Below, in pieces: positions 1 through 64,000 of a stretch of DNA of 64,000 nucleotides. Position 1 is the stretch's first letter; every line of letters begins with the position of its first letter. The stretch lies in contig NZ_CP089095.1 of the NCBI RefSeq assembly GCF_021172145.1, positions 1,612,001-1,676,000 on the forward strand, in the 5' to 3' direction. The translations under genes and the position numbers were made by a program. The notes under the pieces were generated by a model. That model saw nothing but the letters and a program-made list of their open reading frames with translations. It did no database searches and had not been told where the DNA came from. The DNA is from Flavobacterium cyclinae (GTDB taxonomy: Bacteria; Bacteroidota; Bacteroidia; Flavobacteriales; Flavobacteriaceae).

Positions 1-209
1 CTTTAAAAGCTAAAATAGATAGTTTACCACAAGCTATTTTACACAAAGCATTTAAAGGCGAGTTAACCCAGCAGTTGGATAGTGATGGTGATGCAAGGGA
101 GTTGTTACAACAAATACAGGAGTTGAAGGTGACAGCTAGTAAAACAGTAAAAAGTAAAACGAATAAAACAGCAACCAAAAACGTGAAATCGTATTCTGAA
201 CAAGATTAG
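1..209 (+). CDS. hsdS: Type I restriction specificity subunit HsdS, C-terminal end (partial)
   Basis: The open frame runs in from the left edge (first full codon at base 3) and stops with TAG at 207-209. The visible 68 residues contain LPQAILHKAFKGEL followed by a DGDA segment. This is the conserved end of the C-terminal helix of HsdS subunits, which recognise the DNA target of type I restriction-modification complexes. The last 25 residues are a Lys/Thr/Ser-rich tail outside the conserved part. The rest of the gene, and presumably its hsdM and hsdR partners, lie to the left. It is a different HsdS from the one at 35152, so the locus has at least two type I systems. The family call is firm for so short a piece because this motif is very characteristic. 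Confidence 0.85.
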   Translation, partial: LKAKIDSLPQAILHKAFKGELTQQLDSDGDARELLQQIQELKVTASKTVKSKTNKTATKNVKSYSEQD

Positions 210-257
210 GTTTTGGGATGGTGGCGGAGTTTGATTCTATGAATTTTAAAAACTGAG

Positions 258-986
258 ATGGTAGATATTTTAAAAATATGCACTAAGGTTTTAGAACGTT
301 TAAAGTCTATGGACTGCGAACTTAACGGTGGCAATTCCGCTGAACAACTTATATTCCCTTTAAATAATCAGACTAAAGGAAAAGTTGATAGAATATCTGA
401 ACAAGAACTTCGATTTCTATTTGTAGAACAATTTAAAATTGAATATCCAGAGTTATTTTATTCGGTAGAAACACCTACTGAAAAAAAATATAAGTTTGGA
501 GACACTTATGAAGATATTGTTAAAAACAAAAATACCCATAAGGTTTCAGCCTCGACTGACATGTGTGTATTTAAAAGAAATGAAGTTGATTTTAAATATG
601 AAAGAATCTTAAATATTGAATTTAAACATGAAAATGGTGCACTTAAAAACACAGCCAAAGACATTTTAAAATTAACGCGAGAAAAACAAGATGGTGTATT
701 TATCCATCTACTAAAAAACACAGCAAGAGATACAGTTTGTAATGATGGCAAAACAGGAGTTTTTGATAAATACTTAAAAGCGTTTTTAGCATTTAATGAC
801 GAATGGATTGATGAAAATAAATCTATTCAGCTAGTACTGATTTCTCTAAATGAAAACACTATAATATATCGTAAAATAAACAAAAATGATAATTTTAATA
901 GTATTTTTTCTTTTAATAGTGCTAATGGAAACATTACAGAAGTAAATAAAAATGAATGGAAAATAGAAAATGTAGAAATAAAATAG
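258..986 (+). CDS. Putative PD-(D/E)XK-type nuclease, unknown family
   Basis: A 242-residue soluble protein that I cannot assign to a named family. Residues 99-123 hold an Asp (D101) in a short hydrophobic strand, then about 19 residues later the strand ILNIEFK with E121 and K123. The spacing D-x19-E-x-K fits the catalytic core of PD-(D/E)XK restriction-like nucleases, and an acidic helix (E50, E57) precedes it as in that fold. It begins 48 bp after an hsdS gene and is followed by a GIY-YIG-like gene, which suits a nuclease accessory to a restriction locus. The ATG at 258 is the first in frame and no strong ribosome binding site is visible. The nuclease call is inference from motif spacing; it could equally be a non-catalytic DNA-binding relative. 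Confidence 0.5.
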   Translation: MVDILKICTKVLERLKSMDCELNGGNSAEQLIFPLNNQTKGKVDRISEQELRFLFVEQFKIEYPELFYSVETPTEKKYKFGDTYEDIVKNKNTHKVSASTDMCVFKRNEVDFKYERILNIEFKHENGALKNTAKDILKLTREKQDGVFIHLLKNTARDTVCNDGKTGVFDKYLKAFLAFNDEWIDENKSIQLVLISLNENTIIYRKINKNDNFNSIFSFNSANGNITEVNKNEWKIENVEIK

Positions 987-1045
987 CTTAAAACTATTTA
1001 CAAACATTTTACTTATTCTAATAATAAGTTTGAAAATATATAACA

Positions 1046-1657
1046 ATGAAAAAAATTACTTCTGATAATTTAGAATGCGAAAATAATATTATAGATTTTA
1101 TTTCTTCATTTGATTTAAAAATTTCTTCATTTGTTAATGAAATATCAAATAAAATAAAAGAAATATCCTTTGATCAGGAGCAAGCTATCACTTTTGTTTT
1201 GACAAATGATTTGGATAGTAAAAGTGTATTTAATAACCCTAAAAAGCAAGGTATTTATCTTTTTGAACTCAATTTAGAAAGTGCTAATTTAACTGGTACA
1301 AAAAGGGAAACAAAAATTAAAAATTTTGCTGAAGATTGGTCTAATAAGAAAAATAATCCTTTATTTTCTTCTGGTGTCATAAAAAAACGTTTGGAACTAC
1401 GAGCAAATTTCAACGAACAGTGGTTGCCTTTGTATGTTGGTAAAAATAAGGATGTTTATAAGCGCATTATTGAGCACATCGATTTGTCTTCAATAAAGAG
1501 TACTTATGCTATGAAACTTAAAGAAAGGACTAACCTACATGGTTTAGAATTTAGGGTGTCAATAATTGAAATAGATGTCAATAATTACGATTTTATTGTA
1601 CCACATATTGAACGATCTCTCAGAGATATTTATCATCCATTGATTGGAAAGCAATAA
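1046..1657 (+). CDS. GIY-YIG-like nuclease-domain protein
   Basis: A 203-residue protein. The strand GIYLFEL lies near residue 70. After an insertion of about 55 residues comes LPLYVGK near residue 130, followed by an Arg (YKRIIEH) and, near the C-terminus, a Glu in HIERSLRDIYHPLIG. The order GIY, YVG, Arg, Glu and the P-L-x-G end match the GIY-YIG fold, whose members cut DNA in repair, in homing and in some restriction enzymes. The insertion between the two strands is unusually long. The first 60 residues are a helical extension of unknown role. It sits 59 bp after the PD-(D/E)XK-like gene and may be co-transcribed with it. Fold assignment is fairly good; the substrate is unknown. Confidence 0.6.
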   Translation: MKKITSDNLECENNIIDFISSFDLKISSFVNEISNKIKEISFDQEQAITFVLTNDLDSKSVFNNPKKQGIYLFELNLESANLTGTKRETKIKNFAEDWSNKKNNPLFSSGVIKKRLELRANFNEQWLPLYVGKNKDVYKRIIEHIDLSSIKSTYAMKLKERTNLHGLEFRVSIIEIDVNNYDFIVPHIERSLRDIYHPLIGKQ

Positions 1658-1679
1658 AAAAAGCGATTAAAAAGTAAAA

Positions 1680-1713
1680 CGACACAGTTTGTCTTTCTAA
1701 CAAAATAATTTTA
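1680..1713 (+). promoter_or_regulatory. Promoter with CGACA-N5-TGTCT operator upstream of the DUF262 pair
   Basis: The half-palindrome CGACA-N5-TGTCT (1680-1694) is followed after exactly 11 nt by TAATTTTA (1706-1713), one base off the Bacteroidota -7 box TAnnTTTG. The start codon at 1745 follows about 30 nt later. The same palindrome at the same distance from a -7 box occurs at 5001, 6731, 17847 and 20644. No canonical -33 TTTG lies about 19 nt upstream of the -7 box, so the palindrome occupies that place. Confidence 0.6.
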
Positions 1714-1744
1714 CTACATAATAAACTCAAATAAATAAATACCC

Positions 1745-3052
1745 ATGGTTGAAGTTCAAAGTATAAGCTTACAAAGTTTATTTGAAAAAAAATTAACAAT
1801 ACCAGAATATCAAAGACCTTACGTATGGACTAAGGTAGAAATAGATAAACTTTTGTATCAATTTAGTGAGCATATAAATAGAAATGTGGCTACGGGTGAT
1901 AAACCTAATTTTTACTTGGGTAGTATTGTACTTCATAAAGAAGGCGATCATTTCAATATAATTGATGGTCAGCAACGAATTACTACGCTTCAAGTTTTAG
2001 GATTATTAAAAGAACTTCAGTTTAACGAAACGGAATATTCGCATCCCATTACTTTAAAAAATATAAAAACCAATTATGATTTTTATAGAAGTCAAGAGTT
2101 TCAACTAATTAATTATGAGTTAATTAATGTAACTGTTGTTATTACAGAAAGCGAAGACATGGCCTATAACTTTTTTGAAACTTTAAACACGGGAGGTAAA
2201 AGGCTAGGAGGTACCGACATTTTAAAAGCGCATCATTTACGTTGTATTGATTTGGTTGAGGAAAGAAATTCTTTCGCTTTAAAATGGGAAAAAAGACAGA
2301 AGAATTTAGAAGTGGTGAATAGAATGTTGAGTAAAATAAGAAGATTAGATTACTTGAATAAACATTATTTTATTCCTGATAAATTCACAAATGACAGTAC
2401 ATGGAAAAATGTATTAACAGAAGATTTTGCAGATAAAACCCACAAAAAAAATAGAGATATAGGTTATTCCTTTGTGGAAATTGAAGAAAACACGCACACC
2501 ATCACCGCAGATAAGTATGCCATAAGACAACCTTTAAATCAGGGAATTAATTACATTAACTATTTATTGAACTTTACTAACGATTATAATTTCTTATTTG
2601 ACATTGATAAGAATAAAATGGATAAATATGCAAAGTTTAACCATGACATCATCAATGTAATTGATGGAACAGTTGATTTAAGACATTACTATCAGATAGC
2701 CTTACTTTGTTTTGTGGATCGATTTGGAAGAAAAAATGTTACTGAGTTTTCCTTGTATTTATTTCGTTATATCTACAGTTTACGATTAAAAGATCAATCA
2801 AGAATCTATGAAGCAACAGTTGTTAATTTTATTAATGAAACTAAAATTCTTGAGCGAATTCTTAATGCTTTTACCTACGAAGAGATTTTAAATTATTTCA
2901 AAAATTACAAAGTTGAAATTAATACTAATGATTTAAAAGGAGTAAAGTTGCGATATTATGAAAGAGTAAATCTTTTCTTTAGCAATACTATTACTAAAGA
3001 AAACTTTGATGCCGATTTGAAAAAAGCAATTGTAAATTATCTAAATAAATAA
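1745..3052 (+). CDS. DUF262 (GmrSD/ParB-like) protein
   Basis: A 435-residue DUF262 protein. The two signature motifs are present: IPEYQRPYVW at residues 19-28 and IDGQQR at 73-78. DUF262 is related to the ParB/Srx fold and hydrolyses NTP or cuts DNA in GmrSD- and SspE-type anti-phage nucleases. This copy has no recognisable C-terminal DUF1524 HNH motif. Its C-terminal half is helical and unassigned, so it is the short partner of the longer DUF262 protein that starts 4 bp after its stop. The pair is probably translated together. The ATG at 1745 lies just after the putative operator-promoter. The likely role is nuclease or sensor in phage defence; the family call is strong, the function inferred. 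Confidence 0.85.
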   Translation: MVEVQSISLQSLFEKKLTIPEYQRPYVWTKVEIDKLLYQFSEHINRNVATGDKPNFYLGSIVLHKEGDHFNIIDGQQRITTLQVLGLLKELQFNETEYSHPITLKNIKTNYDFYRSQEFQLINYELINVTVVITESEDMAYNFFETLNTGGKRLGGTDILKAHHLRCIDLVEERNSFALKWEKRQKNLEVVNRMLSKIRRLDYLNKHYFIPDKFTNDSTWKNVLTEDFADKTHKKNRDIGYSFVEIEENTHTITADKYAIRQPLNQGINYINYLLNFTNDYNFLFDIDKNKMDKYAKFNHDIINVIDGTVDLRHYYQIALLCFVDRFGRKNVTEFSLYLFRYIYSLRLKDQSRIYEATVVNFINETKILERILNAFTYEEILNYFKNYKVEINTNDLKGVKLRYYERVNLFFSNTITKENFDADLKKAIVNYLNK

Positions 3053-3056
3053 ACAA

Positions 3057-4970
3057 ATGAATTTCACAACAAAACCTATTGCAATAGAAACTATAGTTGC
3101 TGATAATTTAGAATTTCTTATTCCGGTATATCAACGACCTTATGTATGGGATGATATTGAAATTAAAAAGTTATTAGAAGATTTAAAATATAATTTTGAA
3201 AACAATACTCCAGAGTATTTTGTGGGTAATACTTATGTTATAAAATCCTCAAAAGATGCTCGTCCTAAACTTTATGAAGTAATTGATGGTCAACAACGAT
3301 TTACTACGTTTTGGTTGATTTCTTATTGCTTTAAAGTGTTGGGAGTGAATACAAATCTTTCAAACTATCTCAACAAGAATAATGACATACGTTTTGATTT
3401 TGATATTCGAGTTGAAGTATATGATTATTTGAAAGGATTGTTAGATGGTACTGCTGCAAATCGATTTCATGATGTAAGTAATTTCGAATTTTTAAAAAAT
3501 ATAGCAGCAGGAATTGAGACCATAAAAGGTTATTTGAATCAATTGAATAGTGAAAAGGAACCTTTTGATTTAGAAAAGTTTGGTGATTTTATTTATAGTA
3601 ATGTTGTATTCATTTTTAATGAAGCTCCAATAAATACCGATTTGAATGCGCTTTTTGTGGCATTAGGGACTAGTGGTATTCAATTGCAACAATCTGATAT
3701 TTTAAAAGCTAGACTATTAGATAAATTGGAGAAAAATTCTAGAGTTCAATATGCTAAAATTTGGGAGGCTTGTGAAAATATGAGCAATTATTTTGAAAGT
3801 AATGTTAAAGACTCTTTCTCATTTGATACCGCTGTAATAAGTAAATCAGATTTTAAAACATTCAACCCTGCTATTTTTTCAACAACGAATATCAGTGCTG
3901 ATATTGAGAGTAATAAAAAGTCGATATCTCAGATTATAAAAGAAGAAATCTCAATTTCGTTTAATGAAGAAAAATCAAATCGTAACTCACAATGTCGTTC
4001 AATTGTGAACTTTAACATGTTTTTATTGCATGTCCTTCGTATTTATAAAAAACAAAATAATCAAAAAGACATCGATTCATTGGATTCTAAAAAGTTGTTA
4101 GAAACATTTAAAATTCAAGATATTAAAGATATACCAGCCTTCTTTGAACTCTTGTGGAAAGTTAGGTATCAATTTGACAAGCATGTGGTAAAATGGTTAA
4201 AAGATGAGGACGAAAGTTATGATGAAGAAGAAAAATTACTTTTATCAGAAATTAATACGGGTACTAAAGAGGGTAAATCTTATTTTTCTAGAAGTGAAAG
4301 AGCATTGTCTAATTTACAAATGTTACAGTCAATTTTATATTTTAATAATATACCTAATCAAGTTTGGTTAACTCCTTTCTTAGATTATCTACTTAGTAAT
4401 GATATTGATAATTCAGATGATGAAAGGCTTTTAATGGAATTAGAGCGAATCGATAATATTTTAATTCCTGGAGATAAAAAGCAAACTACTTGGGATATTA
4501 TAACCGACAATGCAATTTTTCCAGAATTTAAAACAATTCATTCAATATTAAACCAAGATTCAGGTACCAAGTTTAATCATTATTGGTTTTATAAATTAGA
4601 ATATTTATTATGGAAAAATTGGGATAAGAATACTGATAAAAATGAATTTAAACGTTATAGAATTACCTCAAAAAATTCTATTGAACATGTTTTTCCTCAA
4701 AATGACGAATACAAAAACAGATTAGCAAATGAAAACGATAACCGAGATTGGTTAAATTCTTTTGGTAATTTGGCCTTACTTTCTGTGGGACAGAATTCAG
4801 AATATAGCAATCAAGATGTTGCCAAAAAGAAGATAGATTTTCAAAGAAAAAACACTTATGATTCGCTTAAATTAGCCAAAGTTTATGAATTTGAAAATTG
4901 GAATACAAAGGAAATAATAGAGCATCAAAATACTATGTTTACTATGTTTGAAAATCATTACTGTAAATAA
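3057..4970 (+). CDS. DUF262 + DUF1524 (HNH) GmrSD-like nuclease
   Basis: A 637-residue protein with an N-terminal DUF262 domain (YQRPYVW at 25-31, IDGQQR at 76-81) and a C-terminal DUF1524 HNH-type nuclease domain (SIEHVFPQ at 541-548, then SFGNLALL and a later Asn/Lys-rich segment). This two-domain arrangement is that of fused GmrSD type IV restriction enzymes, which attack modified phage DNA. It starts 4 bp after the shorter DUF262 gene, so the two are probably one operon with two paralogous proteins. All expected motif residues are present, so it looks intact. Whether it recognises glucosylated, phosphorothioated or other DNA cannot be read from the sequence. Confidence 0.88.
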   Translation: MNFTTKPIAIETIVADNLEFLIPVYQRPYVWDDIEIKKLLEDLKYNFENNTPEYFVGNTYVIKSSKDARPKLYEVIDGQQRFTTFWLISYCFKVLGVNTNLSNYLNKNNDIRFDFDIRVEVYDYLKGLLDGTAANRFHDVSNFEFLKNIAAGIETIKGYLNQLNSEKEPFDLEKFGDFIYSNVVFIFNEAPINTDLNALFVALGTSGIQLQQSDILKARLLDKLEKNSRVQYAKIWEACENMSNYFESNVKDSFSFDTAVISKSDFKTFNPAIFSTTNISADIESNKKSISQIIKEEISISFNEEKSNRNSQCRSIVNFNMFLLHVLRIYKKQNNQKDIDSLDSKKLLETFKIQDIKDIPAFFELLWKVRYQFDKHVVKWLKDEDESYDEEEKLLLSEINTGTKEGKSYFSRSERALSNLQMLQSILYFNNIPNQVWLTPFLDYLLSNDIDNSDDERLLMELERIDNILIPGDKKQTTWDIITDNAIFPEFKTIHSILNQDSGTKFNHYWFYKLEYLLWKNWDKNTDKNEFKRYRITSKNSIEHVFPQNDEYKNRLANENDNRDWLNSFGNLALLSVGQNSEYSNQDVAKKKIDFQRKNTYDSLKLAKVYEFENWNTKEIIEHQNTMFTMFENHYCK

Positions 4971-5000
4971 ATAAGAAGATGCGCTTCATTTTTTATACAA

Positions 5001-5034
5001 CGACACACTTTGACAGTGTGTCGTTTTAGTTTTG
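5001..5034 (+). promoter_or_regulatory. Promoter with extended palindromic operator upstream of the AAA+ gene
   Basis: An 8-bp inverted repeat, CGACACAC / GTGTGTCG with a 7-nt spacer, spans 5001-5023. Its first 15 bases align with the CGACA-N5-TGTCG family. The -7 box TAGTTTTG lies at 5027-5034, again 11 nt after the 15-base core. Transcription would start near 5041, inside the apparent upstream extension of the next reading frame, which is why the ATG at 5059 is taken as the start. Confidence 0.62.
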
Positions 5035-5058
5035 TATTCAATCTTAATATTCAGAACC

Positions 5059-6723
5059 ATGGAAAATGCAAAACTAAAAATCATAACAGCCTTAGAGCAA
5101 GTATTTTTACAAGCTAAAGATTCTAAATTAGAACGTAATTTTTTTAAAACGGTTGATGAAGAAATTAAATTAATTAACAACTATTTTCGAACTAACGACC
5201 TAGAATCTATTATCATTACTTTAGTAATGAATACTGAAAATTTAGAGAGTGTACGTTTAAAAAAATTAGCCGAATATGTTGGGTTAAATAATTTGAATTT
5301 TCTTCCTTTTACTAAATATTTAGTGTCACTTCATAAACGAAACATCCTACATTCTGAAGGTCCATATTTTAAATTAAATGAAGAATATGCGATTGATTAT
5401 AAATTGATTCCTTACTTCTCGAATAATGAAGCTATTCCAGAAGAATTAATAATGAGTGCTGAAAAGGAAAATACATTTCATGAATTTTTAAATGAGATAG
5501 ATGAATTAAGTGAAAGAAAAGATAAAGGACTATTGAATGAAATATATTTTTATAAACAACTTCGAGAAATTTTTGAAAAATATGAAGATTTTAAGCTGGT
5601 GGCTTATGCAAAGAAAAATCTAAATAAAATAGATCAATTTGTATTTTTTGACACTATAATAGATGCAATATCTACTTGTAATAATGACTTTAATACGGGT
5701 TTACAATCTACAGTAGAAGATTGTACTTTTAGAAAAAGAGATACATTTGAGTATGTTCAAAAATTTTTGTTAGGTAAAACGAGGTTAAACAAATTAAAAT
5801 TAATTGAAAAAGATAATGCTACTTTTTCAAATCGACATTACATTCGGTTAACAACAAACGCGCTTAAAATGTTATCTGAATGGGAAGGTATTACAATACA
5901 AATTCAAGAAGAAAAGAAGAATAAAAAACTCCTTTATCCCGAACTTATTAAAAAAAATAAACTCATTTATAATACTGAAGAACTAGAAGCTATTTCAAGA
6001 ATTGACCGAGTTTTAGTAGAGAGTACTTATCAAAAATTAAAGTCAAATTTAACATCAAATAATTTACCTGAAGGCATAACCTGTTTGCTATATGGCGAAC
6101 CTGGGACAGGTAAAACAGCTACCGTATATGAATTAGCTCGTAAGCACAAAAGAGCAGTTTTTAAAGTGGAAATATCAGAAACGAAATCCATGTGGTATGG
6201 CGAAAGTCAGAAATTAGTAAAAAAGATATTTACCGATTATTACGAAGCCAAAGAAAAGGAAAAACGATGTCCTATTTTGCTTTTTAATGAAGCGGATGCC
6301 ATTATTGGAAAAAGAAAAGTAGGAGGGAACGCTTCTACATCAGAAACCGAAAATGCGATTCAAAATATTTTATTAGAGGAATTAGAAAACTTTAAAGGAA
6401 TTCTTTTTGCAACTTCCAATTTAGTGATGAATTTGGATTCGGCTTTTGAACGTCGATTTTTATTTAAAGTAAAATATGCTAAACCAAGTTTAGAAAATGC
6501 CGCTGCTATTTGGAAGATTAAATTACCAAGTATAACAAAAGAACAGTCTATAGAATTAGCGTCTTACTTTCAATTTTCTGGTGGTGAAATTGATAATATT
6601 GTTAGAAAATGTTTCATGGAAAATGTTTTACAGGGGAAACAACCATCATTTGAAACCATTATTTCGTTCTGTAATCAAGAGAAATGGGAAGCTTCAACAA
6701 AGGGAAATAAAATCGGATTTTAA
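5059..6723 (+). CDS. AAA+ ATPase with helical N-terminal domain
   Basis: A 554-residue protein with a long helical N-terminal part (residues 1-330, no family recognised) and a C-terminal AAA+ domain. The Walker A motif GEPGTGKT is at 346-353. The Walker B strand PILLFNEADA (405-414) has Asn-Glu in place of the usual Asp-Glu. A sensor-1 Asn (ATSN) and an arginine-finger segment (AFERRF) follow. This resembles ATPases of the Spastin/FtsH-like branch that remodel proteins. The frame is open upstream to a TTG at 5032, but that lies inside the -7 box, so ATG 5059 is chosen. It has its own copy of the operator shared with the DUF262 pair and the WYL gene, suggesting one co-regulated defence cluster. 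The function is unknown. Confidence 0.8.
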   Translation: MENAKLKIITALEQVFLQAKDSKLERNFFKTVDEEIKLINNYFRTNDLESIIITLVMNTENLESVRLKKLAEYVGLNNLNFLPFTKYLVSLHKRNILHSEGPYFKLNEEYAIDYKLIPYFSNNEAIPEELIMSAEKENTFHEFLNEIDELSERKDKGLLNEIYFYKQLREIFEKYEDFKLVAYAKKNLNKIDQFVFFDTIIDAISTCNNDFNTGLQSTVEDCTFRKRDTFEYVQKFLLGKTRLNKLKLIEKDNATFSNRHYIRLTTNALKMLSEWEGITIQIQEEKKNKKLLYPELIKKNKLIYNTEELEAISRIDRVLVESTYQKLKSNLTSNNLPEGITCLLYGEPGTGKTATVYELARKHKRAVFKVEISETKSMWYGESQKLVKKIFTDYYEAKEKEKRCPILLFNEADAIIGKRKVGGNASTSETENAIQNILLEELENFKGILFATSNLVMNLDSAFERRFLFKVKYAKPSLENAAAIWKIKLPSITKEQSIELASYFQFSGGEIDNIVRKCFMENVLQGKQPSFETIISFCNQEKWEASTKGNKIGF

Positions 6724-6730
6724 TTTAAAA

Positions 6731-6764
6731 CGACACATTTTGTCGCTATAATTAATTACATTTG
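6731..6764 (+). promoter_or_regulatory. Promoter with perfect CGACA-N5-TGTCG operator upstream of the WYL gene
   Basis: The perfect palindrome CGACA-CATTT-TGTCG occupies 6731-6745 and the -7 box TACATTTG occupies 6757-6764, 11 nt further on. The regulator's ATG follows 17 nt later, giving a leader of about 10 nt. As the best match of the family lies directly before a regulator gene, autoregulation by the WYL protein is the simplest reading. Confidence 0.65.
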
Positions 6765-6780
6765 AACAAACACTTTTATC

Positions 6781-7671
6781 ATGGCAAAAAGAGAATACAT
6801 CCAACGACATTTATTAATCATTAAAAGATTAAAAAAACGTCCTTCTTCATTTGATGATTTACACTCTTATTTATTACAACAACAAGAACTTACTAATGAA
6901 AATTATGATATATCACAGCGTACATTCCAACGTGATATTAAAGATATTTATACTATTTTCGGAATTGAAATCAAGTTCAATAAAAGTGAACGTAAGTATG
7001 AAATCATAGAAGAGGATTTTGAAAAAGAATACGATCGAATTTTCGAATCTTTTGAGACCCTTTCTGCAATAAACATTTCCAATCATATTGGAAAAAAAAT
7101 GATTTTAGAACGAAAAGCAAATAAAGGTACAGAACATTTACACGGATTGTTGTATGCTATTGATAATGAATATTTAGTTAAATTTCAACATCAAAGTTAT
7201 TGGAAAGATGAACCAACCAACCGTAAAGTTCAGCCGTTGTTAATCAAAGAAGCCCAACACCGTTGGTATTTGGTTTGTTGGGATGTAGAAAAAAGTGAAA
7301 TTAGAAATTTTGGATTAGATCGTATTTCAAATTTAGACATCACCCAGAAAAAAGGAAGAAAAATGGATATTGATTTATCCGAATTTTATCATCATGCCGT
7401 TGGGATTGAAACCTATGAAAAAGCAGAAAAAGTAGTCTTGGTTTGTTCATCTTATCAAGCCCAATACTTAAAATCGTTACCCATTCATCCTTCACAAAAA
7501 ATACAGAAAGAAACAAAGGATAAATGTTATTTTGAACTCTTTGTACATCCTACTAATGAATTTATTATGGAAGTATTCAAATACAACAATACATTAGAAG
7601 TGAAGGAGCCTAAATGGTTGAGAATTGAAATAAAGAATAGAGTTCAGGATATGATGAAAAGCTACAAGTAA
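6781..7671 (+). CDS. WYL-domain transcriptional regulator
   Basis: A 296-residue regulator of the YafY/BrxR/CapW type. The N-terminal winged helix-turn-helix covers about residues 5-75, with an S-Q-R-T-F-Q-R-D recognition helix typical of the class. A WYL domain follows at about 130-205, with the strand RWYLVCWD and a conserved GLDRI segment, then a C-terminal WCX-like domain ends near 295. WYL proteins bind a nucleotide or nucleic-acid ligand and often repress phage-defence operons. Here the gene lies behind the best copy of a palindrome that also precedes the DUF262, AAA+ and other units, so it is the natural candidate for their common regulator. The regulator call is strong; the regulon is inferred. 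Confidence 0.9.
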   Translation: MAKREYIQRHLLIIKRLKKRPSSFDDLHSYLLQQQELTNENYDISQRTFQRDIKDIYTIFGIEIKFNKSERKYEIIEEDFEKEYDRIFESFETLSAINISNHIGKKMILERKANKGTEHLHGLLYAIDNEYLVKFQHQSYWKDEPTNRKVQPLLIKEAQHRWYLVCWDVEKSEIRNFGLDRISNLDITQKKGRKMDIDLSEFYHHAVGIETYEKAEKVVLVCSSYQAQYLKSLPIHPSQKIQKETKDKCYFELFVHPTNEFIMEVFKYNNTLEVKEPKWLRIEIKNRVQDMMKSYK

Positions 7672-7677
7672 TTCACT

Positions 7678-8256
7678 ATGATAGCAACCGAGAATAAAAG
7701 ATTAAAAATCAATTTCTATGGAGAAGGAATTCGTATTTCTAAAATTGAAATTCCAGAAGCGTTTCAAGTGCAATGGAATGACAAGATTCAAAGTTCCAAA
7801 CAATCTATTGAAACATTACTATTAGATCCTTTTTTCTATTACAATTTAAAAATTCCTAAGGTTAATTCCTATCACGATGTAACTTCAAAATCATGGCAAG
7901 GTATTCATTGTAGTCATCAAAGTGTTTTCGAAATCTGGAGTCAACGTAAAAAAGTATATAAAGACACATTGAACCATATTGCCACTAGTCAGACTTTATT
8001 TCCACTTTTCAATACAATTCAGGATAATTGGAAATTTGAAGAAAAAGGAATCTATGTAATTGAGCATGAAAAAGGACTTATACAAAGTACAATTATAGAA
8101 CATCAAAACGTAAAATTGGATATTAATGATTTTAGATTTCATGTAGCACAATGGAATAAATCGTTTTGGTTAGACAAACTATACTTTTTAGAGCAAGAAT
8201 GTTGTTCATCTAGTTCAGATACCATTATTACCAAACAATATGTAAATATATTTTAA
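7678..8256 (+). CDS. Hypothetical protein, partner of the WYL regulator
   Basis: A 192-residue protein without a family I recognise. It starts 6 bp after the WYL gene and is probably in the same transcript. It is soluble, of mixed alpha/beta composition, with several Trp and His residues (WQGIHCSHQS, residues about 78-87) and a Cys-Cys pair near the C-terminus. No signal peptide or membrane segment is visible. Its position suggests a role linked to the regulator, such as ligand supply, or an effector. A weak AT-rich terminator follows at 8293. Confidence 0.6.
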   Translation: MIATENKRLKINFYGEGIRISKIEIPEAFQVQWNDKIQSSKQSIETLLLDPFFYYNLKIPKVNSYHDVTSKSWQGIHCSHQSVFEIWSQRKKVYKDTLNHIATSQTLFPLFNTIQDNWKFEEKGIYVIEHEKGLIQSTIIEHQNVKLDINDFRFHVAQWNKSFWLDKLYFLEQECCSSSSDTIITKQYVNIF

Positions 8257-8292
8257 GACGTCATGGTTTGATATTTCACTAATTTAAAATCG

Positions 8293-8318
8293 ATTGAATA
8301 TCAATATTTTTTTTTTTT
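8293..8318 (+). terminator. Weak AT-rich terminator
   Basis: The inverted repeat ATTGA-ATA-TCAAT (8293-8305) is followed by a run of 12 T from 8307. The stem is short and AT-only, but the T-run and the position between convergent genes support termination. Confidence 0.45.
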
Positions 8319-8334
8319 AATTCTCACACAATAA

Positions 8335-9192
8335 TTATTTGTTTTTCACCCATTTATTAATCATGTATTTTGTTATTGGTTTAAGTGGTTTTCCTGTAAT
8401 TGGGTGGAATCCATGTGTATTGAAAAATTCTGGTTTTCCGTTTACTTTAGCATACCAAACTACAGGTTTGTCATTTACAAAGAAAGTAGTATGTTCATTT
8501 ACTTCAATTTTTTTAAGTTTTGCCTTGTTCTCGTCTGCCGGTTCTAAAGGAATTTCTAAAAATTCTTCTGTAGTCTTGGAATTACATTCTACATATTCAT
8601 AGTGGTCTACTTGCCATTGCATACATTCTTTATCCTCAATAATTAGATCTTTTGCGGTATAGCCCGCTGAAAATAAACCAGCTACAGATAATACACCAAT
8701 CCCTATTTTCTTTTTCCAATTATTCTTTTCATCTAGTTTAGGTGTAGGAATTACAATATGATTTCGTTTTTCTACATTTTTATCATCCTCAACTTTCGTT
8801 AATTCTTCAACTGTTTCTATTCCTTTTTGTTTTGTGGCAAATATTCTAAATGGTCTTAACTTATAATCTACTAGTAATGCTGCAATATTTATTGTCTCAA
8901 TATCTGTTAAATCGGTTTCCCCTTTCAAAAAGGTTTCAATTGGTCTGAACTTATCCGTTTGATTTTGTAGTTTGAAACGATTCCCTGCTTCATACTCAAA
9001 TCCAAAGACCAAATTAAAACTTATTTTATCTTCTTTTTCAATTGATTCTTTTAATCTTTCCTCACACAATTGACGCAGTTTTGCTCTTGATGGTGCAATC
9101 AAGAAGCTTGAATATTTTCCTAGTTTTTCTATTTCATATTGTTCTTTAATGGCTTTTTTGTAGGCTTCTAAAGCAGCTGTTCTTGTTGTCAT
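8335..9192 (-). CDS. Hypothetical single-pass membrane protein
   Basis: A 285-residue reverse-strand protein. The first 150 residues are charged and presumably cytoplasmic. One hydrophobic stretch (GIGVLSVAGLFSAGYTA, about residues 163-182) looks like a transmembrane helix. The 100-residue C-terminal part (EVNEHTTFFVNDKPVVWY and a Gly/Pro-rich end) would be on the other side. I do not recognise a family. It is the only reverse-strand gene in the first 43 kb and separates the CGACA-operator cluster from the following operon. The start ATG is preceded by four evenly spaced TAGGAAT repeats and, further up, by the reverse-strand -7 box TACATTTG (9320-9313). Confidence 0.7.
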   Translation of the reverse strand: MTTRTAALEAYKKAIKEQYEIEKLGKYSSFLIAPSRAKLRQLCEERLKESIEKEDKISFNLVFGFEYEAGNRFKLQNQTDKFRPIETFLKGETDLTDIETINIAALLVDYKLRPFRIFATKQKGIETVEELTKVEDDKNVEKRNHIVIPTPKLDEKNNWKKKIGIGVLSVAGLFSAGYTAKDLIIEDKECMQWQVDHYEYVECNSKTTEEFLEIPLEPADENKAKLKKIEVNEHTTFFVNDKPVVWYAKVNGKPEFFNTHGFHPITGKPLKPITKYMINKWVKNK

Positions 9193-9203
9193 AACGGATT
9201 AAT

Positions 9204-9238
9204 TAGGAATCTTTAGGAATAGTAGGAATTTTAGGAAT
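9204..9238. repeat. Four TAGGAAT direct repeats at 9-10 bp spacing
   Basis: TAGGAAT begins at 9204, 9214, 9223 and 9232, roughly one helical turn apart, in the leader of the reverse-strand gene ending at 9192. Such phasing suits binding of a protein to one face of the DNA or RNA. The function is unknown. Confidence 0.5.
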
Positions 9239-9339
9239 TCCTTATAAACACTCACTTAAAAACGTAATTCCTTTGCCTCAGAATTAGTTCTTGTTTTAAC
9301 TAGCTATTGAAACAAATGTACAAAACTGATTTTAAAATA

Positions 9340-9480
9340 GTGTTGCTATGCAGAACCGAATTTTTATTCGGGAAGTATAAAATGCAAGTTCTGTTGTAGC
9401 ACGCTAACACTTCCCACACAAAATACTCCATCAAGGAGCATCGATTTTAAATCGAAGTTGTTTTCGGATCCATTTCCGAA
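9340..9480. other. Hairpin-rich intergenic element
   Basis: This gap holds nested inverted repeats. An outer imperfect stem pairs GTGTT-GCTA-CAGAAC (9340-9356) with GTTCTG-TAGC-AACAC (9388-9410), enclosing the hairpin CCGAAT-TTTT-ATTCGG (9356-9371). An alternative pairing GGGAAGT / ACTTCCC (9370-9376 with 9409-9415) exists. Further hairpins follow: CTCC/GGAG near 9427-9437, a CGATTTTAAATCG palindrome at 9442-9454, and TTCGGA/TCCGAA near 9463-9479. It could be a structured leader for the small lipoprotein, a small RNA, or a folded recombination site. The rest of 9193-9516 shows nothing else. Confidence 0.45.
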
Positions 9481-9516
9481 CAGCCTAACTCATGTTCAAT
9501 TTTAAAAATTATTACA

Positions 9517-9726
9517 ATGAAAAAATATTTAGTGGTTGCTTTTATAGCATTAGGAAGCGTTTTAATTTCTTGTTCAAATGATGATAATGAGGCTTTATCA
9601 ACTCCACAAATAGAAATAGAATCACAGGAATTTGATTATACTTTGAGTCAAAAGGAAGGTGATTCTACAGGAATTACCGATGGCGATACTGGTGGTCAAG
9701 GAGGAAATAATCCTATTAAACCTTAA
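9517..9726 (+). CDS. Small lipoprotein
   Basis: A 69-residue protein with a lipoprotein signal peptide (Lys-Lys, hydrophobic core, lipobox LISC at about residues 16-19). The mature part is only about 50 residues, acidic and Gly-rich at the end. It should be lipidated and exported to the inner or outer membrane. No family is recognised and no catalytic motif is visible. It stands alone between the hairpin-rich leader and a strong terminator, so it is a monocistronic transcript. Confidence 0.75.
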   Translation: MKKYLVVAFIALGSVLISCSNDDNEALSTPQIEIESQEFDYTLSQKEGDSTGITDGDTGGQGGNNPIKP

Positions 9727-9748
9727 AAATTTATAATCTTTTATTAAC

Positions 9749-9778
9749 GGGAGTGTTTTTAAACACTCCCTTTTTTTT
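9749..9778 (+). terminator. Strong Rho-independent terminator
   Basis: The 10-bp stem GGGAGTGTTT / AAACACTCCC (9749-9770) with a 2-nt loop is followed by eight T (9771-9778). It ends the small lipoprotein transcript. Confidence 0.92.
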
Positions 9779-9854
9779 GTCCGTACGGATTTCCGTATGG
9801 ATTTAAAGTTTCAAGTTTCTAAGTTTGAAAAGAAATTGTTGAAAACGATTTTAT

Positions 9855-9891
9855 TACTGCATTGAGGTTGCAGTAGTATAAAGTATAATTG
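9855..9891 (+). promoter_or_regulatory. Operator TACTGCA-N7-TGCAGTA and -7 box before the DUF4407/channel operon
   Basis: A perfect 7-bp inverted repeat with 7-nt spacer spans 9855-9875. Its core TGCA-N7-TGCA (9858-9872) ends 11 nt before TATAATTG (9884-9891), one base off TAnnTTTG. The next gene encodes an HTH protein, so autoregulation is likely. The same core and spacing recur at 44936 and, with one change, at 47879. Confidence 0.62.
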
Positions 9892-9898
9892 TAAAGGT

Positions 9899-10129
9899 TT
9901 GGATATACGTATCATCATAAAGATTCACGAGCTGATTGAGGTTGAACTAACGGGAAGTCCAAAAGACTTTGCGAAGAAAATCAATGTATCTGAGCGTACG
10001 ATTTACAATTATTTAGAATTCATGAAAGCAGAACTTCAAGCTCCAATAGTATATAATGGCTCTAAAAAAAGTTATTGTTATGATGGGGAGTGTAGATTGA
10101 GGTTTAGGAATAATGAAAATAAATTATGA
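9899..10129 (+). CDS. Small winged-HTH regulator
   Basis: A 76-residue protein built of one HTH_11/DeoR-like domain: helix IKIHELI, then KDFAKKINVSERTIYNYLEFM (about residues 22-42) as the helix-turn-helix, and a short wing ending in a Cys/Arg-rich tail. It is the first gene of the operon and follows a palindromic operator, so it probably regulates that operon. The start is uncertain: the frame begins with TTG at 9899, only a few bases after the predicted transcription start, with a stop upstream at 9863 and no nearby ATG. The mRNA may be almost leaderless. The stop overlaps the next ATG (ATGA). Confidence 0.7.
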   Translation: MDIRIIIKIHELIEVELTGSPKDFAKKINVSERTIYNYLEFMKAELQAPIVYNGSKKSYCYDGECRLRFRNNENKL

Positions 10130-10647
10130 ACCATTTTATTTTAATAATTATTAATTCAATAATACTCTATTTTAAAATTGGGATAAGTTTTTTATTGATT
10201 CTATTTAAAAAAGATAAGCGACTTATTGAACTTTATTTTGATAGTGGGAATGAAGTTTTATTTGAAAATAGTTTTTTAATATTAAATTATCGTTTTAAGA
10301 ATGCTATTTTTTATAGCATCAACAACAAGCTTACAGTAGAAAACAACATTAAAATTTATAATGTTAATAATTTAAATGAAGTTATTCATTTCGTTGTTTA
10401 TGGATGGTTTGAAACCAAGCATTATGTTATTGAAGTTAAACCCCAAAAAAAAATTAACAAAGAAACATTTATTACAGAAATTTCAAATTTAAAAATATCA
10501 ATTATTCCGCTTGAATTTCTGAATTTAACTGCAAAAGATGTTAATCTTAAAAGTAAGACTATTTCTATAAATTTTTCAAAAGTATTAATAGAAAAAAATA
10601 ATATAAATATTAAAACGAATTCATTCACTCAAAACGACTTTTTATGA
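10126..10647 (+). CDS. Hypothetical membrane-anchored protein
   Basis: A 173-residue protein with one N-terminal hydrophobic segment (about residues 3-27) and a 145-residue soluble part rich in Lys, Asn and Ile with a beta-strand pattern. It overlaps both neighbours by ATGA, so it is translationally coupled to the HTH gene before and the DUF4407 gene after. No family is recognised. Topology suggests a membrane-tethered accessory of the DUF4407 proteins. Confidence 0.65.
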   Translation: MNHFILIIINSIILYFKIGISFLLILFKKDKRLIELYFDSGNEVLFENSFLILNYRFKNAIFYSINNKLTVENNIKIYNVNNLNEVIHFVVYGWFETKHYVIEVKPQKKINKETFITEISNLKISIIPLEFLNLTAKDVNLKSKTISINFSKVLIEKNNINIKTNSFTQNDFL

Positions 10648-11915
10648 CACGCGATTATTATCAATTACCAAAAGCTGGAAAAGTAATGCAATTTCTGTGG
10701 AAATGTGCAGGAGGAGATAAATACCTTTTAGAACGAGCTACTTATTCAGACCAAATTAAATATATGTGTTTAGGTGGTATTGTATTTGCCACAGGCGCAA
10801 TGGCGGGATTAGCTGGTGGATATGCATTTTATACTATTTTTTCTCCAAAGTCTTCCAATGTAATAAATAAAACTAAAACAATTGTAGACACAATTGATAA
10901 TGTTTCAGTAGACACAACTACTCTAATATTATCAATTATTTTTGGTATTATTTGGGGATTAATAATATTCAATATAGATAGATTTATAGTTACTAGTACT
11001 GGTAAAGGTGATGGTACGGAGGAAATTACTTGGTTAGAATTTAAAACTGCAATTCCAAGAATTTTGATGGGTATGATTATCGCTATTACAATTTCAAAAC
11101 CTATTGAGATAAGAATGTTTCAAACTGAAATTAATTTAGCCGTTCAAAAAGAACAAGAAAAAGAAAAAAATTCTTTAATAGCACAAGCTAATTCAAATTA
11201 TGAGGCGAAAGTGAAGGAAATTAAAGTGAAGTTAGGACAGTTACAAACAACAATTGATGAAAAAAATAGACAAGTAGCGGATTTAAGAATTGAAATATCT
11301 AAAGAAATTACCGGAAAGAATAATAATGGAGATGGCTTTGGACCAAGAGCTAGAGAATTAGAAAGACAAGCAGATTTATTAGAAACACAAATAAAAGCCT
11401 TAGAAAATACTGAAGAGTATAAGAACTCCTTGCAAGACAGAAGAAGATATGAACTTCAAAAACAAAAAGATATTGAAATTGCAGAAAAAAAAGGAGCTTC
11501 ATTAGATGGGTTATTAATAAGAATTCAAAAAGCTCATGAAATTGCAGGCTTTTGGATTTCTCTTTTCATTACATTACTTTTTATGGCAATTGAGTTAACC
11601 CCAATATTTTTCAAATTAATGTTAACCAAAACAACCTATGATTATTTAGCTGAAAATAGAGATGAGTTAATTAAAGCAGATTATGGAATTGAAGTACAAT
11701 ATGATAAATATAAAGACAAAGAAGGAGTTGAAAGACACCTTGTTATTAATCATGAAGCTGAAAAATTAATATATGAAAAAATAAAAGTTACAGAAATCCA
11801 AAAAGAATTAACCGATTATGCTGTTCAAAAATACAAGGAAAGAGAAATGAAAAAAATTGATGAAAATTTAGACACTTATATTTCAACAATTAATAATGGA
11901 GAAAAGAATTCATAA
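10644..11915 (+). CDS. DUF4407 membrane coiled-coil protein
   Basis: A 423-residue protein matching the DUF4407 pattern. It opens with the segment FLWKCAGGDKYLLER. Transmembrane helices lie at about residues 42-70, 90-112 (ending in the characteristic NIDRFIV) and 130-150. A long coiled coil follows at about 165-290, then a fourth membrane helix at about 300-325 and a charged C-terminal tail. DUF4407 proteins are inner-membrane proteins of unknown function, found in Bacteroidota and actinobacteria. A second, more divergent DUF4407 gene overlaps this one by 20 bp, so the two probably form a hetero-oligomer. The family call is from the NIDRF signature and topology. Confidence 0.8.
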   Translation: MTRDYYQLPKAGKVMQFLWKCAGGDKYLLERATYSDQIKYMCLGGIVFATGAMAGLAGGYAFYTIFSPKSSNVINKTKTIVDTIDNVSVDTTTLILSIIFGIIWGLIIFNIDRFIVTSTGKGDGTEEITWLEFKTAIPRILMGMIIAITISKPIEIRMFQTEINLAVQKEQEKEKNSLIAQANSNYEAKVKEIKVKLGQLQTTIDEKNRQVADLRIEISKEITGKNNNGDGFGPRARELERQADLLETQIKALENTEEYKNSLQDRRRYELQKQKDIEIAEKKGASLDGLLIRIQKAHEIAGFWISLFITLLFMAIELTPIFFKLMLTKTTYDYLAENRDELIKADYGIEVQYDKYKDKEGVERHLVINHEAEKLIYEKIKVTEIQKELTDYAVQKYKEREMKKIDENLDTYISTINNGEKNS

Positions 11916-13404
11916 AAATATTTTTAGATTTCTACTCACTTGTTCAGGTGAAGATATGCTGATACTTGAAAAGTGTAATCAACGTATTAGAAATAGGTTT
12001 GCGTTGTTGGGCTTTTTTGTATTGCTAATTTTTATTGGTTGCTTTTCTAGCGCTTCTTTTTTTGTTTATTCAATGTTTGATGGCGCTTACTGGATAAGTT
12101 TACCAGTTGGAATCATTTGGGGATTTATTGTAGTAAATCTATATTTATTGTTATTGCATACTATATCACCTCCAATTATTCCTTTAAGTACAAAAAATAA
12201 GAAATCAAAAACTATTTCTTTTAATTTTTTTAATCTTTCAATGTTATTACGTATTGGGTTTATGATGTTATTAGCTATAATTATTGCCCAACCACTGAAT
12301 GTTTTTTTGTTATCCAAAAGTGTACAAGATGATATTGCAAAGCATAAAGTCATTGAAAGGGTAAAAATGTTTTCACTCACTAACAAAGGATTGATAAAAA
12401 ATGAATTACAAGCATTAAATGAATTTAAAAGTAAAGTATTGTTTTTTTCAAATCCAAGTGAAGAAAATGATTTAAATAGTAAAATAGCTATTATCGAATC
12501 TAAAGTTATAAATGATAGCCTATTTTTGAAAGAATCATTGTTTAAAATTAGAAGAATTAATCAATTAGATGAACAATTATTTTTAAACAATAAAGAGCAA
12601 CAAGAAAAGGAATTGTTAATTAATGACTTAGAGATTAATTTAGACAATGAACTAAATTCAGATAATCAATTCATTGCAACTATTTCAACAAGTTCTAATT
12701 CAAATAGTTATTATCAAATGTTTAATACATTTGTCTCAAATTTTAAAAATATCCTCATTGAAAAAAACGAAAATTATCAAAATTTAAATTCAATTCTTGA
12801 TAAAAGTAATTTTTATGTTAAAACGATTCAATTATTATTAATTAAAAATCCTTTTTCATGGATTTTAACAATACTAGTTTGTTCTATTTTTTTAATTCCA
12901 ATCTATACAAAATACAAAGTAAGAGATTTATGTGCTAGGTTATTTAATATTGAAAGTAATAATTCAGATTTTATTAAATTAAGAGAACAACTTATTCAAA
13001 CCACTAATTTTAGTTGGTTATCAAATACCATTTTAAAAAGTAAAATTCAGGATTATCATACATCGGATTATTATTTTCATAGAATGCTTATAGAACATAA
13101 AATCATTTTAGAGGAATATGAAATAATGAAACGAAAGTTTTCGATTGTTCTTTCAGAAAGAATTAAAGAATACAATAAAGAATCGTTAAAGCGAATATTA
13201 CCCTTATTGGAGAAATTAAAAGATATTAATCCACAGAAATACAAAATATTAGTAGAAGATATTAATAATGAATACTCTTTAACTCATGTAGAAAAATTTG
13301 AATATTGGTTGGATTCTCCATTTAGAACAATTAGACCTTCAATCAATGTCGTAAAAAATAATGAAAAAGAGTTTTTAGATTTCATTTATAATTTAGAAGA
13401 ATAA
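11896..13404 (+). CDS. Divergent DUF4407-like membrane protein
   Basis: A 502-residue paralogue of the preceding gene with the same layout: the opening FLLTCSGEDMLILEK mirrors the FLWKCAGGDKYLLER of its neighbour. Membrane helices lie at about residues 33-60, 66-90, 112-137 and 318-342, with a long helical, Asn/Glu-rich segment between the third and fourth. The NIDRF signature is lost. The start lies inside the previous gene (20-bp overlap). Two DUF4407 copies side by side suggest a duplicated pair acting as one complex, with this copy drifting faster. Function is not known. Confidence 0.68.
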   Translation: MEKRIHKNIFRFLLTCSGEDMLILEKCNQRIRNRFALLGFFVLLIFIGCFSSASFFVYSMFDGAYWISLPVGIIWGFIVVNLYLLLLHTISPPIIPLSTKNKKSKTISFNFFNLSMLLRIGFMMLLAIIIAQPLNVFLLSKSVQDDIAKHKVIERVKMFSLTNKGLIKNELQALNEFKSKVLFFSNPSEENDLNSKIAIIESKVINDSLFLKESLFKIRRINQLDEQLFLNNKEQQEKELLINDLEINLDNELNSDNQFIATISTSSNSNSYYQMFNTFVSNFKNILIEKNENYQNLNSILDKSNFYVKTIQLLLIKNPFSWILTILVCSIFLIPIYTKYKVRDLCARLFNIESNNSDFIKLREQLIQTTNFSWLSNTILKSKIQDYHTSDYYFHRMLIEHKIILEEYEIMKRKFSIVLSERIKEYNKESLKRILPLLEKLKDINPQKYKILVEDINNEYSLTHVEKFEYWLDSPFRTIRPSINVVKNNEKEFLDFIYNLEE

Positions 13405-13410
13405 CCAACA

Positions 13411-15195
13411 ATGGAAAATACAATTGAAAATATTTTGAATATTGAGTCTTTTGTTGGTGAAGACGGGAATAGCTATGTAAAAATAACTAAAGAGATTCTT
13501 ACTCCAAGAAAAACCTATTTAAAAGGTACTATCTCTGGAAAATATAGAGGAACTCGATTAGTTGGTTATTCTAGTTATGAAGATTTATTTGATTTCGAAA
13601 TATATGAAGCTGAAGTAAATTGTAAGTCAAAAGACGATGTAAGGAAAAATAAATCCTTTGAATTTCCTAATGATTTTAAAGGAATAAATGTTGATTCAAT
13701 TTCTGGAAATGTTTTCCCAAAAGACAAATTACCATCGACGTTACCTGTACAAATGTTATCTGATGGTAAAAGCTTTGGTATTAATTTGTTAGAACCAAAG
13801 CTTTATGAATTTGAAATAATTCGAAAATTACATCAAACTGAAGGTGATGAAGTATTTGGTTCCTTTAATGCTTATGTAACGGGGTATGTTTTTGATTATG
13901 AAAGTGAAATAGTAGAGGAAATTAAAGAGCAATTAAATAATGGAAGAGATGAAGACAAAGATGAGAATAATGATTTAATAACGGATAATAAAGTTTGCGA
14001 ATCAAGTAAAGTTCCAACAGGTAGAACCAACAGAAAGGGAGATTATATAAGTAAAGAATATCGTTGTAAGCATCACAATGATACCGTTTGGGATGATTAT
14101 ATTTATAAACCAGAAAAGCCTATTACAGAAACTGGTGGCGGATGCTTTTCGAGCATTTTTAGTATTTTATTGTTAATCATAGGACTCTTTTTATTGATTA
14201 AATTTCTTCCAGGACTTTTATATTTAATAGGCTTCTTTATAATAATTTCTTTAATTTCCTTTTTAGAACCAGTTCTTAGATGGATTTTTAGGATTTTAGG
14301 TCCATTATTATTAATTGCATTTATAGGTTCATTAATTTACAATTTTAGTAAGAGTGGAGGAGGTAGAAATTTTTCTCCTATACCATCAAGTACAGATGTT
14401 CCAAGGGAAACAACACCTATAGTTGAACCTTTACCAGTTGTTGAAAATGAAACAGATAATTACAACCCAATTGATTCTACTCAAGTAGTCCAAGAAAAAA
14501 ATGACAGTATAATAACTCGATATAGACAATGGAAAGATTATAAAGGAAATGTTTACGAAGGAACCTATCAGATTAAATTGAGTGACTATAGAAAAGCTTC
14601 GTTTTTTAAAAATAATTTGGGCTTAAATGACCAAAGCATAAAAAATTATGATCAAATAATACATAATTTAAAAGAGAATGATAAATCTAAATTAAATGGT
14701 TTGTATCGCATGTTTGATAGTATTCAAAATGCTAATCAATTGAATAAAAATCAATTTGCAGAAATGGTTGTAACGTTTGTTCAGGATATACGCTATGCTT
14801 TAGTTTTATCTGATGGGTGTGATCCATCATTGTATAACGACCGTTTTACAAGAAACTACCTTTTAAATAATAAAGGTTTTTGTGATGGAAATCAGAGATT
14901 TGGAATTAATACTCCAGTTGAATTTTTGACGAATTTAAAAGGAGATTGCGATACTCGAACACTTTTACTTTATACAATTTTGTCACACTATAACTATGAT
15001 GTGGCAGTAATGAGCAGCGAGTTTTATGGTCATTCCATTTTAGGTATTAATTTGCCCTATAATGGTTTAGCCTATAATTATAAAAATCAGAAATACATTT
15101 TGTGGGAAACTACAGCATTGGGAGCAAAACCAGGTATAATTTCGAATGACATTTCAAATACTAATTATTGGAGAATATCCTTAAAATCAAAATAA
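13411..15195 (+). CDS. Membrane-anchored transglutaminase-like (papain-fold) protein
   Basis: A 594-residue protein. The first 240 residues form a soluble region of unknown fold. Two to three membrane helices follow at about 245-312, starting with a Gly-Gly-Gly-Cys. After a Pro/Thr-rich linker, the C-terminal 200 residues look like a transglutaminase-like domain: C513 in KGDCDTRT, H541 in YGHS and an acidic E566 in ILWETT form the expected Cys-His-Asp/Glu order. Such domains cleave or cross-link peptides. It lies 6 bp after the DUF4407 pair and 1 bp before a small membrane protein. In this operon the domain could be the sensor-protease or the effector on the far side of the membrane. Domain call good, role inferred. 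Confidence 0.72.
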   Translation: MENTIENILNIESFVGEDGNSYVKITKEILTPRKTYLKGTISGKYRGTRLVGYSSYEDLFDFEIYEAEVNCKSKDDVRKNKSFEFPNDFKGINVDSISGNVFPKDKLPSTLPVQMLSDGKSFGINLLEPKLYEFEIIRKLHQTEGDEVFGSFNAYVTGYVFDYESEIVEEIKEQLNNGRDEDKDENNDLITDNKVCESSKVPTGRTNRKGDYISKEYRCKHHNDTVWDDYIYKPEKPITETGGGCFSSIFSILLLIIGLFLLIKFLPGLLYLIGFFIIISLISFLEPVLRWIFRILGPLLLIAFIGSLIYNFSKSGGGRNFSPIPSSTDVPRETTPIVEPLPVVENETDNYNPIDSTQVVQEKNDSIITRYRQWKDYKGNVYEGTYQIKLSDYRKASFFKNNLGLNDQSIKNYDQIIHNLKENDKSKLNGLYRMFDSIQNANQLNKNQFAEMVVTFVQDIRYALVLSDGCDPSLYNDRFTRNYLLNNKGFCDGNQRFGINTPVEFLTNLKGDCDTRTLLLYTILSHYNYDVAVMSSEFYGHSILGINLPYNGLAYNYKNQKYILWETTALGAKPGIISNDISNTNYWRISLKSK

Positions 15196-15196
15196 T

Positions 15197-15703
15197 ATGA
15201 ATAAACAAAGTCTTTTTTTTACTTTTATTGTAGCAATAGTAACATTACTTATTGCATTGAACCTAATTTCTATTCTAGCAAAAAAGAAAAATATTAATAC
15301 AACTAATTTAAGACTAAATACTAGCTTATCCTTATGGTATTTATCAATTTTATTACCTTTTTTCTTGTTACTAAAGGTTTCTTTAGAGATGATTGAAAAT
15401 TCAATTGAAGTACTTATATATTCTGCTACATCTGAAAATACATTTTTAGCAGTAATGGAAAAAATACTTGTCTACGTTGGTTTGTCTTTTGTGTTTTCTG
15501 TTATTGTTTATTTGATTACTGAAAAATTAATCACATTCTCTTTTGGTAAACGACAAGATTCTATTGAAATTGAGAATAATAATTATTCTTATTTCATTTT
15601 TAAATTGAGTTTAGCAACATTATTAGTTTATAGTCTTTTATCAGTTTATGAACATTTTTTAAGATGGTTTTTACCTGTAGTTGAAACTCCTTTTTATCAT
15701 TAA
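15197..15703 (+). CDS. Hypothetical membrane protein
   Basis: A 168-residue protein with about four hydrophobic segments (about residues 6-28, 45-65, 90-112 and 130-150) and short hydrophilic loops. It starts 1 bp after the transglutaminase-like gene and ends 3 bp before the channel-like gene, so it belongs to the operon. I recognise no family. It may be a structural subunit of the membrane complex the operon seems to encode. Confidence 0.65.
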   Translation: MNKQSLFFTFIVAIVTLLIALNLISILAKKKNINTTNLRLNTSLSLWYLSILLPFFLLLKVSLEMIENSIEVLIYSATSENTFLAVMEKILVYVGLSFVFSVIVYLITEKLITFSFGKRQDSIEIENNNYSYFIFKLSLATLLVYSLLSVYEHFLRWFLPVVETPFYH

Positions 15704-15706
15704 ATA

Positions 15707-16672
15707 ATGAAAAAAGTAATTTTAATATTATATTTAATTATCCCACTTATTTCATTTTCAAAGAATAGTAATGGTGTAAAAGACACCCTAAAGGTTGGGG
15801 TTTATGTTGATAATATTTATGATATAAATTACTTAAATTCAAGTTATAAAACTATTTTCTATGTTTGGTTTATTTCAACAAAAGAACTTAAAACAGATAA
15901 CATTAATAAAGATATTTCAAATTTTTTAGATGTTGATAAATTAATAGAATACAATTCATTACTTGTTGAATCAAATTTAATAAAAGATAGTACAAGTAAT
16001 AAATATTATTATTTAAATAAGATTAATGCCACAATTTTAAACAATTTAGATGTTTCAAAATTTCCATTTGATAATCAAAAGCTTACTATTTATTTAGAGT
16101 TAAATACACATTATAAAGGAGATTTTGTTGTTTTATTAGATAAAAGAAATTCTAAGATTAAACCTAATTTTATTGATAAATGGGAAATAGGTAAAGTTGA
16201 TTTTAAATATGATTCTAAAAATTGGGATTCAAATTTTGGGGATATTTTAAATGAAAAATACGAGTTAGATGCTATTAGTATAAATATTCCTCTTTACAGA
16301 GAATCATGGACTATTTATTGGAAGTTATTTGTAGTACTTTTTATTTCTTTTTTCTTGACATCTATTAGTGTTTTTATACCAAATAAGAATAGTGAACAAA
16401 AACTTTCATTGATAGTAGGTTCTCTTTTTACTGCGATAGGGAATAAATATATAACAGAGTCTTATTTACCAATATCTGATCAATTTAATTTGTCAGATAA
16501 ATTACATTTAATTACTTTTATTTTTATTGCTTTTTTTTCAATTTATGCGATATTTGAACAGAGAGCAAGATTAAAAGATGATTTTAAAAAAGATTTTTAT
16601 GTATTTGTAATATCAATAGTGATTTATATATTATTTATTTCGATAACTACTTATTCTTATAGTGATAATTAA
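15707..16672 (+). CDS. Pentameric ligand-gated ion channel-like protein
   Basis: A 321-residue protein with a signal peptide (residues 1-19), a beta-rich extracellular-type domain and four C-terminal membrane helices (about 205-224, 232-246, 267-283 and 297-314). The segment KFPFDNQKL (118-126) is the hallmark F-P-F-D-x-Q of the Cys-loop/GLIC ligand-binding domain. Length and order (signal, ~185-residue beta domain, M1-M4) match prokaryotic pLGICs. The Cys-loop disulphide is absent, as in bacterial relatives. M2 is short, so pore properties cannot be judged. It sits 3 bp after a membrane protein inside the DUF4407 operon. pLGIC homologues are uncommon in bacteria and, to my knowledge, not described with DUF4407. 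It could serve as a ligand-gated effector that depolarises the cell. Confidence 0.68.
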   Translation: MKKVILILYLIIPLISFSKNSNGVKDTLKVGVYVDNIYDINYLNSSYKTIFYVWFISTKELKTDNINKDISNFLDVDKLIEYNSLLVESNLIKDSTSNKYYYLNKINATILNNLDVSKFPFDNQKLTIYLELNTHYKGDFVVLLDKRNSKIKPNFIDKWEIGKVDFKYDSKNWDSNFGDILNEKYELDAISINIPLYRESWTIYWKLFVVLFISFFLTSISVFIPNKNSEQKLSLIVGSLFTAIGNKYITESYLPISDQFNLSDKLHLITFIFIAFFSIYAIFEQRARLKDDFKKDFYVFVISIVIYILFISITTYSYSDN

Positions 16673-16678
16673 TATTTT

Positions 16679-16975
16679 ATGGAAAAACTTTTAAAAATAT
16701 TCTTGTTTATTTTCCTCTTCGGTTGTCTGATCGACTTTCCTTACGGCTATTACCAATTCGTTCGTTTTGCTGCTTTAGTTGGGTTTGGTTATTTAGCTTT
16801 TAACGCAAATGAACAAGGGTACAAAAATGAAGCTTTTGTTTATTTGGCATTGGCTGTATTATTTCAACCTTTTATTAAAATTGCTCTTGGTAGAACTATT
16901 TGGATTATTGTGGACGTAATGGTTGGAATAGGATTGATTGTATCCTTATTTTTCCCTAAATCCAAAACTAAATGA
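16679..16975 (+). CDS. Small membrane protein, probably DUF6804
   Basis: A 98-residue protein with three hydrophobic helices and the pattern YYQFVRFAAL near residue 25 and FQPFIKIALGR near residue 60. This agrees with the small DUF6804 family as I remember it, but I cannot check. It begins 6 bp after the channel-like gene and overlaps the next gene by ATGA, so it is co-translated. Its role is unknown. Confidence 0.6.
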   Translation: MEKLLKIFLFIFLFGCLIDFPYGYYQFVRFAALVGFGYLAFNANEQGYKNEAFVYLALAVLFQPFIKIALGRTIWIIVDVMVGIGLIVSLFFPKSKTK

Positions 16976-17772
16976 AAATATTTTTAGTCCTAATTCTTTT
17001 CATAACAAATCAGTTTTACTCACAAGTTAAGTTGATTTCTTGGAATATTGAGAATTTAGGAAGTTCTAAATCACCAACAGATTTAGTATACATGGCCAAT
17101 CTTCTTAAAGATTATGATGTTGTGGCCTTACAAGAAGTAGTTGCTGGCAATGGTGGAGCTCAAGCTGTTGCCAAATTAGCAGATGAACTTAATAGAAAAG
17201 GTTCTAAATGGGATTATGTAGTAAGTAATCCTACAAGTAGTAGTGCTTACAAAACAGAACGCTATGCTTTTATTTGGAAAACCAATAAGGTAAAAAAAAT
17301 AGGGGAGGCTTGGTTAGAGAAAAAATACCATTTAGAAATTGATAGAGAACCTTACTATTGCACTTTTGATTGTAACGGAAAGCAGTTTACCATTGCAAAT
17401 TTTCACGCCATAACAAAAAGCAGACAACCCGAAACTGAAATCAAATATTTTAAGTTTTTACCCGAGCAATATCCAAAATTGAATTTACTTTTTGTTGGTG
17501 ATTTTAATTGTCCACAATCACATTCCGTATTTAATCCTTTGAAGAAAATGGGATATGTTAGTGTTTTTGTCAATCAAAAAACTTCATTAAAAAAAGAATG
17601 TACTAATGAAGAATGTTTGGTTTCTGAATTTGATAATATTTGGTACAATAGTTCAAAAATAACGATAAGTAATCCCAAAGTAATCCATTTCTATTCATCT
17701 TTTGCAACATTAAAAGAGGCAAGAGAAATATCAGATCACATTCCAATTACAACAGAAATTATTTTTAAATAG
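16972..17772 (+). CDS. Exported endonuclease/exonuclease/phosphatase (EEP) family hydrolase
   Basis: A 266-residue protein with a signal peptide (about residues 1-18, ending FYSQ). The EEP fold motifs are in order: SWNIENLG near residue 23, LQEV near 53, VGDFN near 178 and SDHIP near 258. EEP enzymes are Mg-dependent phosphodiesterases acting on DNA, RNA or phospholipid headgroups. The signal peptide places this one in the periplasm or outside. It is the last gene of the operon that starts at 9899. Catalytic residues look complete. Whether it degrades incoming DNA or acts on lipids is not visible. Confidence 0.85.
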   Translation: MKIFLVLILFITNQFYSQVKLISWNIENLGSSKSPTDLVYMANLLKDYDVVALQEVVAGNGGAQAVAKLADELNRKGSKWDYVVSNPTSSSAYKTERYAFIWKTNKVKKIGEAWLEKKYHLEIDREPYYCTFDCNGKQFTIANFHAITKSRQPETEIKYFKFLPEQYPKLNLLFVGDFNCPQSHSVFNPLKKMGYVSVFVNQKTSLKKECTNEECLVSEFDNIWYNSSKITISNPKVIHFYSSFATLKEAREISDHIPITTEIIFK

Positions 17773-17846
17773 TAGATAGTTTACAACTTGTTGTTTTTAC
17801 ATAATTACATTGAACTAATAAAATTTAATCGTCATTAAAATATAAA

Positions 17847-17880
17847 CGACACCTTATGACGTTATGAGGTTGTAACTTAG
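17847..17880 (+). promoter_or_regulatory. Degenerate CGACA-family operator and -7 box before the DUF262 relic
   Basis: CGACA-N5-TGACG (17847-17861) is followed after 11 nt by TAACTTAG (17873-17880), a weakened TAnnTTTG. Architecture equals that at 1680, 5001 and 6731. It precedes a decayed DUF262 gene and then the intact DUF262 gene at 18179, which may still use it. Confidence 0.5.
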
Positions 17881-17929
17881 CAAAATGAAATTCAAAAGTG
17901 TAGAATAACAATTAAAAAATTTCATTTTT

Positions 17930-18139
17930 ATGGAAAAGAAAACATTATCGATTTTTTTAGAGGAAAAAATTTTGCAAACCCCCGATTATCAAATATAATA
18001 TGCATGGGAAGCAAAACAATAGAAAGGTTTTGTCCATGATATTGATTCACTAATAAAGTATAAAATCATTAGCCATGCTCATTTTAGAAATGAAATGATT
18101 GAAGAAATAAATAAGTTGAAAAACATTTACAAAAATTAG
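17930..18139 (+). pseudogene. Decayed DUF262 N-terminal fragment
   Basis: The frame from ATG 17930 reads like the start of a DUF262 protein: a short helix, then TPDYQI, a stop (TAA 17996-17998), YAWEAKQ, a second stop (TAG 18020-18022), then a helical FVHDIDSL and a final stop at 18137-18139. Placed beside the intact neighbour (PPYQRAYAWEEKQ), the stop-interrupted YQ..YAWE core is clearly homologous. Only about 70 codons of a gene that should exceed 400 remain. It lies directly between a degenerate copy of the shared operator and the intact DUF262 gene, so it is probably the remnant of an earlier gene largely replaced or deleted. Confidence 0.75.
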
Positions 18140-18178
18140 TTTATTGAATATCGTTAAAAAAATTAAAGCAAGATTAAA

Positions 18179-19999
18179 ATGAAAAATATTAAGAAACTTG
18201 AAGACATCTTCAATGCAAATAAAATAATAGTTCCTCCCTATCAAAGAGCATATGCTTGGGAAGAAAAACAACTAAATCAATTTATCAATGATTTATTAGA
18301 TATTGATGGAAAGGAATACTACTATGGTCATTTTATTTTTGAAGAGGGAAATGATGCTAATTACGAAGTTATTGATGGCCAACAAAGACTTACAACTTTT
18401 ATTTTGTTTTTAATGATTTGTGGAACGTATGATATAAGTAAAAACGAAAAAATTAAAACATTAATTTCAAAATTTGATACTGTTGCGTACGATAGTATCA
18501 ATTTTAATTTAATGAAAGAAAACATTCATTATAAAGAGGATAATTATGATTTTACTGATTTTAATATAGATAATTCTGATTCTAATCACACATTATCTAT
18601 TGAAAGAATGTTATTTGCATTGAATTTTTTTAAAAAAGGATTTAAAGACGAAAAGTTAAAAACAGATAATATTGATAGCTACTTAAATACTTTATTAAAT
18701 GCACATATTTCAGTACATTCAACAAAAAGTAAAGCAGTAGCAGTTCAAATATTTGAGTTGCAAAATACAAGAGGTATAAATTTGAGCCTATTAGAAAAAG
18801 TAAAAGCTAAACTTATGAAAGCTGTTTATTTAGAATTGAATGATGATTCAAAAATTATAATAGATAGGATTCAAAGTGAATTTTCAGAAATTTTCAAATA
18901 CGAAGAAAGTTTAGATAACAATAATTTTAGAGGTGATTTACACTTGGATGAAATCTTATTGTATCATCTCAGAATTATTGACGATGGTTTAAAATTAGAA
19001 GAAAATAACCCAGATTTTTGGAATCCAAGCACTAATAATAAAGAAGAATCGATATTAAATTATATAGATAAAAAATTGACTGATAATGCGGTATTTTACG
19101 CTGAAAATCTTGTCAAAAAATTATCAAAAACGGTAAAGTTTTTAAGTCAAGATATTACATTACTAGACAGAGAAAATAGACTCATAGGCGATACGATAAT
19201 TCTTAGTAAGTTTTATAGTTTAGAATTGTTTATTTTATTTTTTCACAAATTTGAAAATAATTATATCGATATTTTTTCGAATTCAAAAATACTAACTCTT
19301 TGGGAAAAACTATTATTTACTTGTGATTTTCATTGGAAATACCATGGTAAAGTTTATAGAAATAATTTTGAAGCCTTATTTTCTGCAGTATTAAGTTGTG
19401 TTACTATAGATGAAGTAGAAGAGAAGTTACAATATTATGTTAATTCAGGGTTTAGACCTGAGTTATTTGAAGATAGAAATTTACAAAAAACAGTTTCAGA
19501 ATTTATTGCTAACCACAGGGAAGATATAATTAATAATGCTTTTCATTTTTTTAATGGAAAAATGGTTTACACACTTTATAAATATGAGATTGAAAAGTTT
19601 GATAATGATCAAAAAGTAGATTTGTTAAAACTAAGAGAAATATTAAAAAAAGGTCGTTCTGTAGAACATATTCTCCCACAAAGTTGGGAATGGAATTGGA
19701 TTTGTGCCGATGAGAATAATATTAGTGAAGAAGAAAGAATATTTAATGCTAAAATTCAAAAAATTATTAATGGAATTGGAAATCTTCTTTTAATATCTCC
19801 TACTGAAAATTCTTCTTTAAGTAATAAGCATCCAAAAAATAAAATTTATAAATCGTGTAATGGAGGTTCCTATGAATTACATAATCAAACATTGATAAAT
19901 TGGGAAAATTATGAAAACTGGGAAAATAATATTTTGGATCGAGGTAAATTAATATATAATTTTATGAATGAGTATTTTGATTTTAAAATTAAAATTTAA
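18179..19999 (+). CDS. DUF262 + DUF1524 (HNH) GmrSD-like nuclease
   Basis: A 606-residue protein with the DUF262 motifs PPYQRAYAW (19-27) and IDGQQR (65-70) and a C-terminal DUF1524 HNH module: SVEHILPQ (about 494-501), then GIGNLLLIS and a later SNKHPKNK. All expected residues are present. The architecture is that of single-chain GmrSD-type modification-dependent nucleases. It follows a broken DUF262 relic and precedes a metallophosphoesterase by 13 bp. Sequence identity with the other DUF262 copies in the window looks low, so it is probably a separate acquisition. Confidence 0.87.
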   Translation: MKNIKKLEDIFNANKIIVPPYQRAYAWEEKQLNQFINDLLDIDGKEYYYGHFIFEEGNDANYEVIDGQQRLTTFILFLMICGTYDISKNEKIKTLISKFDTVAYDSINFNLMKENIHYKEDNYDFTDFNIDNSDSNHTLSIERMLFALNFFKKGFKDEKLKTDNIDSYLNTLLNAHISVHSTKSKAVAVQIFELQNTRGINLSLLEKVKAKLMKAVYLELNDDSKIIIDRIQSEFSEIFKYEESLDNNNFRGDLHLDEILLYHLRIIDDGLKLEENNPDFWNPSTNNKEESILNYIDKKLTDNAVFYAENLVKKLSKTVKFLSQDITLLDRENRLIGDTIILSKFYSLELFILFFHKFENNYIDIFSNSKILTLWEKLLFTCDFHWKYHGKVYRNNFEALFSAVLSCVTIDEVEEKLQYYVNSGFRPELFEDRNLQKTVSEFIANHREDIINNAFHFFNGKMVYTLYKYEIEKFDNDQKVDLLKLREILKKGRSVEHILPQSWEWNWICADENNISEEERIFNAKIQKIINGIGNLLLISPTENSSLSNKHPKNKIYKSCNGGSYELHNQTLINWENYENWENNILDRGKLIYNFMNEYFDFKIKI

Positions 20000-20012
20000 G
20001 ATTAATTAATCA

Positions 20013-20642
20013 ATGCAAATCACCACCCTATCTGACACACACGGTCTTCACCATCAGTTGCAATTACCTGGTGGTGATTTACTTATTCATGCTGGAGATG
20101 TTTGCAATAGAGGTACACAAGAAGAAGCTACAAATTTTATCGATTGGTTTGAAAAGCAATCGTATACTTACAAAATTTTTATAGCAGGAAACCATGATTT
20201 CTTTTTTGAAAATTTTACCCAACAAGAAATTCAAGATATTCTACCTAAAAACATTTTCTATCTAAACGATACCGGAATTGAAATCGATGGAATTAACATA
20301 TGGGGGTCGCCTATAACTCCAGAATTTCACAATTGGGCATTCAATAGAAAAAGAGGGGAAGAGATAAATAAGCACTGGCAATTAATACCAAACAATACAG
20401 ATATATTAATTACTCATGGACCCGCTTTTGGCATATTAGATAAAACAATGCATAATCTAAATGTTGGTTGTGAAAAATTACTAAAAGCTGTAAAAAATAT
20501 ACAACCTAAATATCATGTTTTTGGTCACATACATGAAGCTTTTGGCTCATTGAATGAAAAAGAAACTACCTATATAAACACTTCTTCTTTAGACTTGTTT
20601 TATAAAATAAGAAATACCCCTTTTTTTCACTTTACTTTTTAA
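20013..20642 (+). CDS. Calcineurin-like metallophosphoesterase
   Basis: A 209-residue metallophosphoesterase with the full metal-binding set: SDTHG (about 7-11), HAGDVC (about 26-31), GNHD (about 58-61), THGP (about 131-134) and FGHIHE (about 168-173). It is the size of the short single-domain subfamily that hydrolyses phosphodiesters or phosphoproteins in the cytoplasm. It lies 13 bp after the DUF262 nuclease gene and might be co-transcribed with it. No signal peptide. Family certain, substrate unknown. Confidence 0.9.
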   Translation: MQITTLSDTHGLHHQLQLPGGDLLIHAGDVCNRGTQEEATNFIDWFEKQSYTYKIFIAGNHDFFFENFTQQEIQDILPKNIFYLNDTGIEIDGINIWGSPITPEFHNWAFNRKRGEEINKHWQLIPNNTDILITHGPAFGILDKTMHNLNVGCEKLLKAVKNIQPKYHVFGHIHEAFGSLNEKETTYINTSSLDLFYKIRNTPFFHFTF

Positions 20643-20643
20643 A

Positions 20644-20677
20644 CGTCGTCTTTTGGCGCTTTCTCAAATTACTTTTG
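20644..20677 (+). promoter_or_regulatory. CGACA-like element and -7 box before 20697
   Basis: CGTCG-N5-TGGCG (20644-20658) is followed after 11 nt by a perfect -7 box TACTTTTG (20670-20677). The palindrome arms deviate most of the five members of this family, but the spacing is identical. Confidence 0.42.
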
Positions 20678-20696
20678 AAAAAGTAAATTTAAAAAG

Positions 20697-21506
20697 ATGA
20701 AATTAGTATACCACTTACCACACCATTTAACTTATAATCATTCGACTAAAACTTTTGTCGAATTATCATTTGAAGAAGTCACGAGCTATTTAAAGTTAAT
20801 TTACAGGGATATAGAAGCTTTTCAAAAATATTTTTTGAGTAAAATGGAGTTTATACCCAATCTAAAATGTATTGAACTCGAACTTGGTAAGAAATTCAAA
20901 AATGCATCCCCATTAACAAATGAACAAATTAATAATTTAAAGAATGAAGAAATTCAATATTTAGCAAGTTTTTATTATAAACATTCTTTCCCTGAACAAG
21001 TTAATAACTACAATAAAAAGAAGCTTCAGCATAAGATTGCTATGAATTTAAGCAAAGACCAAGACAATTATCATCCTGATTTTTATTGGATCGGACCACC
21101 AGCATCTTTATCTGAATTAGTGCAAAACAAACATCCAGTTACCATTAATAAGATTGAACTTTATGAAATAACCGAAACCTATAACTACATTGAAATTGAA
21201 ATTAAAAAAATTAAAAAATTAAAACTGCATCAGAATACTGAATTTTTAATCTGTAACAGTTGTAATATCGAAAGTATAGAATTAAACAATAAGCTTAAAC
21301 TTTTAGAAGCCAATGAAAATGAAATTAAAGAAATTGAATTTAATAATGAGCTGATAGAAGCAACCTTATGGGAAAATCCATTAGAATACATAAAAATTAA
21401 TGAAAGTTTAAAATCACTTTGGCTTTCACATCCAAATAATTACAATGTAATAATAGATAATTCAATCAACAATAAAGAAGTAGAAATCAATTATAATATT
21501 AATTAA
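20697..21506 (+). CDS. Hypothetical protein with degenerate leucine-rich-repeat-like C-terminus
   Basis: A 269-residue soluble protein. The first 150 residues are helical. The C-terminal 120 residues alternate short hydrophobic strands with Asn (for example FLICNSCNIESIELNNKLKL), which resembles worn leucine-rich repeats. No catalytic motif. It has its own promoter with a CGACA-like element and is followed 11 bp later by a 72-residue gene. The repeat reading is by eye and tentative. Confidence 0.6.
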   Translation: MKLVYHLPHHLTYNHSTKTFVELSFEEVTSYLKLIYRDIEAFQKYFLSKMEFIPNLKCIELELGKKFKNASPLTNEQINNLKNEEIQYLASFYYKHSFPEQVNNYNKKKLQHKIAMNLSKDQDNYHPDFYWIGPPASLSELVQNKHPVTINKIELYEITETYNYIEIEIKKIKKLKLHQNTEFLICNSCNIESIELNNKLKLLEANENEIKEIEFNNELIEATLWENPLEYIKINESLKSLWLSHPNNYNVIIDNSINNKEVEINYNIN

Positions 21507-21517
21507 ACATAAAAAAT

Positions 21518-21736
21518 ATGGCAAATCTTTTTAGAATTACGGCAAAACGAAATGACAAAACAACAAAGGTTAATTTAACTAAAGGTATGTATGTAGAAAT
21601 TGCAACCACTACTGGAAAACCTTACAGTAAAAATCATTTAGATAAAATATGTGAATTATTTGAAAATAAATACGGAACTATGTGCACAAAGGGGTATGTG
21701 AGTTTTAGTGATTTTGAAATTGTGAAAATTAATTGA
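21518..21736 (+). CDS. Small hypothetical protein
   Basis: A 72-residue basic protein, probably co-transcribed with the gene 11 bp upstream. It has the pattern of a compact beta-alpha domain (RITAKRND ... VNLTKGMYVEI, a helix LDKICELFENKYG, and a final strand). No family recognised. A strong terminator follows. Confidence 0.6.
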   Translation: MANLFRITAKRNDKTTKVNLTKGMYVEIATTTGKPYSKNHLDKICELFENKYGTMCTKGYVSFSDFEIVKIN

Positions 21737-21762
21737 TAATAATGTTGTAATATAAAAATATC

Positions 21763-21803
21763 AACTACCCCAAATAGTGTCTAACTTTTTGGGGTAGTTT
21801 TAT
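21763..21803 (+). terminator. Strong Rho-independent terminator
   Basis: The 12-bp stem AACTACCCCAAA (21763-21774) pairs with TTTGGGGTAGTT (21788-21799), followed by TTA-rich sequence. The A-rich 5' flank suggests it may also work on the other strand. Confidence 0.85.
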
Positions 21804-21908
21804 ATATCTCATATTTTTTTGAAATGTTAAATTTAAATTAATGTTTTTTTTAACATTTTTATTCGTAATATATTTAAGTTGGTACCACTCCTGAAAATTT
21901 TTACAAAT

Positions 21909-22703
21909 ATGAATTCCAACTATAAAATCATCGCTTTAGACCTCCAAAACGCCACACTTGAAAATCTAAATCATTGGTTTCTTACTACTGATTTTATAAC
22001 GGCTGAAGCAACAAAGGATTACTTGCGTTATCGAGTAAAAGATGAGGAAAATACTATTCATTTAATTTATATTATCAACGACTTTTTATTCGGTACTACT
22101 AGTAAAGAGGATTATCCGTTGATTGATATACCGGAATATTTAATTAACGATATTGTTGAATATTGTATACCCATCCAATTAAGTGAAATCGAATCCTATC
22201 GTTCTCTAATTATTGATTGGATTTTTAATACCGATACAACCAAATCAAAGACGGCATTCGAAATCAAAACCTTTCAAAAATATACCGTCGATTTTGATGA
22301 AATGATCTTTCCGCATTTCATTTCATGTGTTACTTGTATAGATGTGGAAGAACTGGGTTTTAATTTGAAAGAGTTTTTCCAACCGCTGAATCAAAAGTTC
22401 AAAGCCATTCATACGGAGTTCAAAAAATACTATCCCAGCACACAATATTTACATGAAGTCAAACTAACAAAAATTTATATCCTTGAGAAATACATTTTAG
22501 GCTATAGTTTCCGTTTAGAAAATGAACCTTACGAGCATTTCTTTTATAACATCCATTTGGAAAGTTTGCTGCACCAAATCATTCCTTTTCAATTTGATGA
22601 TAAAGCAAAACTTACTTTAGATAGTATATTGGAAAAAATTAACCGAGTAGGTATTGAAAATTTAACCAAAGAAGAACAAGAATTTTTAAACAAACAAAAG
22701 TAA
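21909..22703 (+). CDS. Hypothetical protein
   Basis: A 264-residue soluble protein, acidic, with alternating helices and strands; no family or motif recognised. The frame is open to a TTG at 21879, but ATG 21909 is the more credible start. Upstream (21815-21870) is very AT-rich with a small AATGTT/AACATT hairpin and a TATATTTA box that may be the promoter. The next gene starts 1 bp after its stop, so they are one operon. Confidence 0.65.
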   Translation: MNSNYKIIALDLQNATLENLNHWFLTTDFITAEATKDYLRYRVKDEENTIHLIYIINDFLFGTTSKEDYPLIDIPEYLINDIVEYCIPIQLSEIESYRSLIIDWIFNTDTTKSKTAFEIKTFQKYTVDFDEMIFPHFISCVTCIDVEELGFNLKEFFQPLNQKFKAIHTEFKKYYPSTQYLHEVKLTKIYILEKYILGYSFRLENEPYEHFFYNIHLESLLHQIIPFQFDDKAKLTLDSILEKINRVGIENLTKEEQEFLNKQK

Positions 22704-22704
22704 T

Positions 22705-23169
22705 ATGGTAAGAATTTCTCATCCCTTAATTTATCATGGTGAACTAATCACTCATTACAATGGCTACAACAGAAAGATTAACCAATCAGAACAACATTTA
22801 ACAAGCCAACGAATTAAATTTATAACAAGCCAAGCACTGAATGGTGGCGAAGAAGCCAATTATTGTTTTGAATTTAAACTTTTAAACAGGAAATTTTTAA
22901 TGGTATTAGACCAAGAAAAATTATATGAAATTTTAGAAGACGGAGAAGACAAAGTATATGTTTTGCTCACAGAATCTTGGTTTTACATTTTAAAGAGCTT
23001 TGAAGAAGGTAAAAAATATGTAACCCAAATTACGCTTACCTTGCATTATGAGTACACCCCACAAGCAGAATTTCATGAAAATTTTGACGTGCAACTTAAT
23101 ATGAGGAATGAACTAGAAGTTAAAAATTGGTTCAGTCAAATTAGACCTCGTGAGGAGGAAGAAATGTAA
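22705..23169 (+). CDS. Hypothetical protein
   Basis: A 154-residue protein starting 1 bp after the previous stop. The composition suggests a beta-rich fold (YCFEFKLLNRKFLMVLDQ, VYVLLTESWFYILKSF) with an acidic Glu-rich C-terminus. I do not recognise a family. It is probably a partner of the preceding unknown protein. Confidence 0.6.
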   Translation: MVRISHPLIYHGELITHYNGYNRKINQSEQHLTSQRIKFITSQALNGGEEANYCFEFKLLNRKFLMVLDQEKLYEILEDGEDKVYVLLTESWFYILKSFEEGKKYVTQITLTLHYEYTPQAEFHENFDVQLNMRNELEVKNWFSQIRPREEEEM

Positions 23170-23197
23170 TAAATAGTAACTTTAAATTTTTAAAATT

Positions 23198-23983
23198 ATG
23201 CCAGTAGAACACAAATTTTTGAATCACAATAATTGGAAAAACGGCTTTTGGACAGAAAATGCAATTTTAAAAACTGATCATTACAAACCTGAAGTTTTAT
23301 TTTTGGGTACTTTTAATCATGGTTTTGAATGGAATACTTCTGATTTTTTTTATGGAAGAGGAATGTATATGTGGACAATTATGTCAAATTTATTCATCCA
23401 CAATGAAAATCATTTAATTCAAAGAAGATCAACAAATAACAATATTCCATCATTAGATCAAATTTTTGAAATCTGTAAAAAAGGAAAAATTGTTTTTGCA
23501 GATTTAATTAAAGGTACAAAAGATGGTATTCAAACAATTGTAAACCAAAACCAAAAATGTGTAATTGTACAAAAAGGCGATAATCAATATTGTTGGCATG
23601 ATTATAAAGATAATTCAATACTTGACTTGATGAACCTTGGTTTTATAGATGATAATGTTGAAGAAATAATAAATTACATTAATAATAATCAATCGATTAA
23701 ATTTGTTTATTGTACTTTCAAATCTGGTGAGTTATTTTTAGAAATGATTGAAAAGATTAGGAGAAGTATTAGACCTGATGTTTCAATTGGACATATATTT
23801 ACACCAACAGGTAATGGATTCGGTAAAAATTTGCAAATTCCATTTAATGAAAGAGCTTGGTCCATATCTCATTGTTGGGTAAGGAATAATTTGGGAAATG
23901 ATGTTTTAATTAATAAAGAAGGGTATTCACATTTAAACCATGATTGGTTAAGAAGTTGTGGTGTAAATCCATTAAATTTTTAA
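23198..23983 (+). CDS. Possible uracil-DNA-glycosylase-fold protein
   Basis: A 261-residue protein. Residues about 31-66 read PEVLFLGTFNHGFEW, then FFYGRGMYMWTIMSNLF. This resembles the N-terminal core of the UDG superfamily (a strand ending in LGT/LGS, then YYGHPRNRFW-like aromatic helix entry). A later strand FVYCTFKSGELF and a GN-rich loop would match the C-terminal half. The conserved P/N residues used in catalysis are not clearly present, so activity is uncertain. Start ATG 23198 follows 28 bp after the previous gene. It may be a base-excision or modified-base sensing enzyme; alternative: an unrelated alpha/beta protein. Confidence 0.42.
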   Translation: MPVEHKFLNHNNWKNGFWTENAILKTDHYKPEVLFLGTFNHGFEWNTSDFFYGRGMYMWTIMSNLFIHNENHLIQRRSTNNNIPSLDQIFEICKKGKIVFADLIKGTKDGIQTIVNQNQKCVIVQKGDNQYCWHDYKDNSILDLMNLGFIDDNVEEIINYINNNQSIKFVYCTFKSGELFLEMIEKIRRSIRPDVSIGHIFTPTGNGFGKNLQIPFNERAWSISHCWVRNNLGNDVLINKEGYSHLNHDWLRSCGVNPLNF

Positions 23984-23993
23984 TTCACTCTAC

Positions 23994-24275
23994 ATGAAAG
24001 ATTTTATTTTAGAAAAAAAAGCTACAAATTCTCACTTAAAAGGAAATATAAACATTAGTAAAGTTCCAATTAATTTATTACCAAAAGTAAGTGAAATAGT
24101 TAAAATTGTTTTAGGTGATGATATTAGCCATTCAAATTTTGTTTATGCAAAAGGATATAGAATTAATAATGTTTTAATTGGTAATTGGTTACAACAAAAC
24201 AATATTGGTGTAGGAAACACTTTTTATATTAGAATTATTAATAACAATACTTTTGAATTTTTAATTAATGCTTAA
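23994..24275 (+). CDS. Hypothetical protein
   Basis: A 93-residue protein, basic, beta-rich, 10 bp after the preceding gene and overlapping the ADP-ribosylglycohydrolase gene by 8 bp. No family recognised. The tight spacing on both sides makes it part of the same operon. Confidence 0.6.
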   Translation: MKDFILEKKATNSHLKGNINISKVPINLLPKVSEIVKIVLGDDISHSNFVYAKGYRINNVLIGNWLQQNNIGVGNTFYIRIINNNTFEFLINA

Positions 24276-25182
24276 CCACCTCCAAACCATCCTCATCGGC
24301 ACCGCAGTAGGTGATGCACTTGGTGTTCCAGTGGAATTCCAACCACGAGGTTATTTAAAAGCAAATCCAGTAACCGATATGCGTGAATACGGAACTCACG
24401 AACAACCAAAAGGTACTTGGTCTGATGATACGTCATTAATGTTGTGTTTGGCAGAAAGCATGGTGGAAGGTTTAGACATTAATAATCTAGCCCTAAAATT
24501 CATCGCTTGGAAAAATGATAATCTTTGGACACCCCACGGTTGGGTATTCGATATTGGCATAGGAACACGTATCGCCATAGAGCGTTTAGAAAACGGAATG
24601 ACACCGGAATTAGCAGGCGGTTTAGATGAAAGGGACAACGGCAACGGTTCGTTAATGCGAATTTTACCTTTGGTACTTCATATCAAAGACCTAGATATTG
24701 AGGAGCGTTATGATTGGACCAAAAAAATATCTTCTATTACCCATGCACACGTTCGTTCCGTTTTGGCTTGCTTGTATTATTTGGAATTCGCTAAAAAAAT
24801 CATTGAAGGAAAAGATAAATTTCAAGCCTATAATGAACTACAATCGGAACTAACACAGTATTTCGAACAAAGGAAAATTAATCCCATTGAAATCCATAAG
24901 TTTCATCGTTTGCTAAACGAAGACATTACAAAAGTGAACGAAGACAATATCAAGAGTTCAGGTTACGTTATCGATACATTGGAAGCTGCTATTTGGTGTA
25001 TACTAACTACCAATAATTATAAAGATTCGGTTTTAAAAGCAGTAAACTTAGGTCACGATACTGATACTACAGGAGCAGTAACAGGTGGGTTAGCTGCTTT
25101 AATTTATGGAATGGATACAATTCCAACAGAATGGATTAATACGTTAGCTAGAAAAGACGATATTATTAACTTAACCTATTAA
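24268..25182 (+). CDS. ADP-ribosylglycohydrolase (DraG family)
   Basis: A 304-residue enzyme of the DraG/ARH family. The metal-binding motifs are clear: GTAVGDALGVPVEF (about residues 11-24), GTWSDDTSLML (about 49-59), the internal GNGSLMR and the C-terminal GHDTDTTGAVTGG (about 266-278). These bind two Mg ions and the ADP-ribose. The enzyme removes ADP-ribose from proteins or nucleic acids. Base use is less AT-rich than its neighbours, hinting at separate origin. Placement after unknown genes and a UDG-like protein leaves open whether it reverses a toxin-type ADP-ribosylation or an endogenous one. Confidence 0.93.
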   Translation: MLNHLQTILIGTAVGDALGVPVEFQPRGYLKANPVTDMREYGTHEQPKGTWSDDTSLMLCLAESMVEGLDINNLALKFIAWKNDNLWTPHGWVFDIGIGTRIAIERLENGMTPELAGGLDERDNGNGSLMRILPLVLHIKDLDIEERYDWTKKISSITHAHVRSVLACLYYLEFAKKIIEGKDKFQAYNELQSELTQYFEQRKINPIEIHKFHRLLNEDITKVNEDNIKSSGYVIDTLEAAIWCILTTNNYKDSVLKAVNLGHDTDTTGAVTGGLAALIYGMDTIPTEWINTLARKDDIINLTY

Positions 25183-25185
25183 CTT

Positions 25186-25725
25186 ATGAGAGCAATTTTT
25201 ACAGTAACAACAGTTCTTTTGTTATTCTTATTATCCAGCTTCACTGATAATAATGTGACATTTTTTGAAAATAAAAAGGTTAAAATTTATTCGAATAATA
25301 ATGGTATTCGCGTCAATTATAAATTTGAAAATTTTGAAGATAGTGAATCTATTAAAGTTGATTTTTTTCTTTATGATGCTTCTAAAAAAGTAATAGGTTC
25401 TGAAAGTTTCACTAAAAACAAATCATTAATTGACGACTATATTGCAAAATACATGAATAAAGCAGTTGAATTACATAAAGGAAAACATGATATTGAAGTA
25501 AATGAAGAGAACTTTAAGATAGTTTATGAGAATAAGAACAACAGATTGGTATTCTATTATTACAAAACAAAAATTCACGGTTCAAAAACATTAAGTAAAT
25601 CTGGAAATTATGAAAAGAAGCGAGACGGAAGCTGGTATTATCATGGTGAAGGAAAATATTTGATAGATATTTACATTAATGACAAACAAGTTCTTTCAAA
25701 ACATTTTATTGTAAATTCTGATTAA
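25186..25725 (+). CDS. Exported hypothetical protein
   Basis: A 179-residue protein with an N-terminal signal peptide (hydrophobic core about residues 6-20, no lipobox Cys). The mature part is Lys/Asn/Tyr-rich with a beta-strand pattern. It begins 3 bp after the ADP-ribosylglycohydrolase stop. No family recognised. A good terminator lies about 110 bp downstream. Confidence 0.65.
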   Translation: MRAIFTVTTVLLLFLLSSFTDNNVTFFENKKVKIYSNNNGIRVNYKFENFEDSESIKVDFFLYDASKKVIGSESFTKNKSLIDDYIAKYMNKAVELHKGKHDIEVNEENFKIVYENKNNRLVFYYYKTKIHGSKTLSKSGNYEKKRDGSWYYHGEGKYLIDIYINDKQVLSKHFIVNSD

Positions 25726-25838
25726 ACTTAAGGGTAGAGGTACTACTTGTTTTAGAATGGGAAATGTGTAGTATACTATTATAAAAGGAAAATATTTATT
25801 GAATTTCCAGTATTTTCAATAAATTCTCCGCAGGGTAA

Positions 25839-25868
25839 AACCGGTTCAGAAATGAATCGGTTTTTTTT
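25839..25868 (+). terminator. Rho-independent terminator
   Basis: The stem AACCGGTTCA / TGAATCGGTT (25839-25848 with 25853-25862, one G-T pair) closes a GAAA tetraloop and is followed by a run of T. Confidence 0.88.
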
Positions 25869-25904
25869 ATGTTTTTTTTTAACACATAGGCTCATAGTTT
25901 TTAC

Positions 25905-26880
25905 ACCGAGATGCACCGAGTTTATTTTGAATTGGATTGTGTTGAGAGAGCTACACCGAGCGTTTCACTTATTTGAGTTATCTAACCGCACAGTTTGTCA
26001 TGCTGTAAAGCATCTCTTGGATAAGTGATTGATGATGGGTGATGGGTGATGGGTTGGCTTTTGCTTCGTAAAGCTTTGTGTTCTTTGTGCTTTCTTAGTG
26101 CGCCTTGTGGTTGAGATTTTACACAGAGCTTCACCGAGTTTCTTTTTATTTGGATTCCGTTGAGAGAGCGACACAGAACGTTTTACTTTTTTTGGAACGC
26201 GGATGAAACGGGTCCGACTAGGTGGAACGCTGGTGGTGACGGATTTTTTAGTTACCTTTTGCCTTCGAGAGCCTCAGGTAACGGCTAGAGTAGTTCTAAT
26301 AGCATACTGAATGTTATAAATATTCTTAGAAGGAATTGTCCCTTTGAGGGTTCCGACTATTCGGAATACAGGGGTGTTTGACTTATGATTTTACACCGAG
26401 CTTCACAGAGTTTCATTTTTTTCGGATTGCGTTGAGAGAGCTACACCGAGCGTTTCACTCTTGAAATTGAACTTGCCCTTGTTTTGGAACGCAGATTAAA
26501 GAAATTGAAATAATCTTTAAAATTTTAATTACTACATTATTTCTTAGTAGGAATTGTCCCCTTGAGGGGACTTTAGGGGTGTTTGACTTATGATTTTACA
26601 CCGAGATGCACCGAGTTTCTTTTTATTGGATTGTGTTGAGAGAGCTACACAGAGCGTTCCACTTATTTGTGTTTTCTAACCACAAAGTTGACAAGTGATA
26701 ATTTGTTACATACTTTTTTACACCGAGCTGCACTGAGTTTCTTTTACTTGGATTGTGTTGAGAGAGCTACACCGAGCGTTTCACTTTTGAAATTGAAATT
26801 GAACTTGCCCTTGTTCTTGTTCATGTTCATGTTCTTGTGCTTGAAATTTTTGCGTTAGCTGTTGAAAACTATGTGCTATT
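25905..26880. repeat. Dispersed-repeat island 1
   Basis: A non-coding gap with five copies of a module starting TTTTACACCGAG or a close variant (near 25909, 26115, 26390, 26594 and 26718), each followed by a T-rich tract, GTTGAGAGAG and a second CACCGAG-like block. Between them lie the heptad GGTGATG (26030-26055), a CTTTGTG/CTTTCTTAGTG block (26085-26105), and a GTCCCCTTGAGGGGAC-type hairpin (about 26555-26570, with a diverged copy near 26338). A stretch of about 570 bp (25905-26470) recurs at 29515-30095. An apparent 63-codon frame at 26667 lies wholly in repeats and is not a gene. Confidence 0.8.
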
Positions 26881-26988
26881 TTTTTACAAGTTATCTTTGT
26901 TTTGAAAGCATTTTTTAGCACTTTTGTCAAAAGCCAAAACAAATTTATAAGTGAAAAAATAATAGTCGTTTAACAATTATAACCCTAC

Positions 26989-27258
26989 ATGCCTGTGCGA
27001 TCAGAAGTTGAAATTTTACAAACCCAAGTAGAGGAATTAACTAAAACAGTTTTACAATTAAAAGAACAAGCCAATAACGATATTTGGTACGATAATGCAG
27101 ATGTCCTAAAATTGTTTAACATTAGCGATTCTACTTTGTTGCGTTATCGTAAAGAAAAGAAAATTCCTTTTACTAAACTAGGAGGGCGCTATTTGTATCC
27201 AAAAGCTTTCTTTACTAAATCTCTTATGGAGAAATTAGAAAACAAGCATTTGCTTTAA
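26989..27258 (+). CDS. Excisionase-like HTH (HTH_17/MerR-type) DNA-binding protein
   Basis: An 89-residue protein with an N-terminal coiled-coil (VEILQTQVEELTKTVLQLKEQ) and a C-terminal HTH_17 domain: a helix NADVLKLFNISDSTLLRYRKE (about 38-58), then KIPFTKLGGRYLYP (about 60-73), the typical wing of excisionase-like domains common in Bacteroidota mobile elements. It lies between two repeat islands and in front of the 222-bp tandem array, so it may bind those repeats. No integrase gene is nearby. Confidence 0.85.
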   Translation: MPVRSEVEILQTQVEELTKTVLQLKEQANNDIWYDNADVLKLFNISDSTLLRYRKEKKIPFTKLGGRYLYPKAFFTKSLMEKLENKHLL

Positions 27259-27394
27259 GTTTTCGTATTCTTGCTTCCCCAAGCTTTTTTTCTAATAGCA
27301 ATTAGAACTCCTTTCTTCAATTCATACGTGTAAAATATTTTACATTCTTTCCTTTCTATAGTACTTATTTTTATTTGCTTTCTATATTTCTCTA

Positions 27395-28285
27395 TACAAT
27401 TTTCAAAAGCAAAAATTAGCATTTTTCCTTTTAAAAATCACTCAAAATGACGGTTGTGTTATCTCGTTGCTAATGTCTATAAGCTACTTTCATGCGTCTT
27501 TTAATTCATAATTCCACTAGCGTCAATTCGAGTGTTTTGTGTTAGTAAAGCCATAGATTTACAAATACAAAATGTATCGAGAACTAATGAAAATGTATCG
27601 TTTCTACAGTTCTCGATACAATTTTCAAAAGCAAAAATTAGCATTTTTACTTTTAAAAATCACTCGAAGTGACGGATGAGTTATCTCGTTGCTAATGTTA
27701 TAAGCTACTTTCATGCGTTTTTTATTTCATAATTCCACTAGCGTCAATTCGAGTGTTTTGTGTTGGTAAAGCCATACCATAGATTTACTAACACTAAATG
27801 TATCGAGAACTAATGAAAATGTATCGTTTCTACAATTCACGATACAATTTTCAAAAGCAAAAATTAGCATTTTTACTTTTAAAAATCACTCGAAGTGACG
27901 GATGAGTTATCTCGTTGCTAATGTTATAAGCTACTTTCATGCGTCTTTTAATTCATAATTCCACTAGCGTCAATTCGAGTGTTTTGTGTTGGTAAAGCCA
28001 TAGATTTACAAATACAAAATGTATCGAATACTAATGAAAACATATCGTTTCTACAATTCACGATACAATTTTCAAAAATAAAAACTAGCATTTTTCCTTT
28101 TTAAAATCACTCGAAGTGATGAGATTGAGTTGTACTGTTTCAAGAGCTTTTTTCTAGTACTGGTTGTTTCATATTTGAGTCTTTAATTCATAATTCCACT
28201 AGCGTCAATTCGAGTGTTTTGCGTTTGTAAAGCCATAGATTTACAAATACAAAATGTATCGAGAACTAATGGAAACATATCGTTT
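27395..28285. repeat. Four tandem copies of a ~222-bp repeat
   Basis: The marker TACAATTTTCAAAA starts at 27395, 27617, 27843 and 28064, giving periods of 222, 226 and 221 bp. Each unit carries a TCACTCGAAGTGA-type inverted repeat (absent or weaker in the first and last), a GAGTTATCTCGTTGCTAATG block, the segment CACTAGCGTCAATTCGAGTG, and an end with ATGTATCGAGAACTAATG. Units 2 and 3 are nearly identical; unit 4 is diverged in the middle. No frame longer than 60 codons is conserved across units, so the array is non-coding. Confidence 0.88.
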
Positions 28286-28370
28286 ATATTGGAATATCGT
28301 TCCTTTTTTTCATTTTCCTTCTTATCTTATTTCTAATTTGTTCGAAGAAACTGCTGTTTTTACGAAGCGT

Positions 28371-28485
28371 GTTCGAACAACGTTCGAACAAACTACGAAC
28401 AAAACCCCCTTAAAATCACACCCAAGCTATCATTGACTAGCAATTCCTATCAAAACACGTCAAAAGACGTCAAAAACCGTCAAAA
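28371..28485. repeat. GTTCGAAC palindrome pair and phased CGTCAAAA repeats
   Basis: Two GTTCGAAC palindromes lie at 28371-28378 and 28382-28389. Downstream, CGTCAAAA occurs at 28458, 28468 and 28478, exactly 10 bp apart, with degenerate continuations (GTGGCAAAG). Phasing of one helical turn suggests cooperative protein binding upstream of the DUF6266 promoter. Confidence 0.6.
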
Positions 28486-28577
28486 GGTGGCAAAGAAGGG
28501 CATAAGTTGGCATACCCTAGCAAAACGTATCAAATACTTTTAAATAACGTTAATTCATTGCAAGTTAATAAGTTAGC

Positions 28578-28608
28578 TTTGTTTATAAAAAGCCTTACTT
28601 TATCTTTG
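28578..28608 (+). promoter_or_regulatory. Canonical Bacteroidota promoter of the DUF6266 gene
   Basis: TTTG (28578-28581), a 19-nt spacer, then TATCTTTG (28601-28608) match the -33 TTTG / -7 TAnnTTTG consensus. Predicted start about 28615 gives a 60-nt leader. This serves as the internal reference for spacing in this genome. Confidence 0.78.
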
Positions 28609-28677
28609 TACTCGTTCTTTGATAGCGCGCATCAAAAACAAAATATTTAATAATAACAATTAAAATTTTTAAAAAGT

Positions 28678-29319
28678 ATGGGTACATACAACAAAGGCAT
28701 CTTAGGTGCATTTTCAGGAAAAGTAGGTCCGGTGGTGGGCGCTACATGGCGTGGTAAAGAGGTAATGCGTAGTTTACCTAAAAAGAGTAATCGTTTGGCA
28801 ACAACGTATCAGCAGCAACAGCGAAGTAAGTTTGCCATGACTACCGAATTTCTAGGCGGGGTACAACCTGTAATTAAACGCTATTTTGGTAGTAATGCTG
28901 GTTTGAAAACGCGACGCAATCAAGCAATGTCGTATTTAATGAAAGAGGCTATTGTGTTTAATGATCCTAATTATGAGTGGGATTACACTAAAGTCTTAAT
29001 TAGTAAAGGCGACTTGCTAGGGATTAACAACGGAGCTGTTACCGCTGGAACCGGGCAAAACTTAGATTTTAGTTGGACCGACAACAGCGGACAAGGCGAG
29101 GCAATGGCAACTGATAAGCTTGTAGTAGTGGTTTACGAACCTACTTCTAAAGCTACGGTGTACAGTTTGAATGCTGGGAGTAGAAGTAGTGGAAGCGCTA
29201 CTCTTGAATTGCCCAACTTCTTAAGCGGATTGGAAGTACAAGTATGGGCAACATTTGTTTCTTCTAATGATGCTTTATATGCCACCAGTTTGTACTTAGG
29301 TGCCGTAACCGTGGGTTAA
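28678..29319 (+). CDS. DUF6266 family protein
   Basis: A 213-residue protein that opens MGTYNKGILGAFSGKVGPVVG and continues with a basic RSLPKKS segment, as I recall for the DUF6266 family of Flavobacteriaceae. No signal peptide. The second half is a Ser/Gly-rich beta domain. Function is unknown; family members often occur in several copies near repeats. The base composition is clearly richer in GC than the surrounding genes, and the gene has a canonical promoter and its own terminator. It lies between 570-bp direct repeats, which could allow gain or loss of the cassette. Confidence 0.8.
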   Translation: MGTYNKGILGAFSGKVGPVVGATWRGKEVMRSLPKKSNRLATTYQQQQRSKFAMTTEFLGGVQPVIKRYFGSNAGLKTRRNQAMSYLMKEAIVFNDPNYEWDYTKVLISKGDLLGINNGAVTAGTGQNLDFSWTDNSGQGEAMATDKLVVVVYEPTSKATVYSLNAGSRSSGSATLELPNFLSGLEVQVWATFVSSNDALYATSLYLGAVTVG

Positions 29320-29360
29320 TCTTAGTTTTGATTAGTGTTCGTACATGCGATTAACAAACA

Positions 29361-29389
29361 CCCTGCTAGTGATAGTGGGGCGTTTTTTT
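29361..29389 (+). terminator. Rho-independent terminator
   Basis: CCCTGCTA-GTGA-TAGTGGGG (29361-29380) forms an 8-bp stem with two G-T pairs, followed by CG and seven T. Confidence 0.75.
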
Positions 29390-29459
29390 ATTTTCAAGTT
29401 TTTGGAACACAGATTGAAGAAATTTAAATAATTTTTAAAATTTAAATGGATAGAAATCT

Positions 29460-30180
29460 CTGAAAATGTTTTGACTCGAGTGTCATCCTGAGCGAAGTCG
29501 AAGGCTAATGAAAATGTTTTACACCGAGCTGCACCGAGTTTCTTTTTCCCGAAGCTTCGGGATGGATTACGTTGAGAGAGTTGCACAGAGCGTTCCACTT
29601 ATTTGAGTTTTCTAACCGCATAGTTTGTCATGCTGTTAAGCATCTCTTGTATAAGTGATTGATGATGGGTGATGGGTGTTAGTTGATGGGTTGGCTTTTG
29701 CTTCGTAAAGCTTTGTGTTCTTTGTGCTTTCTTAGTGCGCCTTGTGGTTAAGATTTTACACCGAGCTACACGGAGTTTCTTTTTTTGGATTGCGTTGAGA
29801 GAGCGACACAGAGCGTTTCACTTTTTTTGGAACGCGGATGAAACGGGTCCGACTAGGCGGAACGCTGATGTGACGGATTTTTTTTATTGCCTTTTGCCTT
29901 CGAGTGCCTCAGGCAACGGCTAGAGTAGTTATAATAGCATACTGAATGTTATAAATATTCTTAGTAGGAATTGTCCCCTTGAGGTCCCGATAGCTATCGG
30001 GATTAGGGGTGTTTGACTTATGATTTTACACCGAGCTACATGGAGTTTCTTTTACTTGTATTACGTTGAGAGAGCTACACCGAGCGTTCCACTTATTTGT
30101 GTTTTCTAACCACACCATTTGTCATGCTGGTAAGCATCTCATTTGATTTTTGCTCTTGCTCTTGCTCTTGAACTTGCCTT
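29460..30180. repeat. Dispersed-repeat island 2
   Basis: Begins with TGTCATCCTGAGCGAAG (29481), a widespread Bacteroidota intergenic repeat, then three TTTTACACCGAG modules (near 29517, 29754 and 30024). About 29515-30095 repeats 25905-26470 with small changes, including the AACGCGGATGAAACGGGTCC block. Two perfect palindromes of the CCCGA..TCGGG type lie inside: CCCGAAGCTTCGGG (29548-29561) and CCCGATAGCTATCGGG (29986-30001). No gene is visible in 29320-30362. Confidence 0.8.
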
Positions 30181-30278
30181 TTTTTATCCTCGTACGGATT
30201 TCCTCATTTCTATTTTTTTTACTTTTTGTATCTTAGCTGTTGTATTTTCCTACGTATAAATACGGGGTATGAAAATCA

Positions 30279-30323
30279 GGTATTTTTACGGGTTGTAAAT
30301 ACCCTTTTTTTTCGTTAAATTTG
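30279..30323 (+). promoter_or_regulatory. Promoter/operator of the type I restriction operon
   Basis: The -7 box TAAATTTG (30316-30323) and a TTG 20 nt upstream (30293-30295) form a core promoter. It is overlapped by the inverted repeat GGTATTT / AAATACC (30279-30285 with 30297-30303). A half-palindrome GGGTT-N5-TACCC (30290-30304) ends 11 nt before the -7 box, the same geometry as the CGACA and TGCA operators elsewhere in the window. Confidence 0.55.
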
Positions 30324-30362
30324 AGGGTTTATACCATACAAATTATATTAAGAATTTAGTAA

Positions 30363-31850
30363 ATGTCAAAAGAAAAGATAACCCTTTCACAGTTAGAACA
30401 ATACTTGTCTAAAGCAGCTTGGATATTGAAAGGTCCTGTTGATGCATCGGATTTTAAAATCTACATATTTCCGCTTTTATTCTTTAAAAGATTATCAGAT
30501 GTATTTGATGAAGAATATCAAATTGCATTAACTGAATCAGGAGGTGATGTAGAATATGCCTTGCTTCCTGAGTTTCATAGATTCATTATTCCAGAAGGAT
30601 GTCATTGGAATGATGTTAGAGAAACTACTTCAAATGTTGGATTAGCTATTGAAAAAGCCTTGCGTGGGATTGAACAAGCCAATCAGGAATACCTTTATGG
30701 GATTTTTGGTGATGCTCAGTGGAGTAATAAAAATAAGCTTTCCGATAGATTATTAACGGATTTAATTGAGCACTTTTCTCAATATTCGTTATCCAATTCA
30801 TTGGTTAATCCAGATATTTTAGGGGAAGCATACGAGTACTTAATTAAACATTTTGCTGATTTAACCAATAAGAAAGCAGGTGAGTTTTATACACCTCGTT
30901 CTGTAGTGCATTTATTGGGTTTAATATTGGATCCTCATGAAGGAGAAAGTATTTATGATCCAGCCTGTGGAACAGGTGGAATGCTATTGGAATGTGTTGA
31001 CCATTTAAGAGAAAACAACGAAGATTACCGTACATTAAAATTATACGGACAAGAGAAAAACCTAACTTCTAGTTCCATCGCTAGAATGAATATGTTTTTA
31101 CACGGCATTGAAGATTTTCAAATTGCACGTGGCGATACTTTGAGAAATCCTGCTTTTTTTGAAGCAGACGGATTAAAGACATTTGATTGTGTCATTGCTA
31201 ATCCTCCTTTTTCATTGAAAGATTGGGGCGCAGACATTTGGGTGAATGACCCTTTTGGAAGAAATATTGCGGGTGTACCACCACAAGGCAATGGCGACAT
31301 GGCTTGGGTACAACACATGATAAAATCTATGAATGCAAATGGTAGAATGACCGTAGTTTTGCCTCATGGCGCATTGTTTAGAAAAGCTTCTGAAGGTAAA
31401 ATTAGAGAAGCCTTACTGAAAAAAGATGTTTTAGAAGCTGTGATTGGTTTAGGACCAAATATTTTTTATGGCACTCAATTAGCGGCTTGTGTATTGGTAT
31501 TTAAGCAACAAAAAGAAAAGCACAAACAAGGTAAAGTCTTGTTTATTGATGGTTCTGAACAAGTGCGAGTAGGTAGAGCACAAAACTTTTTAGAACCGAA
31601 TCATGTGAAACAGCTTTTTGATTGGTACATTCAATTTTCTGATGTAGAAAACTTTGTGAAAGTAGCTTCTATTGAAGACATCAAAGAGAATGATTTTAAC
31701 TTAAACATTCCGCTTTATGTAGAAAAAATCATTGAAGATAATTTACCCTCTGTAGAAGAAGCGTTAGCCGATTTAAAAACAGCTTGGGAGGAAAGTTTGA
31801 AAGCTGAAGAAAAGTTTAAAAGAATATTAAAAGAATTTATCCATGAATAG
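30363..31850 (+). CDS. hsdM: Type I restriction-modification methyltransferase HsdM (copy 1)
   Basis: A 495-residue N6-adenine methyltransferase subunit. The N-terminal HsdM helical domain (LEQYLSKAAWILKG...LLFFKRLSDVFDEEY) is followed by the SAM-binding motif DPACGTGG (199-206) and the catalytic NPPF (280-283). It is the first gene of a type I operon and overlaps the DUF262 gene by 8 bp. A second, distinct hsdM lies at 33695. Both look intact, so the complex may be asymmetric (M1-M2-S) or one copy may serve another S subunit. Confidence 0.95.
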   Translation: MSKEKITLSQLEQYLSKAAWILKGPVDASDFKIYIFPLLFFKRLSDVFDEEYQIALTESGGDVEYALLPEFHRFIIPEGCHWNDVRETTSNVGLAIEKALRGIEQANQEYLYGIFGDAQWSNKNKLSDRLLTDLIEHFSQYSLSNSLVNPDILGEAYEYLIKHFADLTNKKAGEFYTPRSVVHLLGLILDPHEGESIYDPACGTGGMLLECVDHLRENNEDYRTLKLYGQEKNLTSSSIARMNMFLHGIEDFQIARGDTLRNPAFFEADGLKTFDCVIANPPFSLKDWGADIWVNDPFGRNIAGVPPQGNGDMAWVQHMIKSMNANGRMTVVLPHGALFRKASEGKIREALLKKDVLEAVIGLGPNIFYGTQLAACVLVFKQQKEKHKQGKVLFIDGSEQVRVGRAQNFLEPNHVKQLFDWYIQFSDVENFVKVASIEDIKENDFNLNIPLYVEKIIEDNLPSVEEALADLKTAWEESLKAEEKFKRILKEFIHE

Positions 31851-33687
31851 AATGCCGTCAAGTTCTGCTCAAGACAGACAAATTGCTGTATGGTTCCAAA
31901 AAATTGAAAATGGTGAAATAAAATTACCTCGTTTTCAAAGACCACAAGCTTGGGATAGAAATAGAGTATGCAGTTTGTTAGATACTGTAACTAAAAATCT
32001 TCCTCTTGGCGTTACATTGCTTTTAAATGTTGACCAAGAACAGTTTGTGTCAAGGTTTCTTGTTTCTGCTCCAGAAACTGGCAGTAGAGTTACAGAACAT
32101 TTATTAGATGGTCAACAAAGGCTTACTGCATTATGGAGATCTTTACATAACAATTATGATGATTCAAAATACTTTTTATATATCAGAAAATTTGATAAGT
32201 ATTTGGATGAAAATAAAATTGATACAGAAGATGAATCAAGTGTTTATTGTAGAACGCGATGGGTGAATAAAAATGGAATTAATATGCCTTTATGGGCTGA
32301 TATTCCGTCAGAAAGTTTTAACAGAGGCTTAATTCCACTTGAATTATTACGTCCTGGAGATATTGCATCAGAATATGAAAAATGGGTAAATGACGCTATT
32401 AACCCCATTAAACCTCAATCAGGTATTGAAAATTATGAGGAAAAATTATTTGAATGGATGAGTTTGAAGAATGAAATATTGACAACTATAAGAGATTATA
32501 GAGAGACTATTTCTCATTTTAATTTACCTTATTTAGCCTTACCATCACAAACATCCAAAGAAACTGCTTTACAAGTATTTATAAATATGAATACTAATAG
32601 TAAGCCGTTGTCACAATACGATATTATCAGAGCAGAGATAGAAGGGGTTAAAGGGGTATCCTTAGACGATTATCAAAACAAATTAAACTCTTTATATCCA
32701 AATGTTAAATATTATTTTGAGCTACCATTTCTAATTTTAGCAACCTCTGCTTTAATGCAGGATAAACTGCCTAATCAAAGAGGTATGTGGGATATGAAAA
32801 AAGATTTGATGGTAGAAAATTGGGATAAAATGTCAATAGGTTTGTCAAAAATGTCCATTTTCATGGAGTCTCAAGGGGTTTACGACCAAAATAGATTACC
32901 TACCAATGCTGTTTTATCTGTTATTGCTGCTTTATACACTTATATTCCTGAAAATTTAGATGCTAGAGGCTCATTTGAAATTTTGCTAAGAAAATATCTT
33001 TGGTCAAGTTTCTTTACTGATCGATATGAAAACTCAGCGGCTTCTAATGCTTATAATGACTTTATGGCTTTGAAGAACATAATTACAGGAAAACTAAACG
33101 ATAAAGGATTGAAATACACTGAAAATGATGTTCCTGTTTTAGATCGTACTAAATATCCATTAGCTTCAGAAGAAGAATTAATGAGAGTAGGTTGGCCAAA
33201 AAGGGAAAATATTAGAGCACGTGGAATTATGGCTGTTTTTACAAAATTAGGAGCATTCGATTTTGCTGATGGTTCACAATTAAGTAGACAAGTTTTATTA
33301 GAGAGTAAACGTCATTATCACCATGTTTTTCCAGATGCTTTGCTTAAAGAAGCAGAAGTTGAGAGTTTCTTAGCTTTAAATTGTGCATTAATTACCGATA
33401 AAACCAACTTAAATATCAGTAATAAAGACCCTTATCGTTATTTAATGGAACGTTATGAATGGACGAGTGAAGATATTGTACATTCAAGACTAAAATCGCA
33501 TTTAATACCCATTCAAGAACTTAAAAATGGTGGTTATGAAGGGTTAGATGATGAAAAACGTATCGAAAAAATAAAACTAGATTTTGAAATTTTTATTACC
33601 AAAAGAGCAAATTATGTTGTTAAAGCTGTTAATGAACTAGCTCAAGGTAAAGAAATTTCTGCTAACGATATTATAAATAGTATTTAA
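31843..33687 (+). CDS. DUF262 + HNH (DUF1524-like) nuclease embedded in the type I operon
   Basis: A 614-residue protein with DUF262 motifs PRFQRPQAW (29-37) and LLDGQQR (87-93) and a C-terminal HNH-like segment HYHHVFPD (about 491-498), then a KTNLNISNKDP stretch. It is inserted between the two hsdM genes, overlapping the first by 8 bp and preceding the second by 7 bp, so it is translated with the restriction enzyme. DUF262 nucleases act against modified DNA, which complements a type I system that cuts unmodified DNA. The expected catalytic residues are present. Confidence 0.87.
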   Translation: MNRMPSSSAQDRQIAVWFQKIENGEIKLPRFQRPQAWDRNRVCSLLDTVTKNLPLGVTLLLNVDQEQFVSRFLVSAPETGSRVTEHLLDGQQRLTALWRSLHNNYDDSKYFLYIRKFDKYLDENKIDTEDESSVYCRTRWVNKNGINMPLWADIPSESFNRGLIPLELLRPGDIASEYEKWVNDAINPIKPQSGIENYEEKLFEWMSLKNEILTTIRDYRETISHFNLPYLALPSQTSKETALQVFINMNTNSKPLSQYDIIRAEIEGVKGVSLDDYQNKLNSLYPNVKYYFELPFLILATSALMQDKLPNQRGMWDMKKDLMVENWDKMSIGLSKMSIFMESQGVYDQNRLPTNAVLSVIAALYTYIPENLDARGSFEILLRKYLWSSFFTDRYENSAASNAYNDFMALKNIITGKLNDKGLKYTENDVPVLDRTKYPLASEEELMRVGWPKRENIRARGIMAVFTKLGAFDFADGSQLSRQVLLESKRHYHHVFPDALLKEAEVESFLALNCALITDKTNLNISNKDPYRYLMERYEWTSEDIVHSRLKSHLIPIQELKNGGYEGLDDEKRIEKIKLDFEIFITKRANYVVKAVNELAQGKEISANDIINSI

Positions 33688-33694
33688 TATTAAA

Positions 33695-35149
33695 ATGACC
33701 CAACAACAATTAGAAAAATACCTCTGGGGAGCTGCTACTGCATTACGTGGTACTATTGACGCTGGAGATTACAAACAATATATATTTCCGCTTTTGTTTT
33801 TCAAGCGCATTTGTGATGTGTATGATGAAGAATTTGAAAAAGCATTAGAAGACAGCGATGGCGATTTAGAATATGCCGCTTTTGCCGAACACCATCATTT
33901 TTTGGTGCCTGAACATGCCCATTGGAAAAAAGTACGCGAAACAACCGTAAATATAGGCATGGCCATACAAGAAGCCATGCGTGAAATTGAAAAAGCCAAT
34001 CCTGAAACCTTATTTGGGATTTTTGGCGATGCCAGTTGGACCAACAAAGACCGATTGTCTGATGCTACTTTGACCAATTTAATTGAGCATTTCTCTCAAC
34101 ACCAATTGAATCTTAAAAGTGTACCCGATGATAAATTAGGAAATGCTTACGAATATTTAATTAAAGAGTTTGCAGACGATAGCGGACATACAGCAGCAGA
34201 ATTTTACACCAATAGAACTGTAGTAAAATTAATGACCATGATTATGGACCCACAACCAGGGGAAAGCGTTTATGACCCAACCTGTGGAAGTGGTGGTTTG
34301 TTGTTAAACTGTGCGTTGCACCTAAAAGAAGAAGGTAAAGAATACCGTACGTTAAAATTATACGGACAGGAGATTAACCTAATTACTTCTGCTATTGCCC
34401 GAATGAACATGTTTATGCATGGTATTGAAGAATTTCAGATTGCTCGTGGCGATACTTTGGCGCAACCTGCTTTTATTGAAAATGACGAGTTGAAAAAGTT
34501 TAATGTTATTTTAGCTAATCCTCCGTATTCTATTAAAGCTTGGGATAGAAAAAGTTTTGAAACCGACCCTTACGGACGTAATTTGTGGGGAACACCACCG
34601 CAAGGTTGTGCTGATTATGCGTTTCAACAACACATACAAAAGAGTTTAAATACCGATAATGGACGCTCTATTTCACTGTGGCCTCATGGTATTTTGTTTA
34701 GAGATTCTGAAGCTGAAATGCGCCGTAAAATGGTAGAGCAAGATTTGGTGGAATGTGTGATTGGTTTAGGGCCTAATTTGTTTTATAATTCGTCAATGGT
34801 TTCATGCTTATTGATTACAAATAACAATAAACCAAAAGAGAGAAAAGGAAAAGTTCTCTTAATTCAGGCGGTAGATGAAGTAAGGAAAGAAAAAACAATG
34901 AGTTATTTAGATAAAAAACATATTGATAGAATACATGCTGCTTATTTAAATTTTAAAGATGAAGAAGGTTTTTCTAAAGTTATTTCGAATGAGGTTGTTG
35001 TTGCTGATAAGAATGCACGTTTAAACGTTCAACTTTATGTAGAGGAAAAAGTAATAGAAACCGATTCTTTTTCTACGTTGCTTGAAAATTGGAACGAAAG
35101 TTCAAAAAAATTAAAGGATTCTATGCAATCTCTTTTTAAAACAATTTAA
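33695..35149 (+). CDS. hsdM: Type I restriction-modification methyltransferase HsdM (copy 2)
   Basis: A 484-residue HsdM with the SAM motif DPTCGSGG (194-201) and NPPY (275-278). It is homologous to the copy at 30363 but clearly diverged along its length. It stops 2 bp before the hsdS gene, so this is the copy most directly coupled to S. Higher GC and less AT-skewed codons in its first two thirds than in the flanking genes suggest a different history. Confidence 0.95.
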   Translation: MTQQQLEKYLWGAATALRGTIDAGDYKQYIFPLLFFKRICDVYDEEFEKALEDSDGDLEYAAFAEHHHFLVPEHAHWKKVRETTVNIGMAIQEAMREIEKANPETLFGIFGDASWTNKDRLSDATLTNLIEHFSQHQLNLKSVPDDKLGNAYEYLIKEFADDSGHTAAEFYTNRTVVKLMTMIMDPQPGESVYDPTCGSGGLLLNCALHLKEEGKEYRTLKLYGQEINLITSAIARMNMFMHGIEEFQIARGDTLAQPAFIENDELKKFNVILANPPYSIKAWDRKSFETDPYGRNLWGTPPQGCADYAFQQHIQKSLNTDNGRSISLWPHGILFRDSEAEMRRKMVEQDLVECVIGLGPNLFYNSSMVSCLLITNNNKPKERKGKVLLIQAVDEVRKEKTMSYLDKKHIDRIHAAYLNFKDEEGFSKVISNEVVVADKNARLNVQLYVEEKVIETDSFSTLLENWNESSKKLKDSMQSLFKTI

Positions 35150-35151
35150 TA

Positions 35152-36372
35152 ATGACAATACAAAACAATATAAAATCACTTAAACTAGACAAATCAAAAT
35201 GGAAGCTAACTAAACTAGGTGAGCTTGCAGATGAAATATCAGTAAGAGTTGATAATCCTTCAAAATCTAAATACGACAGATTTGTTGGATTAGAACATTT
35301 TGTTTCTGGTGATATTAAGATTAAAAATTGGGGAACCACGGAAAATTTGGTTTCTTCAACAAAAGCATTTCAAAAAGGCGATATACTTTTTGCTAGGAGA
35401 AATGCTTATTTAAGAAGAGCTTCATTAGTTGAATTTGAAGGTTGTTGCTCAGGAGATGCATTTGTAATTAGAGAAAATCATAATAAAGTTGTACCGGGTT
35501 TTTTGGCTTTTTTGATGAACTCGAATGCATTATGGGATTTTGCTAATTCAAATGCTGCAGGAACCATGTCAAAAAGGGTAAAGTGGTGTGATTTAGCAGA
35601 ATACGAATTCCTCCTCCCACCCAAAGACCAACAAGCACAATTAGCAGAGTTGTTGTGGTCGATGGATGAAGTGATTGAGAGGGAGAAGGAAATGTTAAAA
35701 AATCTTGAAATAAATTTAGATTCTTCAATTGAAAATGAAATTCATGGTATTGAAATTTCAGGTAAAACAATAAAGATGATTATTGAGGAATTATCTAAAA
35801 AAAAGAAAGTAGTTCCTTTGGACTCATTAGGAGTTTTTTTGAAAGGAAAAGGAATAATGAAATCTGATGTTATTGATAGTGGAATTCCTTGTGTTAGGTA
35901 TGGAGAATTATACACTAAACATCACAGAATAATAAGAAATTATTATTCATTTGTTGATAGAGCAACAGCCAACCAAAGTTTTAGATTAGAAAGAAATGAT
36001 ATCCTATTAGCCGGTTCTGGAGAGACTATAACAGAAATTGGAAAATCAGCTTCATTTGTGGATGACATTGAGGTATACGCAGGGAGTGATACTCTTGTGT
36101 TTAGACCTTATGAAATGGATGGTTATTATTTGGGATATTTAATGAATTCTGAACTTGTAAGAAAACAACTTAATAAATATGGAACTGGAGCAACAGTAAT
36201 GCATATTTACCAAAGTGATATTAAGAAAATAAAAGTCCCTTTAATCAATCTTGAAAATCAATTAAAGATTTCAAAAAAACTTGAACAATTTGCTTCAAAT
36301 ATTGAAGGATTAAAATCAAAAATTTCAAGCTCCCAATCATTACAAAAAAGTTTAATTAATCAGGTGTTTTAA
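35152..36372 (+). CDS. hsdS: Type I restriction specificity subunit HsdS
   Basis: A 406-residue HsdS with two target-recognition domains (about residues 15-160 and 215-370), each followed by a helical spacer (PPKDQQAQLAELLWSMDEVIEREKE; ENQLKISKKLEQFAS). This subunit sets the bipartite DNA sequence read by the methylase and nuclease. Its stop overlaps the start of the next gene (TAATG). The two halves differ as expected for an asymmetric recognition site. No recombination partner or inverted hsdS fragment was seen nearby. Confidence 0.92.
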   Translation: MTIQNNIKSLKLDKSKWKLTKLGELADEISVRVDNPSKSKYDRFVGLEHFVSGDIKIKNWGTTENLVSSTKAFQKGDILFARRNAYLRRASLVEFEGCCSGDAFVIRENHNKVVPGFLAFLMNSNALWDFANSNAAGTMSKRVKWCDLAEYEFLLPPKDQQAQLAELLWSMDEVIEREKEMLKNLEINLDSSIENEIHGIEISGKTIKMIIEELSKKKKVVPLDSLGVFLKGKGIMKSDVIDSGIPCVRYGELYTKHHRIIRNYYSFVDRATANQSFRLERNDILLAGSGETITEIGKSASFVDDIEVYAGSDTLVFRPYEMDGYYLGYLMNSELVRKQLNKYGTGATVMHIYQSDIKKIKVPLINLENQLKISKKLEQFASNIEGLKSKISSSQSLQKSLINQVF

Positions 36373-38183
36373 TGGTAAATATAAAAGATTTTCATACTTC
36401 AGTATTTAATTACCTAAATGATTTAAGAAGTAAAAAAAAATATGATCCTAACTTAACCTTCACTTATAGAAAAAGTAATTATGGAGGAAGATTAGAAACT
36501 GGTTATTGGTTTTATGGTAATGATGATTACATATGTATTTCATTTTGGTCTGGTATGGACTGGAAAAACAGAACACCTAATATTGGTTGGTTCTTTTATA
36601 AAAATGGAGAATGTCAATTAGAAATTAATGTATCGGATTCTAATGAGAAAGTGAAATTTGTAGAAAATGAATTACTTGATATTGTTTCTGATTTACACCT
36701 TGATGGTAGAAAATATATAAAAAGATATGGTATTGAAGAATTTGCTGGAATAGATTTTTTAGATTTATTTATCAATGGTGACAATTTTAGTCTTGAAGTT
36801 TCAGATAAAGAAAAAATTGATTTTGCAATTACTATGTCAGCTTTAAGCTATTTTAATGAAAATGATGCAAACAAAATTGGATTTATATCAGAGAAGGAGT
36901 TTAAAGAATCAGAAAAGAAAGTGGTTTTTTATAAAAATATCTTAGATGCTGATAATGAAGAGTTATTTTATCAATCAGAAAAAAGTAATAGATTAAAAAA
37001 AATACAAATTAATAACTATTTTGATATTGATAATGTAAATATTCAAAATATTCCTAGAACAGCTCAATGGATATTTGTCATAGGTGAAAATGGTTCTGGT
37101 AAAACTACCTTTCTCAAAGCTTTGACTACAATTTTAGGATATAGGACATTAGAAAAGGATGAATTGGAAAAAAATCCAGATTTTGGTGGAGAGTTTGAGT
37201 TTTATATCAATAAGAAATCAAGCGATTCTATGTTAAATTCTAGGACCAGAAATGAAAATTGCAATTATAGGTACCCTATGGTTTCAGGTTTAGTTGTACT
37301 AGGTCCAAATAGATTAATTAGTTATCAAGATTCTAATAAAAATAGAAGCAAATTTGAAATTCAATTAAAAAAAGAATACAGATTCAAACCATTATGGGAC
37401 TATGAGTATAGAATGTTAGATATAGAAGATCAATTAGATATATGGTTTAATGATTCAAAAAAGAATAAAATTGATTTTGATAAAAGAATGTATTTTATTC
37501 GTTCTGCATTTGTACAAACAGTACCAGGATTGTATGATATTAGATTCAGCAAACAATATCCAGGTGGTAGAAAAAGAAAAAAACTTAAAACTTCGTTCTT
37601 TCTAGAATCTGATGAACAACTTGAAAAAGGATGGAGGGAACTTCCTTCAGGAACTAGAAGTATTTTTGCTCTAGTAGGGGAAATTATTATTAGATTGTCA
37701 AATTTTCAAAAGAATGTGGTAGATCCTTCTGAGTTACAAGGCATTGTTATTGTTGATGAAATTGATTTGCACTTGCACCCAAAAGCACAAAGAGAATTGA
37801 TTCAAAATTTGTCTGAAACTTTTAGAAATGTACAATTTATAGCTGCCACACATAGTCCTGTACCTGTTTTGGGATATAAAGGAGAAGGAGTTATTCTTAA
37901 TATTCATAGAGATAAGTATTCTGGTAAAGTTGAAGTAGATAGGTTAAAGCATATTGAATCAGAATTAAAATTTATGACTCCAAACCAATTATTATCATCT
38001 GAACTTTTTGGTGGAGTAAGCATAGTTTCAGAAAAATTTTCCATTGAAGATCAAATTTTTACTTTCAATAATTACAAGGATAAAGAATTCGAAACAAAAG
38101 TCATAGAGCGTTTAAGTTCTGAATTAACTGAAGAGCAAAAAAATGAACTTTCTAAATTGCTAAAAAAAAATGAGGGAGAATAA
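36372..38183 (+). CDS. ptuA: PtuA-like AAA ATPase (Septu-type)
   Basis: A 603-residue ABC/OLD-like ATPase. Walker A GENGSGKT is at 238-245, Walker B GIVIVDEID at 457-465 with HLHP following, and the switch His in ATHSP about 30 residues later. The N-terminal 220 residues are an extra domain without clear family. It overlaps hsdS by 1 bp and the next HNH gene by 14 bp. ATPase plus downstream HNH gene is the layout of the Septu defence system (PtuA senses, PtuB cuts), also used by some retrons. Here the pair is nested between hsdS and hsdR. The Septu assignment rests on architecture; sequence-level subtype is not determinable by eye. Confidence 0.72.
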   Translation: MVNIKDFHTSVFNYLNDLRSKKKYDPNLTFTYRKSNYGGRLETGYWFYGNDDYICISFWSGMDWKNRTPNIGWFFYKNGECQLEINVSDSNEKVKFVENELLDIVSDLHLDGRKYIKRYGIEEFAGIDFLDLFINGDNFSLEVSDKEKIDFAITMSALSYFNENDANKIGFISEKEFKESEKKVVFYKNILDADNEELFYQSEKSNRLKKIQINNYFDIDNVNIQNIPRTAQWIFVIGENGSGKTTFLKALTTILGYRTLEKDELEKNPDFGGEFEFYINKKSSDSMLNSRTRNENCNYRYPMVSGLVVLGPNRLISYQDSNKNRSKFEIQLKKEYRFKPLWDYEYRMLDIEDQLDIWFNDSKKNKIDFDKRMYFIRSAFVQTVPGLYDIRFSKQYPGGRKRKKLKTSFFLESDEQLEKGWRELPSGTRSIFALVGEIIIRLSNFQKNVVDPSELQGIVIVDEIDLHLHPKAQRELIQNLSETFRNVQFIAATHSPVPVLGYKGEGVILNIHRDKYSGKVEVDRLKHIESELKFMTPNQLLSSELFGGVSIVSEKFSIEDQIFTFNNYKDKEFETKVIERLSSELTEEQKNELSKLLKKNEGE

Positions 38184-39087
38184 TAATAAAAATATAATGA
38201 ATCCTCCTTCTAGTTTACAAGCTTTATATTTAGAGCAAATTTCAATTGCTCAATATATAGATTTAGAAAGTATTGGAGAAAAATATAAAGGAGTAATAAT
38301 TTCAATAACTGATCAGAATGATCCTTATTTTAATCAGGATGAATACGAAGTTCGTTATGAGTTGAGAAAATTATTTTATAATAAGTGTGCTTATTGCGAA
38401 ACGAAAAGTTACAAACCAGATGTCGAACACTATAGACCAAAAAAATCAGTCAGTAATGATCAACAAAATAATCATGGTTATTACTGGTTATGTTATAATT
38501 GGACTAATTTACTTCCAGCATGCAGTGGTTGTAATAGAGAAAATGGAAAATGGTCTAAGTTTCCAATAAATGCAGTAAGAATTACTCAACCACCATTTGA
38601 CGAGAATATGCATTTAATTGAGAGTGAATGTTTTTTAAGATCAGATTATCTTAATACAGAAGAACCGTTACTATTAAATCCAGAACTTGAAGCGCCAGAA
38701 ATTTATCTAGAATTAAAGTGGAACGGAAAATTTGAAGGTACTGACGGACCAAATGGAAAAGGGTGGAAATCAATTAATACGTTTGACTTAAATAGAGGTA
38801 ATTTAATTGATGCACGCGCAACAATTATTGATAATTATAGAGATAAGATAGGAGATAATCTAGTTTTATTTCGAAACGGAAGATTAGATAATTTAGGTTT
38901 GAAAGAGGCCCTAGAATTACAATTTAATTTTTTAAAAGAGAGAACTTCTCCAAAAGTTGTACACTCATTTGTATACTATTACATTTACAATAATTTCTCA
39001 GATTTTGTGATTACTAAAATTTCAGGAATAAGTCAAATCGAACAAGAAGTTATTATTAAACTTTTTGAGGAATTTAAAAATAGTTAA
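38170..39087 (+). CDS. ptuB: PtuB-like HNH endonuclease (Septu-type)
   Basis: A 305-residue HNH nuclease. A zinc knuckle CAYCE (C73, C76), the catalytic DVEHYRPK (84-91), a GYYWLCYNWTNLLP segment and the second knuckle CSGCN (C118, C121) are in the order typical of PtuB-like nucleases. It overlaps the ATPase gene by 14 bp and ends 3 bp before hsdR. In Septu, PtuB degrades DNA or tRNA once PtuA is triggered. All expected metal and catalytic residues are present. Confidence 0.78.
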   Translation: MRENNNKNIMNPPSSLQALYLEQISIAQYIDLESIGEKYKGVIISITDQNDPYFNQDEYEVRYELRKLFYNKCAYCETKSYKPDVEHYRPKKSVSNDQQNNHGYYWLCYNWTNLLPACSGCNRENGKWSKFPINAVRITQPPFDENMHLIESECFLRSDYLNTEEPLLLNPELEAPEIYLELKWNGKFEGTDGPNGKGWKSINTFDLNRGNLIDARATIIDNYRDKIGDNLVLFRNGRLDNLGLKEALELQFNFLKERTSPKVVHSFVYYYIYNNFSDFVITKISGISQIEQEVIIKLFEEFKNS

Positions 39088-39090
39088 ATT

Positions 39091-42057
39091 ATGTCATTCA
39101 ACGAATTAAATAGTGTAGAGCATTACATCATTCATCAATTGAGTGGTGTTAATTTGAATGCTTCAGGAGTTGCTGAGGAAAAAACTCCTTATGGTGCGCA
39201 ATGGCAGTATATTTCACCACAACAACTTAACAGAACGGTTAATGAAGTTTTGGTGGAAACCGAACTGAAAGCTGCTTTAATTCGTTTGAATCCTGAAATT
39301 GCTCGTAATAATGAGTTAGCAGAAGAAGTGATTTATAAGCTAAGAGCTATATTATTATCGGTACATCAAATCGGTTTAGTAAAGGCCAATGAAGAGTTTT
39401 TTAAATGGATGTGTGGTGAAAAAACCATGCCTTTTGGAGAAAACAACCGTCATGTTTCTGTTCGATTAATTGATTTTGAAGATATTTTAAACAATACGTA
39501 TTTTGTAACCAATCAATACCGTGTTCACAGTAGAGAAACAAAAATACCGGATATTGTTTTATTAATTAATGGATTGCCTGTGGTTATTGGAGAAGCCAAA
39601 ACACCTATTAGACCATCGGTGAGTTGGTTAGATGGTGCGCATGAAATCCATGACATCTATGAAAATGCGGTTCCTCAATTGTTTGTTCCTAATATTTTGT
39701 CTTTTGCTACTGAAGGGAAAACCTTTTATTTTGGTGGTGTAAGAACTCCTTTAGAGTTTTGGGCCCCTTGGCGCATAGAAAATGATGATGAAAAGCTAGC
39801 TAAACAATTAGGGCTGGGTGAAATAGGTAAAGAATTGTCTGATTTATTAAATCCAAAACGTCTTTTGGATATTCTGCAAAACTTTTCATTATTTACCACT
39901 AATAAGAAAAAACAACGTATAAAAGTATTGTGTCGCTTCCAACAATATGAAGGTGCTAACAAAATTGTAGAACGTGTAAAAGAGGGTAAAATAAAGAAAG
40001 GCTTAATTTGGCATTTTCAAGGTTCTGGAAAATCGTTGTTGATGGTTTTTGCAGCACAAAAATTGCGTAAAATGCAAGAACTAAAAAGTCCAACTGTAAT
40101 AGTTTTGGTCGATAGAACCGATTTAGATACCCAAATTACAGGAACCTTTAATGCAGCTGATGTAGCCAATGTGGTCACCACAGAAAGTATTTCAGAACTA
40201 CAAACCTTACTAGAACGTGATACTCGAAAAATCATTATTTCAATGATTCATAAGTTTAGAGATGCTAAACCTAATATGAATGAAAGAGATAATATTATTG
40301 TGTTAGTCGATGAAGCTCATAGGACCCAAGAAGGTGATTTGGGAAGACAAATGCGAGCGGCGTTGCCTAATGCATTCTTATTTGGATTAACAGGTACACC
40401 TGTGAATAAAGCCGATAAGAATACTTTTTGGGCTTTTGGAGCGCCAGAAGATGAAGGAGGTTATATGTCACGTTACACCTTTCACGATTCTATTAGAGAT
40501 GATGCTACTAAACCCTTACATTTTGAACCTAGATTAGTAGATGTTCATGTTGATAAAGAAACAATCGATAAAGCTTTTAAAGAATTTAAAGATGAAGCTG
40601 TATTAACCGATGAAGAAGCCGATGCTTTAAATAAGAAATCAGCAAAGATGGCTGCTTTCTTGAAGTCACCAGAACGTGTCGCTAAGATTGTAGAAGATAT
40701 TGCTAAACATTTCAACGAAAAAGTGGCACCACATGGTTATAAGGCCATGATAGTAACTCCAGATCGTTATGCTTGTGTACAATACAAAGAAGAATTAGAT
40801 AAGTATTTCCCAGTTGAAGCGAGCAAAGTAGTTATTTCTACTTCTGCCAACGATGATTTTGAATTTAAACAAAAATGGGGATTAGATAAAAGCCAACAAG
40901 AGAAAGTAGTAGATGATTTTAATGATGCTAATTCTGCTTTGAAATTTATTATTGTAACTGCCAAACTATTAACTGGTTTTGATGCACCTATATTACAAAC
41001 TTTGTATTTAGATAAATCGATTAAAGACCATACCTTATTACAAGCTATTTGTAGAACGAATCGTTTGTACCCTGGAAAATCTTTTGGTAGAATTGTAGAT
41101 TATTTTGGTGTGTTTGATGATGCTGCTAAAGCTTTAGAGTTTGACGAAAAAAGCGTTAGTCAAATGATAACGAATCTTTCCGAACTGAAAGAGCAATTAC
41201 CCGAAGCAATGGAAAAAGCATTGTCTCATTTTATCGGAGTAGATAAAACGATTCAAGGATTTGAAGGATTAGAATTAGCACAAAATGCTATTAATTCGGA
41301 TGATAAAAAAGATGCTTTTGCAAAGGATTACAAATACCTTTCTAAGTTGTGGGAATCGTTATCTCCAGATAGGGTTTTAGATCAGTACCAAGCAGAATAT
41401 CGTTGGTTGTCACAAGTATTTGAATCGGTTAGACCTTCCTCAGACCATATTGGAAAATTATTATGGTTTACTTTAGGCGCGCAAACGACTAAATTAATTC
41501 ATGAGAATATACATGTGGGTGAAGTACATCAATTAGAAGAATTTGTATTAGATGCTGATGTTATTGAAAATATTTTCAATAATCCTGACCCTAGAAATGC
41601 CAAAAAATTAGAGAAAATCCTAGTAAAGCGTTTTAAGAAAAATTCAGGAAATCCAAAGTTCAAAAAACTAAGTGAGCTTTTAGAAGCATTAAGAGATAAG
41701 GCAGAACTTGGATTAATTACTTCTATCGAGTTTGTTAAAGAGTTATGTAAATTAGCAAGAGAAGTTCTTCAGGCCGAAAAAGAAGTAGAAGCTGAACAAC
41801 AAGAAAAAACACCTCAAGCCGCTTTAACAGAATTATTTTTAGAATTAAAAACAGAGCAGACTCCAGCCGTAGTAGAAAGAATAGTAACTGATATTGATGC
41901 TATTGTAAGACAGGTTCGTTTTCCAGGTTGGCAAAAAACAGCTTCAGGTGAACGTGAAATTCAAAGTTCGCTAAGAAAAGCCCTTCTGAAATACAAACTT
42001 CACAAAGAACAGGTTTTGTTTGATAGGGCTTATGAGTATATTAAAGAGTATTATTAA
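39091..42057 (+). CDS. hsdR: Type I restriction endonuclease subunit HsdR
   Basis: A 988-residue restriction/translocase subunit. The N-terminal PD-(D/E)XK nuclease shows IPDIVLLINGLPVVIGEAK (about 153-171). The SF2 helicase part has Walker A GSGKS at 311-315 and DEAH at 407-410, then GLTGTP and later helicase motifs (TAKLLTGFDAP). The C-terminal 250 residues are helical and should bind the methylase core. Size and motif order are normal. It is the last restriction gene of the operon starting at 30363. Confidence 0.96.
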   Translation: MSFNELNSVEHYIIHQLSGVNLNASGVAEEKTPYGAQWQYISPQQLNRTVNEVLVETELKAALIRLNPEIARNNELAEEVIYKLRAILLSVHQIGLVKANEEFFKWMCGEKTMPFGENNRHVSVRLIDFEDILNNTYFVTNQYRVHSRETKIPDIVLLINGLPVVIGEAKTPIRPSVSWLDGAHEIHDIYENAVPQLFVPNILSFATEGKTFYFGGVRTPLEFWAPWRIENDDEKLAKQLGLGEIGKELSDLLNPKRLLDILQNFSLFTTNKKKQRIKVLCRFQQYEGANKIVERVKEGKIKKGLIWHFQGSGKSLLMVFAAQKLRKMQELKSPTVIVLVDRTDLDTQITGTFNAADVANVVTTESISELQTLLERDTRKIIISMIHKFRDAKPNMNERDNIIVLVDEAHRTQEGDLGRQMRAALPNAFLFGLTGTPVNKADKNTFWAFGAPEDEGGYMSRYTFHDSIRDDATKPLHFEPRLVDVHVDKETIDKAFKEFKDEAVLTDEEADALNKKSAKMAAFLKSPERVAKIVEDIAKHFNEKVAPHGYKAMIVTPDRYACVQYKEELDKYFPVEASKVVISTSANDDFEFKQKWGLDKSQQEKVVDDFNDANSALKFIIVTAKLLTGFDAPILQTLYLDKSIKDHTLLQAICRTNRLYPGKSFGRIVDYFGVFDDAAKALEFDEKSVSQMITNLSELKEQLPEAMEKALSHFIGVDKTIQGFEGLELAQNAINSDDKKDAFAKDYKYLSKLWESLSPDRVLDQYQAEYRWLSQVFESVRPSSDHIGKLLWFTLGAQTTKLIHENIHVGEVHQLEEFVLDADVIENIFNNPDPRNAKKLEKILVKRFKKNSGNPKFKKLSELLEALRDKAELGLITSIEFVKELCKLAREVLQAEKEVEAEQQEKTPQAALTELFLELKTEQTPAVVERIVTDIDAIVRQVRFPGWQKTASGEREIQSSLRKALLKYKLHKEQVLFDRAYEYIKEYY

Positions 42058-42122
42058 ATATTTGACTTTTTATTATATTGATAATTAAATAATTGGAATT
42101 ACTTTTTTTGTAAATTTGAGTT

Positions 42123-42677
42123 ATGGAAAAAATACCACTATATACAATTGGACATGGCAATAGAAAGCCTGAGGATTTTTTAGATATTCTAAAGAAATTT
42201 GGAATTGATTATTTAATAGACGTTCGTTCTATGCCATATTCAAAATTTAATCCTCAATTTAATCAGAATGATTTGAAGTTTTTTTTAGAAAAACATGGTA
42301 TTACTTATGTATTTATGGGCGATACTATTGGTGGGAGACCTAAAGATAAATCATGCTATGATGAAGAAGGAAAAGTGGATTATGAAATTGTAAAGCAAAA
42401 AGATTTTTTTCAAAATGGAATGGATCGATTGAAAACGGCTTATGCAAAAAATATTCATTTGGTTTTAATGTGTAGTGAGAGTAAGCCATGCGAATGCCAT
42501 AGAAGTAAATTGATTGGCAAGGTATTAGACTTAGAACAAATATCATTAAAACATATTGATGAAAATGGCAAATTAAAAGATCAAAAAAATGTAATTGCCG
42601 AGTTAAATAAAGGATTGTCTGAAGTAGATTTATTTGGACAGCCAATTAATTCAACATCAAGAAAAACATATTTATAA
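42123..42677 (+). CDS. DUF488 family protein (copy 1)
   Basis: A 184-residue DUF488 protein: LYTIGHGNRKPEDFLDIL at the start, DVRSMPYSKFNPQFN near residue 38, and CSESKPCECHRS near 118. DUF488 is of unknown function; the conserved Cys-x-E..CHR end resembles a metal or thiol site. It has its own -7 box (TAAATTTG, 42111-42118) only 4 bp before the ATG, so translation is nearly leaderless. It forms a three-gene unit with the next two genes. Confidence 0.9.
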   Translation: MEKIPLYTIGHGNRKPEDFLDILKKFGIDYLIDVRSMPYSKFNPQFNQNDLKFFLEKHGITYVFMGDTIGGRPKDKSCYDEEGKVDYEIVKQKDFFQNGMDRLKTAYAKNIHLVLMCSESKPCECHRSKLIGKVLDLEQISLKHIDENGKLKDQKNVIAELNKGLSEVDLFGQPINSTSRKTYL

Positions 42678-42679
42678 TT

Positions 42680-43159
42680 ATGGAGTTTTTTACAATAGGA
42701 GTTTATAATTCAACAGAGAAAGAGTTTTTTAATAAATTACTCGAAAATAATATTGATACCTTTTGCGATATTAGACAACGAAGAGGTGTAAGAGGAGCAA
42801 AATATTCATTTGTAAATAGTAATCGTCTGCAACAAAAGTTGGCAGATTTAGAAATTAAATATGGTTATATTCCTGATTTAGCACCAACTACAGAAATTAG
42901 AGAGCTTCAAAAAGAAATTGATTTACAAAAAGGAGAATTAAAGAGTGAACGACAAGAACTTGGAAAAGTCTTTGTTATTGAATACAAGAATAGAATTCTT
43001 AAAAACTTCAATTTTGATAATTTTCTTGAAAGTCTTGACCAAATTGGCGCAAGTAGAGTAGCTTTATTTTGTGTTGAAGAACATCATGAAGCTTGTCATA
43101 GATCGATTGTAGCTCAAAAAATCTCAACATTGTATAACAAAGAAATTACTCATTTATAA
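42680..43159 (+). CDS. DUF488 family protein (copy 2)
   Basis: A 159-residue paralogue of the preceding gene, 2 bp downstream. It keeps FFTIGVYNSTEKEFF, CDIRQRRGVRGAKYSF and the C-terminal CVEEHHEACHRS, so the putative Cys/His site is conserved, but the internal region is shorter and more charged. Two adjacent DUF488 genes suggest a heterodimer. Function unknown. Confidence 0.88.
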   Translation: MEFFTIGVYNSTEKEFFNKLLENNIDTFCDIRQRRGVRGAKYSFVNSNRLQQKLADLEIKYGYIPDLAPTTEIRELQKEIDLQKGELKSERQELGKVFVIEYKNRILKNFNFDNFLESLDQIGASRVALFCVEEHHEACHRSIVAQKISTLYNKEITHL

Positions 43160-43846
43160 ATGGAAGTTTTAATTGTTTCAAAAACACACATGACTCATAG
43201 TTATTGTGTAGGCGGCTTGGTTTTATCGAATAATAGGTATATTAGGTTATTAAATCCAGGTAATTACAATCAGCCTATGGATACCGATTTTACAATAGGT
43301 GATGTTTATGAAATTAATTTTACAAACAGACAAGATATCCATCCTCCTCATATAGAAGATGTAATTATATTATCGAAAACTTTTTTAAGAAAAATAGATA
43401 ATGTATTTGAGTTTTTAAATAGAATTAATCTAATCGATTGGAATGGACATATAGATGAAGTTTTTGATGGTAAGCTCAAATTTACACCAAGCGGTACTGG
43501 TTATATTCCAATGGAAGGGCCTCTACCAACTAAGAGTGTTGGTTTTTGGGTTACTAATAAAGATTTAGTTCGAGTTGAATTTGAAAATAGAACAAGGTAT
43601 CGTTTTCCAAATGGTTCAGATTATAGGAATATTAGCTATGTTGGTTGTCAAAACACTATTCCAAATATACCCGCTGGTACCATTTTAAGAGTTTCTTTAT
43701 CAAGAGTGTTTCCTCCAGAAAACTCACAAATCAATACACCTCGTGGATACTATCTACAATTATCTGGATGGTATCAAATTGGTCCCAATATTAATCAGGC
43801 TATAAGACCACAATTAGATGATGAATTTGATGATTTACCTTTTTGA
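43160..43846 (+). CDS. Hypothetical protein, possibly dual OB-fold, with acidic D-D-L-P-F tail
   Basis: A 228-residue protein that follows the second DUF488 gene without a gap. The strand VLIVSKTHMTHSYCVGGLVLSNNRYIRLL and a later series of strands look like small beta barrels; I believe similar proteins are called dual-OB proteins but cannot verify it. The last residues FDDEFDDLPF imitate the C-terminal tip of single-stranded-DNA-binding protein, which docks DNA-repair partners. It probably works with the two DUF488 proteins. Convergent with the WYL gene 7 bp away. Confidence 0.6.
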   Translation: MEVLIVSKTHMTHSYCVGGLVLSNNRYIRLLNPGNYNQPMDTDFTIGDVYEINFTNRQDIHPPHIEDVIILSKTFLRKIDNVFEFLNRINLIDWNGHIDEVFDGKLKFTPSGTGYIPMEGPLPTKSVGFWVTNKDLVRVEFENRTRYRFPNGSDYRNISYVGCQNTIPNIPAGTILRVSLSRVFPPENSQINTPRGYYLQLSGWYQIGPNINQAIRPQLDDEFDDLPF

Positions 43847-43853
43847 TATAAAT

Positions 43854-44873
43854 TTATTCTTTATAAATATTACTTCCATTCAAGAGTCTATTTTTTATAT
43901 TTTTTTTTAAAAGTTCGGTTTCCATTACTTTTACACTATCTCCATAACTTAAAATCAAGCGTTCTAATTCATAATTTGGTATAACCTTGATTTTGACTTC
44001 TAATGTTTCTTCATTTAGCCATTTGTGTTTTTGAGTTTCGTGTATAGGTTTGTTTTCCATGTATTTACCTGTCAATTGATTGAAATGTAAAACAATTTCT
44101 TCTAATTTACCATCAATAGGTTTACTAACTCCTATCATATCACTAAAATAATCTTGCCAATCAATTGTTGTGTTTGGGATGAATTTTACATTACTTGTTT
44201 CAATAGACACGATACGATCAATGGCTACATTCCAATCGGGTTTCATGGTTTCTTCATGAAGTCCAAAAAGGAACCAACGGTTGTTGTATTGTTTTAAATA
44301 GTAGGGATGTAGTGTAAACGTATAAGGTTGTTCTGCTTTAAAATCTTTGTAAGTAATCTGAATTGGTTCTTGATTTTGAGTAGCATTGTATATTTGACTA
44401 AAATATTCCATACCTTTTAAATCTTGATTGGTATCAAAACCTATAAATGGTTGCTTGTTATTATCTACTTTTAAATCGTATTTTAATTTGGCAATGATTT
44501 CTTGTATTCCTTCAAATTGGGGCATGCCTTCAAATTGTGATAATACATGAATAGCCGATTGGAATTCACTTAACTCAATTTCATTTAATGGTGCGTTGTT
44601 AATGGAAAAGTTGAGGTCTTCATAACGGAAAATTCTTTTTTTACCATCAAATTCTTCTGCTAATTCAATGCTCCACCCTTCAGCACTTTTCATAAAGGCA
44701 ATATCGTCTTGCATTTGTCGTAATTTGATGCAGTGGGATTCATCATCAAATAATTCCATCAACTTTTCATTTAAGGTTTCTAGTAATAGTTCTTTGGTGT
44801 ATTTTTTATAAGGATTTCTAAAACAAGCATCTAAAATTTTATAGCGAATTAGAGGATTTTTTGTTACAGCCAT
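43854..44873 (-). CDS. WYL-domain transcriptional regulator
   Basis: A 339-residue YafY-type regulator on the reverse strand. An N-terminal winged HTH (about residues 5-70, with helix IKLRQMQDDIAFMK) precedes a WYL domain (about 165-235, strand RWFLFGLHEE, AIDRI) and a C-terminal WCX-like domain. It is divergent from the retron 1 RNA gene. Its reverse-strand -7 box TATATTTG (44918-44911) and the retron's -7 box lie on either side of the palindrome TATGCA-N7-TGCATA (44934-44952), so it probably binds there and controls both itself and the retron. A related palindrome precedes the helicase gene at 47942. Confidence 0.9.
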   Translation of the reverse strand: MAVTKNPLIRYKILDACFRNPYKKYTKELLLETLNEKLMELFDDESHCIKLRQMQDDIAFMKSAEGWSIELAEEFDGKKRIFRYEDLNFSINNAPLNEIELSEFQSAIHVLSQFEGMPQFEGIQEIIAKLKYDLKVDNNKQPFIGFDTNQDLKGMEYFSQIYNATQNQEPIQITYKDFKAEQPYTFTLHPYYLKQYNNRWFLFGLHEETMKPDWNVAIDRIVSIETSNVKFIPNTTIDWQDYFSDMIGVSKPIDGKLEEIVLHFNQLTGKYMENKPIHETQKHKWLNEETLEVKIKVIPNYELERLILSYGDSVKVMETELLKKNIKNRLLNGSNIYKE

Positions 44874-44910
44874 TGCAGATTTTTTATATATTTACAAAAC
44901 ATTGAATAAC

Positions 44911-44918
44911 CAAATATA
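44911..44918 (-). promoter_or_regulatory. -7 box of the reverse-strand WYL gene
   Basis: TATATTTG on the reverse strand matches TAnnTTTG. The predicted start near 44904 gives a leader of about 30 nt to the ATG ending at 44873. The palindrome at 44934-44952 lies 15 nt upstream. Confidence 0.5.
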
Positions 44919-44933
44919 AGAAATAAAATTGAA

Positions 44934-44969
44934 TATGCAGTTAAAATGCATAGTATTGAAATACGTTTG
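44934..44969 (+). promoter_or_regulatory. Operator TATGCA-N7-TGCATA and -7 box of retron 1
   Basis: A perfect 6-bp inverted repeat with a 7-nt spacer (44934-44952) contains the core TGCA-N7-TGCA (44936-44950). Eleven nt later comes the -7 box TACGTTTG (44962-44969). The predicted start near 44976 coincides with the first base of the retron a1 arm. The operator also lies between this promoter and that of the divergent WYL gene. Confidence 0.68.
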
Positions 44970-44976
44970 CAGAGTC

Positions 44977-45209
44977 AAACAACAAGTTCTTTGAAAACCG
45001 TAGTAATAGTATTGAATTGTCTATCGAAAGATAGGCTTGCCTGCTGGAAAAAGTAGTTTTATTTTTTCAAATCGGTAGGTGGTTTTGGTTATATTTAGTT
45101 TCTAGGTATTGAAGTAGAGAAGTAAGACTTTACGAGCATTTTCAAAAAGATACCGCAATCAGCAACTTAATAGCCAAAACTGAATGTTAGTGGTGTTATT
45201 GTTGTGTTT
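44977..45209 (+). ncRNA. Retron 1 msr-msd non-coding RNA (predicted)
   Basis: Boundaries come from a candidate a1/a2 pair: AAACAACAA (44977-44985) with TTGTTG-TG-TTT (45199-45209), a 2-nt bulge in an otherwise continuous pairing. The msr part has a hairpin GTCTATC-GAAA-GATAGGC (45019-45036). The msd part is enclosed by a 12-bp stem GGTTTTGGTTAT (45081-45092) with ATAGCCAAAACT (45170-45181, two G-T pairs), inside which GGTATT / GATACC (45105-45110 with 45149-45154) and GTAA-GACT-TTAC (45122-45133) pair. A promoter ends just upstream and a retron RT follows at 45346. The a1/a2 pairing is imperfect, so the ends may be off by some bases. Confidence 0.62.
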
Positions 45210-45345
45210 AAGATCTTAGCGCAACACCCTTACTAATATATTAGATTTATTATTAATATATTATTTTAATAGTTATAAATTGATTATTTGAGTACATATA
45301 GAAAGAATAACAGCTACGGTTTTTTAAGACAACCATACAATTAAT

Positions 45346-46674
45346 ATGATACTAACTCCAGAATTTAAATTTCAAGTACAAACCGCATTTAAAGAAATGC
45401 AGTCAAAATCTGATTTTTTAGAGTTACTAAATATAGCCAAACAAATGATGTATGGTGATAAAACAGTTCCTTTTTCAGAAAAGCAATTGAATTATTTTAT
45501 TACCAAAGATAGTCAAGTTATAAAATCAAGAGTGGATTTTAGAATTGATTTATCAAAGTTTGAACCTTTTATAGAAGAAAATGTAGTTATAGAAAAAAAG
45601 AACATCAACAGAAAAGATTGTTACGTACCTTTTATAATTAAAAAAAAATCTGGTCAAGATAGAACGATACATGCACCTGTAAAAGGATTAAAAGAGTTTC
45701 AAAAAGCATTAAATATTATTTTACAATGTTTACATGAACCGCATACTGCTGCTACAGGATTTGTAATAGGAAAATCAATTGTAGATAATGCTAAGAAACA
45801 TATTGGACAAACGTATGTTTACAATATAGATTTAAAAGATTTTTTTCCAAGTGTAGATCGTTCACGTGTTTGGGGTAGGTTGCTAGTAGCACCCTTTAAT
45901 CTTGGTACAACAGTTGAAAGAAAAAATATAGCCAATTTTATTGCTACTCTTTGTTGTACTCCTATGGAAGTGGAACGATTTAAAGAGGGTAATTGGATAA
46001 AAATTACAACTTCAGTTTTGCCACAAGGGGCACCTACTTCGCCCACTTTGACTAATATTATTTGTGAAAAGCTAGATAAGCGTTTAAATGGTGTTGCAAA
46101 GCGATTTGGTTTAAATTATTCGCGTTATGCAGATGATATTACGTTTAGTAGCAAGCATAATGCGTATGAAGTTAGCCCTACAAAAGTTGAAAAAATATTC
46201 GCTTCAGGAACTACCTTTGATTGTGAAGTTCGTAAAATAATTACCGAACAAAATTTTCATATTAAAGAAACTAAAGTTCGCTTACAAAAGAGAGGATATC
46301 GTCAGGAAGTGACGGGTTTAGTTGTTAATGATAAAATTAATGTAACCCGCCTTTATGTAAAGCAATTACGTCAATGGTTGTATTTGTGGGAACGTTATGG
46401 ATATGACAAGTCTTATGCTATTTTTCTAAATATTTATTTAGCGGATAAAGGTCATGTAAAGTCAGAACAACCTAACATGGCTATGGTTATTGAGGGCAAA
46501 TTATTATATTTGAAAATGGTGAAAGGGGCAGATGATGGAACTTATTTAAAACTAAAGAAGCGGTTTGATTTGTTACTTGGAACAACATCTAAAAACAATT
46601 CTGAAGCAGTTAATATTTTAGATTTGATATTTGATGTTGGACTTGATGAAGCAATGACGCATTATAAAAAATAG
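45346..46674 (+). CDS. Retron reverse transcriptase 1
   Basis: A 442-residue retron-type RT. The retron marker NAxxH is N148-A-K-K-H152, followed by the first catalytic Asp region DLKDFFPSV. LPQGAPTSP (225-233), YADD (261-264) and the retron marker VTG (322-324) are all present. These two markers separate retron RTs from group II intron, DGR and Abi RTs. The enzyme primes from a conserved G 2'-OH in its own RNA to make msDNA. It is longer at the N-terminus than compact retron RTs (about 80 extra residues). It is followed at once by a 264- and a 134-residue gene, the presumable accessory/effector proteins. Confidence 0.92.
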   Translation: MILTPEFKFQVQTAFKEMQSKSDFLELLNIAKQMMYGDKTVPFSEKQLNYFITKDSQVIKSRVDFRIDLSKFEPFIEENVVIEKKNINRKDCYVPFIIKKKSGQDRTIHAPVKGLKEFQKALNIILQCLHEPHTAATGFVIGKSIVDNAKKHIGQTYVYNIDLKDFFPSVDRSRVWGRLLVAPFNLGTTVERKNIANFIATLCCTPMEVERFKEGNWIKITTSVLPQGAPTSPTLTNIICEKLDKRLNGVAKRFGLNYSRYADDITFSSKHNAYEVSPTKVEKIFASGTTFDCEVRKIITEQNFHIKETKVRLQKRGYRQEVTGLVVNDKINVTRLYVKQLRQWLYLWERYGYDKSYAIFLNIYLADKGHVKSEQPNMAMVIEGKLLYLKMVKGADDGTYLKLKKRFDLLLGTTSKNNSEAVNILDLIFDVGLDEAMTHYKK

Positions 46675-46675
46675 T

Positions 46676-47470
46676 ATGGCTAAATATAGTAAAGAGAGTT
46701 TAGAAAAGTTGCTCCTTTTGATTGATGAAATATGCAGTCAGGAGGAGTATTTGTGGTTTAAGGAAAAATTACAACATAATTATTCTCAACTAATTAATAT
46801 AGAAAATAAAAATTTTGATTCTATTAATAGAATTTATGAATATTGTATAAAAGATATTATTGATAAACAAGCTAATAAGTTTTATGATGATTTTATCTTA
46901 ATAGACATAAAGAATGTTTTAGTTAGTGATTTTATTAGAATGGAACATTTTAGAAGAGATGATAATTTTGAGGATTTTTGTCTAGCGATGTTTCAACAAA
47001 TAGAAAATATAGTAGTCTATTTATTTTCTTACTTTGAGTTAGATAAAAAAATAATATCAGGATATAATCAACGAGTAATTTCTATATATAGTAGAGAGGA
47101 GAAAAAACTAGTAAGATCTAATAGTGGATTACATTTAAGTAATTTTATATTTCAAAAATATAAATTAGAAATTCCTTTTGAATTAACAAATCAAGAATTT
47201 CATTTTAATAATAAAATTAGAGCTGTTTTATATTATTTTTTCTTCAAAGAAACTATAGAATTTAATTCTAATAAGTTCGAAGAAATTTATAATACAGCAA
47301 ATAGTTTATATCAAATGCGTAATTTGAACCATAGAGGTGGAGTTAAAAGTGATTATCAACAAAAAATTATGGATGAAATTATTCCAAACCACAACAAGTA
47401 TTATTTTAAATTTTTAGGTTTTTTAGAAGACTTTGTTAGTACAATTAATAGAAATATAAAAGCATCATGA
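46676..47470 (+). CDS. Retron 1-associated hypothetical protein, HEPN-like candidate
   Basis: A 264-residue, almost all-helical protein that starts 1 bp after the RT stop. I cannot name its family. Near residue 232 it has YQMRNLNHRGG, an Arg-Asn...His motif at the end of a helical bundle, which recalls the R-N-x(2-4)-H motif of HEPN ribonucleases, although the spacing here (three residues) is one short of the usual Rx4-6H. Its location makes it the leading candidate for the retron toxin/effector. The next gene overlaps by 4 bp. Alternative: a structural accessory protein without enzymatic activity. Confidence 0.5.
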   Translation: MAKYSKESLEKLLLLIDEICSQEEYLWFKEKLQHNYSQLINIENKNFDSINRIYEYCIKDIIDKQANKFYDDFILIDIKNVLVSDFIRMEHFRRDDNFEDFCLAMFQQIENIVVYLFSYFELDKKIISGYNQRVISIYSREEKKLVRSNSGLHLSNFIFQKYKLEIPFELTNQEFHFNNKIRAVLYYFFFKETIEFNSNKFEEIYNTANSLYQMRNLNHRGGVKSDYQQKIMDEIIPNHNKYYFKFLGFLEDFVSTINRNIKAS

Positions 47471-47871
47471 AAAATTATTCATTTAGTGAAATATCAATAG
47501 AATGGCACAAATATCTTATGGATAATGTTATTCATGAAAGTTATTATATTGAGTTTACTAAAGCAAAATTTCCATATATCATTAATCTAAAAAATATAAT
47601 TGAATCAGGAATAAATATTTCTACAAAATGGGGGATTATTACATTGGAATTTAAAACATATTCACAGAAACAAGAGTTTTCAAGTTTTATAAAATTAAAT
47701 TATAATGAAGACAAATTCCCATGCAGAATTTATTTTGAGAGTTCAAATAAAACAATAAGTTTTTATAATTCAAAAGATAAAACTTTTATTAATCAAAGTG
47801 ATGAGCTGGATTATTTTATAAAAATCTTGAACAATGTTTTAATTGATATATATAATTTTAAAAAATCTTAA
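47467..47871 (+). CDS. Retron 1-associated small hypothetical protein
   Basis: A 134-residue protein overlapping the previous gene by ATGA, so it is translationally coupled. Mixed helix/strand pattern, basic, with no known motif, signal peptide or membrane segment. With the 264-residue protein it may form an effector pair or a toxin/antitoxin-like pair gated by the msDNA. No family recognised. Confidence 0.55.
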   Translation: MKNYSFSEISIEWHKYLMDNVIHESYYIEFTKAKFPYIINLKNIIESGINISTKWGIITLEFKTYSQKQEFSSFIKLNYNEDKFPCRIYFESSNKTISFYNSKDKTFINQSDELDYFIKILNNVLIDIYNFKKS

Positions 47872-47876
47872 TCTAA

Positions 47877-47912
47877 TACGCACTTCATCTGCATACATGA
47901 TTCTTTCCTTTG
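47877..47912 (+). promoter_or_regulatory. TGCA-type operator and -7 box before the RecD-like helicase
   Basis: TACGCA-N7-TGCATA (47877-47895) differs from the retron 1 operator by one base in the arms. Its core ends 11 nt before TTCCTTTG (47905-47912), one base off TAnnTTTG. The start codon at 47942 follows about 30 nt later. This links the helicase gene to the retron 1/WYL regulation. Confidence 0.52.
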
Positions 47913-47941
47913 TATCGTTGAACAAATAAAACCAACATACT

Positions 47942-49291
47942 ATGGAAACAGCTATTACCATTTTAGATCATTTACAGTTTGATTGTCCTACTGCGCAACA
48001 AAGAGTAGCTTTATTGGCTATGAGTGATTTTGTGAGTGATACAAACAAAGATGATTTCTATATTTTGTGTGGTGCGGCTGGAACAGGGAAGACCTCTATC
48101 ACAACAGCTTTAATTGGTTATTTGAACGCTAAAGCGATTCATTATAAAATTGCAGCTCCAACAGGTAGAGCAGCACGAATTTTAGGGCGTAAATCTAAAA
48201 CAGTAAATAGTACTATTCATTCGTTAATTTATAACGTACAAACAAACTCTGAAACGGGTGAAATTAAGTTTGTTTTAAAAGAAAATACAATAAAAGACAG
48301 AACAATTTTTATCATTGATGAAGCTTCTATGATAGCTTCAAATCAACAAAGTGAGGAGGGTAGTTTGTTTAAATCTGATAATTCATTATTAAAGGATTTG
48401 ATTGATTTTGTTAAGAATGGAAACCCTCTGAATAAAATTATTTTTTTAGGAGACAAAAATCAATTACCTCCAGTTAATGAAACAGAATCTAAAGCCTTAT
48501 CCAATGAATATTTACAGGCTAAATTTAATATTCAAGGGAAGTCTTATTTATTAACTGAGGTAAAAAGACAAGAAGATGGAAGTTTTATTTTAAAGAATGC
48601 TACAAATATTAGATTAGGAATAGAATCAAATGCTGAAAAAGTTACCTTGTTAGGTGTTGAAAAGAAAACAATTTCGCAAGCATCTACAGACTATGTTAAT
48701 GAATATTTGTCTAATGGTTCCGATAGTATTATTTCAATTGGTGCTACTCATAAAATGAATAAAATGTTTAATGGTGTTGTTCGTGAAAAAATTTATGGAT
48801 CGAGTGCAAAAGTAATTGAAGTAAATGATTTGTTACTTATTACAACTACATGGAAAAGAAATGATTATCAGCTTTATAGTGGTGATCATGTTATAGTTAG
48901 TGAAGTAAATCTTAATGCAATAGAAATGGTTGCGGGATTGCATTTTATACCTGTTAAGTTAGTTTCAAAAACACTTAAAGGTGCAGAAGAAATTATTGAA
49001 GATTATATTTTATTAGAAAGTATAATCCATCCAGAAGGATTACAGCTTGAACAAGAAAATCGTTTACGTCATGAGCGATTTTCAAAAAACAAAGTGTACA
49101 GAGAATCTCTTAATCCATCTGATGATAGATACGTAGGAGCTATAAGAGCAAGTTATGGTCATTCAATTACTTGTAACAAGGCACAAGGTGGTGAATGGGA
49201 TAAGGTATTAATAAATTCTTTTTACATGCCTACTTTAAAGTATCAATATACAGCAGTAACAAGAGCAAAGTCAAATTTAGTCTTGTATTAA
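47942..49291 (+). CDS. RecD2/Dda-like SF1 DNA helicase
   Basis: A 449-residue SF1B helicase. Walker A GAAGTGKTS is near residues 37-45, motif Ia APTGRAA near 77, DEAS (Walker B, IIDEASM) near 125, GDKNQLPP near 179, and the UvrD_C_2-type end SYGHSITCNKAQGGEW...TAVTRAKSNLVLY. It is the size of phage Dda, shorter than RecD2, and lacks an N-terminal domain. It unwinds DNA 5'-3' in known relatives. It stands between the two retrons with its own TGCA-type operator, and is followed 47 bp later by a DnaB-like gene. Family certain; link to the retrons inferred from position and operator. Confidence 0.9.
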   Translation: METAITILDHLQFDCPTAQQRVALLAMSDFVSDTNKDDFYILCGAAGTGKTSITTALIGYLNAKAIHYKIAAPTGRAARILGRKSKTVNSTIHSLIYNVQTNSETGEIKFVLKENTIKDRTIFIIDEASMIASNQQSEEGSLFKSDNSLLKDLIDFVKNGNPLNKIIFLGDKNQLPPVNETESKALSNEYLQAKFNIQGKSYLLTEVKRQEDGSFILKNATNIRLGIESNAEKVTLLGVEKKTISQASTDYVNEYLSNGSDSIISIGATHKMNKMFNGVVREKIYGSSAKVIEVNDLLLITTTWKRNDYQLYSGDHVIVSEVNLNAIEMVAGLHFIPVKLVSKTLKGAEEIIEDYILLESIIHPEGLQLEQENRLRHERFSKNKVYRESLNPSDDRYVGAIRASYGHSITCNKAQGGEWDKVLINSFYMPTLKYQYTAVTRAKSNLVLY

Positions 49292-49338
49292 AATGAATTT
49301 TAATTTCTATATTTAGAAAGTCAAACAAATAAAAAAAT

Positions 49339-50319
49339 ATGATGAATCCAATACAATCCACCTCAATAAAAGAATTATCAAATGAAATCATTGAAAATAT
49401 AACCAATGAACGCCCCAATAAAAATGTAATTCCAACAGGATTCAAGTATTTTGATCAAGAGTTTGGAGGATTATCCTTAGGTGAGTTGGTGGTTATTGGA
49501 GGTAGACCCGCTATGGGAAAAAGTTTATTTGTTGTGAATTTGGTTTCTAATATTTGTAACCAAGAATCGATATTGTTTTTATCTTTTGATTTAACACCTT
49601 CGGTTCTAAGTGCTCGCTTGTTGTCTGATAGAACAGGTGTTTCAGTGACCAAAATTATTCATAATCAATTAATCGATTCCGATAAAGAGTTACTTAAAGA
49701 TGCTGCCAAAACATTAGAGAAAAGCAAATTGTTTATCAGTGATGTTGGGGAAGCTAATGTAAATGAAACTATTCAAATTATTAAAGATCATGTTGCTGCT
49801 TACCAAACTAAAATAGTTGTAATTGATTATTTGCAATTATTAGGAATAGGAAAGTACAATACAGGACGAGAAGCAGAAATTGGTCATATTTGTAGGTTGT
49901 TAAAAATGTGTGCTAAAGAATTGAATATCTGTATATTACTTTTAAGCCAGTTAAGTCGTGCAGTTGAAGTGAGAGGTAGTAGTAAGAGACCTCAATTGTC
50001 TGATTTACGCGATAGTGGTTCTATTGAACAAATAGCGGATAAAGTTTGGTTGTTGTATCGACCAGAATATTATATGATTGACGAATTAGATGATGTAGAT
50101 AGAACTCCTACAGATTCATTAATGATGTTGTTTGTTGCAAAGAATAAAAATGGTAAAATAGGAACGAGTTATTTCAAGCGTGACTTACACTTTACTAGAT
50201 TTACTTCTTTAAATAATTATTTTAAAAGTTTTGACATACATCCTCAACGTCTTTCAGAATTAGAAAATCCTTTTAATTTTAAAGATTTTGATACTAGTAG
50301 CGACGAAACACCTTTCTAA
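49339..50319 (+). CDS. DnaB C-terminal-domain (RecA-fold) ATPase
   Basis: A 326-residue stand-alone version of the DnaB helicase motor domain. TGFKYFDQEFGGL and Walker A GRPAMGKS (about 54-61), Walker B VVIDYLQLL (about 156-164), LLLSQLSRAVE and KRPQLSDLRDSGSIEQIAD are all typical. The N-terminal DnaB dimerisation domain is missing, so it is not the replicative helicase and could act as a RecA-like strand or loading factor. The C-terminus ends S-D-E-T-P-F, similar to an SSB tip. The start at 49339 has a second Met two residues on. The retron 2 RNA begins only 4 bp after its stop. Confidence 0.88.
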   Translation: MMNPIQSTSIKELSNEIIENITNERPNKNVIPTGFKYFDQEFGGLSLGELVVIGGRPAMGKSLFVVNLVSNICNQESILFLSFDLTPSVLSARLLSDRTGVSVTKIIHNQLIDSDKELLKDAAKTLEKSKLFISDVGEANVNETIQIIKDHVAAYQTKIVVIDYLQLLGIGKYNTGREAEIGHICRLLKMCAKELNICILLLSQLSRAVEVRGSSKRPQLSDLRDSGSIEQIADKVWLLYRPEYYMIDELDDVDRTPTDSLMMLFVAKNKNGKIGTSYFKRDLHFTRFTSLNNYFKSFDIHPQRLSELENPFNFKDFDTSSDETPF

Positions 50320-50323
50320 AACT

Positions 50324-50475
50324 AAGCCGTTGGAATAAATTTATGAAGTCAAACCTAAATATTAAAATGACTTAGAGGTTGTGTTCCGCAATCCATTCAA
50401 TACTATTGTTAGGTACTAAAGATTACTAGTGAACAAAGTTCACTAGTATATTTCAAAGATAATAACCAACGGCTT
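50324..50475 (+). ncRNA. Retron 2 msr-msd non-coding RNA (predicted)
   Basis: The flanks are a perfect 10-bp inverted repeat, AAGCCGTTGG (50324-50333) and CCAACGGCTT (50466-50475), the expected a1/a2 pair. Inside, AAGTC (50346-50350) / GACTT (50369-50373) or ACCTAA (50354-50359) / TTAGGT (50409-50414) can form msr stems. The msd side carries a perfect 11-bp hairpin TACTAGTGAAC-AAA-GTTCACTAGTA (50424-50448). The RNA is about 152 nt, and the retron RT gene begins 13 nt after it. It starts directly behind the DnaB-like gene, so it is either read through from there or has a weak promoter inside that gene. Structure and position are as in known retrons. Confidence 0.8.
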
Positions 50476-50488
50476 TTATTCATTTAAT

Positions 50489-51568
50489 ATGACTTTAATA
50501 AATAAAATTCATACCAGATTAGCGGAGTATAATAGTTATTATTATGGTCCTTTTGAAGCTATTGAATTTAGATTTGAACAAACATTTTTTGTATCAAAAT
50601 TACTTTCCCTTATTGAAATTTCTGATTTATGCTTGTTATTAAAAACCAGACTTTTTGATATTGAGCACGTAATTAACCAACCACAATATGAAACTTTTCA
50701 AATCCCAAAGAAAAGAGGAGGTAGTAGACTTATACAAACTCCAGAATCTCAATTAATGTTTATACAATCGAGATTAAATTTTTATTTACAAAATTATTAT
50801 CATTTAATTCGTCCTGAATGTGTTCATGGGTTTGTAATAAATCCTAATAAAAACGAGAAAAAATGTAATATCGTTGAAAATGCAAAAATCCACGTTCAAC
50901 AAAAATATGTTCTAAATCTTGACTTGAAGGATTTTTTTCCTTCAATACAAGCTTATCGTGTAAAAGAATTATTTTTATCTGATTATTTTAGATATACAGA
51001 ACATATTGCTACTGCACTAACTTTGTTGGTTACATATGATGGAAAACTTCCAATTGGGGCACCAACTTCACCAGTAATTTCTAATTTTATATGCTTAGAA
51101 TTGGATGAAGCATTATCTGTTTATTGTAAGAAAAATGAGATACGTTATTCTCGTTATGCCGATGATTTAACTTTTTCATCTAATCATTTTATTTCAAAAA
51201 CAATTATAACGGATTTAGAGTATATAATTAATTCTTTCCAATTCAAATTGAATCCCAAAAAAACACGAATAAAAACTAAAAACAGAAAGCAAACTGTTAC
51301 AGGGCTTGTAGTGAATGAAAAAGTAAATGTAGATCGTAAAATAATTAAAATGGTTCGGGCTATGTTGCATGATACATTACAAAATGGTATTTCAAAAGCG
51401 GCAAAAAAACATTTTAAAAGTATAAATGAAATAAGAAATACTAGTGAAGCTTATTTTTTGAATCGTTTAGAAGGATACATAAATTTTATTGCTCAAGTTC
51501 GCGGTAATGATGATTCTATAGTGATAAAATTTAGATATTATTATAAAATGATATTCCAACTAGCATAA
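50489..51568 (+). CDS. Retron reverse transcriptase 2
   Basis: A 359-residue compact retron RT. NAKIH (131-135) matches the NAxxH marker, DLKDFFPSI (145-153) carries the first catalytic Asp, PIGAPTSP follows near 188, YADD is at 223-226 and VTG at 270-272. It is about 80 residues shorter than RT 1 and clearly a different lineage, so the two retrons are not a recent tandem duplication. It lies 13 nt behind its predicted RNA and is followed by a DUF3127 OB-fold gene, with no obvious toxin gene downstream. The upstream DnaB-like and helicase genes may be the functional partners. Confidence 0.92.
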   Translation: MTLINKIHTRLAEYNSYYYGPFEAIEFRFEQTFFVSKLLSLIEISDLCLLLKTRLFDIEHVINQPQYETFQIPKKRGGSRLIQTPESQLMFIQSRLNFYLQNYYHLIRPECVHGFVINPNKNEKKCNIVENAKIHVQQKYVLNLDLKDFFPSIQAYRVKELFLSDYFRYTEHIATALTLLVTYDGKLPIGAPTSPVISNFICLELDEALSVYCKKNEIRYSRYADDLTFSSNHFISKTIITDLEYIINSFQFKLNPKKTRIKTKNRKQTVTGLVVNEKVNVDRKIIKMVRAMLHDTLQNGISKAAKKHFKSINEIRNTSEAYFLNRLEGYINFIAQVRGNDDSIVIKFRYYYKMIFQLA

Positions 51569-51582
51569 AGTCTTGGCAAATA

Positions 51583-51606
51583 AAATATGCTCTTATTAGC
51601 ATATTT
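51583..51606. other. Perfect 8-bp hairpin between retron 2 RT and DUF3127
   Basis: AAATATGC-TCTTATTA-GCATATTT forms an 8-bp stem with an 8-nt loop. It lacks a clear T-run, so termination is doubtful. Its TATGC/GCATA arms resemble the TGCA-type operator with different spacing, and CATATTTG at 51600-51607 is one base off a -7 box, so it may instead be a regulatory site for the DUF3127 gene. Confidence 0.4.
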
Positions 51607-51638
51607 GTTAATTAAATTTTAAATCAAATAAAATTCTT

Positions 51639-51980
51639 ATGAATATAAAAGCTAAATTAATTCAATTACTCCCTTTACAAACTGGAATGGGAAAAAATGG
51701 TCAGTGGCGAAAACAAGATATTATTGTGGAAACTGATGGTCAGTATCCTAAAAAAATATGTATAAGTATATGGGGAGATAAAATCAATGAAAAGCAATTA
51801 AAAATAGGCAATCTATTAGAAATTGATTTTGATTTGGAAAGTAGAGAATTTAATGGTAAATGGTATACCGATATTAGAGCGTGGAAAATTGTTTCTGAAG
51901 ATGATAAAATAACATTTACCATAAATGAAGATTTGCCTTCTGATGAAGAACCAAAAGATAACGATGATTTACCGTTTTAA
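51639..51980 (+). CDS. DUF3127 protein (OB-fold, SSB-like tip)
   Basis: A 113-residue DUF3127 protein: AKLIQLLPLQTGMGKNGQWRKQ, then ETDGQYPKKI, ISIWGDKI and LESREFNGKWYTDIRAWKI. DUF3127 is a small OB-fold family of Bacteroidota, related to single-stranded-DNA-binding proteins. The tail is acidic and ends N-D-D-L-P-F, like SSB, where that tip recruits repair proteins. Placed right after a retron RT and close to two helicase-like genes, it could coat msDNA or other single strands, or replace host SSB in the system. Confidence 0.82.
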   Translation: MNIKAKLIQLLPLQTGMGKNGQWRKQDIIVETDGQYPKKICISIWGDKINEKQLKIGNLLEIDFDLESREFNGKWYTDIRAWKIVSEDDKITFTINEDLPSDEEPKDNDDLPF

Positions 51981-51995
51981 AAACTATAATAATTT

Positions 51996-52307
51996 ATGGA
52001 TAATATAATTACAACAAAATGTAGAACTTGTGGTTTTACTAATGAATTCGGTTTAGGTGGTGGTAGATAAAACTTACTGCCCAGTACCAGCTATCAACAA
52101 AGAAACGTTGGAATTCGAAAACATAAACCATACGAGCACAAAAACTCAGACAAATATCTTTTCTATTCAAATGATGAATTAAAAGGAATAAATACTAATG
52201 ATAAAACATTTAGTAATTTCAATTTATACTTCAATGAAGAAAGAAATTACTGTCCGAGCTTTAAAAATAAAACCTTGGCTTTTAGAATTACTATGTATTT
52301 AGATTAA
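51996..52307 (+). pseudogene. Small zinc-ribbon gene with in-frame stop
   Basis: ATG 51996 opens 24 codons with a zinc knuckle C-R-T-C, ends at TAA (52068-52070), and the same frame continues open for another 78 codons to TAA 52305-52307. The second part carries N-Y-C-P-S-F, where a second C-x-x-C would be expected, and ends FRITMYLD. This is best read as a 102-codon zinc-ribbon gene damaged by one nonsense change and perhaps a lost second knuckle Cys. A sequencing error or stop readthrough cannot be excluded. Confidence 0.5.
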
Positions 52308-52345
52308 ATCATTAAATTGCATTTATAGAGGAAATTAACAAATAA

Positions 52346-53098
52346 ATGAAAGTTATCAAAACGAATAAAAAAGCTAAAAATCAGTCCATTATAGTATATA
52401 AGTTACACCAACTCGATTGGTTGGAATATATTTCTATTGGCCTATGTTTGTGGTTTGTGTTTTATCCTAGACCTTATGACTATTTGTTACTAGCGTTGTT
52501 GTTACTTCCTTTTGTGGGAATGTTTTTGAATGGTTTAAACAAGCCCAGTATTGCTTCGTTGGTAGAAATTGATCGTGATTCAAAAGACGAGTATGATGTA
52601 GCGGATTTTATTGATTTACCTGCTTGGGCTATTGTAGTTCGTACTTTGTTAGATTATGAAACGGATTCTTTTGTAGCGGTTATTATCGCAGGTACTATTG
52701 CTTTTGTGGGAATTTGTTTATTTTTGTTGGTTACGCATCAGCAAATTTCGGATTCGAATAAAGACAAGTGGTGGATTTATGGTTCGATAGTTTTTAGTTT
52801 TTTTATTTATAGTTATAGTGCTGTTGTGGCTGTGAATTGTACGTTTGATTATTCGGAACCTAAGGAATATCATACCGAGGTGATTGATAAGCGTATCAGT
52901 AGAAGTAGTAAAGGTAGAAGAACGTTTTATGTTAAAGTAAAACCTTGGGGACACCATTATGACGCGGAGAATATCTCTGTTTCTCCCCAAGAATATAAGC
53001 AGTATCAGATTAATGATAAGGTGGCGGTAGAGTACAAGGAGGGGTTGTTGGGGATTCCTTGGTATTATTTGGATGGAGAAGTAAAAAGTAAAAAGTAA
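52346..53098 (+). CDS. Hypothetical membrane protein
   Basis: A 250-residue protein with four to five hydrophobic helices (about residues 30-45, 47-66, 108-132 and 145-165) and a C-terminal soluble part of about 80 residues rich in strands (YHTEVIDKRIS...FYVKVKPWG). The C-terminal pattern resembles the small beta domain of some DUF3592-like proteins, but this is uncertain. The next region is a repeat island, and no partner gene is close. Confidence 0.6.
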   Translation: MKVIKTNKKAKNQSIIVYKLHQLDWLEYISIGLCLWFVFYPRPYDYLLLALLLLPFVGMFLNGLNKPSIASLVEIDRDSKDEYDVADFIDLPAWAIVVRTLLDYETDSFVAVIIAGTIAFVGICLFLLVTHQQISDSNKDKWWIYGSIVFSFFIYSYSAVVAVNCTFDYSEPKEYHTEVIDKRISRSSKGRRTFYVKVKPWGHHYDAENISVSPQEYKQYQINDKVAVEYKEGLLGIPWYYLDGEVKSKK

Positions 53099-53099
53099 A

Positions 53100-53440
53100 A
53101 AGTGAAAAGGGAAAAGTAAAAAGTGAAAAGGGTATGCTTCACTGCGTAAAGCGGAAGCCTACGATGTAGGAGATTCCTAATCTGCGGAATGACAGCTTTG
53201 ACTGCGTAAAGCGATTGCTTACTGTGTAGGAGATGCTGAAACGACCCCGAAGCGTCGGGACAGCATGACAAGGAGGATATGAGTTCAGCATGACAAGGGA
53301 TAGAGAATGTTGAATGATGAATGTTTTGACAGTTTGATGAATGCTCTCTGACAATGAGTGATGTATATCGGTTCTGAAGAGTTGGCACAAGCAAACACCA
53401 AATTTTAAAAATTATAAAATAATATAGCAACAGCAAGCAC
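53100..53440. repeat. Intergenic repeat island (CTGCGTAAAGCG / GGAGATTCCTA type)
   Basis: After a short AAAAGTGAAAAG slippage tract come two copies of an ACTGCGTAAAGCG block followed by a GTAGGAGA block (about 53138 and 53200), then a CCCCGAAGCGTCGGG palindrome-like element (53244-53259) and CAGCATGACAAGG twice. On the reverse strand this is the widespread CTTGTCATTCCG...GAATCTCC repeat of Bacteroidota. Reading frames predicted here on the reverse strand follow the repeats and are not genes. Confidence 0.7.
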
Positions 53441-53444
53441 AACA

Positions 53445-54470
53445 ATGAAATACCTAGTTTTTTTACTACTTTTTCTTACATCTACACTTGTAACGTTTGG
53501 ACAGCAAAATACTATTGAAAAACAAATTGATAGTTTAATTTTGTCTACAACTACAAAGCCTTTTAACGGTGTAATTCTTATTTCACAAAAAGGGCAAACC
53601 AACTATTTTAAAACATTTGGCTATTCGGACATTGTTAAAAAAGAGCCTTTACAACCCAATGATCAATTTGTAATAGGTTCAATTAGCAAACAATTTACAG
53701 CAATTTTAGTGCTTCGAGAATTTGATAAAGGGAATGTTGACTTATTTACACCCATTCGTAACTACTTACCTGAATTGACGCAAAGTTGGGCAGATACGGT
53801 TACTGTGCATCATTTGTTGACGCATATGCATGGTATTACTCAATTAGACAAACCAACAAGTTTTCCAGTTGGGACACAATATTCCTATTCACAAATTGGT
53901 TATGATTTATTAGCTAAAATTATTGAAAGTACTTCTGGTAAATCATTTGCAATGCTTTCAAAAAACTTATTTGAGGAATGTGGAATGAAAAACACGTTCC
54001 ATCCTGACGTTAAAGCATATACTAATTTGGTTAAAGGGTATACAGAAAATGAAAATGGTATCATTGAATTTGAAACCGAAACATTTCAAAACTATGTTGC
54101 TGCTGGTTCTTTCTTATCTACAGCCGAAGATTTAGCTATTTGGAACGAAAAATTTTATAGTGGAAAATTGTTAAAAAGGAGTACACTGAAAATGGTAAAG
54201 ACCAAACAAAAGGGAGCTGTTCGTAATCACCCAATATTTGGAGTTACGGAATATGGATACGGAATAACGGTTGATACCAAAGATAATGTTTTGCAACTTG
54301 GACAGACCGGTTTTGCTCCTGGTTTTGTTTCGATGAACTTTTATTTTCCAAAAACGAAGACAAGTGTAATTGTGCTTGAAAATGTTGCTTATGAAACTGA
54401 TGATTTGAAGAAAACGTTTTATTTTCATACTGCAATTTTAGATATTATAAGAAATAAGATTATAAACTAA
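53445..54470 (+). CDS. Serine hydrolase, beta-lactamase class C family
   Basis: A 341-residue exported protein with a signal peptide ending near residue 20. The S-x-x-K catalytic motif is S79-I-S-K82. A Tyr motif (YSQIGYD, near 149) and a Gly-rich LGQTGFAPG near 286 stand for the second and third active-site elements of the class C beta-lactamase/DD-peptidase/esterase fold. The third motif lacks the usual Lys-Thr-Gly. It probably acts as a periplasmic peptidase or esterase. Repeats flank the gene on both sides. Confidence 0.88.
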   Translation: MKYLVFLLLFLTSTLVTFGQQNTIEKQIDSLILSTTTKPFNGVILISQKGQTNYFKTFGYSDIVKKEPLQPNDQFVIGSISKQFTAILVLREFDKGNVDLFTPIRNYLPELTQSWADTVTVHHLLTHMHGITQLDKPTSFPVGTQYSYSQIGYDLLAKIIESTSGKSFAMLSKNLFEECGMKNTFHPDVKAYTNLVKGYTENENGIIEFETETFQNYVAAGSFLSTAEDLAIWNEKFYSGKLLKRSTLKMVKTKQKGAVRNHPIFGVTEYGYGITVDTKDNVLQLGQTGFAPGFVSMNFYFPKTKTSVIVLENVAYETDDLKKTFYFHTAILDIIRNKIIN

Positions 54471-54489
54471 CGTTGAATGATGAATGGGT

Positions 54490-54640
54490 TATGGATAGAA
54501 TGGGGAAGGTGGGCTTTACTGCGTAAAGCAAAAGCCTACGATGTAGGAGTTTCCTATTTTGGCGGAATGACAGCTTTGACTGCGTAAAGCGTGTGCCTAG
54601 GGTTAGGAGATTCCTAGCGGGCTCGGAATGACAAGTAATA
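54490..54640. repeat. Intergenic repeat (CTGCGTAAAGC / TAGGAGATTCC type)
   Basis: Two ACTGCGTAAAGC blocks (about 54518 and 54579) each followed by CCTA..TAGGAG and a GGAATGACA motif, the same family as 53138-53280. Lies between the serine hydrolase and the next gene. Confidence 0.7.
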
Positions 54641-54661
54641 ATTAATTTTAATTTTATATTT

Positions 54662-55114
54662 ATGAGAAAACTAATTTTAGTAGCATTTTTAATCAGCTGT
54701 TTACCATTGGTGGCACAAGATTTTACCACATTAGATTTGAATTCGTTTAAAAAAGCGGAAGATTATGTAAAGGCAGAGCCTAAAGTACTGGAGTGTGCTA
54801 CCTTTTTATTGAGTACACCACATGAGGAAAACAATTTGAATCGTTTGTCGGCAACGCAATACATTTTAAAGTGGATGGAAGGAACGGATTATACGTTTTC
54901 GATAGACGCTAATGCGGTAGAATTAACGGAAGGCAATACTGATTTATTTGGCTTATACATGACCAGTATGACAAAAGTAGTATTGGAACATAAAGATATT
55001 GAATTAACGACAGATGAAGTTCATAATAAAGTAGTGGAGTTGTTAATTGCTTATTGTAAGAATGAGAAAAACAACATGAAACCCACTAAGAAATTGAAAA
55101 AGTTGATGAAGTAA
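54662..55114 (+). CDS. Exported hypothetical protein
   Basis: A 150-residue protein with a clear signal peptide (residues 1-19, ending LVAQ). The mature part is helical and soluble, with no recognised family or motif. It may be co-transcribed with the rhomboid gene that starts 13 bp later. Confidence 0.7.
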   Translation: MRKLILVAFLISCLPLVAQDFTTLDLNSFKKAEDYVKAEPKVLECATFLLSTPHEENNLNRLSATQYILKWMEGTDYTFSIDANAVELTEGNTDLFGLYMTSMTKVVLEHKDIELTTDEVHNKVVELLIAYCKNEKNNMKPTKKLKKLMK

Positions 55115-55127
55115 TTAAGTGGTTTTC

Positions 55128-56669
55128 ATGAAGTATTTTTCGGTTCGCTTATCCATTCTTATTTTACCTTATATTTTGATTTCCTCGCTTTTTATAGTGG
55201 GGTACACTTTTTTGAATTGGTTCTTCTGTATTTATACAAAATGGGTGGCTATCAACAAAATGTACATCGATTATATATTTCCGATGCTCATTTCTATTTT
55301 ATTGGTGTACTTTATTATTCGCCCGCGTTTGCATATTCTACAGTTGGCTCCTGGAAAAGACACTTTTGGAATACAACTTATTATTGCCTTATCAATGTGT
55401 ATTCCAACAATAGTTGCCCAAAACTATATTGATAAAGCTACAGGAACCCTTACGAAAGTGCATCGTATAACGGAGATTTCCAAGTTACCCGAATCAAAAT
55501 ATTATGATGTAAATGTATTTTATTTAGATACGACTCATTTGGGAATTTATAAAACCTCCAGTGTTTCAGGGAAGTATGGGCAGGATTTAAATTTTGAATT
55601 GTACCTTGCTATTCCTATGTTTAATACCGCTAGGGATACGAATGGATTTGCTTGTACCTATTGGATAGGGGAGAATTATACCAAACGAATAAATAATAAT
55701 TTGTCGCCCAATGAAAAAGCTAGACTAGCCAACGTATTTATACAAGAATCAGAGCGTTTATTTAGGGTCACCAATTTTTCCAATTTTTCTTATCTAGAGA
55801 AGTATCGTAAATCGGATGAGTTAGTGAGTTTTGAAGCTGCAATCAACAGAGGTTTTTATGCGGATTCTAAAGATGTTGTTGTTTTTAAAAGAAAACACGG
55901 CACGTTTGAATCGCGATTAGGTAGTACTTTTGAGTGGATCTTTTATAGTTGGGGTATTGGTACTCTTGTAATTTCTTTGATTTTTCTATTTGTTAAATTA
56001 AATCCAACACGAATTAAATTGTATAAAAATGGAACTTTAAAAACCAAATCTGATTTGGAGGATTTTCTTGTTTTATTAGTGCCCAAAAAAGGCTTTTTTA
56101 CAACTCCTGTATTGATTCATTTGAATGTGTTGATTTTCCTTTTGTTGTTTTTCTTTGGCTTTGGGTTTATGCATGTTAAGGGTGGCGATTTGTTGCGTTT
56201 TGGTGCTAATTTTAAGCCCTTGGTTTCAGAAGGTCAAATTTGGCGTTTGTTGAGTAGTATTTTTCTTCACGGAGGTTTTCTTCATTTACTAATGAATATG
56301 ATGGCGTTGTTTTTTGCGGGGCTCTTTTTGGAATCTTTGTTAGGAAAGTGGCGTTTATTATTGCTGTATATTGTTACCGGAATTGTGGCTAGTGTAGCTA
56401 GTTGTATGTGGTATGATGCTACGATAAGTGTGGGAGCTTCGGGTGCTATTTTTGGATTGTATGGTTATTTTATTGCAGCTATTATTTATCAATCGTTTCC
56501 GTATAAGATTGATTCGGGCTTTTTGTATAGTTTGTTAGCTTATATTGGGATAAATTTGGTTATGGGGCTTATTGGTAGCGGCAGAATTGATAATGCAGCG
56601 CATATTGGGGGATTAGTGAGTGGTTTTTGTTATGGTGTTTTGTTTCCAATTAGGAAGGGTGATGGGTGA
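55128..56669 (+). CDS. Rhomboid family intramembrane serine protease
   Basis: A 513-residue protein. The N-terminal half has three membrane helices and a soluble segment; the C-terminal rhomboid domain contains HGGFLHLLMN (oxyanion/His side), the nucleophile in GASGAIFG and the catalytic His in NAAHIGG. Six membrane helices are arranged as usual. Rhomboids cut transmembrane proteins inside the membrane. The extra N-terminal half is longer than in standard bacterial rhomboids. The frame is open to a GTG at 55119, but ATG 55128 is the better start. The last codons (KGDG, stop) are made of the GGTGATG heptad repeat that continues downstream. Confidence 0.88.
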   Translation: MKYFSVRLSILILPYILISSLFIVGYTFLNWFFCIYTKWVAINKMYIDYIFPMLISILLVYFIIRPRLHILQLAPGKDTFGIQLIIALSMCIPTIVAQNYIDKATGTLTKVHRITEISKLPESKYYDVNVFYLDTTHLGIYKTSSVSGKYGQDLNFELYLAIPMFNTARDTNGFACTYWIGENYTKRINNNLSPNEKARLANVFIQESERLFRVTNFSNFSYLEKYRKSDELVSFEAAINRGFYADSKDVVVFKRKHGTFESRLGSTFEWIFYSWGIGTLVISLIFLFVKLNPTRIKLYKNGTLKTKSDLEDFLVLLVPKKGFFTTPVLIHLNVLIFLLLFFFGFGFMHVKGGDLLRFGANFKPLVSEGQIWRLLSSIFLHGGFLHLLMNMMALFFAGLFLESLLGKWRLLLLYIVTGIVASVASCMWYDATISVGASGAIFGLYGYFIAAIIYQSFPYKIDSGFLYSLLAYIGINLVMGLIGSGRIDNAAHIGGLVSGFCYGVLFPIRKGDG

Positions 56670-57810
56670 TGGGTGTTAGGTGATGGGTGATGGGTGATGG
56701 GTGATGGGTGATGGGTGATGGGTGATGGATGATAGGTGATGGGTGATGGATGATGAGTGATGGGTGATGTTGTCGGATTTTTTTTTAACACATAGACACA
56801 TAGATTTTACACCGAGCTGCACGGAGTTTCTTTTTATTTGGATTGTGTTGAGAGAGTTGCACAGAGCGTTTCACTTGTTTTAGTTTCCTAACCACACAGT
56901 TTGTCATGCTGTTAAGCATCTCTTGGATAAGTGATTGATGATGGGTGATGGGTGATGGGTGATGGGTGATGGGTGATGGATGATGGGTGATGGATGATGG
57001 GTGATGGGTGATGGATGATGGGTGATGGATGATGGGTGATGGATGATGGGTGATGGATGATGGGTGATGGATGATGGGTGATGGATGATGGGTGATGGGT
57101 TGGTTTTTACTGCGTAAAGCTTTGTGTTCTTTGTGCTTTCTTAGTGTGCCTTGTGGTTAGGATTTTACACCGAGTTTCACGGAGTTTCTTTTTATTTGGA
57201 TTGTGTTGAGAGAGTTGCACAGAGCGTTTCACTTGTTTTAGTTTCCTAACCACACAGTTTGTCATGCTGTTAAGCATCTCTTGTATAAGTGATGGGTGAT
57301 GGGTGATGTTGTCGGATTTTTTTTTTAACACATAGACACATAGATTTTACACCGAGCTTCACGGAGTTTCTTTTTATTTGGATTGCGTTGAGAGAGTTGC
57401 ACAGAGCGTTTCACTTGTTTTAGTTTTATATCCGCTCAGTTTGTCATGCTGTAAAGCATCTCTTGTATAAGTGATGGGTAATGGGTGATGGGTGATGGGT
57501 GATGGGTGATGGGTGATGGGTGATGGGTGATGGGTGATGGGTGATGTTGTCGGATTTTTTTTTTAACACATAGACACATAGATTTTACACCGAGTTTCAC
57601 GGAGTTTCTTTTTATTTGGATTGCGTTGAGAGAGTTGCACAGAGCGTTTCACTTGTTTTAGTTTCCTAACCACACAGTTTGTCATGCTGTAAAGCATCTC
57701 TTGGACAAGTGATGGATGATGGGTGATGGGTGATGGGTGATGGGTTGGTTTTTACTGCGTAAAGCTTTGTGTTCTTTGTGCTTTCTAAGTGTGCCTTGTG
57801 GTTAGGATTT
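56660..57810. repeat. GGTGATG heptad arrays and TTTTACACCGAG modules (repeat island 3)
   Basis: Tandem GGTGATG/GGATGATG heptads occupy about 56656-56770, 56938-57098, 57283-57306, 57468-57545 and 57708-57746. They alternate with modules starting TTTTACACCGAG (56807, 57164, 57344, 57588) that contain GTTGAGAGAGTTGCACAGAGCG and GTTTGTCATGCTGT. The modules are 85-95% alike by eye. The first heptads form the rhomboid stop codon. No gene is visible from 56670 to 58006; after 57810 the sequence is AT-rich and unremarkable. Confidence 0.88.
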
Positions 57811-58006
57811 TACAACTAGCTACACATAATATATTGGTTATTTTAAATTGGGAATAAAAAAAACGAATGGTTAGATAAAATATCTTTAATTTGTATTGTT
57901 TGACTTGCTAATAAAAGGTAACTTTATTTTTTCAAAAAATAATATGGTTTTTATTTCTCAATTCAGATAATCACTATAAAAACAACTATACTCTAATCAT
58001 TTTTTA

Positions 58007-58570
58007 ATGGATCTACTCTTAGGTATTAACAATACTAAAATTAAAACTCACTTTCTACAAGATACTCTTTGTTACAATTGTAATACCCGTGGATCTTTTA
58101 TGATTGAAACAAGAAGGTATTATTTTTCAATTTTCTTTATTCCTATTATTCCTTTGCATATTAAGCGGGTGGCGATTTGTGCACATTGTGGTACAAAAAC
58201 CGAATATGAATATTGGTCTGCAGAAATTAAAAACAAGTACCATCAAATTAATAGTATCGACCCACCTAAAAATCCTTTGTGGCTATATTCTGGTTGTTTA
58301 GGAGTTTTAGCGATTGTATTTATAGTCCTGCTTACGATAATAGTTGGCGTTTTTATTGGGGTTAAAGATGAAATTAGTTCTGATAATTCAGATCAAATTC
58401 ATCCAACAGAAACTAGTATACAAATGGAAGAAAATGATACTGTTTTGAGTGCTGAAGACTCTGTTGTGTATGACTTTGAAAAAAAGATAGACACTTTTAA
58501 AGGTGTTTCAAATAGATTGAGAGAAGAAGAAGTTCCTAAAGATTCTATCAATTCCTTTTTTATTAAATAA
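58007..58570 (+). CDS. Zinc-ribbon membrane protein (copy 1)
   Basis: A 187-residue protein. Two Cys pairs, C-Y-N-C near residue 23 and C-A-H-C near 60, form an N-terminal zinc ribbon interrupted by the hydrophobic FIPIIPLHI loop, a layout seen in zinc_ribbon_15-type proteins. One membrane helix follows at about 98-118, then an acidic, low-complexity tail. Role unknown. The neighbouring gene 7 bp downstream has the same design. Confidence 0.72.
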   Translation: MDLLLGINNTKIKTHFLQDTLCYNCNTRGSFMIETRRYYFSIFFIPIIPLHIKRVAICAHCGTKTEYEYWSAEIKNKYHQINSIDPPKNPLWLYSGCLGVLAIVFIVLLTIIVGVFIGVKDEISSDNSDQIHPTETSIQMEENDTVLSAEDSVVYDFEKKIDTFKGVSNRLREEEVPKDSINSFFIK

Positions 58571-58577
58571 TTGTAGT

Positions 58578-59396
58578 ATGATAATAGGTTCTTTTCAAAC
58601 TAAAACTAAAGACGAAAATTCTAAGAATTTTCAATGTACAAATTGTGGTGGTCATTCTATCAACATTAAAGTATATTCCACTTTTTTTAATTTAGGATTT
58701 CCTTTATTTCCAACAGGTAAAAAAGTAGAATTATCTTGTAACGATTGTAAAAAAATAAATCCAATTCAGTATAAAGCATCTGATATTCAAAAAATTGATT
58801 CCATTAAGTCTGACACAAATCATCCGTTTTATTTATTTATTTTTCCTGCTTTCTTTGGTATTTTATTTTTCTATAGTCTTGTGAATAAAATCTCTAGAGA
58901 ATCGAATACTCGTGATACCGAAATTAATGTAGTGCGTACTCCTAAATCAGAAGCTGAACTAGTACTAGATAAGGAAATGGAATCTTATCAGCAACACTAC
59001 AATGATTTATTATATGCTTCAAGTATTTTGCCAGAACATCCTGCTGCAGAATACCTTTTGACCTATTTTCAAGATAACCTTCATGGAAATGATAAACTAG
59101 TTGAAGCAGAGGCTGATTCTTTTGATAATTCGGTTATTTTAGTTTGTTATATGCCTAATATGACCCATAGTACAGATAAAGCGAAAAAAGAGTTAGTTGA
59201 AAAAACTACTAAGTTGCTGAAAAATAAGTTTAATTATGAAAATTTTTATTTGGCTTTTTATGGTTATGATGTCAATTTATATGCTATAAAATGTAAGGAT
59301 TCGGTTCAAACGTCCCAAAATTACTTGTCTACCGATACCGAAAAACTGATGTATGAATTTTACAGAGAAAAGGAGAAAGGGAATCCTAATAATTAA
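58578..59396 (+). CDS. Zinc-ribbon membrane protein (copy 2)
   Basis: A 272-residue protein with C-x-x-C pairs at C19/C22 (QCTNCGG) and near residue 54 (SCNDCKK), a FPLFPTGK loop between them as in its neighbour, and one membrane helix near residues 82-101. The C-terminal 150 residues form a soluble domain without known family. It starts 7 bp after copy 1, so the two form an operon of related proteins. Confidence 0.7.
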   Translation: MIIGSFQTKTKDENSKNFQCTNCGGHSINIKVYSTFFNLGFPLFPTGKKVELSCNDCKKINPIQYKASDIQKIDSIKSDTNHPFYLFIFPAFFGILFFYSLVNKISRESNTRDTEINVVRTPKSEAELVLDKEMESYQQHYNDLLYASSILPEHPAAEYLLTYFQDNLHGNDKLVEAEADSFDNSVILVCYMPNMTHSTDKAKKELVEKTTKLLKNKFNYENFYLAFYGYDVNLYAIKCKDSVQTSQNYLSTDTEKLMYEFYREKEKGNPNN

Positions 59397-59416
59397 ATTA
59401 TTAACACCAATACATC

Positions 59417-59938
59417 GTGAAAAAAGTATACTTGTTCTTGTTCTTAATAATTACTTTAGGTTTGAATGCTCAAAGTGTTGAAATGCTTACAATTAAGTGT
59501 TATACTACAGCTACTAAAATTGATTTGTCAACTTATATGGATACGTATTATGAGGAAAATTATGTGAACCCAGATAAGGAAATGACAAAAGCATTTGATC
59601 CTGTTTTTTTTGGTGATACGAGTAATAGAATGAGTGCCATTGTACTTACCATATTTTGCAGTACAAGAGGAGAGTTGATTACGGGTCGATTTAGAAACGA
59701 ACAAATACAACCTAAAGACAATGAAATTATTTTCCTTTTTGAAATAGAGAATACAGGCAATGACATTTCAACTCAAAAAATATACTTTAAAGTTGGGGGA
59801 AAAGTGCAAGAATCCATTCATAAGAAAACATTTGATTATAATAAACTTCTCACTTTTTTAAAGTGCACGGTTTTTAAAAATGATTATTTTCCAGAGGATT
59901 TGGTCTCATATGCCTATATAAGAGCAAACAAATTGTAA
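59417..59938 (+). CDS. Exported hypothetical protein
   Basis: A 173-residue protein with a signal peptide (about residues 1-18, ending LNAQ). GTG at 59417 is used as the start because it directly precedes the Lys-Lys of the signal peptide and no ATG lies in a better place. The mature part is beta-rich. No family recognised. Confidence 0.65.
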   Translation: MKKVYLFLFLIITLGLNAQSVEMLTIKCYTTATKIDLSTYMDTYYEENYVNPDKEMTKAFDPVFFGDTSNRMSAIVLTIFCSTRGELITGRFRNEQIQPKDNEIIFLFEIENTGNDISTQKIYFKVGGKVQESIHKKTFDYNKLLTFLKCTVFKNDYFPEDLVSYAYIRANKL

Positions 59939-59991
59939 TAAATGCCACAAATACCATTTGTTCAATTATTAATACACCTTTTAATTAGAAA

Positions 59992-60870
59992 ATGAATAGA
60001 CTTCAACAACTTATAATTATATTGCTATCATTAGCTGGATTTGCTCAAACTCCTGTTTCTAAAAGCAGCCCAGCAACAACATCGTTTTGTGAAAAAAATG
60101 TAACGAATAAGCAAGAATATACCGCATGTTTTAATGAATTTTTAAATAAAGAAATTCGGAAGTCCTTCAATATGGAAGGTATTATGAAAGATATTCCCTA
60201 CAATATCAAACTTAATGTTGCATTTACACTAGATTCTACGGCAATGCTATTTGTTGATAAAATTGTAATGACACGACATCATGCAGATTCTTCGATTATT
60301 ACTAAAAGTAGAATTGAACTAGATAAAATATTCAATCGCATTAATGAAAAAACAAAAAATGGAGAAGGATTTGTTGCCGCTAAAGATAAAAACGGGAACC
60401 CTAAAGCCTACAAAGCGTATTTTCCTTTGACATTAGCTTCTGAAAATTCATCTCCCACTCAAACCAAAATTTTAACAACAGAACTTGAAAATAAATTCAA
60501 AGAAAAAGCCATTTATGCAAAACGGGATGGCGATGTTTGTATCTTATTTTATGAGGCGATACCCTCAAAATCGATTGCTGTTTATCAATTAAATGCAACC
60601 AATAAAGAGCAATCATTGGTTAAAAACTATGCAGATTATAATGCTGTTATAAAGGATTATCCTGAAATGGATTTGGCATTAAAAGGATCAAATTATACCC
60701 TTTGTTATTTCTTTTACAAAGAGTACAATTATTTGTATGAAATAGAAAAAGTAGATGAAGAATATCATGTAGCACATTATAAATATAAATCAAAACAAAA
60801 AAATATGATTTTTGAAAATCTGTTATCTATATATCATTCATATTTCCAGGAGTTTTTACTGCGCAAATAG
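59992..60870 (+). CDS. Exported hypothetical protein
   Basis: A 292-residue protein with a signal peptide (about residues 1-18, ending GFAQ). Near residue 70 the pattern YNIKLNVAFTLDSTAMLF resembles the C-terminal strand motif of TonB-type domains, which often occurs in Bacteroidota lipoproteins and peptidases, but the match is weak. Function unknown. Confidence 0.62.
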   Translation: MNRLQQLIIILLSLAGFAQTPVSKSSPATTSFCEKNVTNKQEYTACFNEFLNKEIRKSFNMEGIMKDIPYNIKLNVAFTLDSTAMLFVDKIVMTRHHADSSIITKSRIELDKIFNRINEKTKNGEGFVAAKDKNGNPKAYKAYFPLTLASENSSPTQTKILTTELENKFKEKAIYAKRDGDVCILFYEAIPSKSIAVYQLNATNKEQSLVKNYADYNAVIKDYPEMDLALKGSNYTLCYFFYKEYNYLYEIEKVDEEYHVAHYKYKSKQKNMIFENLLSIYHSYFQEFLLRK

Positions 60871-60973
60871 AATGAGTTTTCGGATGTAATATCGTATAAC
60901 GACTACTATAAAAAGATATATCTTCCTAAATTTGATTATCTTTCATACGTAAATAAAATGTAATAAATTGAAT

Positions 60974-61963
60974 ATGAAAATAGTATTGGCCTTTTTTTCT
61001 GTATTTCTGATTTCTTGTTCAAGTAAATGGGAAAATGAACCTATCAATGCATTTTTAACGGATACTAAAATTGATACTACAACCTATTTTACTTATGATG
61101 AATTGACTAAAAAAGGGCTCATTACCAAAATAAAGACAGAAAATTGTAATGAAAATGTTTTCATTTACAATAATTTCATTTCCGCCTCTGGTGATGTTTA
61201 TATCGAAAAAAGACATCCAAAGGAATTGGGAATGACACTACTTTTTAAAATTAATAAAAATGGAGTAGTAGCAGATTCACTTCTTGTAAGCAGAGGAGCT
61301 AAAATTTTTGACGATTATATTTTTTATAAAAATAATGTTTGTAGTTGGTTAGTAGATGCTGACAAAAATTATAAGCCCTTGAAAAATATAGATTATTTTA
61401 ATGCAAAAGATTCTCTTAAACTTCAGTCATTAGTTAAAGAAATTAATACGAATCAAATAAAGTTTTATGTAACTACTGAATACAGTGGGGATTCGAGATT
61501 GGATACTTGTAACTATATCCTGTTATTTAAAAAAGATATAATTGAAAAACATAATTTTTATAGTACTATTGAACTTAGCGATGATTTACCAATTAAAGAC
61601 ACTGTAACGGAAGGCTTTTCTAAAAGATTTAAAGAATTAGATTACATAAACTCCAACACCTTATTTCAGTTTGATAATTTTTATGCCTTTTCTTTTGATA
61701 AACAAACCCGAAAAGGCATTTCTGGCGGTAGTTTGTTTAGTAATACGGGTACAAGTATGTCGTATTGTAATTCATACAACGGGACATATTTTATTACGTT
61801 AAAAAATAAAAAAAGAGTTAAACTAAAAATGATGAATGAGCAATTGTGCGAAAGTGCTGATTTATATGAATATTCGGGAGAAGCTCAGATTTACACTCAT
61901 CAAGATATCAATTTCTATTTGATACATAATGATGTTTATCATTATTACATTGTAAAAGAATAG
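60974..61963 (+). CDS. Lipoprotein, unknown function
   Basis: A 329-residue protein with a lipoprotein signal (lipobox LISC at about residues 13-16 from ATG 60974). The mature part is beta-rich with many Tyr/Asn/Asp, a pattern of repeated strands. The frame is open to a TTG at 60968, two codons upstream; ATG is preferred. No family recognised. Confidence 0.68.
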   Translation: MKIVLAFFSVFLISCSSKWENEPINAFLTDTKIDTTTYFTYDELTKKGLITKIKTENCNENVFIYNNFISASGDVYIEKRHPKELGMTLLFKINKNGVVADSLLVSRGAKIFDDYIFYKNNVCSWLVDADKNYKPLKNIDYFNAKDSLKLQSLVKEINTNQIKFYVTTEYSGDSRLDTCNYILLFKKDIIEKHNFYSTIELSDDLPIKDTVTEGFSKRFKELDYINSNTLFQFDNFYAFSFDKQTRKGISGGSLFSNTGTSMSYCNSYNGTYFITLKNKKRVKLKMMNEQLCESADLYEYSGEAQIYTHQDINFYLIHNDVYHYYIVKE

Positions 61964-62006
61964 CTCTAAATACGCTATTCCATAAAACGAATAAAGAAAA
62001 AATAGT

Positions 62007-62510
62007 ATGGCAAGTGGCAAACAAATATTATTGCATTTTTTAAATAAATTTTCCCTTAAAAAAACGAATAAAGAAGCGTTAGCAGAAGCTTCAGAAACTA
62101 TTAGGGTAGGGTTTCTTTTACATGGCTCAACACCTAAAGAGGCGTGGCAAATGGTTGATACTATTGAATGGGGTGAAGAAATTGAGGAAGAAAGTCAAGA
62201 AGTAATCAGTCAGGGATTGCGAATAAAAGATAAAAACATCTCGTTAACTGAATTGTTTGATTATATGACTTGGGATTCTGATGCAGTCCGACCGCAAAAA
62301 GTAGGGGAGCGCTTTCCAGAATTAAAACAATCCGAATATTATGCTGCTACAAGAGTGATGGCTTTAGTACTATCATCCATAGAATGGTCGAGTTGGTTAT
62401 CAGAAATTGAACAGGATGGTAAAATAGATCCGAGCGAACTGGAAGCGTTTTTAACCTCTTATAAAGAGAAATTAAAGAATTATAGGAACGACCCTGAAAA
62501 TTATGTGTAA
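62007..62510 (+). CDS. Hypothetical protein
   Basis: A 167-residue soluble, mostly helical, acidic protein. No family recognised. It overlaps the open frame of the next gene slightly, though not the chosen start of that gene, so the two are likely co-transcribed. Confidence 0.62.
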   Translation: MASGKQILLHFLNKFSLKKTNKEALAEASETIRVGFLLHGSTPKEAWQMVDTIEWGEEIEEESQEVISQGLRIKDKNISLTELFDYMTWDSDAVRPQKVGERFPELKQSEYYAATRVMALVLSSIEWSSWLSEIEQDGKIDPSELEAFLTSYKEKLKNYRNDPENYV

Positions 62511-62526
62511 CTTGCCGTTAATTATT

Positions 62527-63207
62527 ATGAGTACAACTATGTTACAACCCTCGAGCTTAGCGTTTTTATCGCAATTAAAAGCAAATAACAATAGAGAATG
62601 GTTTGCTTCCCAAAAGAAAGCCTTTGAAACCGAACAAAAGCAGGTGAAATCGTTTTTTATGTCGGTTGGAGAACTGTTAGGAAAAACCGATAGTATTGAG
62701 CGAATTCAAGTGTTTAGAATCTATCGAGATGTTCGATTTTCAAAGGACAAATCGCCTTATAAATATCATTTTAGTGTGGGGTTTACTCGAACTAAGCCCT
62801 TACTTAGAGGCGGTTATTATTTGCATATAGAACCAGGAGGTAGTTTTGTAGGGGGTGGTTTTTGGGAACCTAATGCTGCTGATTTACAACGCATTCGAAA
62901 AGAATTTGAAATGGATGATGCCGAAATTAGAGCGATTATTGCCGATGCTACCTTTAAAAAATACTTTGGTGAGTTGAAAGGTGAGGAGTTAAAAACGGCT
63001 CCTAAAGGCTATGATAAAATGCATCCAGCTATCGATTTGATTCGGAAAAAGCAATATTTAGTAACGCGTCAATTTTCAGACAAAGAAGTGCTAGCCCCTA
63101 ATTTTCAGGAAGAAGTTTTAGCAACTTTCCAAGCCATGCGCCCTTTCTTTGATTATATGAGCGATGTTCTAAGTACCGATTTGAATGGGGAATCTTTGTA
63201 TAATTAG
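62527..63207 (+). CDS. DUF2461 family protein
   Basis: A 226-residue DUF2461 protein: NNNREWFASQKKAFE near residue 20, then FRIYRDVRFSKDKSPYK near 66, GGYYLHIEPGGSFVGGGFW near 97 and a conserved Arg/Lys-rich C-terminal part. The family is widespread and of unknown function. The frame extends to ATG 62503, but ATG 62527 fits the usual family N-terminus better and gives a 16-bp gap from the previous stop. Confidence 0.88.
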   Translation: MSTTMLQPSSLAFLSQLKANNNREWFASQKKAFETEQKQVKSFFMSVGELLGKTDSIERIQVFRIYRDVRFSKDKSPYKYHFSVGFTRTKPLLRGGYYLHIEPGGSFVGGGFWEPNAADLQRIRKEFEMDDAEIRAIIADATFKKYFGELKGEELKTAPKGYDKMHPAIDLIRKKQYLVTRQFSDKEVLAPNFQEEVLATFQAMRPFFDYMSDVLSTDLNGESLYN

Positions 63208-63224
63208 CCAATTCCTAAATGTGC

Positions 63225-63361
63225 AGATGTGTCAATTATTGTCTTTCCATTGCCAAATAGACTAACTGGCACATTATCGCATTGGCACATTGACTAACTG
63301 GCACATTATCTCATTGACACATTGACTAATTGTCTAATTGACTAATTGTCTCATTGACTCA
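63225..63361. repeat. Low-complexity GACTAATTGTC / GGCACATT repeats
   Basis: Interleaved short repeats (ACATTGACTAACTGGCACATTATC, broken into 9-12 bp units; CTAATTGTCTAATTGAC; CATTGACTCATT) fill the gap between convergent genes. No stable stem with T-run is visible. Confidence 0.6.
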
Positions 63362-63748
63362 TTAAACAATCTGAATTTGACTTTTTAAACGTTCAATTAA
63401 TAAATTCATCATGCGTTTGTTTAAATTGGATGAATTTAGGATGTATTCTTTGTATTCCAATACGGTAAACATTCCGATTACAATTCCTTTTAATGAATTT
63501 CGGAATTTAATATCGCGTTGGATTGCATTTTCAATGTAATTTTCTTTCTTTTCTGGCGAAAGTGTGAAATAAACTCCTTTTTGCTTGATGGCGTAATTTC
63601 GAAAAACTTCAATAAAGAGTTCGTTTTGAAACTTTAAAATAGGGCGTAAGGTTTGATTTTGAAAGCGTTCTTCAGCACTTGATTGCTCCGTTATGACTCC
63701 AATACTGGCGCCTCTTATTTCTAAAAGCGATTCGTCTTTTGTTTTCAT
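63362..63748 (-). CDS. Conserved small Flavobacteriia protein (often called glyoxalase)
   Basis: A 128-residue reverse-strand protein, helical, with SAEERFQNQTLRPILKFQNELFIEVF and a C-terminal NLNKRMMNLLIERLKSQ. I recall similar Flavobacteriaceae proteins being listed as glyoxalase, but I see no vicinal-oxygen-chelate metal ligands, so that name is probably carried over in error. Function unknown. Confidence 0.7.
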   Translation of the reverse strand: MKTKDESLLEIRGASIGVITEQSSAEERFQNQTLRPILKFQNELFIEVFRNYAIKQKGVYFTLSPEKKENYIENAIQRDIKFRNSLKGIVIGMFTVLEYKEYILNSSNLNKRMMNLLIERLKSQIQIV

Positions 63749-63818
63749 ATATTGCCTTTTTTTGTGGTTATCAATAGTGATTTTATCCCTAACGTATTCA
63801 CCTATTAAAGTTAAAAAA

Positions 63819-63846
63819 AATAACCTCCATTTGAATGAAGGTTATT
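63819..63846. terminator. Bidirectional terminator
   Basis: AATAACCT (63819-63826) pairs with AGGTTATT (63839-63846), extended inside by CAT/ATG. It is flanked by an A-run upstream and a T-run downstream, so it can stop the reverse-strand gene at 63876 and any forward transcript. Confidence 0.75.
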
Positions 63847-63875
63847 TTAAGTTATTAAGAACTAGATGTTAATTA

Positions 63876-64000
63876 CTATATTTGGCTTGGCGTACTTACA
63901 ATTTCGAAAGGTTCTAAATCAAAATAAGGTAAAGAAGCCATAACGTGGTCAAAAATATCCGCCATAATATGTTCGTAATTGCTCCATGTTTTATCTTTTG
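63876..64000 (-). CDS. MscS-type mechanosensitive channel, C-terminal end (partial)
   Basis: A reverse-strand frame enters from the right edge and stops at TAG (63878-63876). The 41 visible residues include TWSNYEHIMADIFDHVMASLPYFDLEPFEI, similar to the cytoplasmic end of MscS/YbdG-like channels in Flavobacteriaceae, where I-x-x-D-I-F-D-H is common. Too little is visible to be sure. Confidence 0.5.
   Translation of the reverse strand, partial: KDKTWSNYEHIMADIFDHVMASLPYFDLEPFEIVSTPSQI

What the first reader, a model, noticed from the sequence alone, without database searches (positions are those of the whole stretch)
44977..51980. Possible composite system: two retrons bracketing a Dda/RecD-like helicase and a DnaB-motor protein, closed by an OB-fold protein
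All genes run the same way with short gaps: retron 1 RNA-RT-two proteins, SF1 helicase, stand-alone DnaB C-domain, retron 2 RNA-RT, DUF3127. The set reverse transcriptase + helicase + RecA-like motor + ssDNA-binding protein makes a plausible single-strand DNA handling machine. The helicase has a retron-1-type operator, and the retron 2 RNA starts 4 bp after the DnaB-like stop. I know of no described defence system with this content. It could be a chance stacking of separate modules.
Basis: inference. Interest (0 to 1): 0.78.

Follow-up and report, generated by a model that had tools for sequence, protein, structure and literature searches.

The report
Two retrons with a shared operator
A Flavobacterium-like bacterium carries two neighbouring reverse-transcriptase defence units, one next to a likely RNA-cutting toxin and a DNA helicase and the other next to a shortened, probably slowed-down relative of the cell's own replication motor, and they seem to be switched on together.

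Summary
Both reverse transcriptases are retron-type with conserved a1/a2 RNA ends. Relatives show two conserved modules, not one fixed machine. A: WYL regulator / RNA1 / RT1 / HEPN-fold protein / Dda-like helicase. B: DnaB C-domain / RNA2 / RT2 / DUF3127. A helicase of this superfamily follows in 14 of 16 RT1-clade loci; RT2 directly follows the DnaB-like gene in 6 of 6. B sits behind A in 3 of 8 evaluable loci, so stacking recurs but is optional.

(1) A promoter-operator, TGCA-N7-TGCA-N15-TTTG, precedes RNA1 and the helicase (one mismatch there) and nothing else in the 64 kb at that spacing; it precedes many cassettes in related islands. B has its own copy in some loci but none before the DnaB-like gene here, so it is probably read from the helicase promoter. 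(2) The DnaB-like protein keeps ATP-binding motifs, but two motifs that I recall as hydrolysis residues are replaced.

I read this as two retron systems under one WYL switch. The single machine remains possible, not shown. New variant of a known kind.

The parts
43854..44873 (-). WYL-domain regulator (339 aa), divergent from RNA1; proposed common repressor
   Evidence: Pfam WYL 36.0 bits (cut-off 21.8), WCX 21.6 bits (cut-off 23.9, not reached); homologue found by tblastn in 16 of 22 compared loci, the window included. Binding to the operator not tested.
44936..44969 (+). Promoter-operator P1: TGCA-N7-TGCA-N15-TTTG, before RNA1
   Evidence: Only exact match in the window; 0 in 60 simulated windows
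44977..45345 (+). Retron 1 non-coding RNA region; a1 about 44994-45004, a2 about 45313-45323
45346..46674 (+). RT1, retron-type reverse transcriptase, 442 aa (NAKKH, YADD, VTG)
   Evidence: one clade with 13 relatives in a FastTree tree
46676..47470 (+). E1a, HEPN-fold protein, 264 aa; likely RNase toxin/effector of retron 1
47467..47871 (+). E1b, 134 aa, no recognised family; tblastn finds it only in the window among 22 loci compared
47879..47912 (+). Promoter-operator P2: CGCA-N7-TGCA-N15-TTTG, 30 nt before the helicase start
   Evidence: 11 helicase upstream regions aligned
47942..49291 (+). Dda/RecD-like SF1 helicase, 449 aa
   Evidence: Pfam AAA_30, UvrD_C_2; PHROG Dda-like helicase 187 bits; clade of 12 apart from the housekeeping paralogue and M16A
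49339..50319 (+). DnaB C-domain protein, 326 aa, no N-terminal domain; Walker A/B intact, SLEM and AKHRNG motifs replaced by SFDL and AKNKNG
   Evidence: Pfam DnaB_C 224.6 bits; residue counts
50320..50488 (+). Retron 2 non-coding RNA; a1 about 50324-50333, a2 about 50466-50476
   Evidence: 6 loci aligned, core GCCGTTG/CAACGGC in 6 of 6; coordinates read by eye
50489..51568 (+). RT2, retron-type reverse transcriptase, 359 aa (NAKIH, YADD, VTG)
   Evidence: one clade of 6
51639..51980 (+). DUF3127 protein, 113 aa, matches a phage ssDNA-binding family; ends DDLPF like an SSB tip (tip recalled)
   Evidence: Pfam 105.3 bits; PHROG single strand DNA binding protein 80 bits; ends in LPF in 6 of 6 loci

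Best explanation
Two retron anti-phage systems stacked in a defence island and switched together by one WYL repressor. Shown: both RTs are retron-type with conserved a1/a2 RNA ends; RT1 sits with a HEPN-fold protein and usually an SF1 helicase; RT2 sits with a headless DnaB and DUF3127; RNA1 and the helicase carry the same promoter-operator, and module B carries it in other loci but not before its DnaB-like gene here. Inferred: the WYL protein binds that operator and represses both units until infection or DNA damage raises its ligand (for the WYL protein PafBC that is ssDNA). Retron 1 then makes msDNA, RT1-msDNA holds the HEPN RNase silent, phage interference with that complex releases it and growth stops. 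The helicase probably works upstream, as DNA sensor or msDNA remodeller. In retron 2 the DnaB-like protein is the likely effector or sensor: it should bind ATP and join a DnaB-type ring on ssDNA but turn over poorly, so it could report on or stall a phage (or host) replisome, with DUF3127 covering ssDNA.
For: RT1 clade with helicase: 14 of 16 loci; of the 8 found by RT searches, 6. Helicase, M16A or M16B near other RTs: 0 of 70 loci, some with short flanks, and no helicase match in 5 family-genome RT loci. HEPN-fold gene directly after RT1 in 11 of 16. Hel and HEPN-fold lists share 24 contig lengths of 4 kb or more (80 and 77 lengths; null mean 0.19, largest 4). RT2 directly after DnaB-like in 6 of 6, a1 core 6-15 nt after its stop. 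Operator: 23 exact in 379 kb of these loci, 1 in 1154 kb of controls; copies for module B in L137, L138 and, with two mismatches, L082. HEPN fold. DnaB motifs changed in 77 of 77 readable close relatives, unchanged in 26 of 26 long replicative DnaB. BrxR has two boxes in one island (PMC9122601, passages); PafBC WYL domains bind ssDNA (PMC11804915, abstract).
Against: No function has been measured for any part. Helicase absent from L164 and replaced by a 1455-aa DEAD helicase in L163. The same helicase clade follows non-RT modules in 3 of 12 loci: an AAA_15 ATPase pair in L089 and L091, a NACHT protein in L092. WYL gene not found in 6 of 22 loci, although 5 of those (L091, L095, L138, L234, L235) have operator sites with at most one mismatch. 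Retron 2 has no recognisable toxin. One of the 70 other-RT loci (L225) has a DnaB-like match, 31%. The operator rule came from some of the loci it was then counted on, and the control loci are mostly viral. Foldseek gives no HEPN hit at E 0.001. The roles of the changed DnaB residues are recalled, not computed.
Confidence: 0.6

Rival explanations
1. One integrated machine: both msDNAs, the helicase, the DnaB-like ring and the ssDNA-binding protein form one ssDNA-handling complex.
For: Same order in window, L076 and L077; shared operator and probable read-through from the helicase promoter; 4 further contig lengths shared by the helicase and DnaB-like protein lists.
Against: A without B in L078, L080, L081, L090; B without this helicase in L082 and L138; DUF3127 alone behind the helicase in L093. 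L076 is closely related to the window.
Confidence: 0.15
2. A defence hotspot: unrelated cassettes collect at a WYL regulator because they carry a compatible operator, with no functional link beyond shared control.
For: The same operator precedes type I methylase-like genes, AAA_15-type ATPase genes, a UG19-type RT and WYL itself in sister islands; modules swap freely.
Against: Within modules the partners are not free: RT2 after DnaB-like in 6 of 6, HEPN-fold gene after RT1 in 11 of 16, helicase of this superfamily in 14 of 16 RT1-clade loci against 0 of 70 other RT loci.
Confidence: 0.2
3. Prophage or plasmid replication genes (helicase, DnaB, SSB-like) that happen to lie between two retrons.
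For: Helicase, DnaB-like and DUF3127 all match phage DNA-metabolism families in PHROGs.
Against: Viral contigs: no relative of the DnaB-like protein from 5 pattern matches and at most 33% identity in 7 loci found with the alignment; at most 33% identity for the helicase in 33 loci. Relatives lie next to RTs and other defence-type genes; changed motor motifs do not suit a replicative helicase.
Confidence: 0.05

Closest known systems
Type IX retron (retron-Kva2: HEPN, winged-helix protein, ncRNA, RT; PMC13405049, passages seen)
   Same: Retron RT with a HEPN-fold partner gene
   Different: RT1 scores 149.5 bits with PADLOC RT_IX against 330.6 with RT-Protease_XI; here the order is RNA-RT-HEPN and an SF1 helicase follows; no winged-helix partner was recognised
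PADLOC retron types XI (RT-Protease) and XII (RT-TIR)
   Same: Best-scoring RT models for RT1 (331 and 307 bits) and among the best for RT2 (320 and 301 bits)
   Different: Pfam finds only RVT_1 in either RT, no fused protease or TIR; partners are separate genes
PDC-M16 defence candidate in PADLOC (helicase M16A with TBP-TOTE domain, M16B with S1CSD-TOTE domains)
   Same: Occupies the same slot after the retron module in L095, L096, L160, L234, L235; same helicase superfamily
   Different: Window helicase lacks the C-terminal TBP-TOTE part, M16B is not found in the window, and the two helicases are separate clades
WYL regulators BrxR and CapW (PMC9122601, PMC9122588, PMC9122589, passages seen)
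   Same: WYL-domain regulator beside a defence locus, palindromic operator at a promoter, two boxes in one island for BrxR of pEFER
   Different: Operator sequence and layout differ (TGCA-N7-TGCA, 15 nt upstream of TTTG), and it marks many different cassettes, two retron modules among them
Replicative helicase DnaB of Flavobacterium
   Same: About 40% identical over the C-domain, same acidic PF tail
   Different: No N-terminal domain; SLEM to SFDL and AKHRNG to AKNKNG; next to a retron RNA

Membership tests
Retron | Retron-type RT with YxDD, NAxxH and VTG motifs (motif names recalled) | tested here: met
   RT1 NAKKH, YADD, VTG; RT2 NAKIH, YADD, VTG; PADLOC and NCBIfam retron models
Retron | Structured RNA upstream of the RT closed by a1/a2 inverted repeats | tested here: met
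Retron | Makes msDNA | not testable with these tools
   Needs bench work
Retron | Linked effector gene | tested here: inconclusive
   RT1: HEPN-fold gene directly after it, activity not tested. RT2: the DnaB-like gene is its only partner present in 6 of 6 loci, no recognised toxin
HEPN proteins | HEPN fold and R-x(4-6)-H motif (motif recalled; R-phi-xxx-H in PMC13405049) | tested here: inconclusive
   Fold supported by VIA-align rows but not by Foldseek E-values. R, N, H, R invariant in 61 of 61; spacing R-x3-H in the window, R-x4-H in L076, L078, L079, L081, L090
Type IX retron | RT of the type IX subfamily | tested here: not met
   RT_IX ranks 23rd among the models listed for RT1
Type IX retron | Winged-helix protein in the operon | tested here: inconclusive
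   E1b has no family match and was not folded
Retron types XI and XII | RT fused to protease or TIR | tested here: not met
   Only RVT_1 found in RT1 and RT2
PDC-M16 | M16A helicase with C-terminal TBP-TOTE domain | tested here: not met
   Window helicase matches M16A positions 2-481 of 721 and has no TBP-TOTE match
PDC-M16 | M16B partner | tested here: not met
   No tblastn match in the window at E 1e-5 with two M16B queries
BrxR/CapW-type WYL regulator | WYL and WCX domains, beside defence genes | tested here: inconclusive
   WYL over its curated cut-off; WCX under it, 21.6 against 23.9 bits
BrxR/CapW-type WYL regulator | Binds a palindromic operator and represses | not testable with these tools
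   Operator found; binding needs EMSA
DnaB replicative helicase | N-terminal domain plus hydrolysis-competent C-domain | tested here: not met
   326 aa, Pfam C-domain only; motif replacements

The most novel reading that the evidence does not exclude
A new retron architecture whose protein partner is a detuned mimic of the host's replicative helicase: a headless DnaB that binds ATP but hydrolyses poorly, keeps the host DnaB acidic tail, and is controlled by msDNA, so that the cell senses or poisons replication forks during infection. It is coupled, through one WYL switch that itself may sense ssDNA, to a second retron with a HEPN RNase and a Dda-like helicase. The island-wide operator would let any defence cassette plug into the same alarm.
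Probability: 0.3. Interest if true: 0.86.

Novelty: new variant of a known kind. Interest (0 to 1): 0.66.

Why it matters
If true, it adds two retron layouts (RT with HEPN and SF1 helicase; RT with a catalytically altered DnaB and an SSB-like protein) and a simple wiring rule for defence islands: a portable operator in front of each cassette. It makes two questions testable: whether retrons watch the replisome, and whether one regulator arms several systems at once. I found no description in print in these searches of one open-access library: retron with DnaB (12 papers, listing only, none on this by title), retron with DUF3127 (0), retron with tripartite, classification, effector and helicase (17, listing), retron with HEPN, helicase and effector (10, listing), 'TOTE conflict' (0), PDC-M16 (0). 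The 2020 retron classification paper I looked for is not held, so this is weak evidence of novelty.

Tried and rejected
Operator: first tested the palindrome GTTTG-N6-CAAAC; perfect once only, none within 2 mismatches before the helicase, 63 matches in the window against 48.8 expected. Replaced by TGCA-N7-TGCA.

DnaB-like tail: I first took the DxxPF tail as a special SSB-like addition; the long DnaB of 26 of 26 Flavobacterium-group loci ends the same way, so it is probably inherited.

Other: viral origin of helicase and DnaB-like gene not supported. Plasmids: one DnaB-like hit, 37.8%. Rfam: no match in 42000-54500. No tRNA in the window. DUF3127: one solved-structure hit at E 0.69, not convincing. 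DnaB-like searches of 100 relatives of G744 and of 100 genus genomes, largely overlapping the earlier 398, found only known cases. Sigma-70 promoter and terminator scans: 74 against 60.9 and 5 against 2.8 in shuffles. TOTE papers not found or not held. PMC12548924 and PMC7159879 (passages) hold nothing on this layout in what I saw.

Rows dropped: of the 52 sites with at most one mismatch in 18 loci, 40 went into the base counts. Left out: L076 RNA1 (identical to the window), 3 that lie near a gene (one before a 423-aa gene in L078, one with N16 before an AAA_15-type gene in L079, one 105 nt before a HEPN fragment in L093), and 8 others without a gene start close by. In L089 and L160 the site lies inside the annotated open frame, which I assume starts later. 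The RT tree omits L076 RT1 (split by a frameshift in the draft), L164 RT (split in two frames) and 39 of 57 other RT loci that gave no frame passing my length and motif filter. In one search contig lengths under 4 kb were cut and only the first 71 of 119 DnaB-like rows were used.
Full report
What is there. The window lies in a 3.0-Mb single-contig genome. I take it for a Flavobacterium because two same-genus genomes have contigs of the same length as named records (G810 with Flavobacterium sp. CECT 9288; G718 with F. branchiophilum); this is inference. RT1 and RT2 are 33-40% identical where they align and fall in two separate clades.

Retron RNAs. Upstream of RT1, 8 loci align with a closing a1/a2 helix that changes on both sides in step (CCGTAG/CTACGG, CCGAAA/TTTCGG, CTGAAG/CTTCAG); 13 of 32 predicted pairs have two-sided changes. 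Upstream of RT2, 6 loci share the a1/a2 core; 7 of 32 pairs have two-sided changes. The RNA2 a1 core begins 6, 7, 7, 9, 9 and 15 nt after the DnaB-like stop codon, so RNA2 is probably transcribed together with the DnaB-like gene or from inside it.

Module A, found through the helicase. A genome-contig scan gave 8 loci, 6 with the whole helicase; all 6 have WYL (divergent), RT1 and then the helicase. Genome searches at E 1e-70 found it in 5 of 397 family and 2 of 398 genus genomes, the window's own included in both. That makes 12 loci with this helicase clade: RT1 in 9 (window, L076-L081, L090, L093); an AAA_15 ATPase plus a 321-aa protein in L089 and L091; a NACHT protein in L092 (Pfam was run on the L089 ATPase, L091 is its relative by clustering).

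Module A, found through RT1. The RT1 profile matched 20 of 397 family genomes at E 1e-30; the five below 1e-130 (window, L090, L095, L096, L160) all have a helicase after a variable slot. In L095, L096 and L160 and in two Chryseobacterium plasmids (L234, L235) it is the longer PDC-M16A type, followed by PDC-M16B; PADLOC was run on L096 and L160, Pfam on L096 and L234, the rest rests on tblastn. Two viral-contig relatives differ: L163 has RT, HEPN-fold gene and a 1455-aa DEAD helicase; L164 has RT pieces and a HEPN-fold gene, no helicase. In sum 14 of 16 loci. One of the 16 is the window and 7 were found only through the helicase; of the 8 found by RT searches (46% identity or more) 6 have it. 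None of 70 loci around other RT matches (L165-L233, L236; some with short flanks, mostly viral) holds helicase, M16A or M16B, nor do 5 other family-genome RT loci hold the helicase (L094, L097, L098, L161, L162). Helicase and HEPN-fold protein lists share 24 contig lengths.

The effector slot. A HEPN-fold gene directly follows RT1 in 11 of 16 loci. E1a and 7 relatives share an N-terminal KESLEKLL segment; R215, N216, H219 and R220 are invariant in 61 of 61. The model matches HEPN toxins, the HEPN part of AbiA and Csm6 best in VIA-align, not significantly in Foldseek. In L077, L095, L160, L234 and L235 the slot holds a histidine-kinase-like protein, a small protein and a receiver-domain protein (Pfam for L077; tblastn for the rest).

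Module B. In a 398-genome genus search the close DnaB-like family appears in 4 genomes (window, G744, G533, G718); the other 31 matches are long DnaB proteins at 39-42%. With L076 and L077 there are 6 loci, and RT2 is directly downstream in all 6. DUF3127 is present in 5; L137 has another small gene at its contig end; in L138 DUF3127 comes first. In L093 DUF3127 follows the helicase without DnaB-like or RT2.

The motor. The close DnaB-like set (79) keeps Walker A and B. SLEM is SFDL or SLDL in 73 of 77 with letters (others SFDI, SFDV, TFDL, SFNL), and AKHRNG is AKNKNG or AKYKNG in 77 of 77 with letters; 26 of 26 long DnaB proteins have SLEM and AKHRNG. In 45 more distant C-domain proteins no SLEM is seen, but the second change appears in only one of the 40 whose motif was listed. 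I recall these positions as catalytic glutamate and arginine finger of DnaB-type motors. The SF1 helicase keeps the motifs I checked.

The shared switch. Aligning 11 helicase upstream regions exposed an element that also lies before RNA1: two TGCA boxes 7 nt apart, then 15 nt, then TTTG. In the window the only two N15 sites with at most one mismatch are before RNA1 and before the helicase; one N14 site with a mismatch lies at 10701, not near a listed gene start. In 18 island loci (379 kb) there are 23 exact sites and 52 with at most one mismatch; in 124 control loci (1154 kb) 1 and 22. Nine of 12 helicase genes have a site with at most one mismatch 23-30 nt before the start; L081 and L089 have weaker ones in the alignment; L092, where no WYL gene was found either, has none. 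Other genes behind such a site: RNA1 in 8 of 9 short-helicase RT1 loci (not L090), M16A, DUF3127 (L077, L082, L138), type I methylase-like genes (L078-L081, L090; my reading of the sequence, no family search), AAA_15-type genes, the UG19-type RT and WYL itself (L080, L081). Module B has a site before DnaB-like in L137, before DUF3127 in L138, and a two-mismatch one before DnaB-like in L082; the best candidate before DnaB-like in the window and in L077 has five mismatches, and before DUF3127 in the window four. I infer that B is read from the helicase promoter here. TTTG is the kind of -7 element I recall for Bacteroidota promoters.

Reading. WYL repressors with two boxes in one island are known (BrxR), CapW binds palindromes at the -10 site, and a WYL protein can sense ssDNA (PafBC). 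The control principle is therefore known, but here it spans two retron modules and a set of exchangeable cassettes. Gene content does not support the step from co-regulation to one machine, because the modules separate in relatives. Mechanism beyond regulation is inference, as marked in Best explanation.

Limits. L076 is closely related to the window.

Noticed in passing
43160-43846: Dual OB-domain (DuOB) protein beside the WYL gene also ends in an acidic tip like that of SSB (DDLPF).
   Followed up: no
L082:13921-16229: A UG19-type RT followed by a 204-aa protein with an RNxxxH stretch takes the place of RT1 upstream of DnaB-like-RT2-DUF3127, behind the same operator.
   Followed up: partly
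L089:7297-10140; L091:6844-9731; L083:6896-9659: An AAA_15-type ATPase plus a 321-aa or similar partner is another cassette of these islands, twice followed by the same helicase; L083 keeps only the first 22 codons of the helicase.
   Followed up: partly
L163:10094-14458: A 1455-aa DEAD-type helicase sits where the SF1 helicase normally follows RT and HEPN-fold genes.
   Followed up: partly
L138:7647-15992: Hsp70-like, UvrD-like and histidine-kinase/receiver-like genes precede DUF3127-DnaB-like-RT2.
   Followed up: partly
56877, 57235, 57655: GTTTTAGTTTCCTAAC occurs three times at 358- and 420-nt spacing; related ATTTGxGTTTTCTAAC copies at 26665, 29601 and 30095 (seen).
   Followed up: no
51588-51615: Inverted repeat between RT2 and DUF3127, seen by eye, that could be a weak terminator or attenuator; the terminator scan did not list it.
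   Followed up: no
39091-42057: 988-aa protein that reads like a type I restriction helicase subunit (no family search run); no operator site near it.
   Followed up: no
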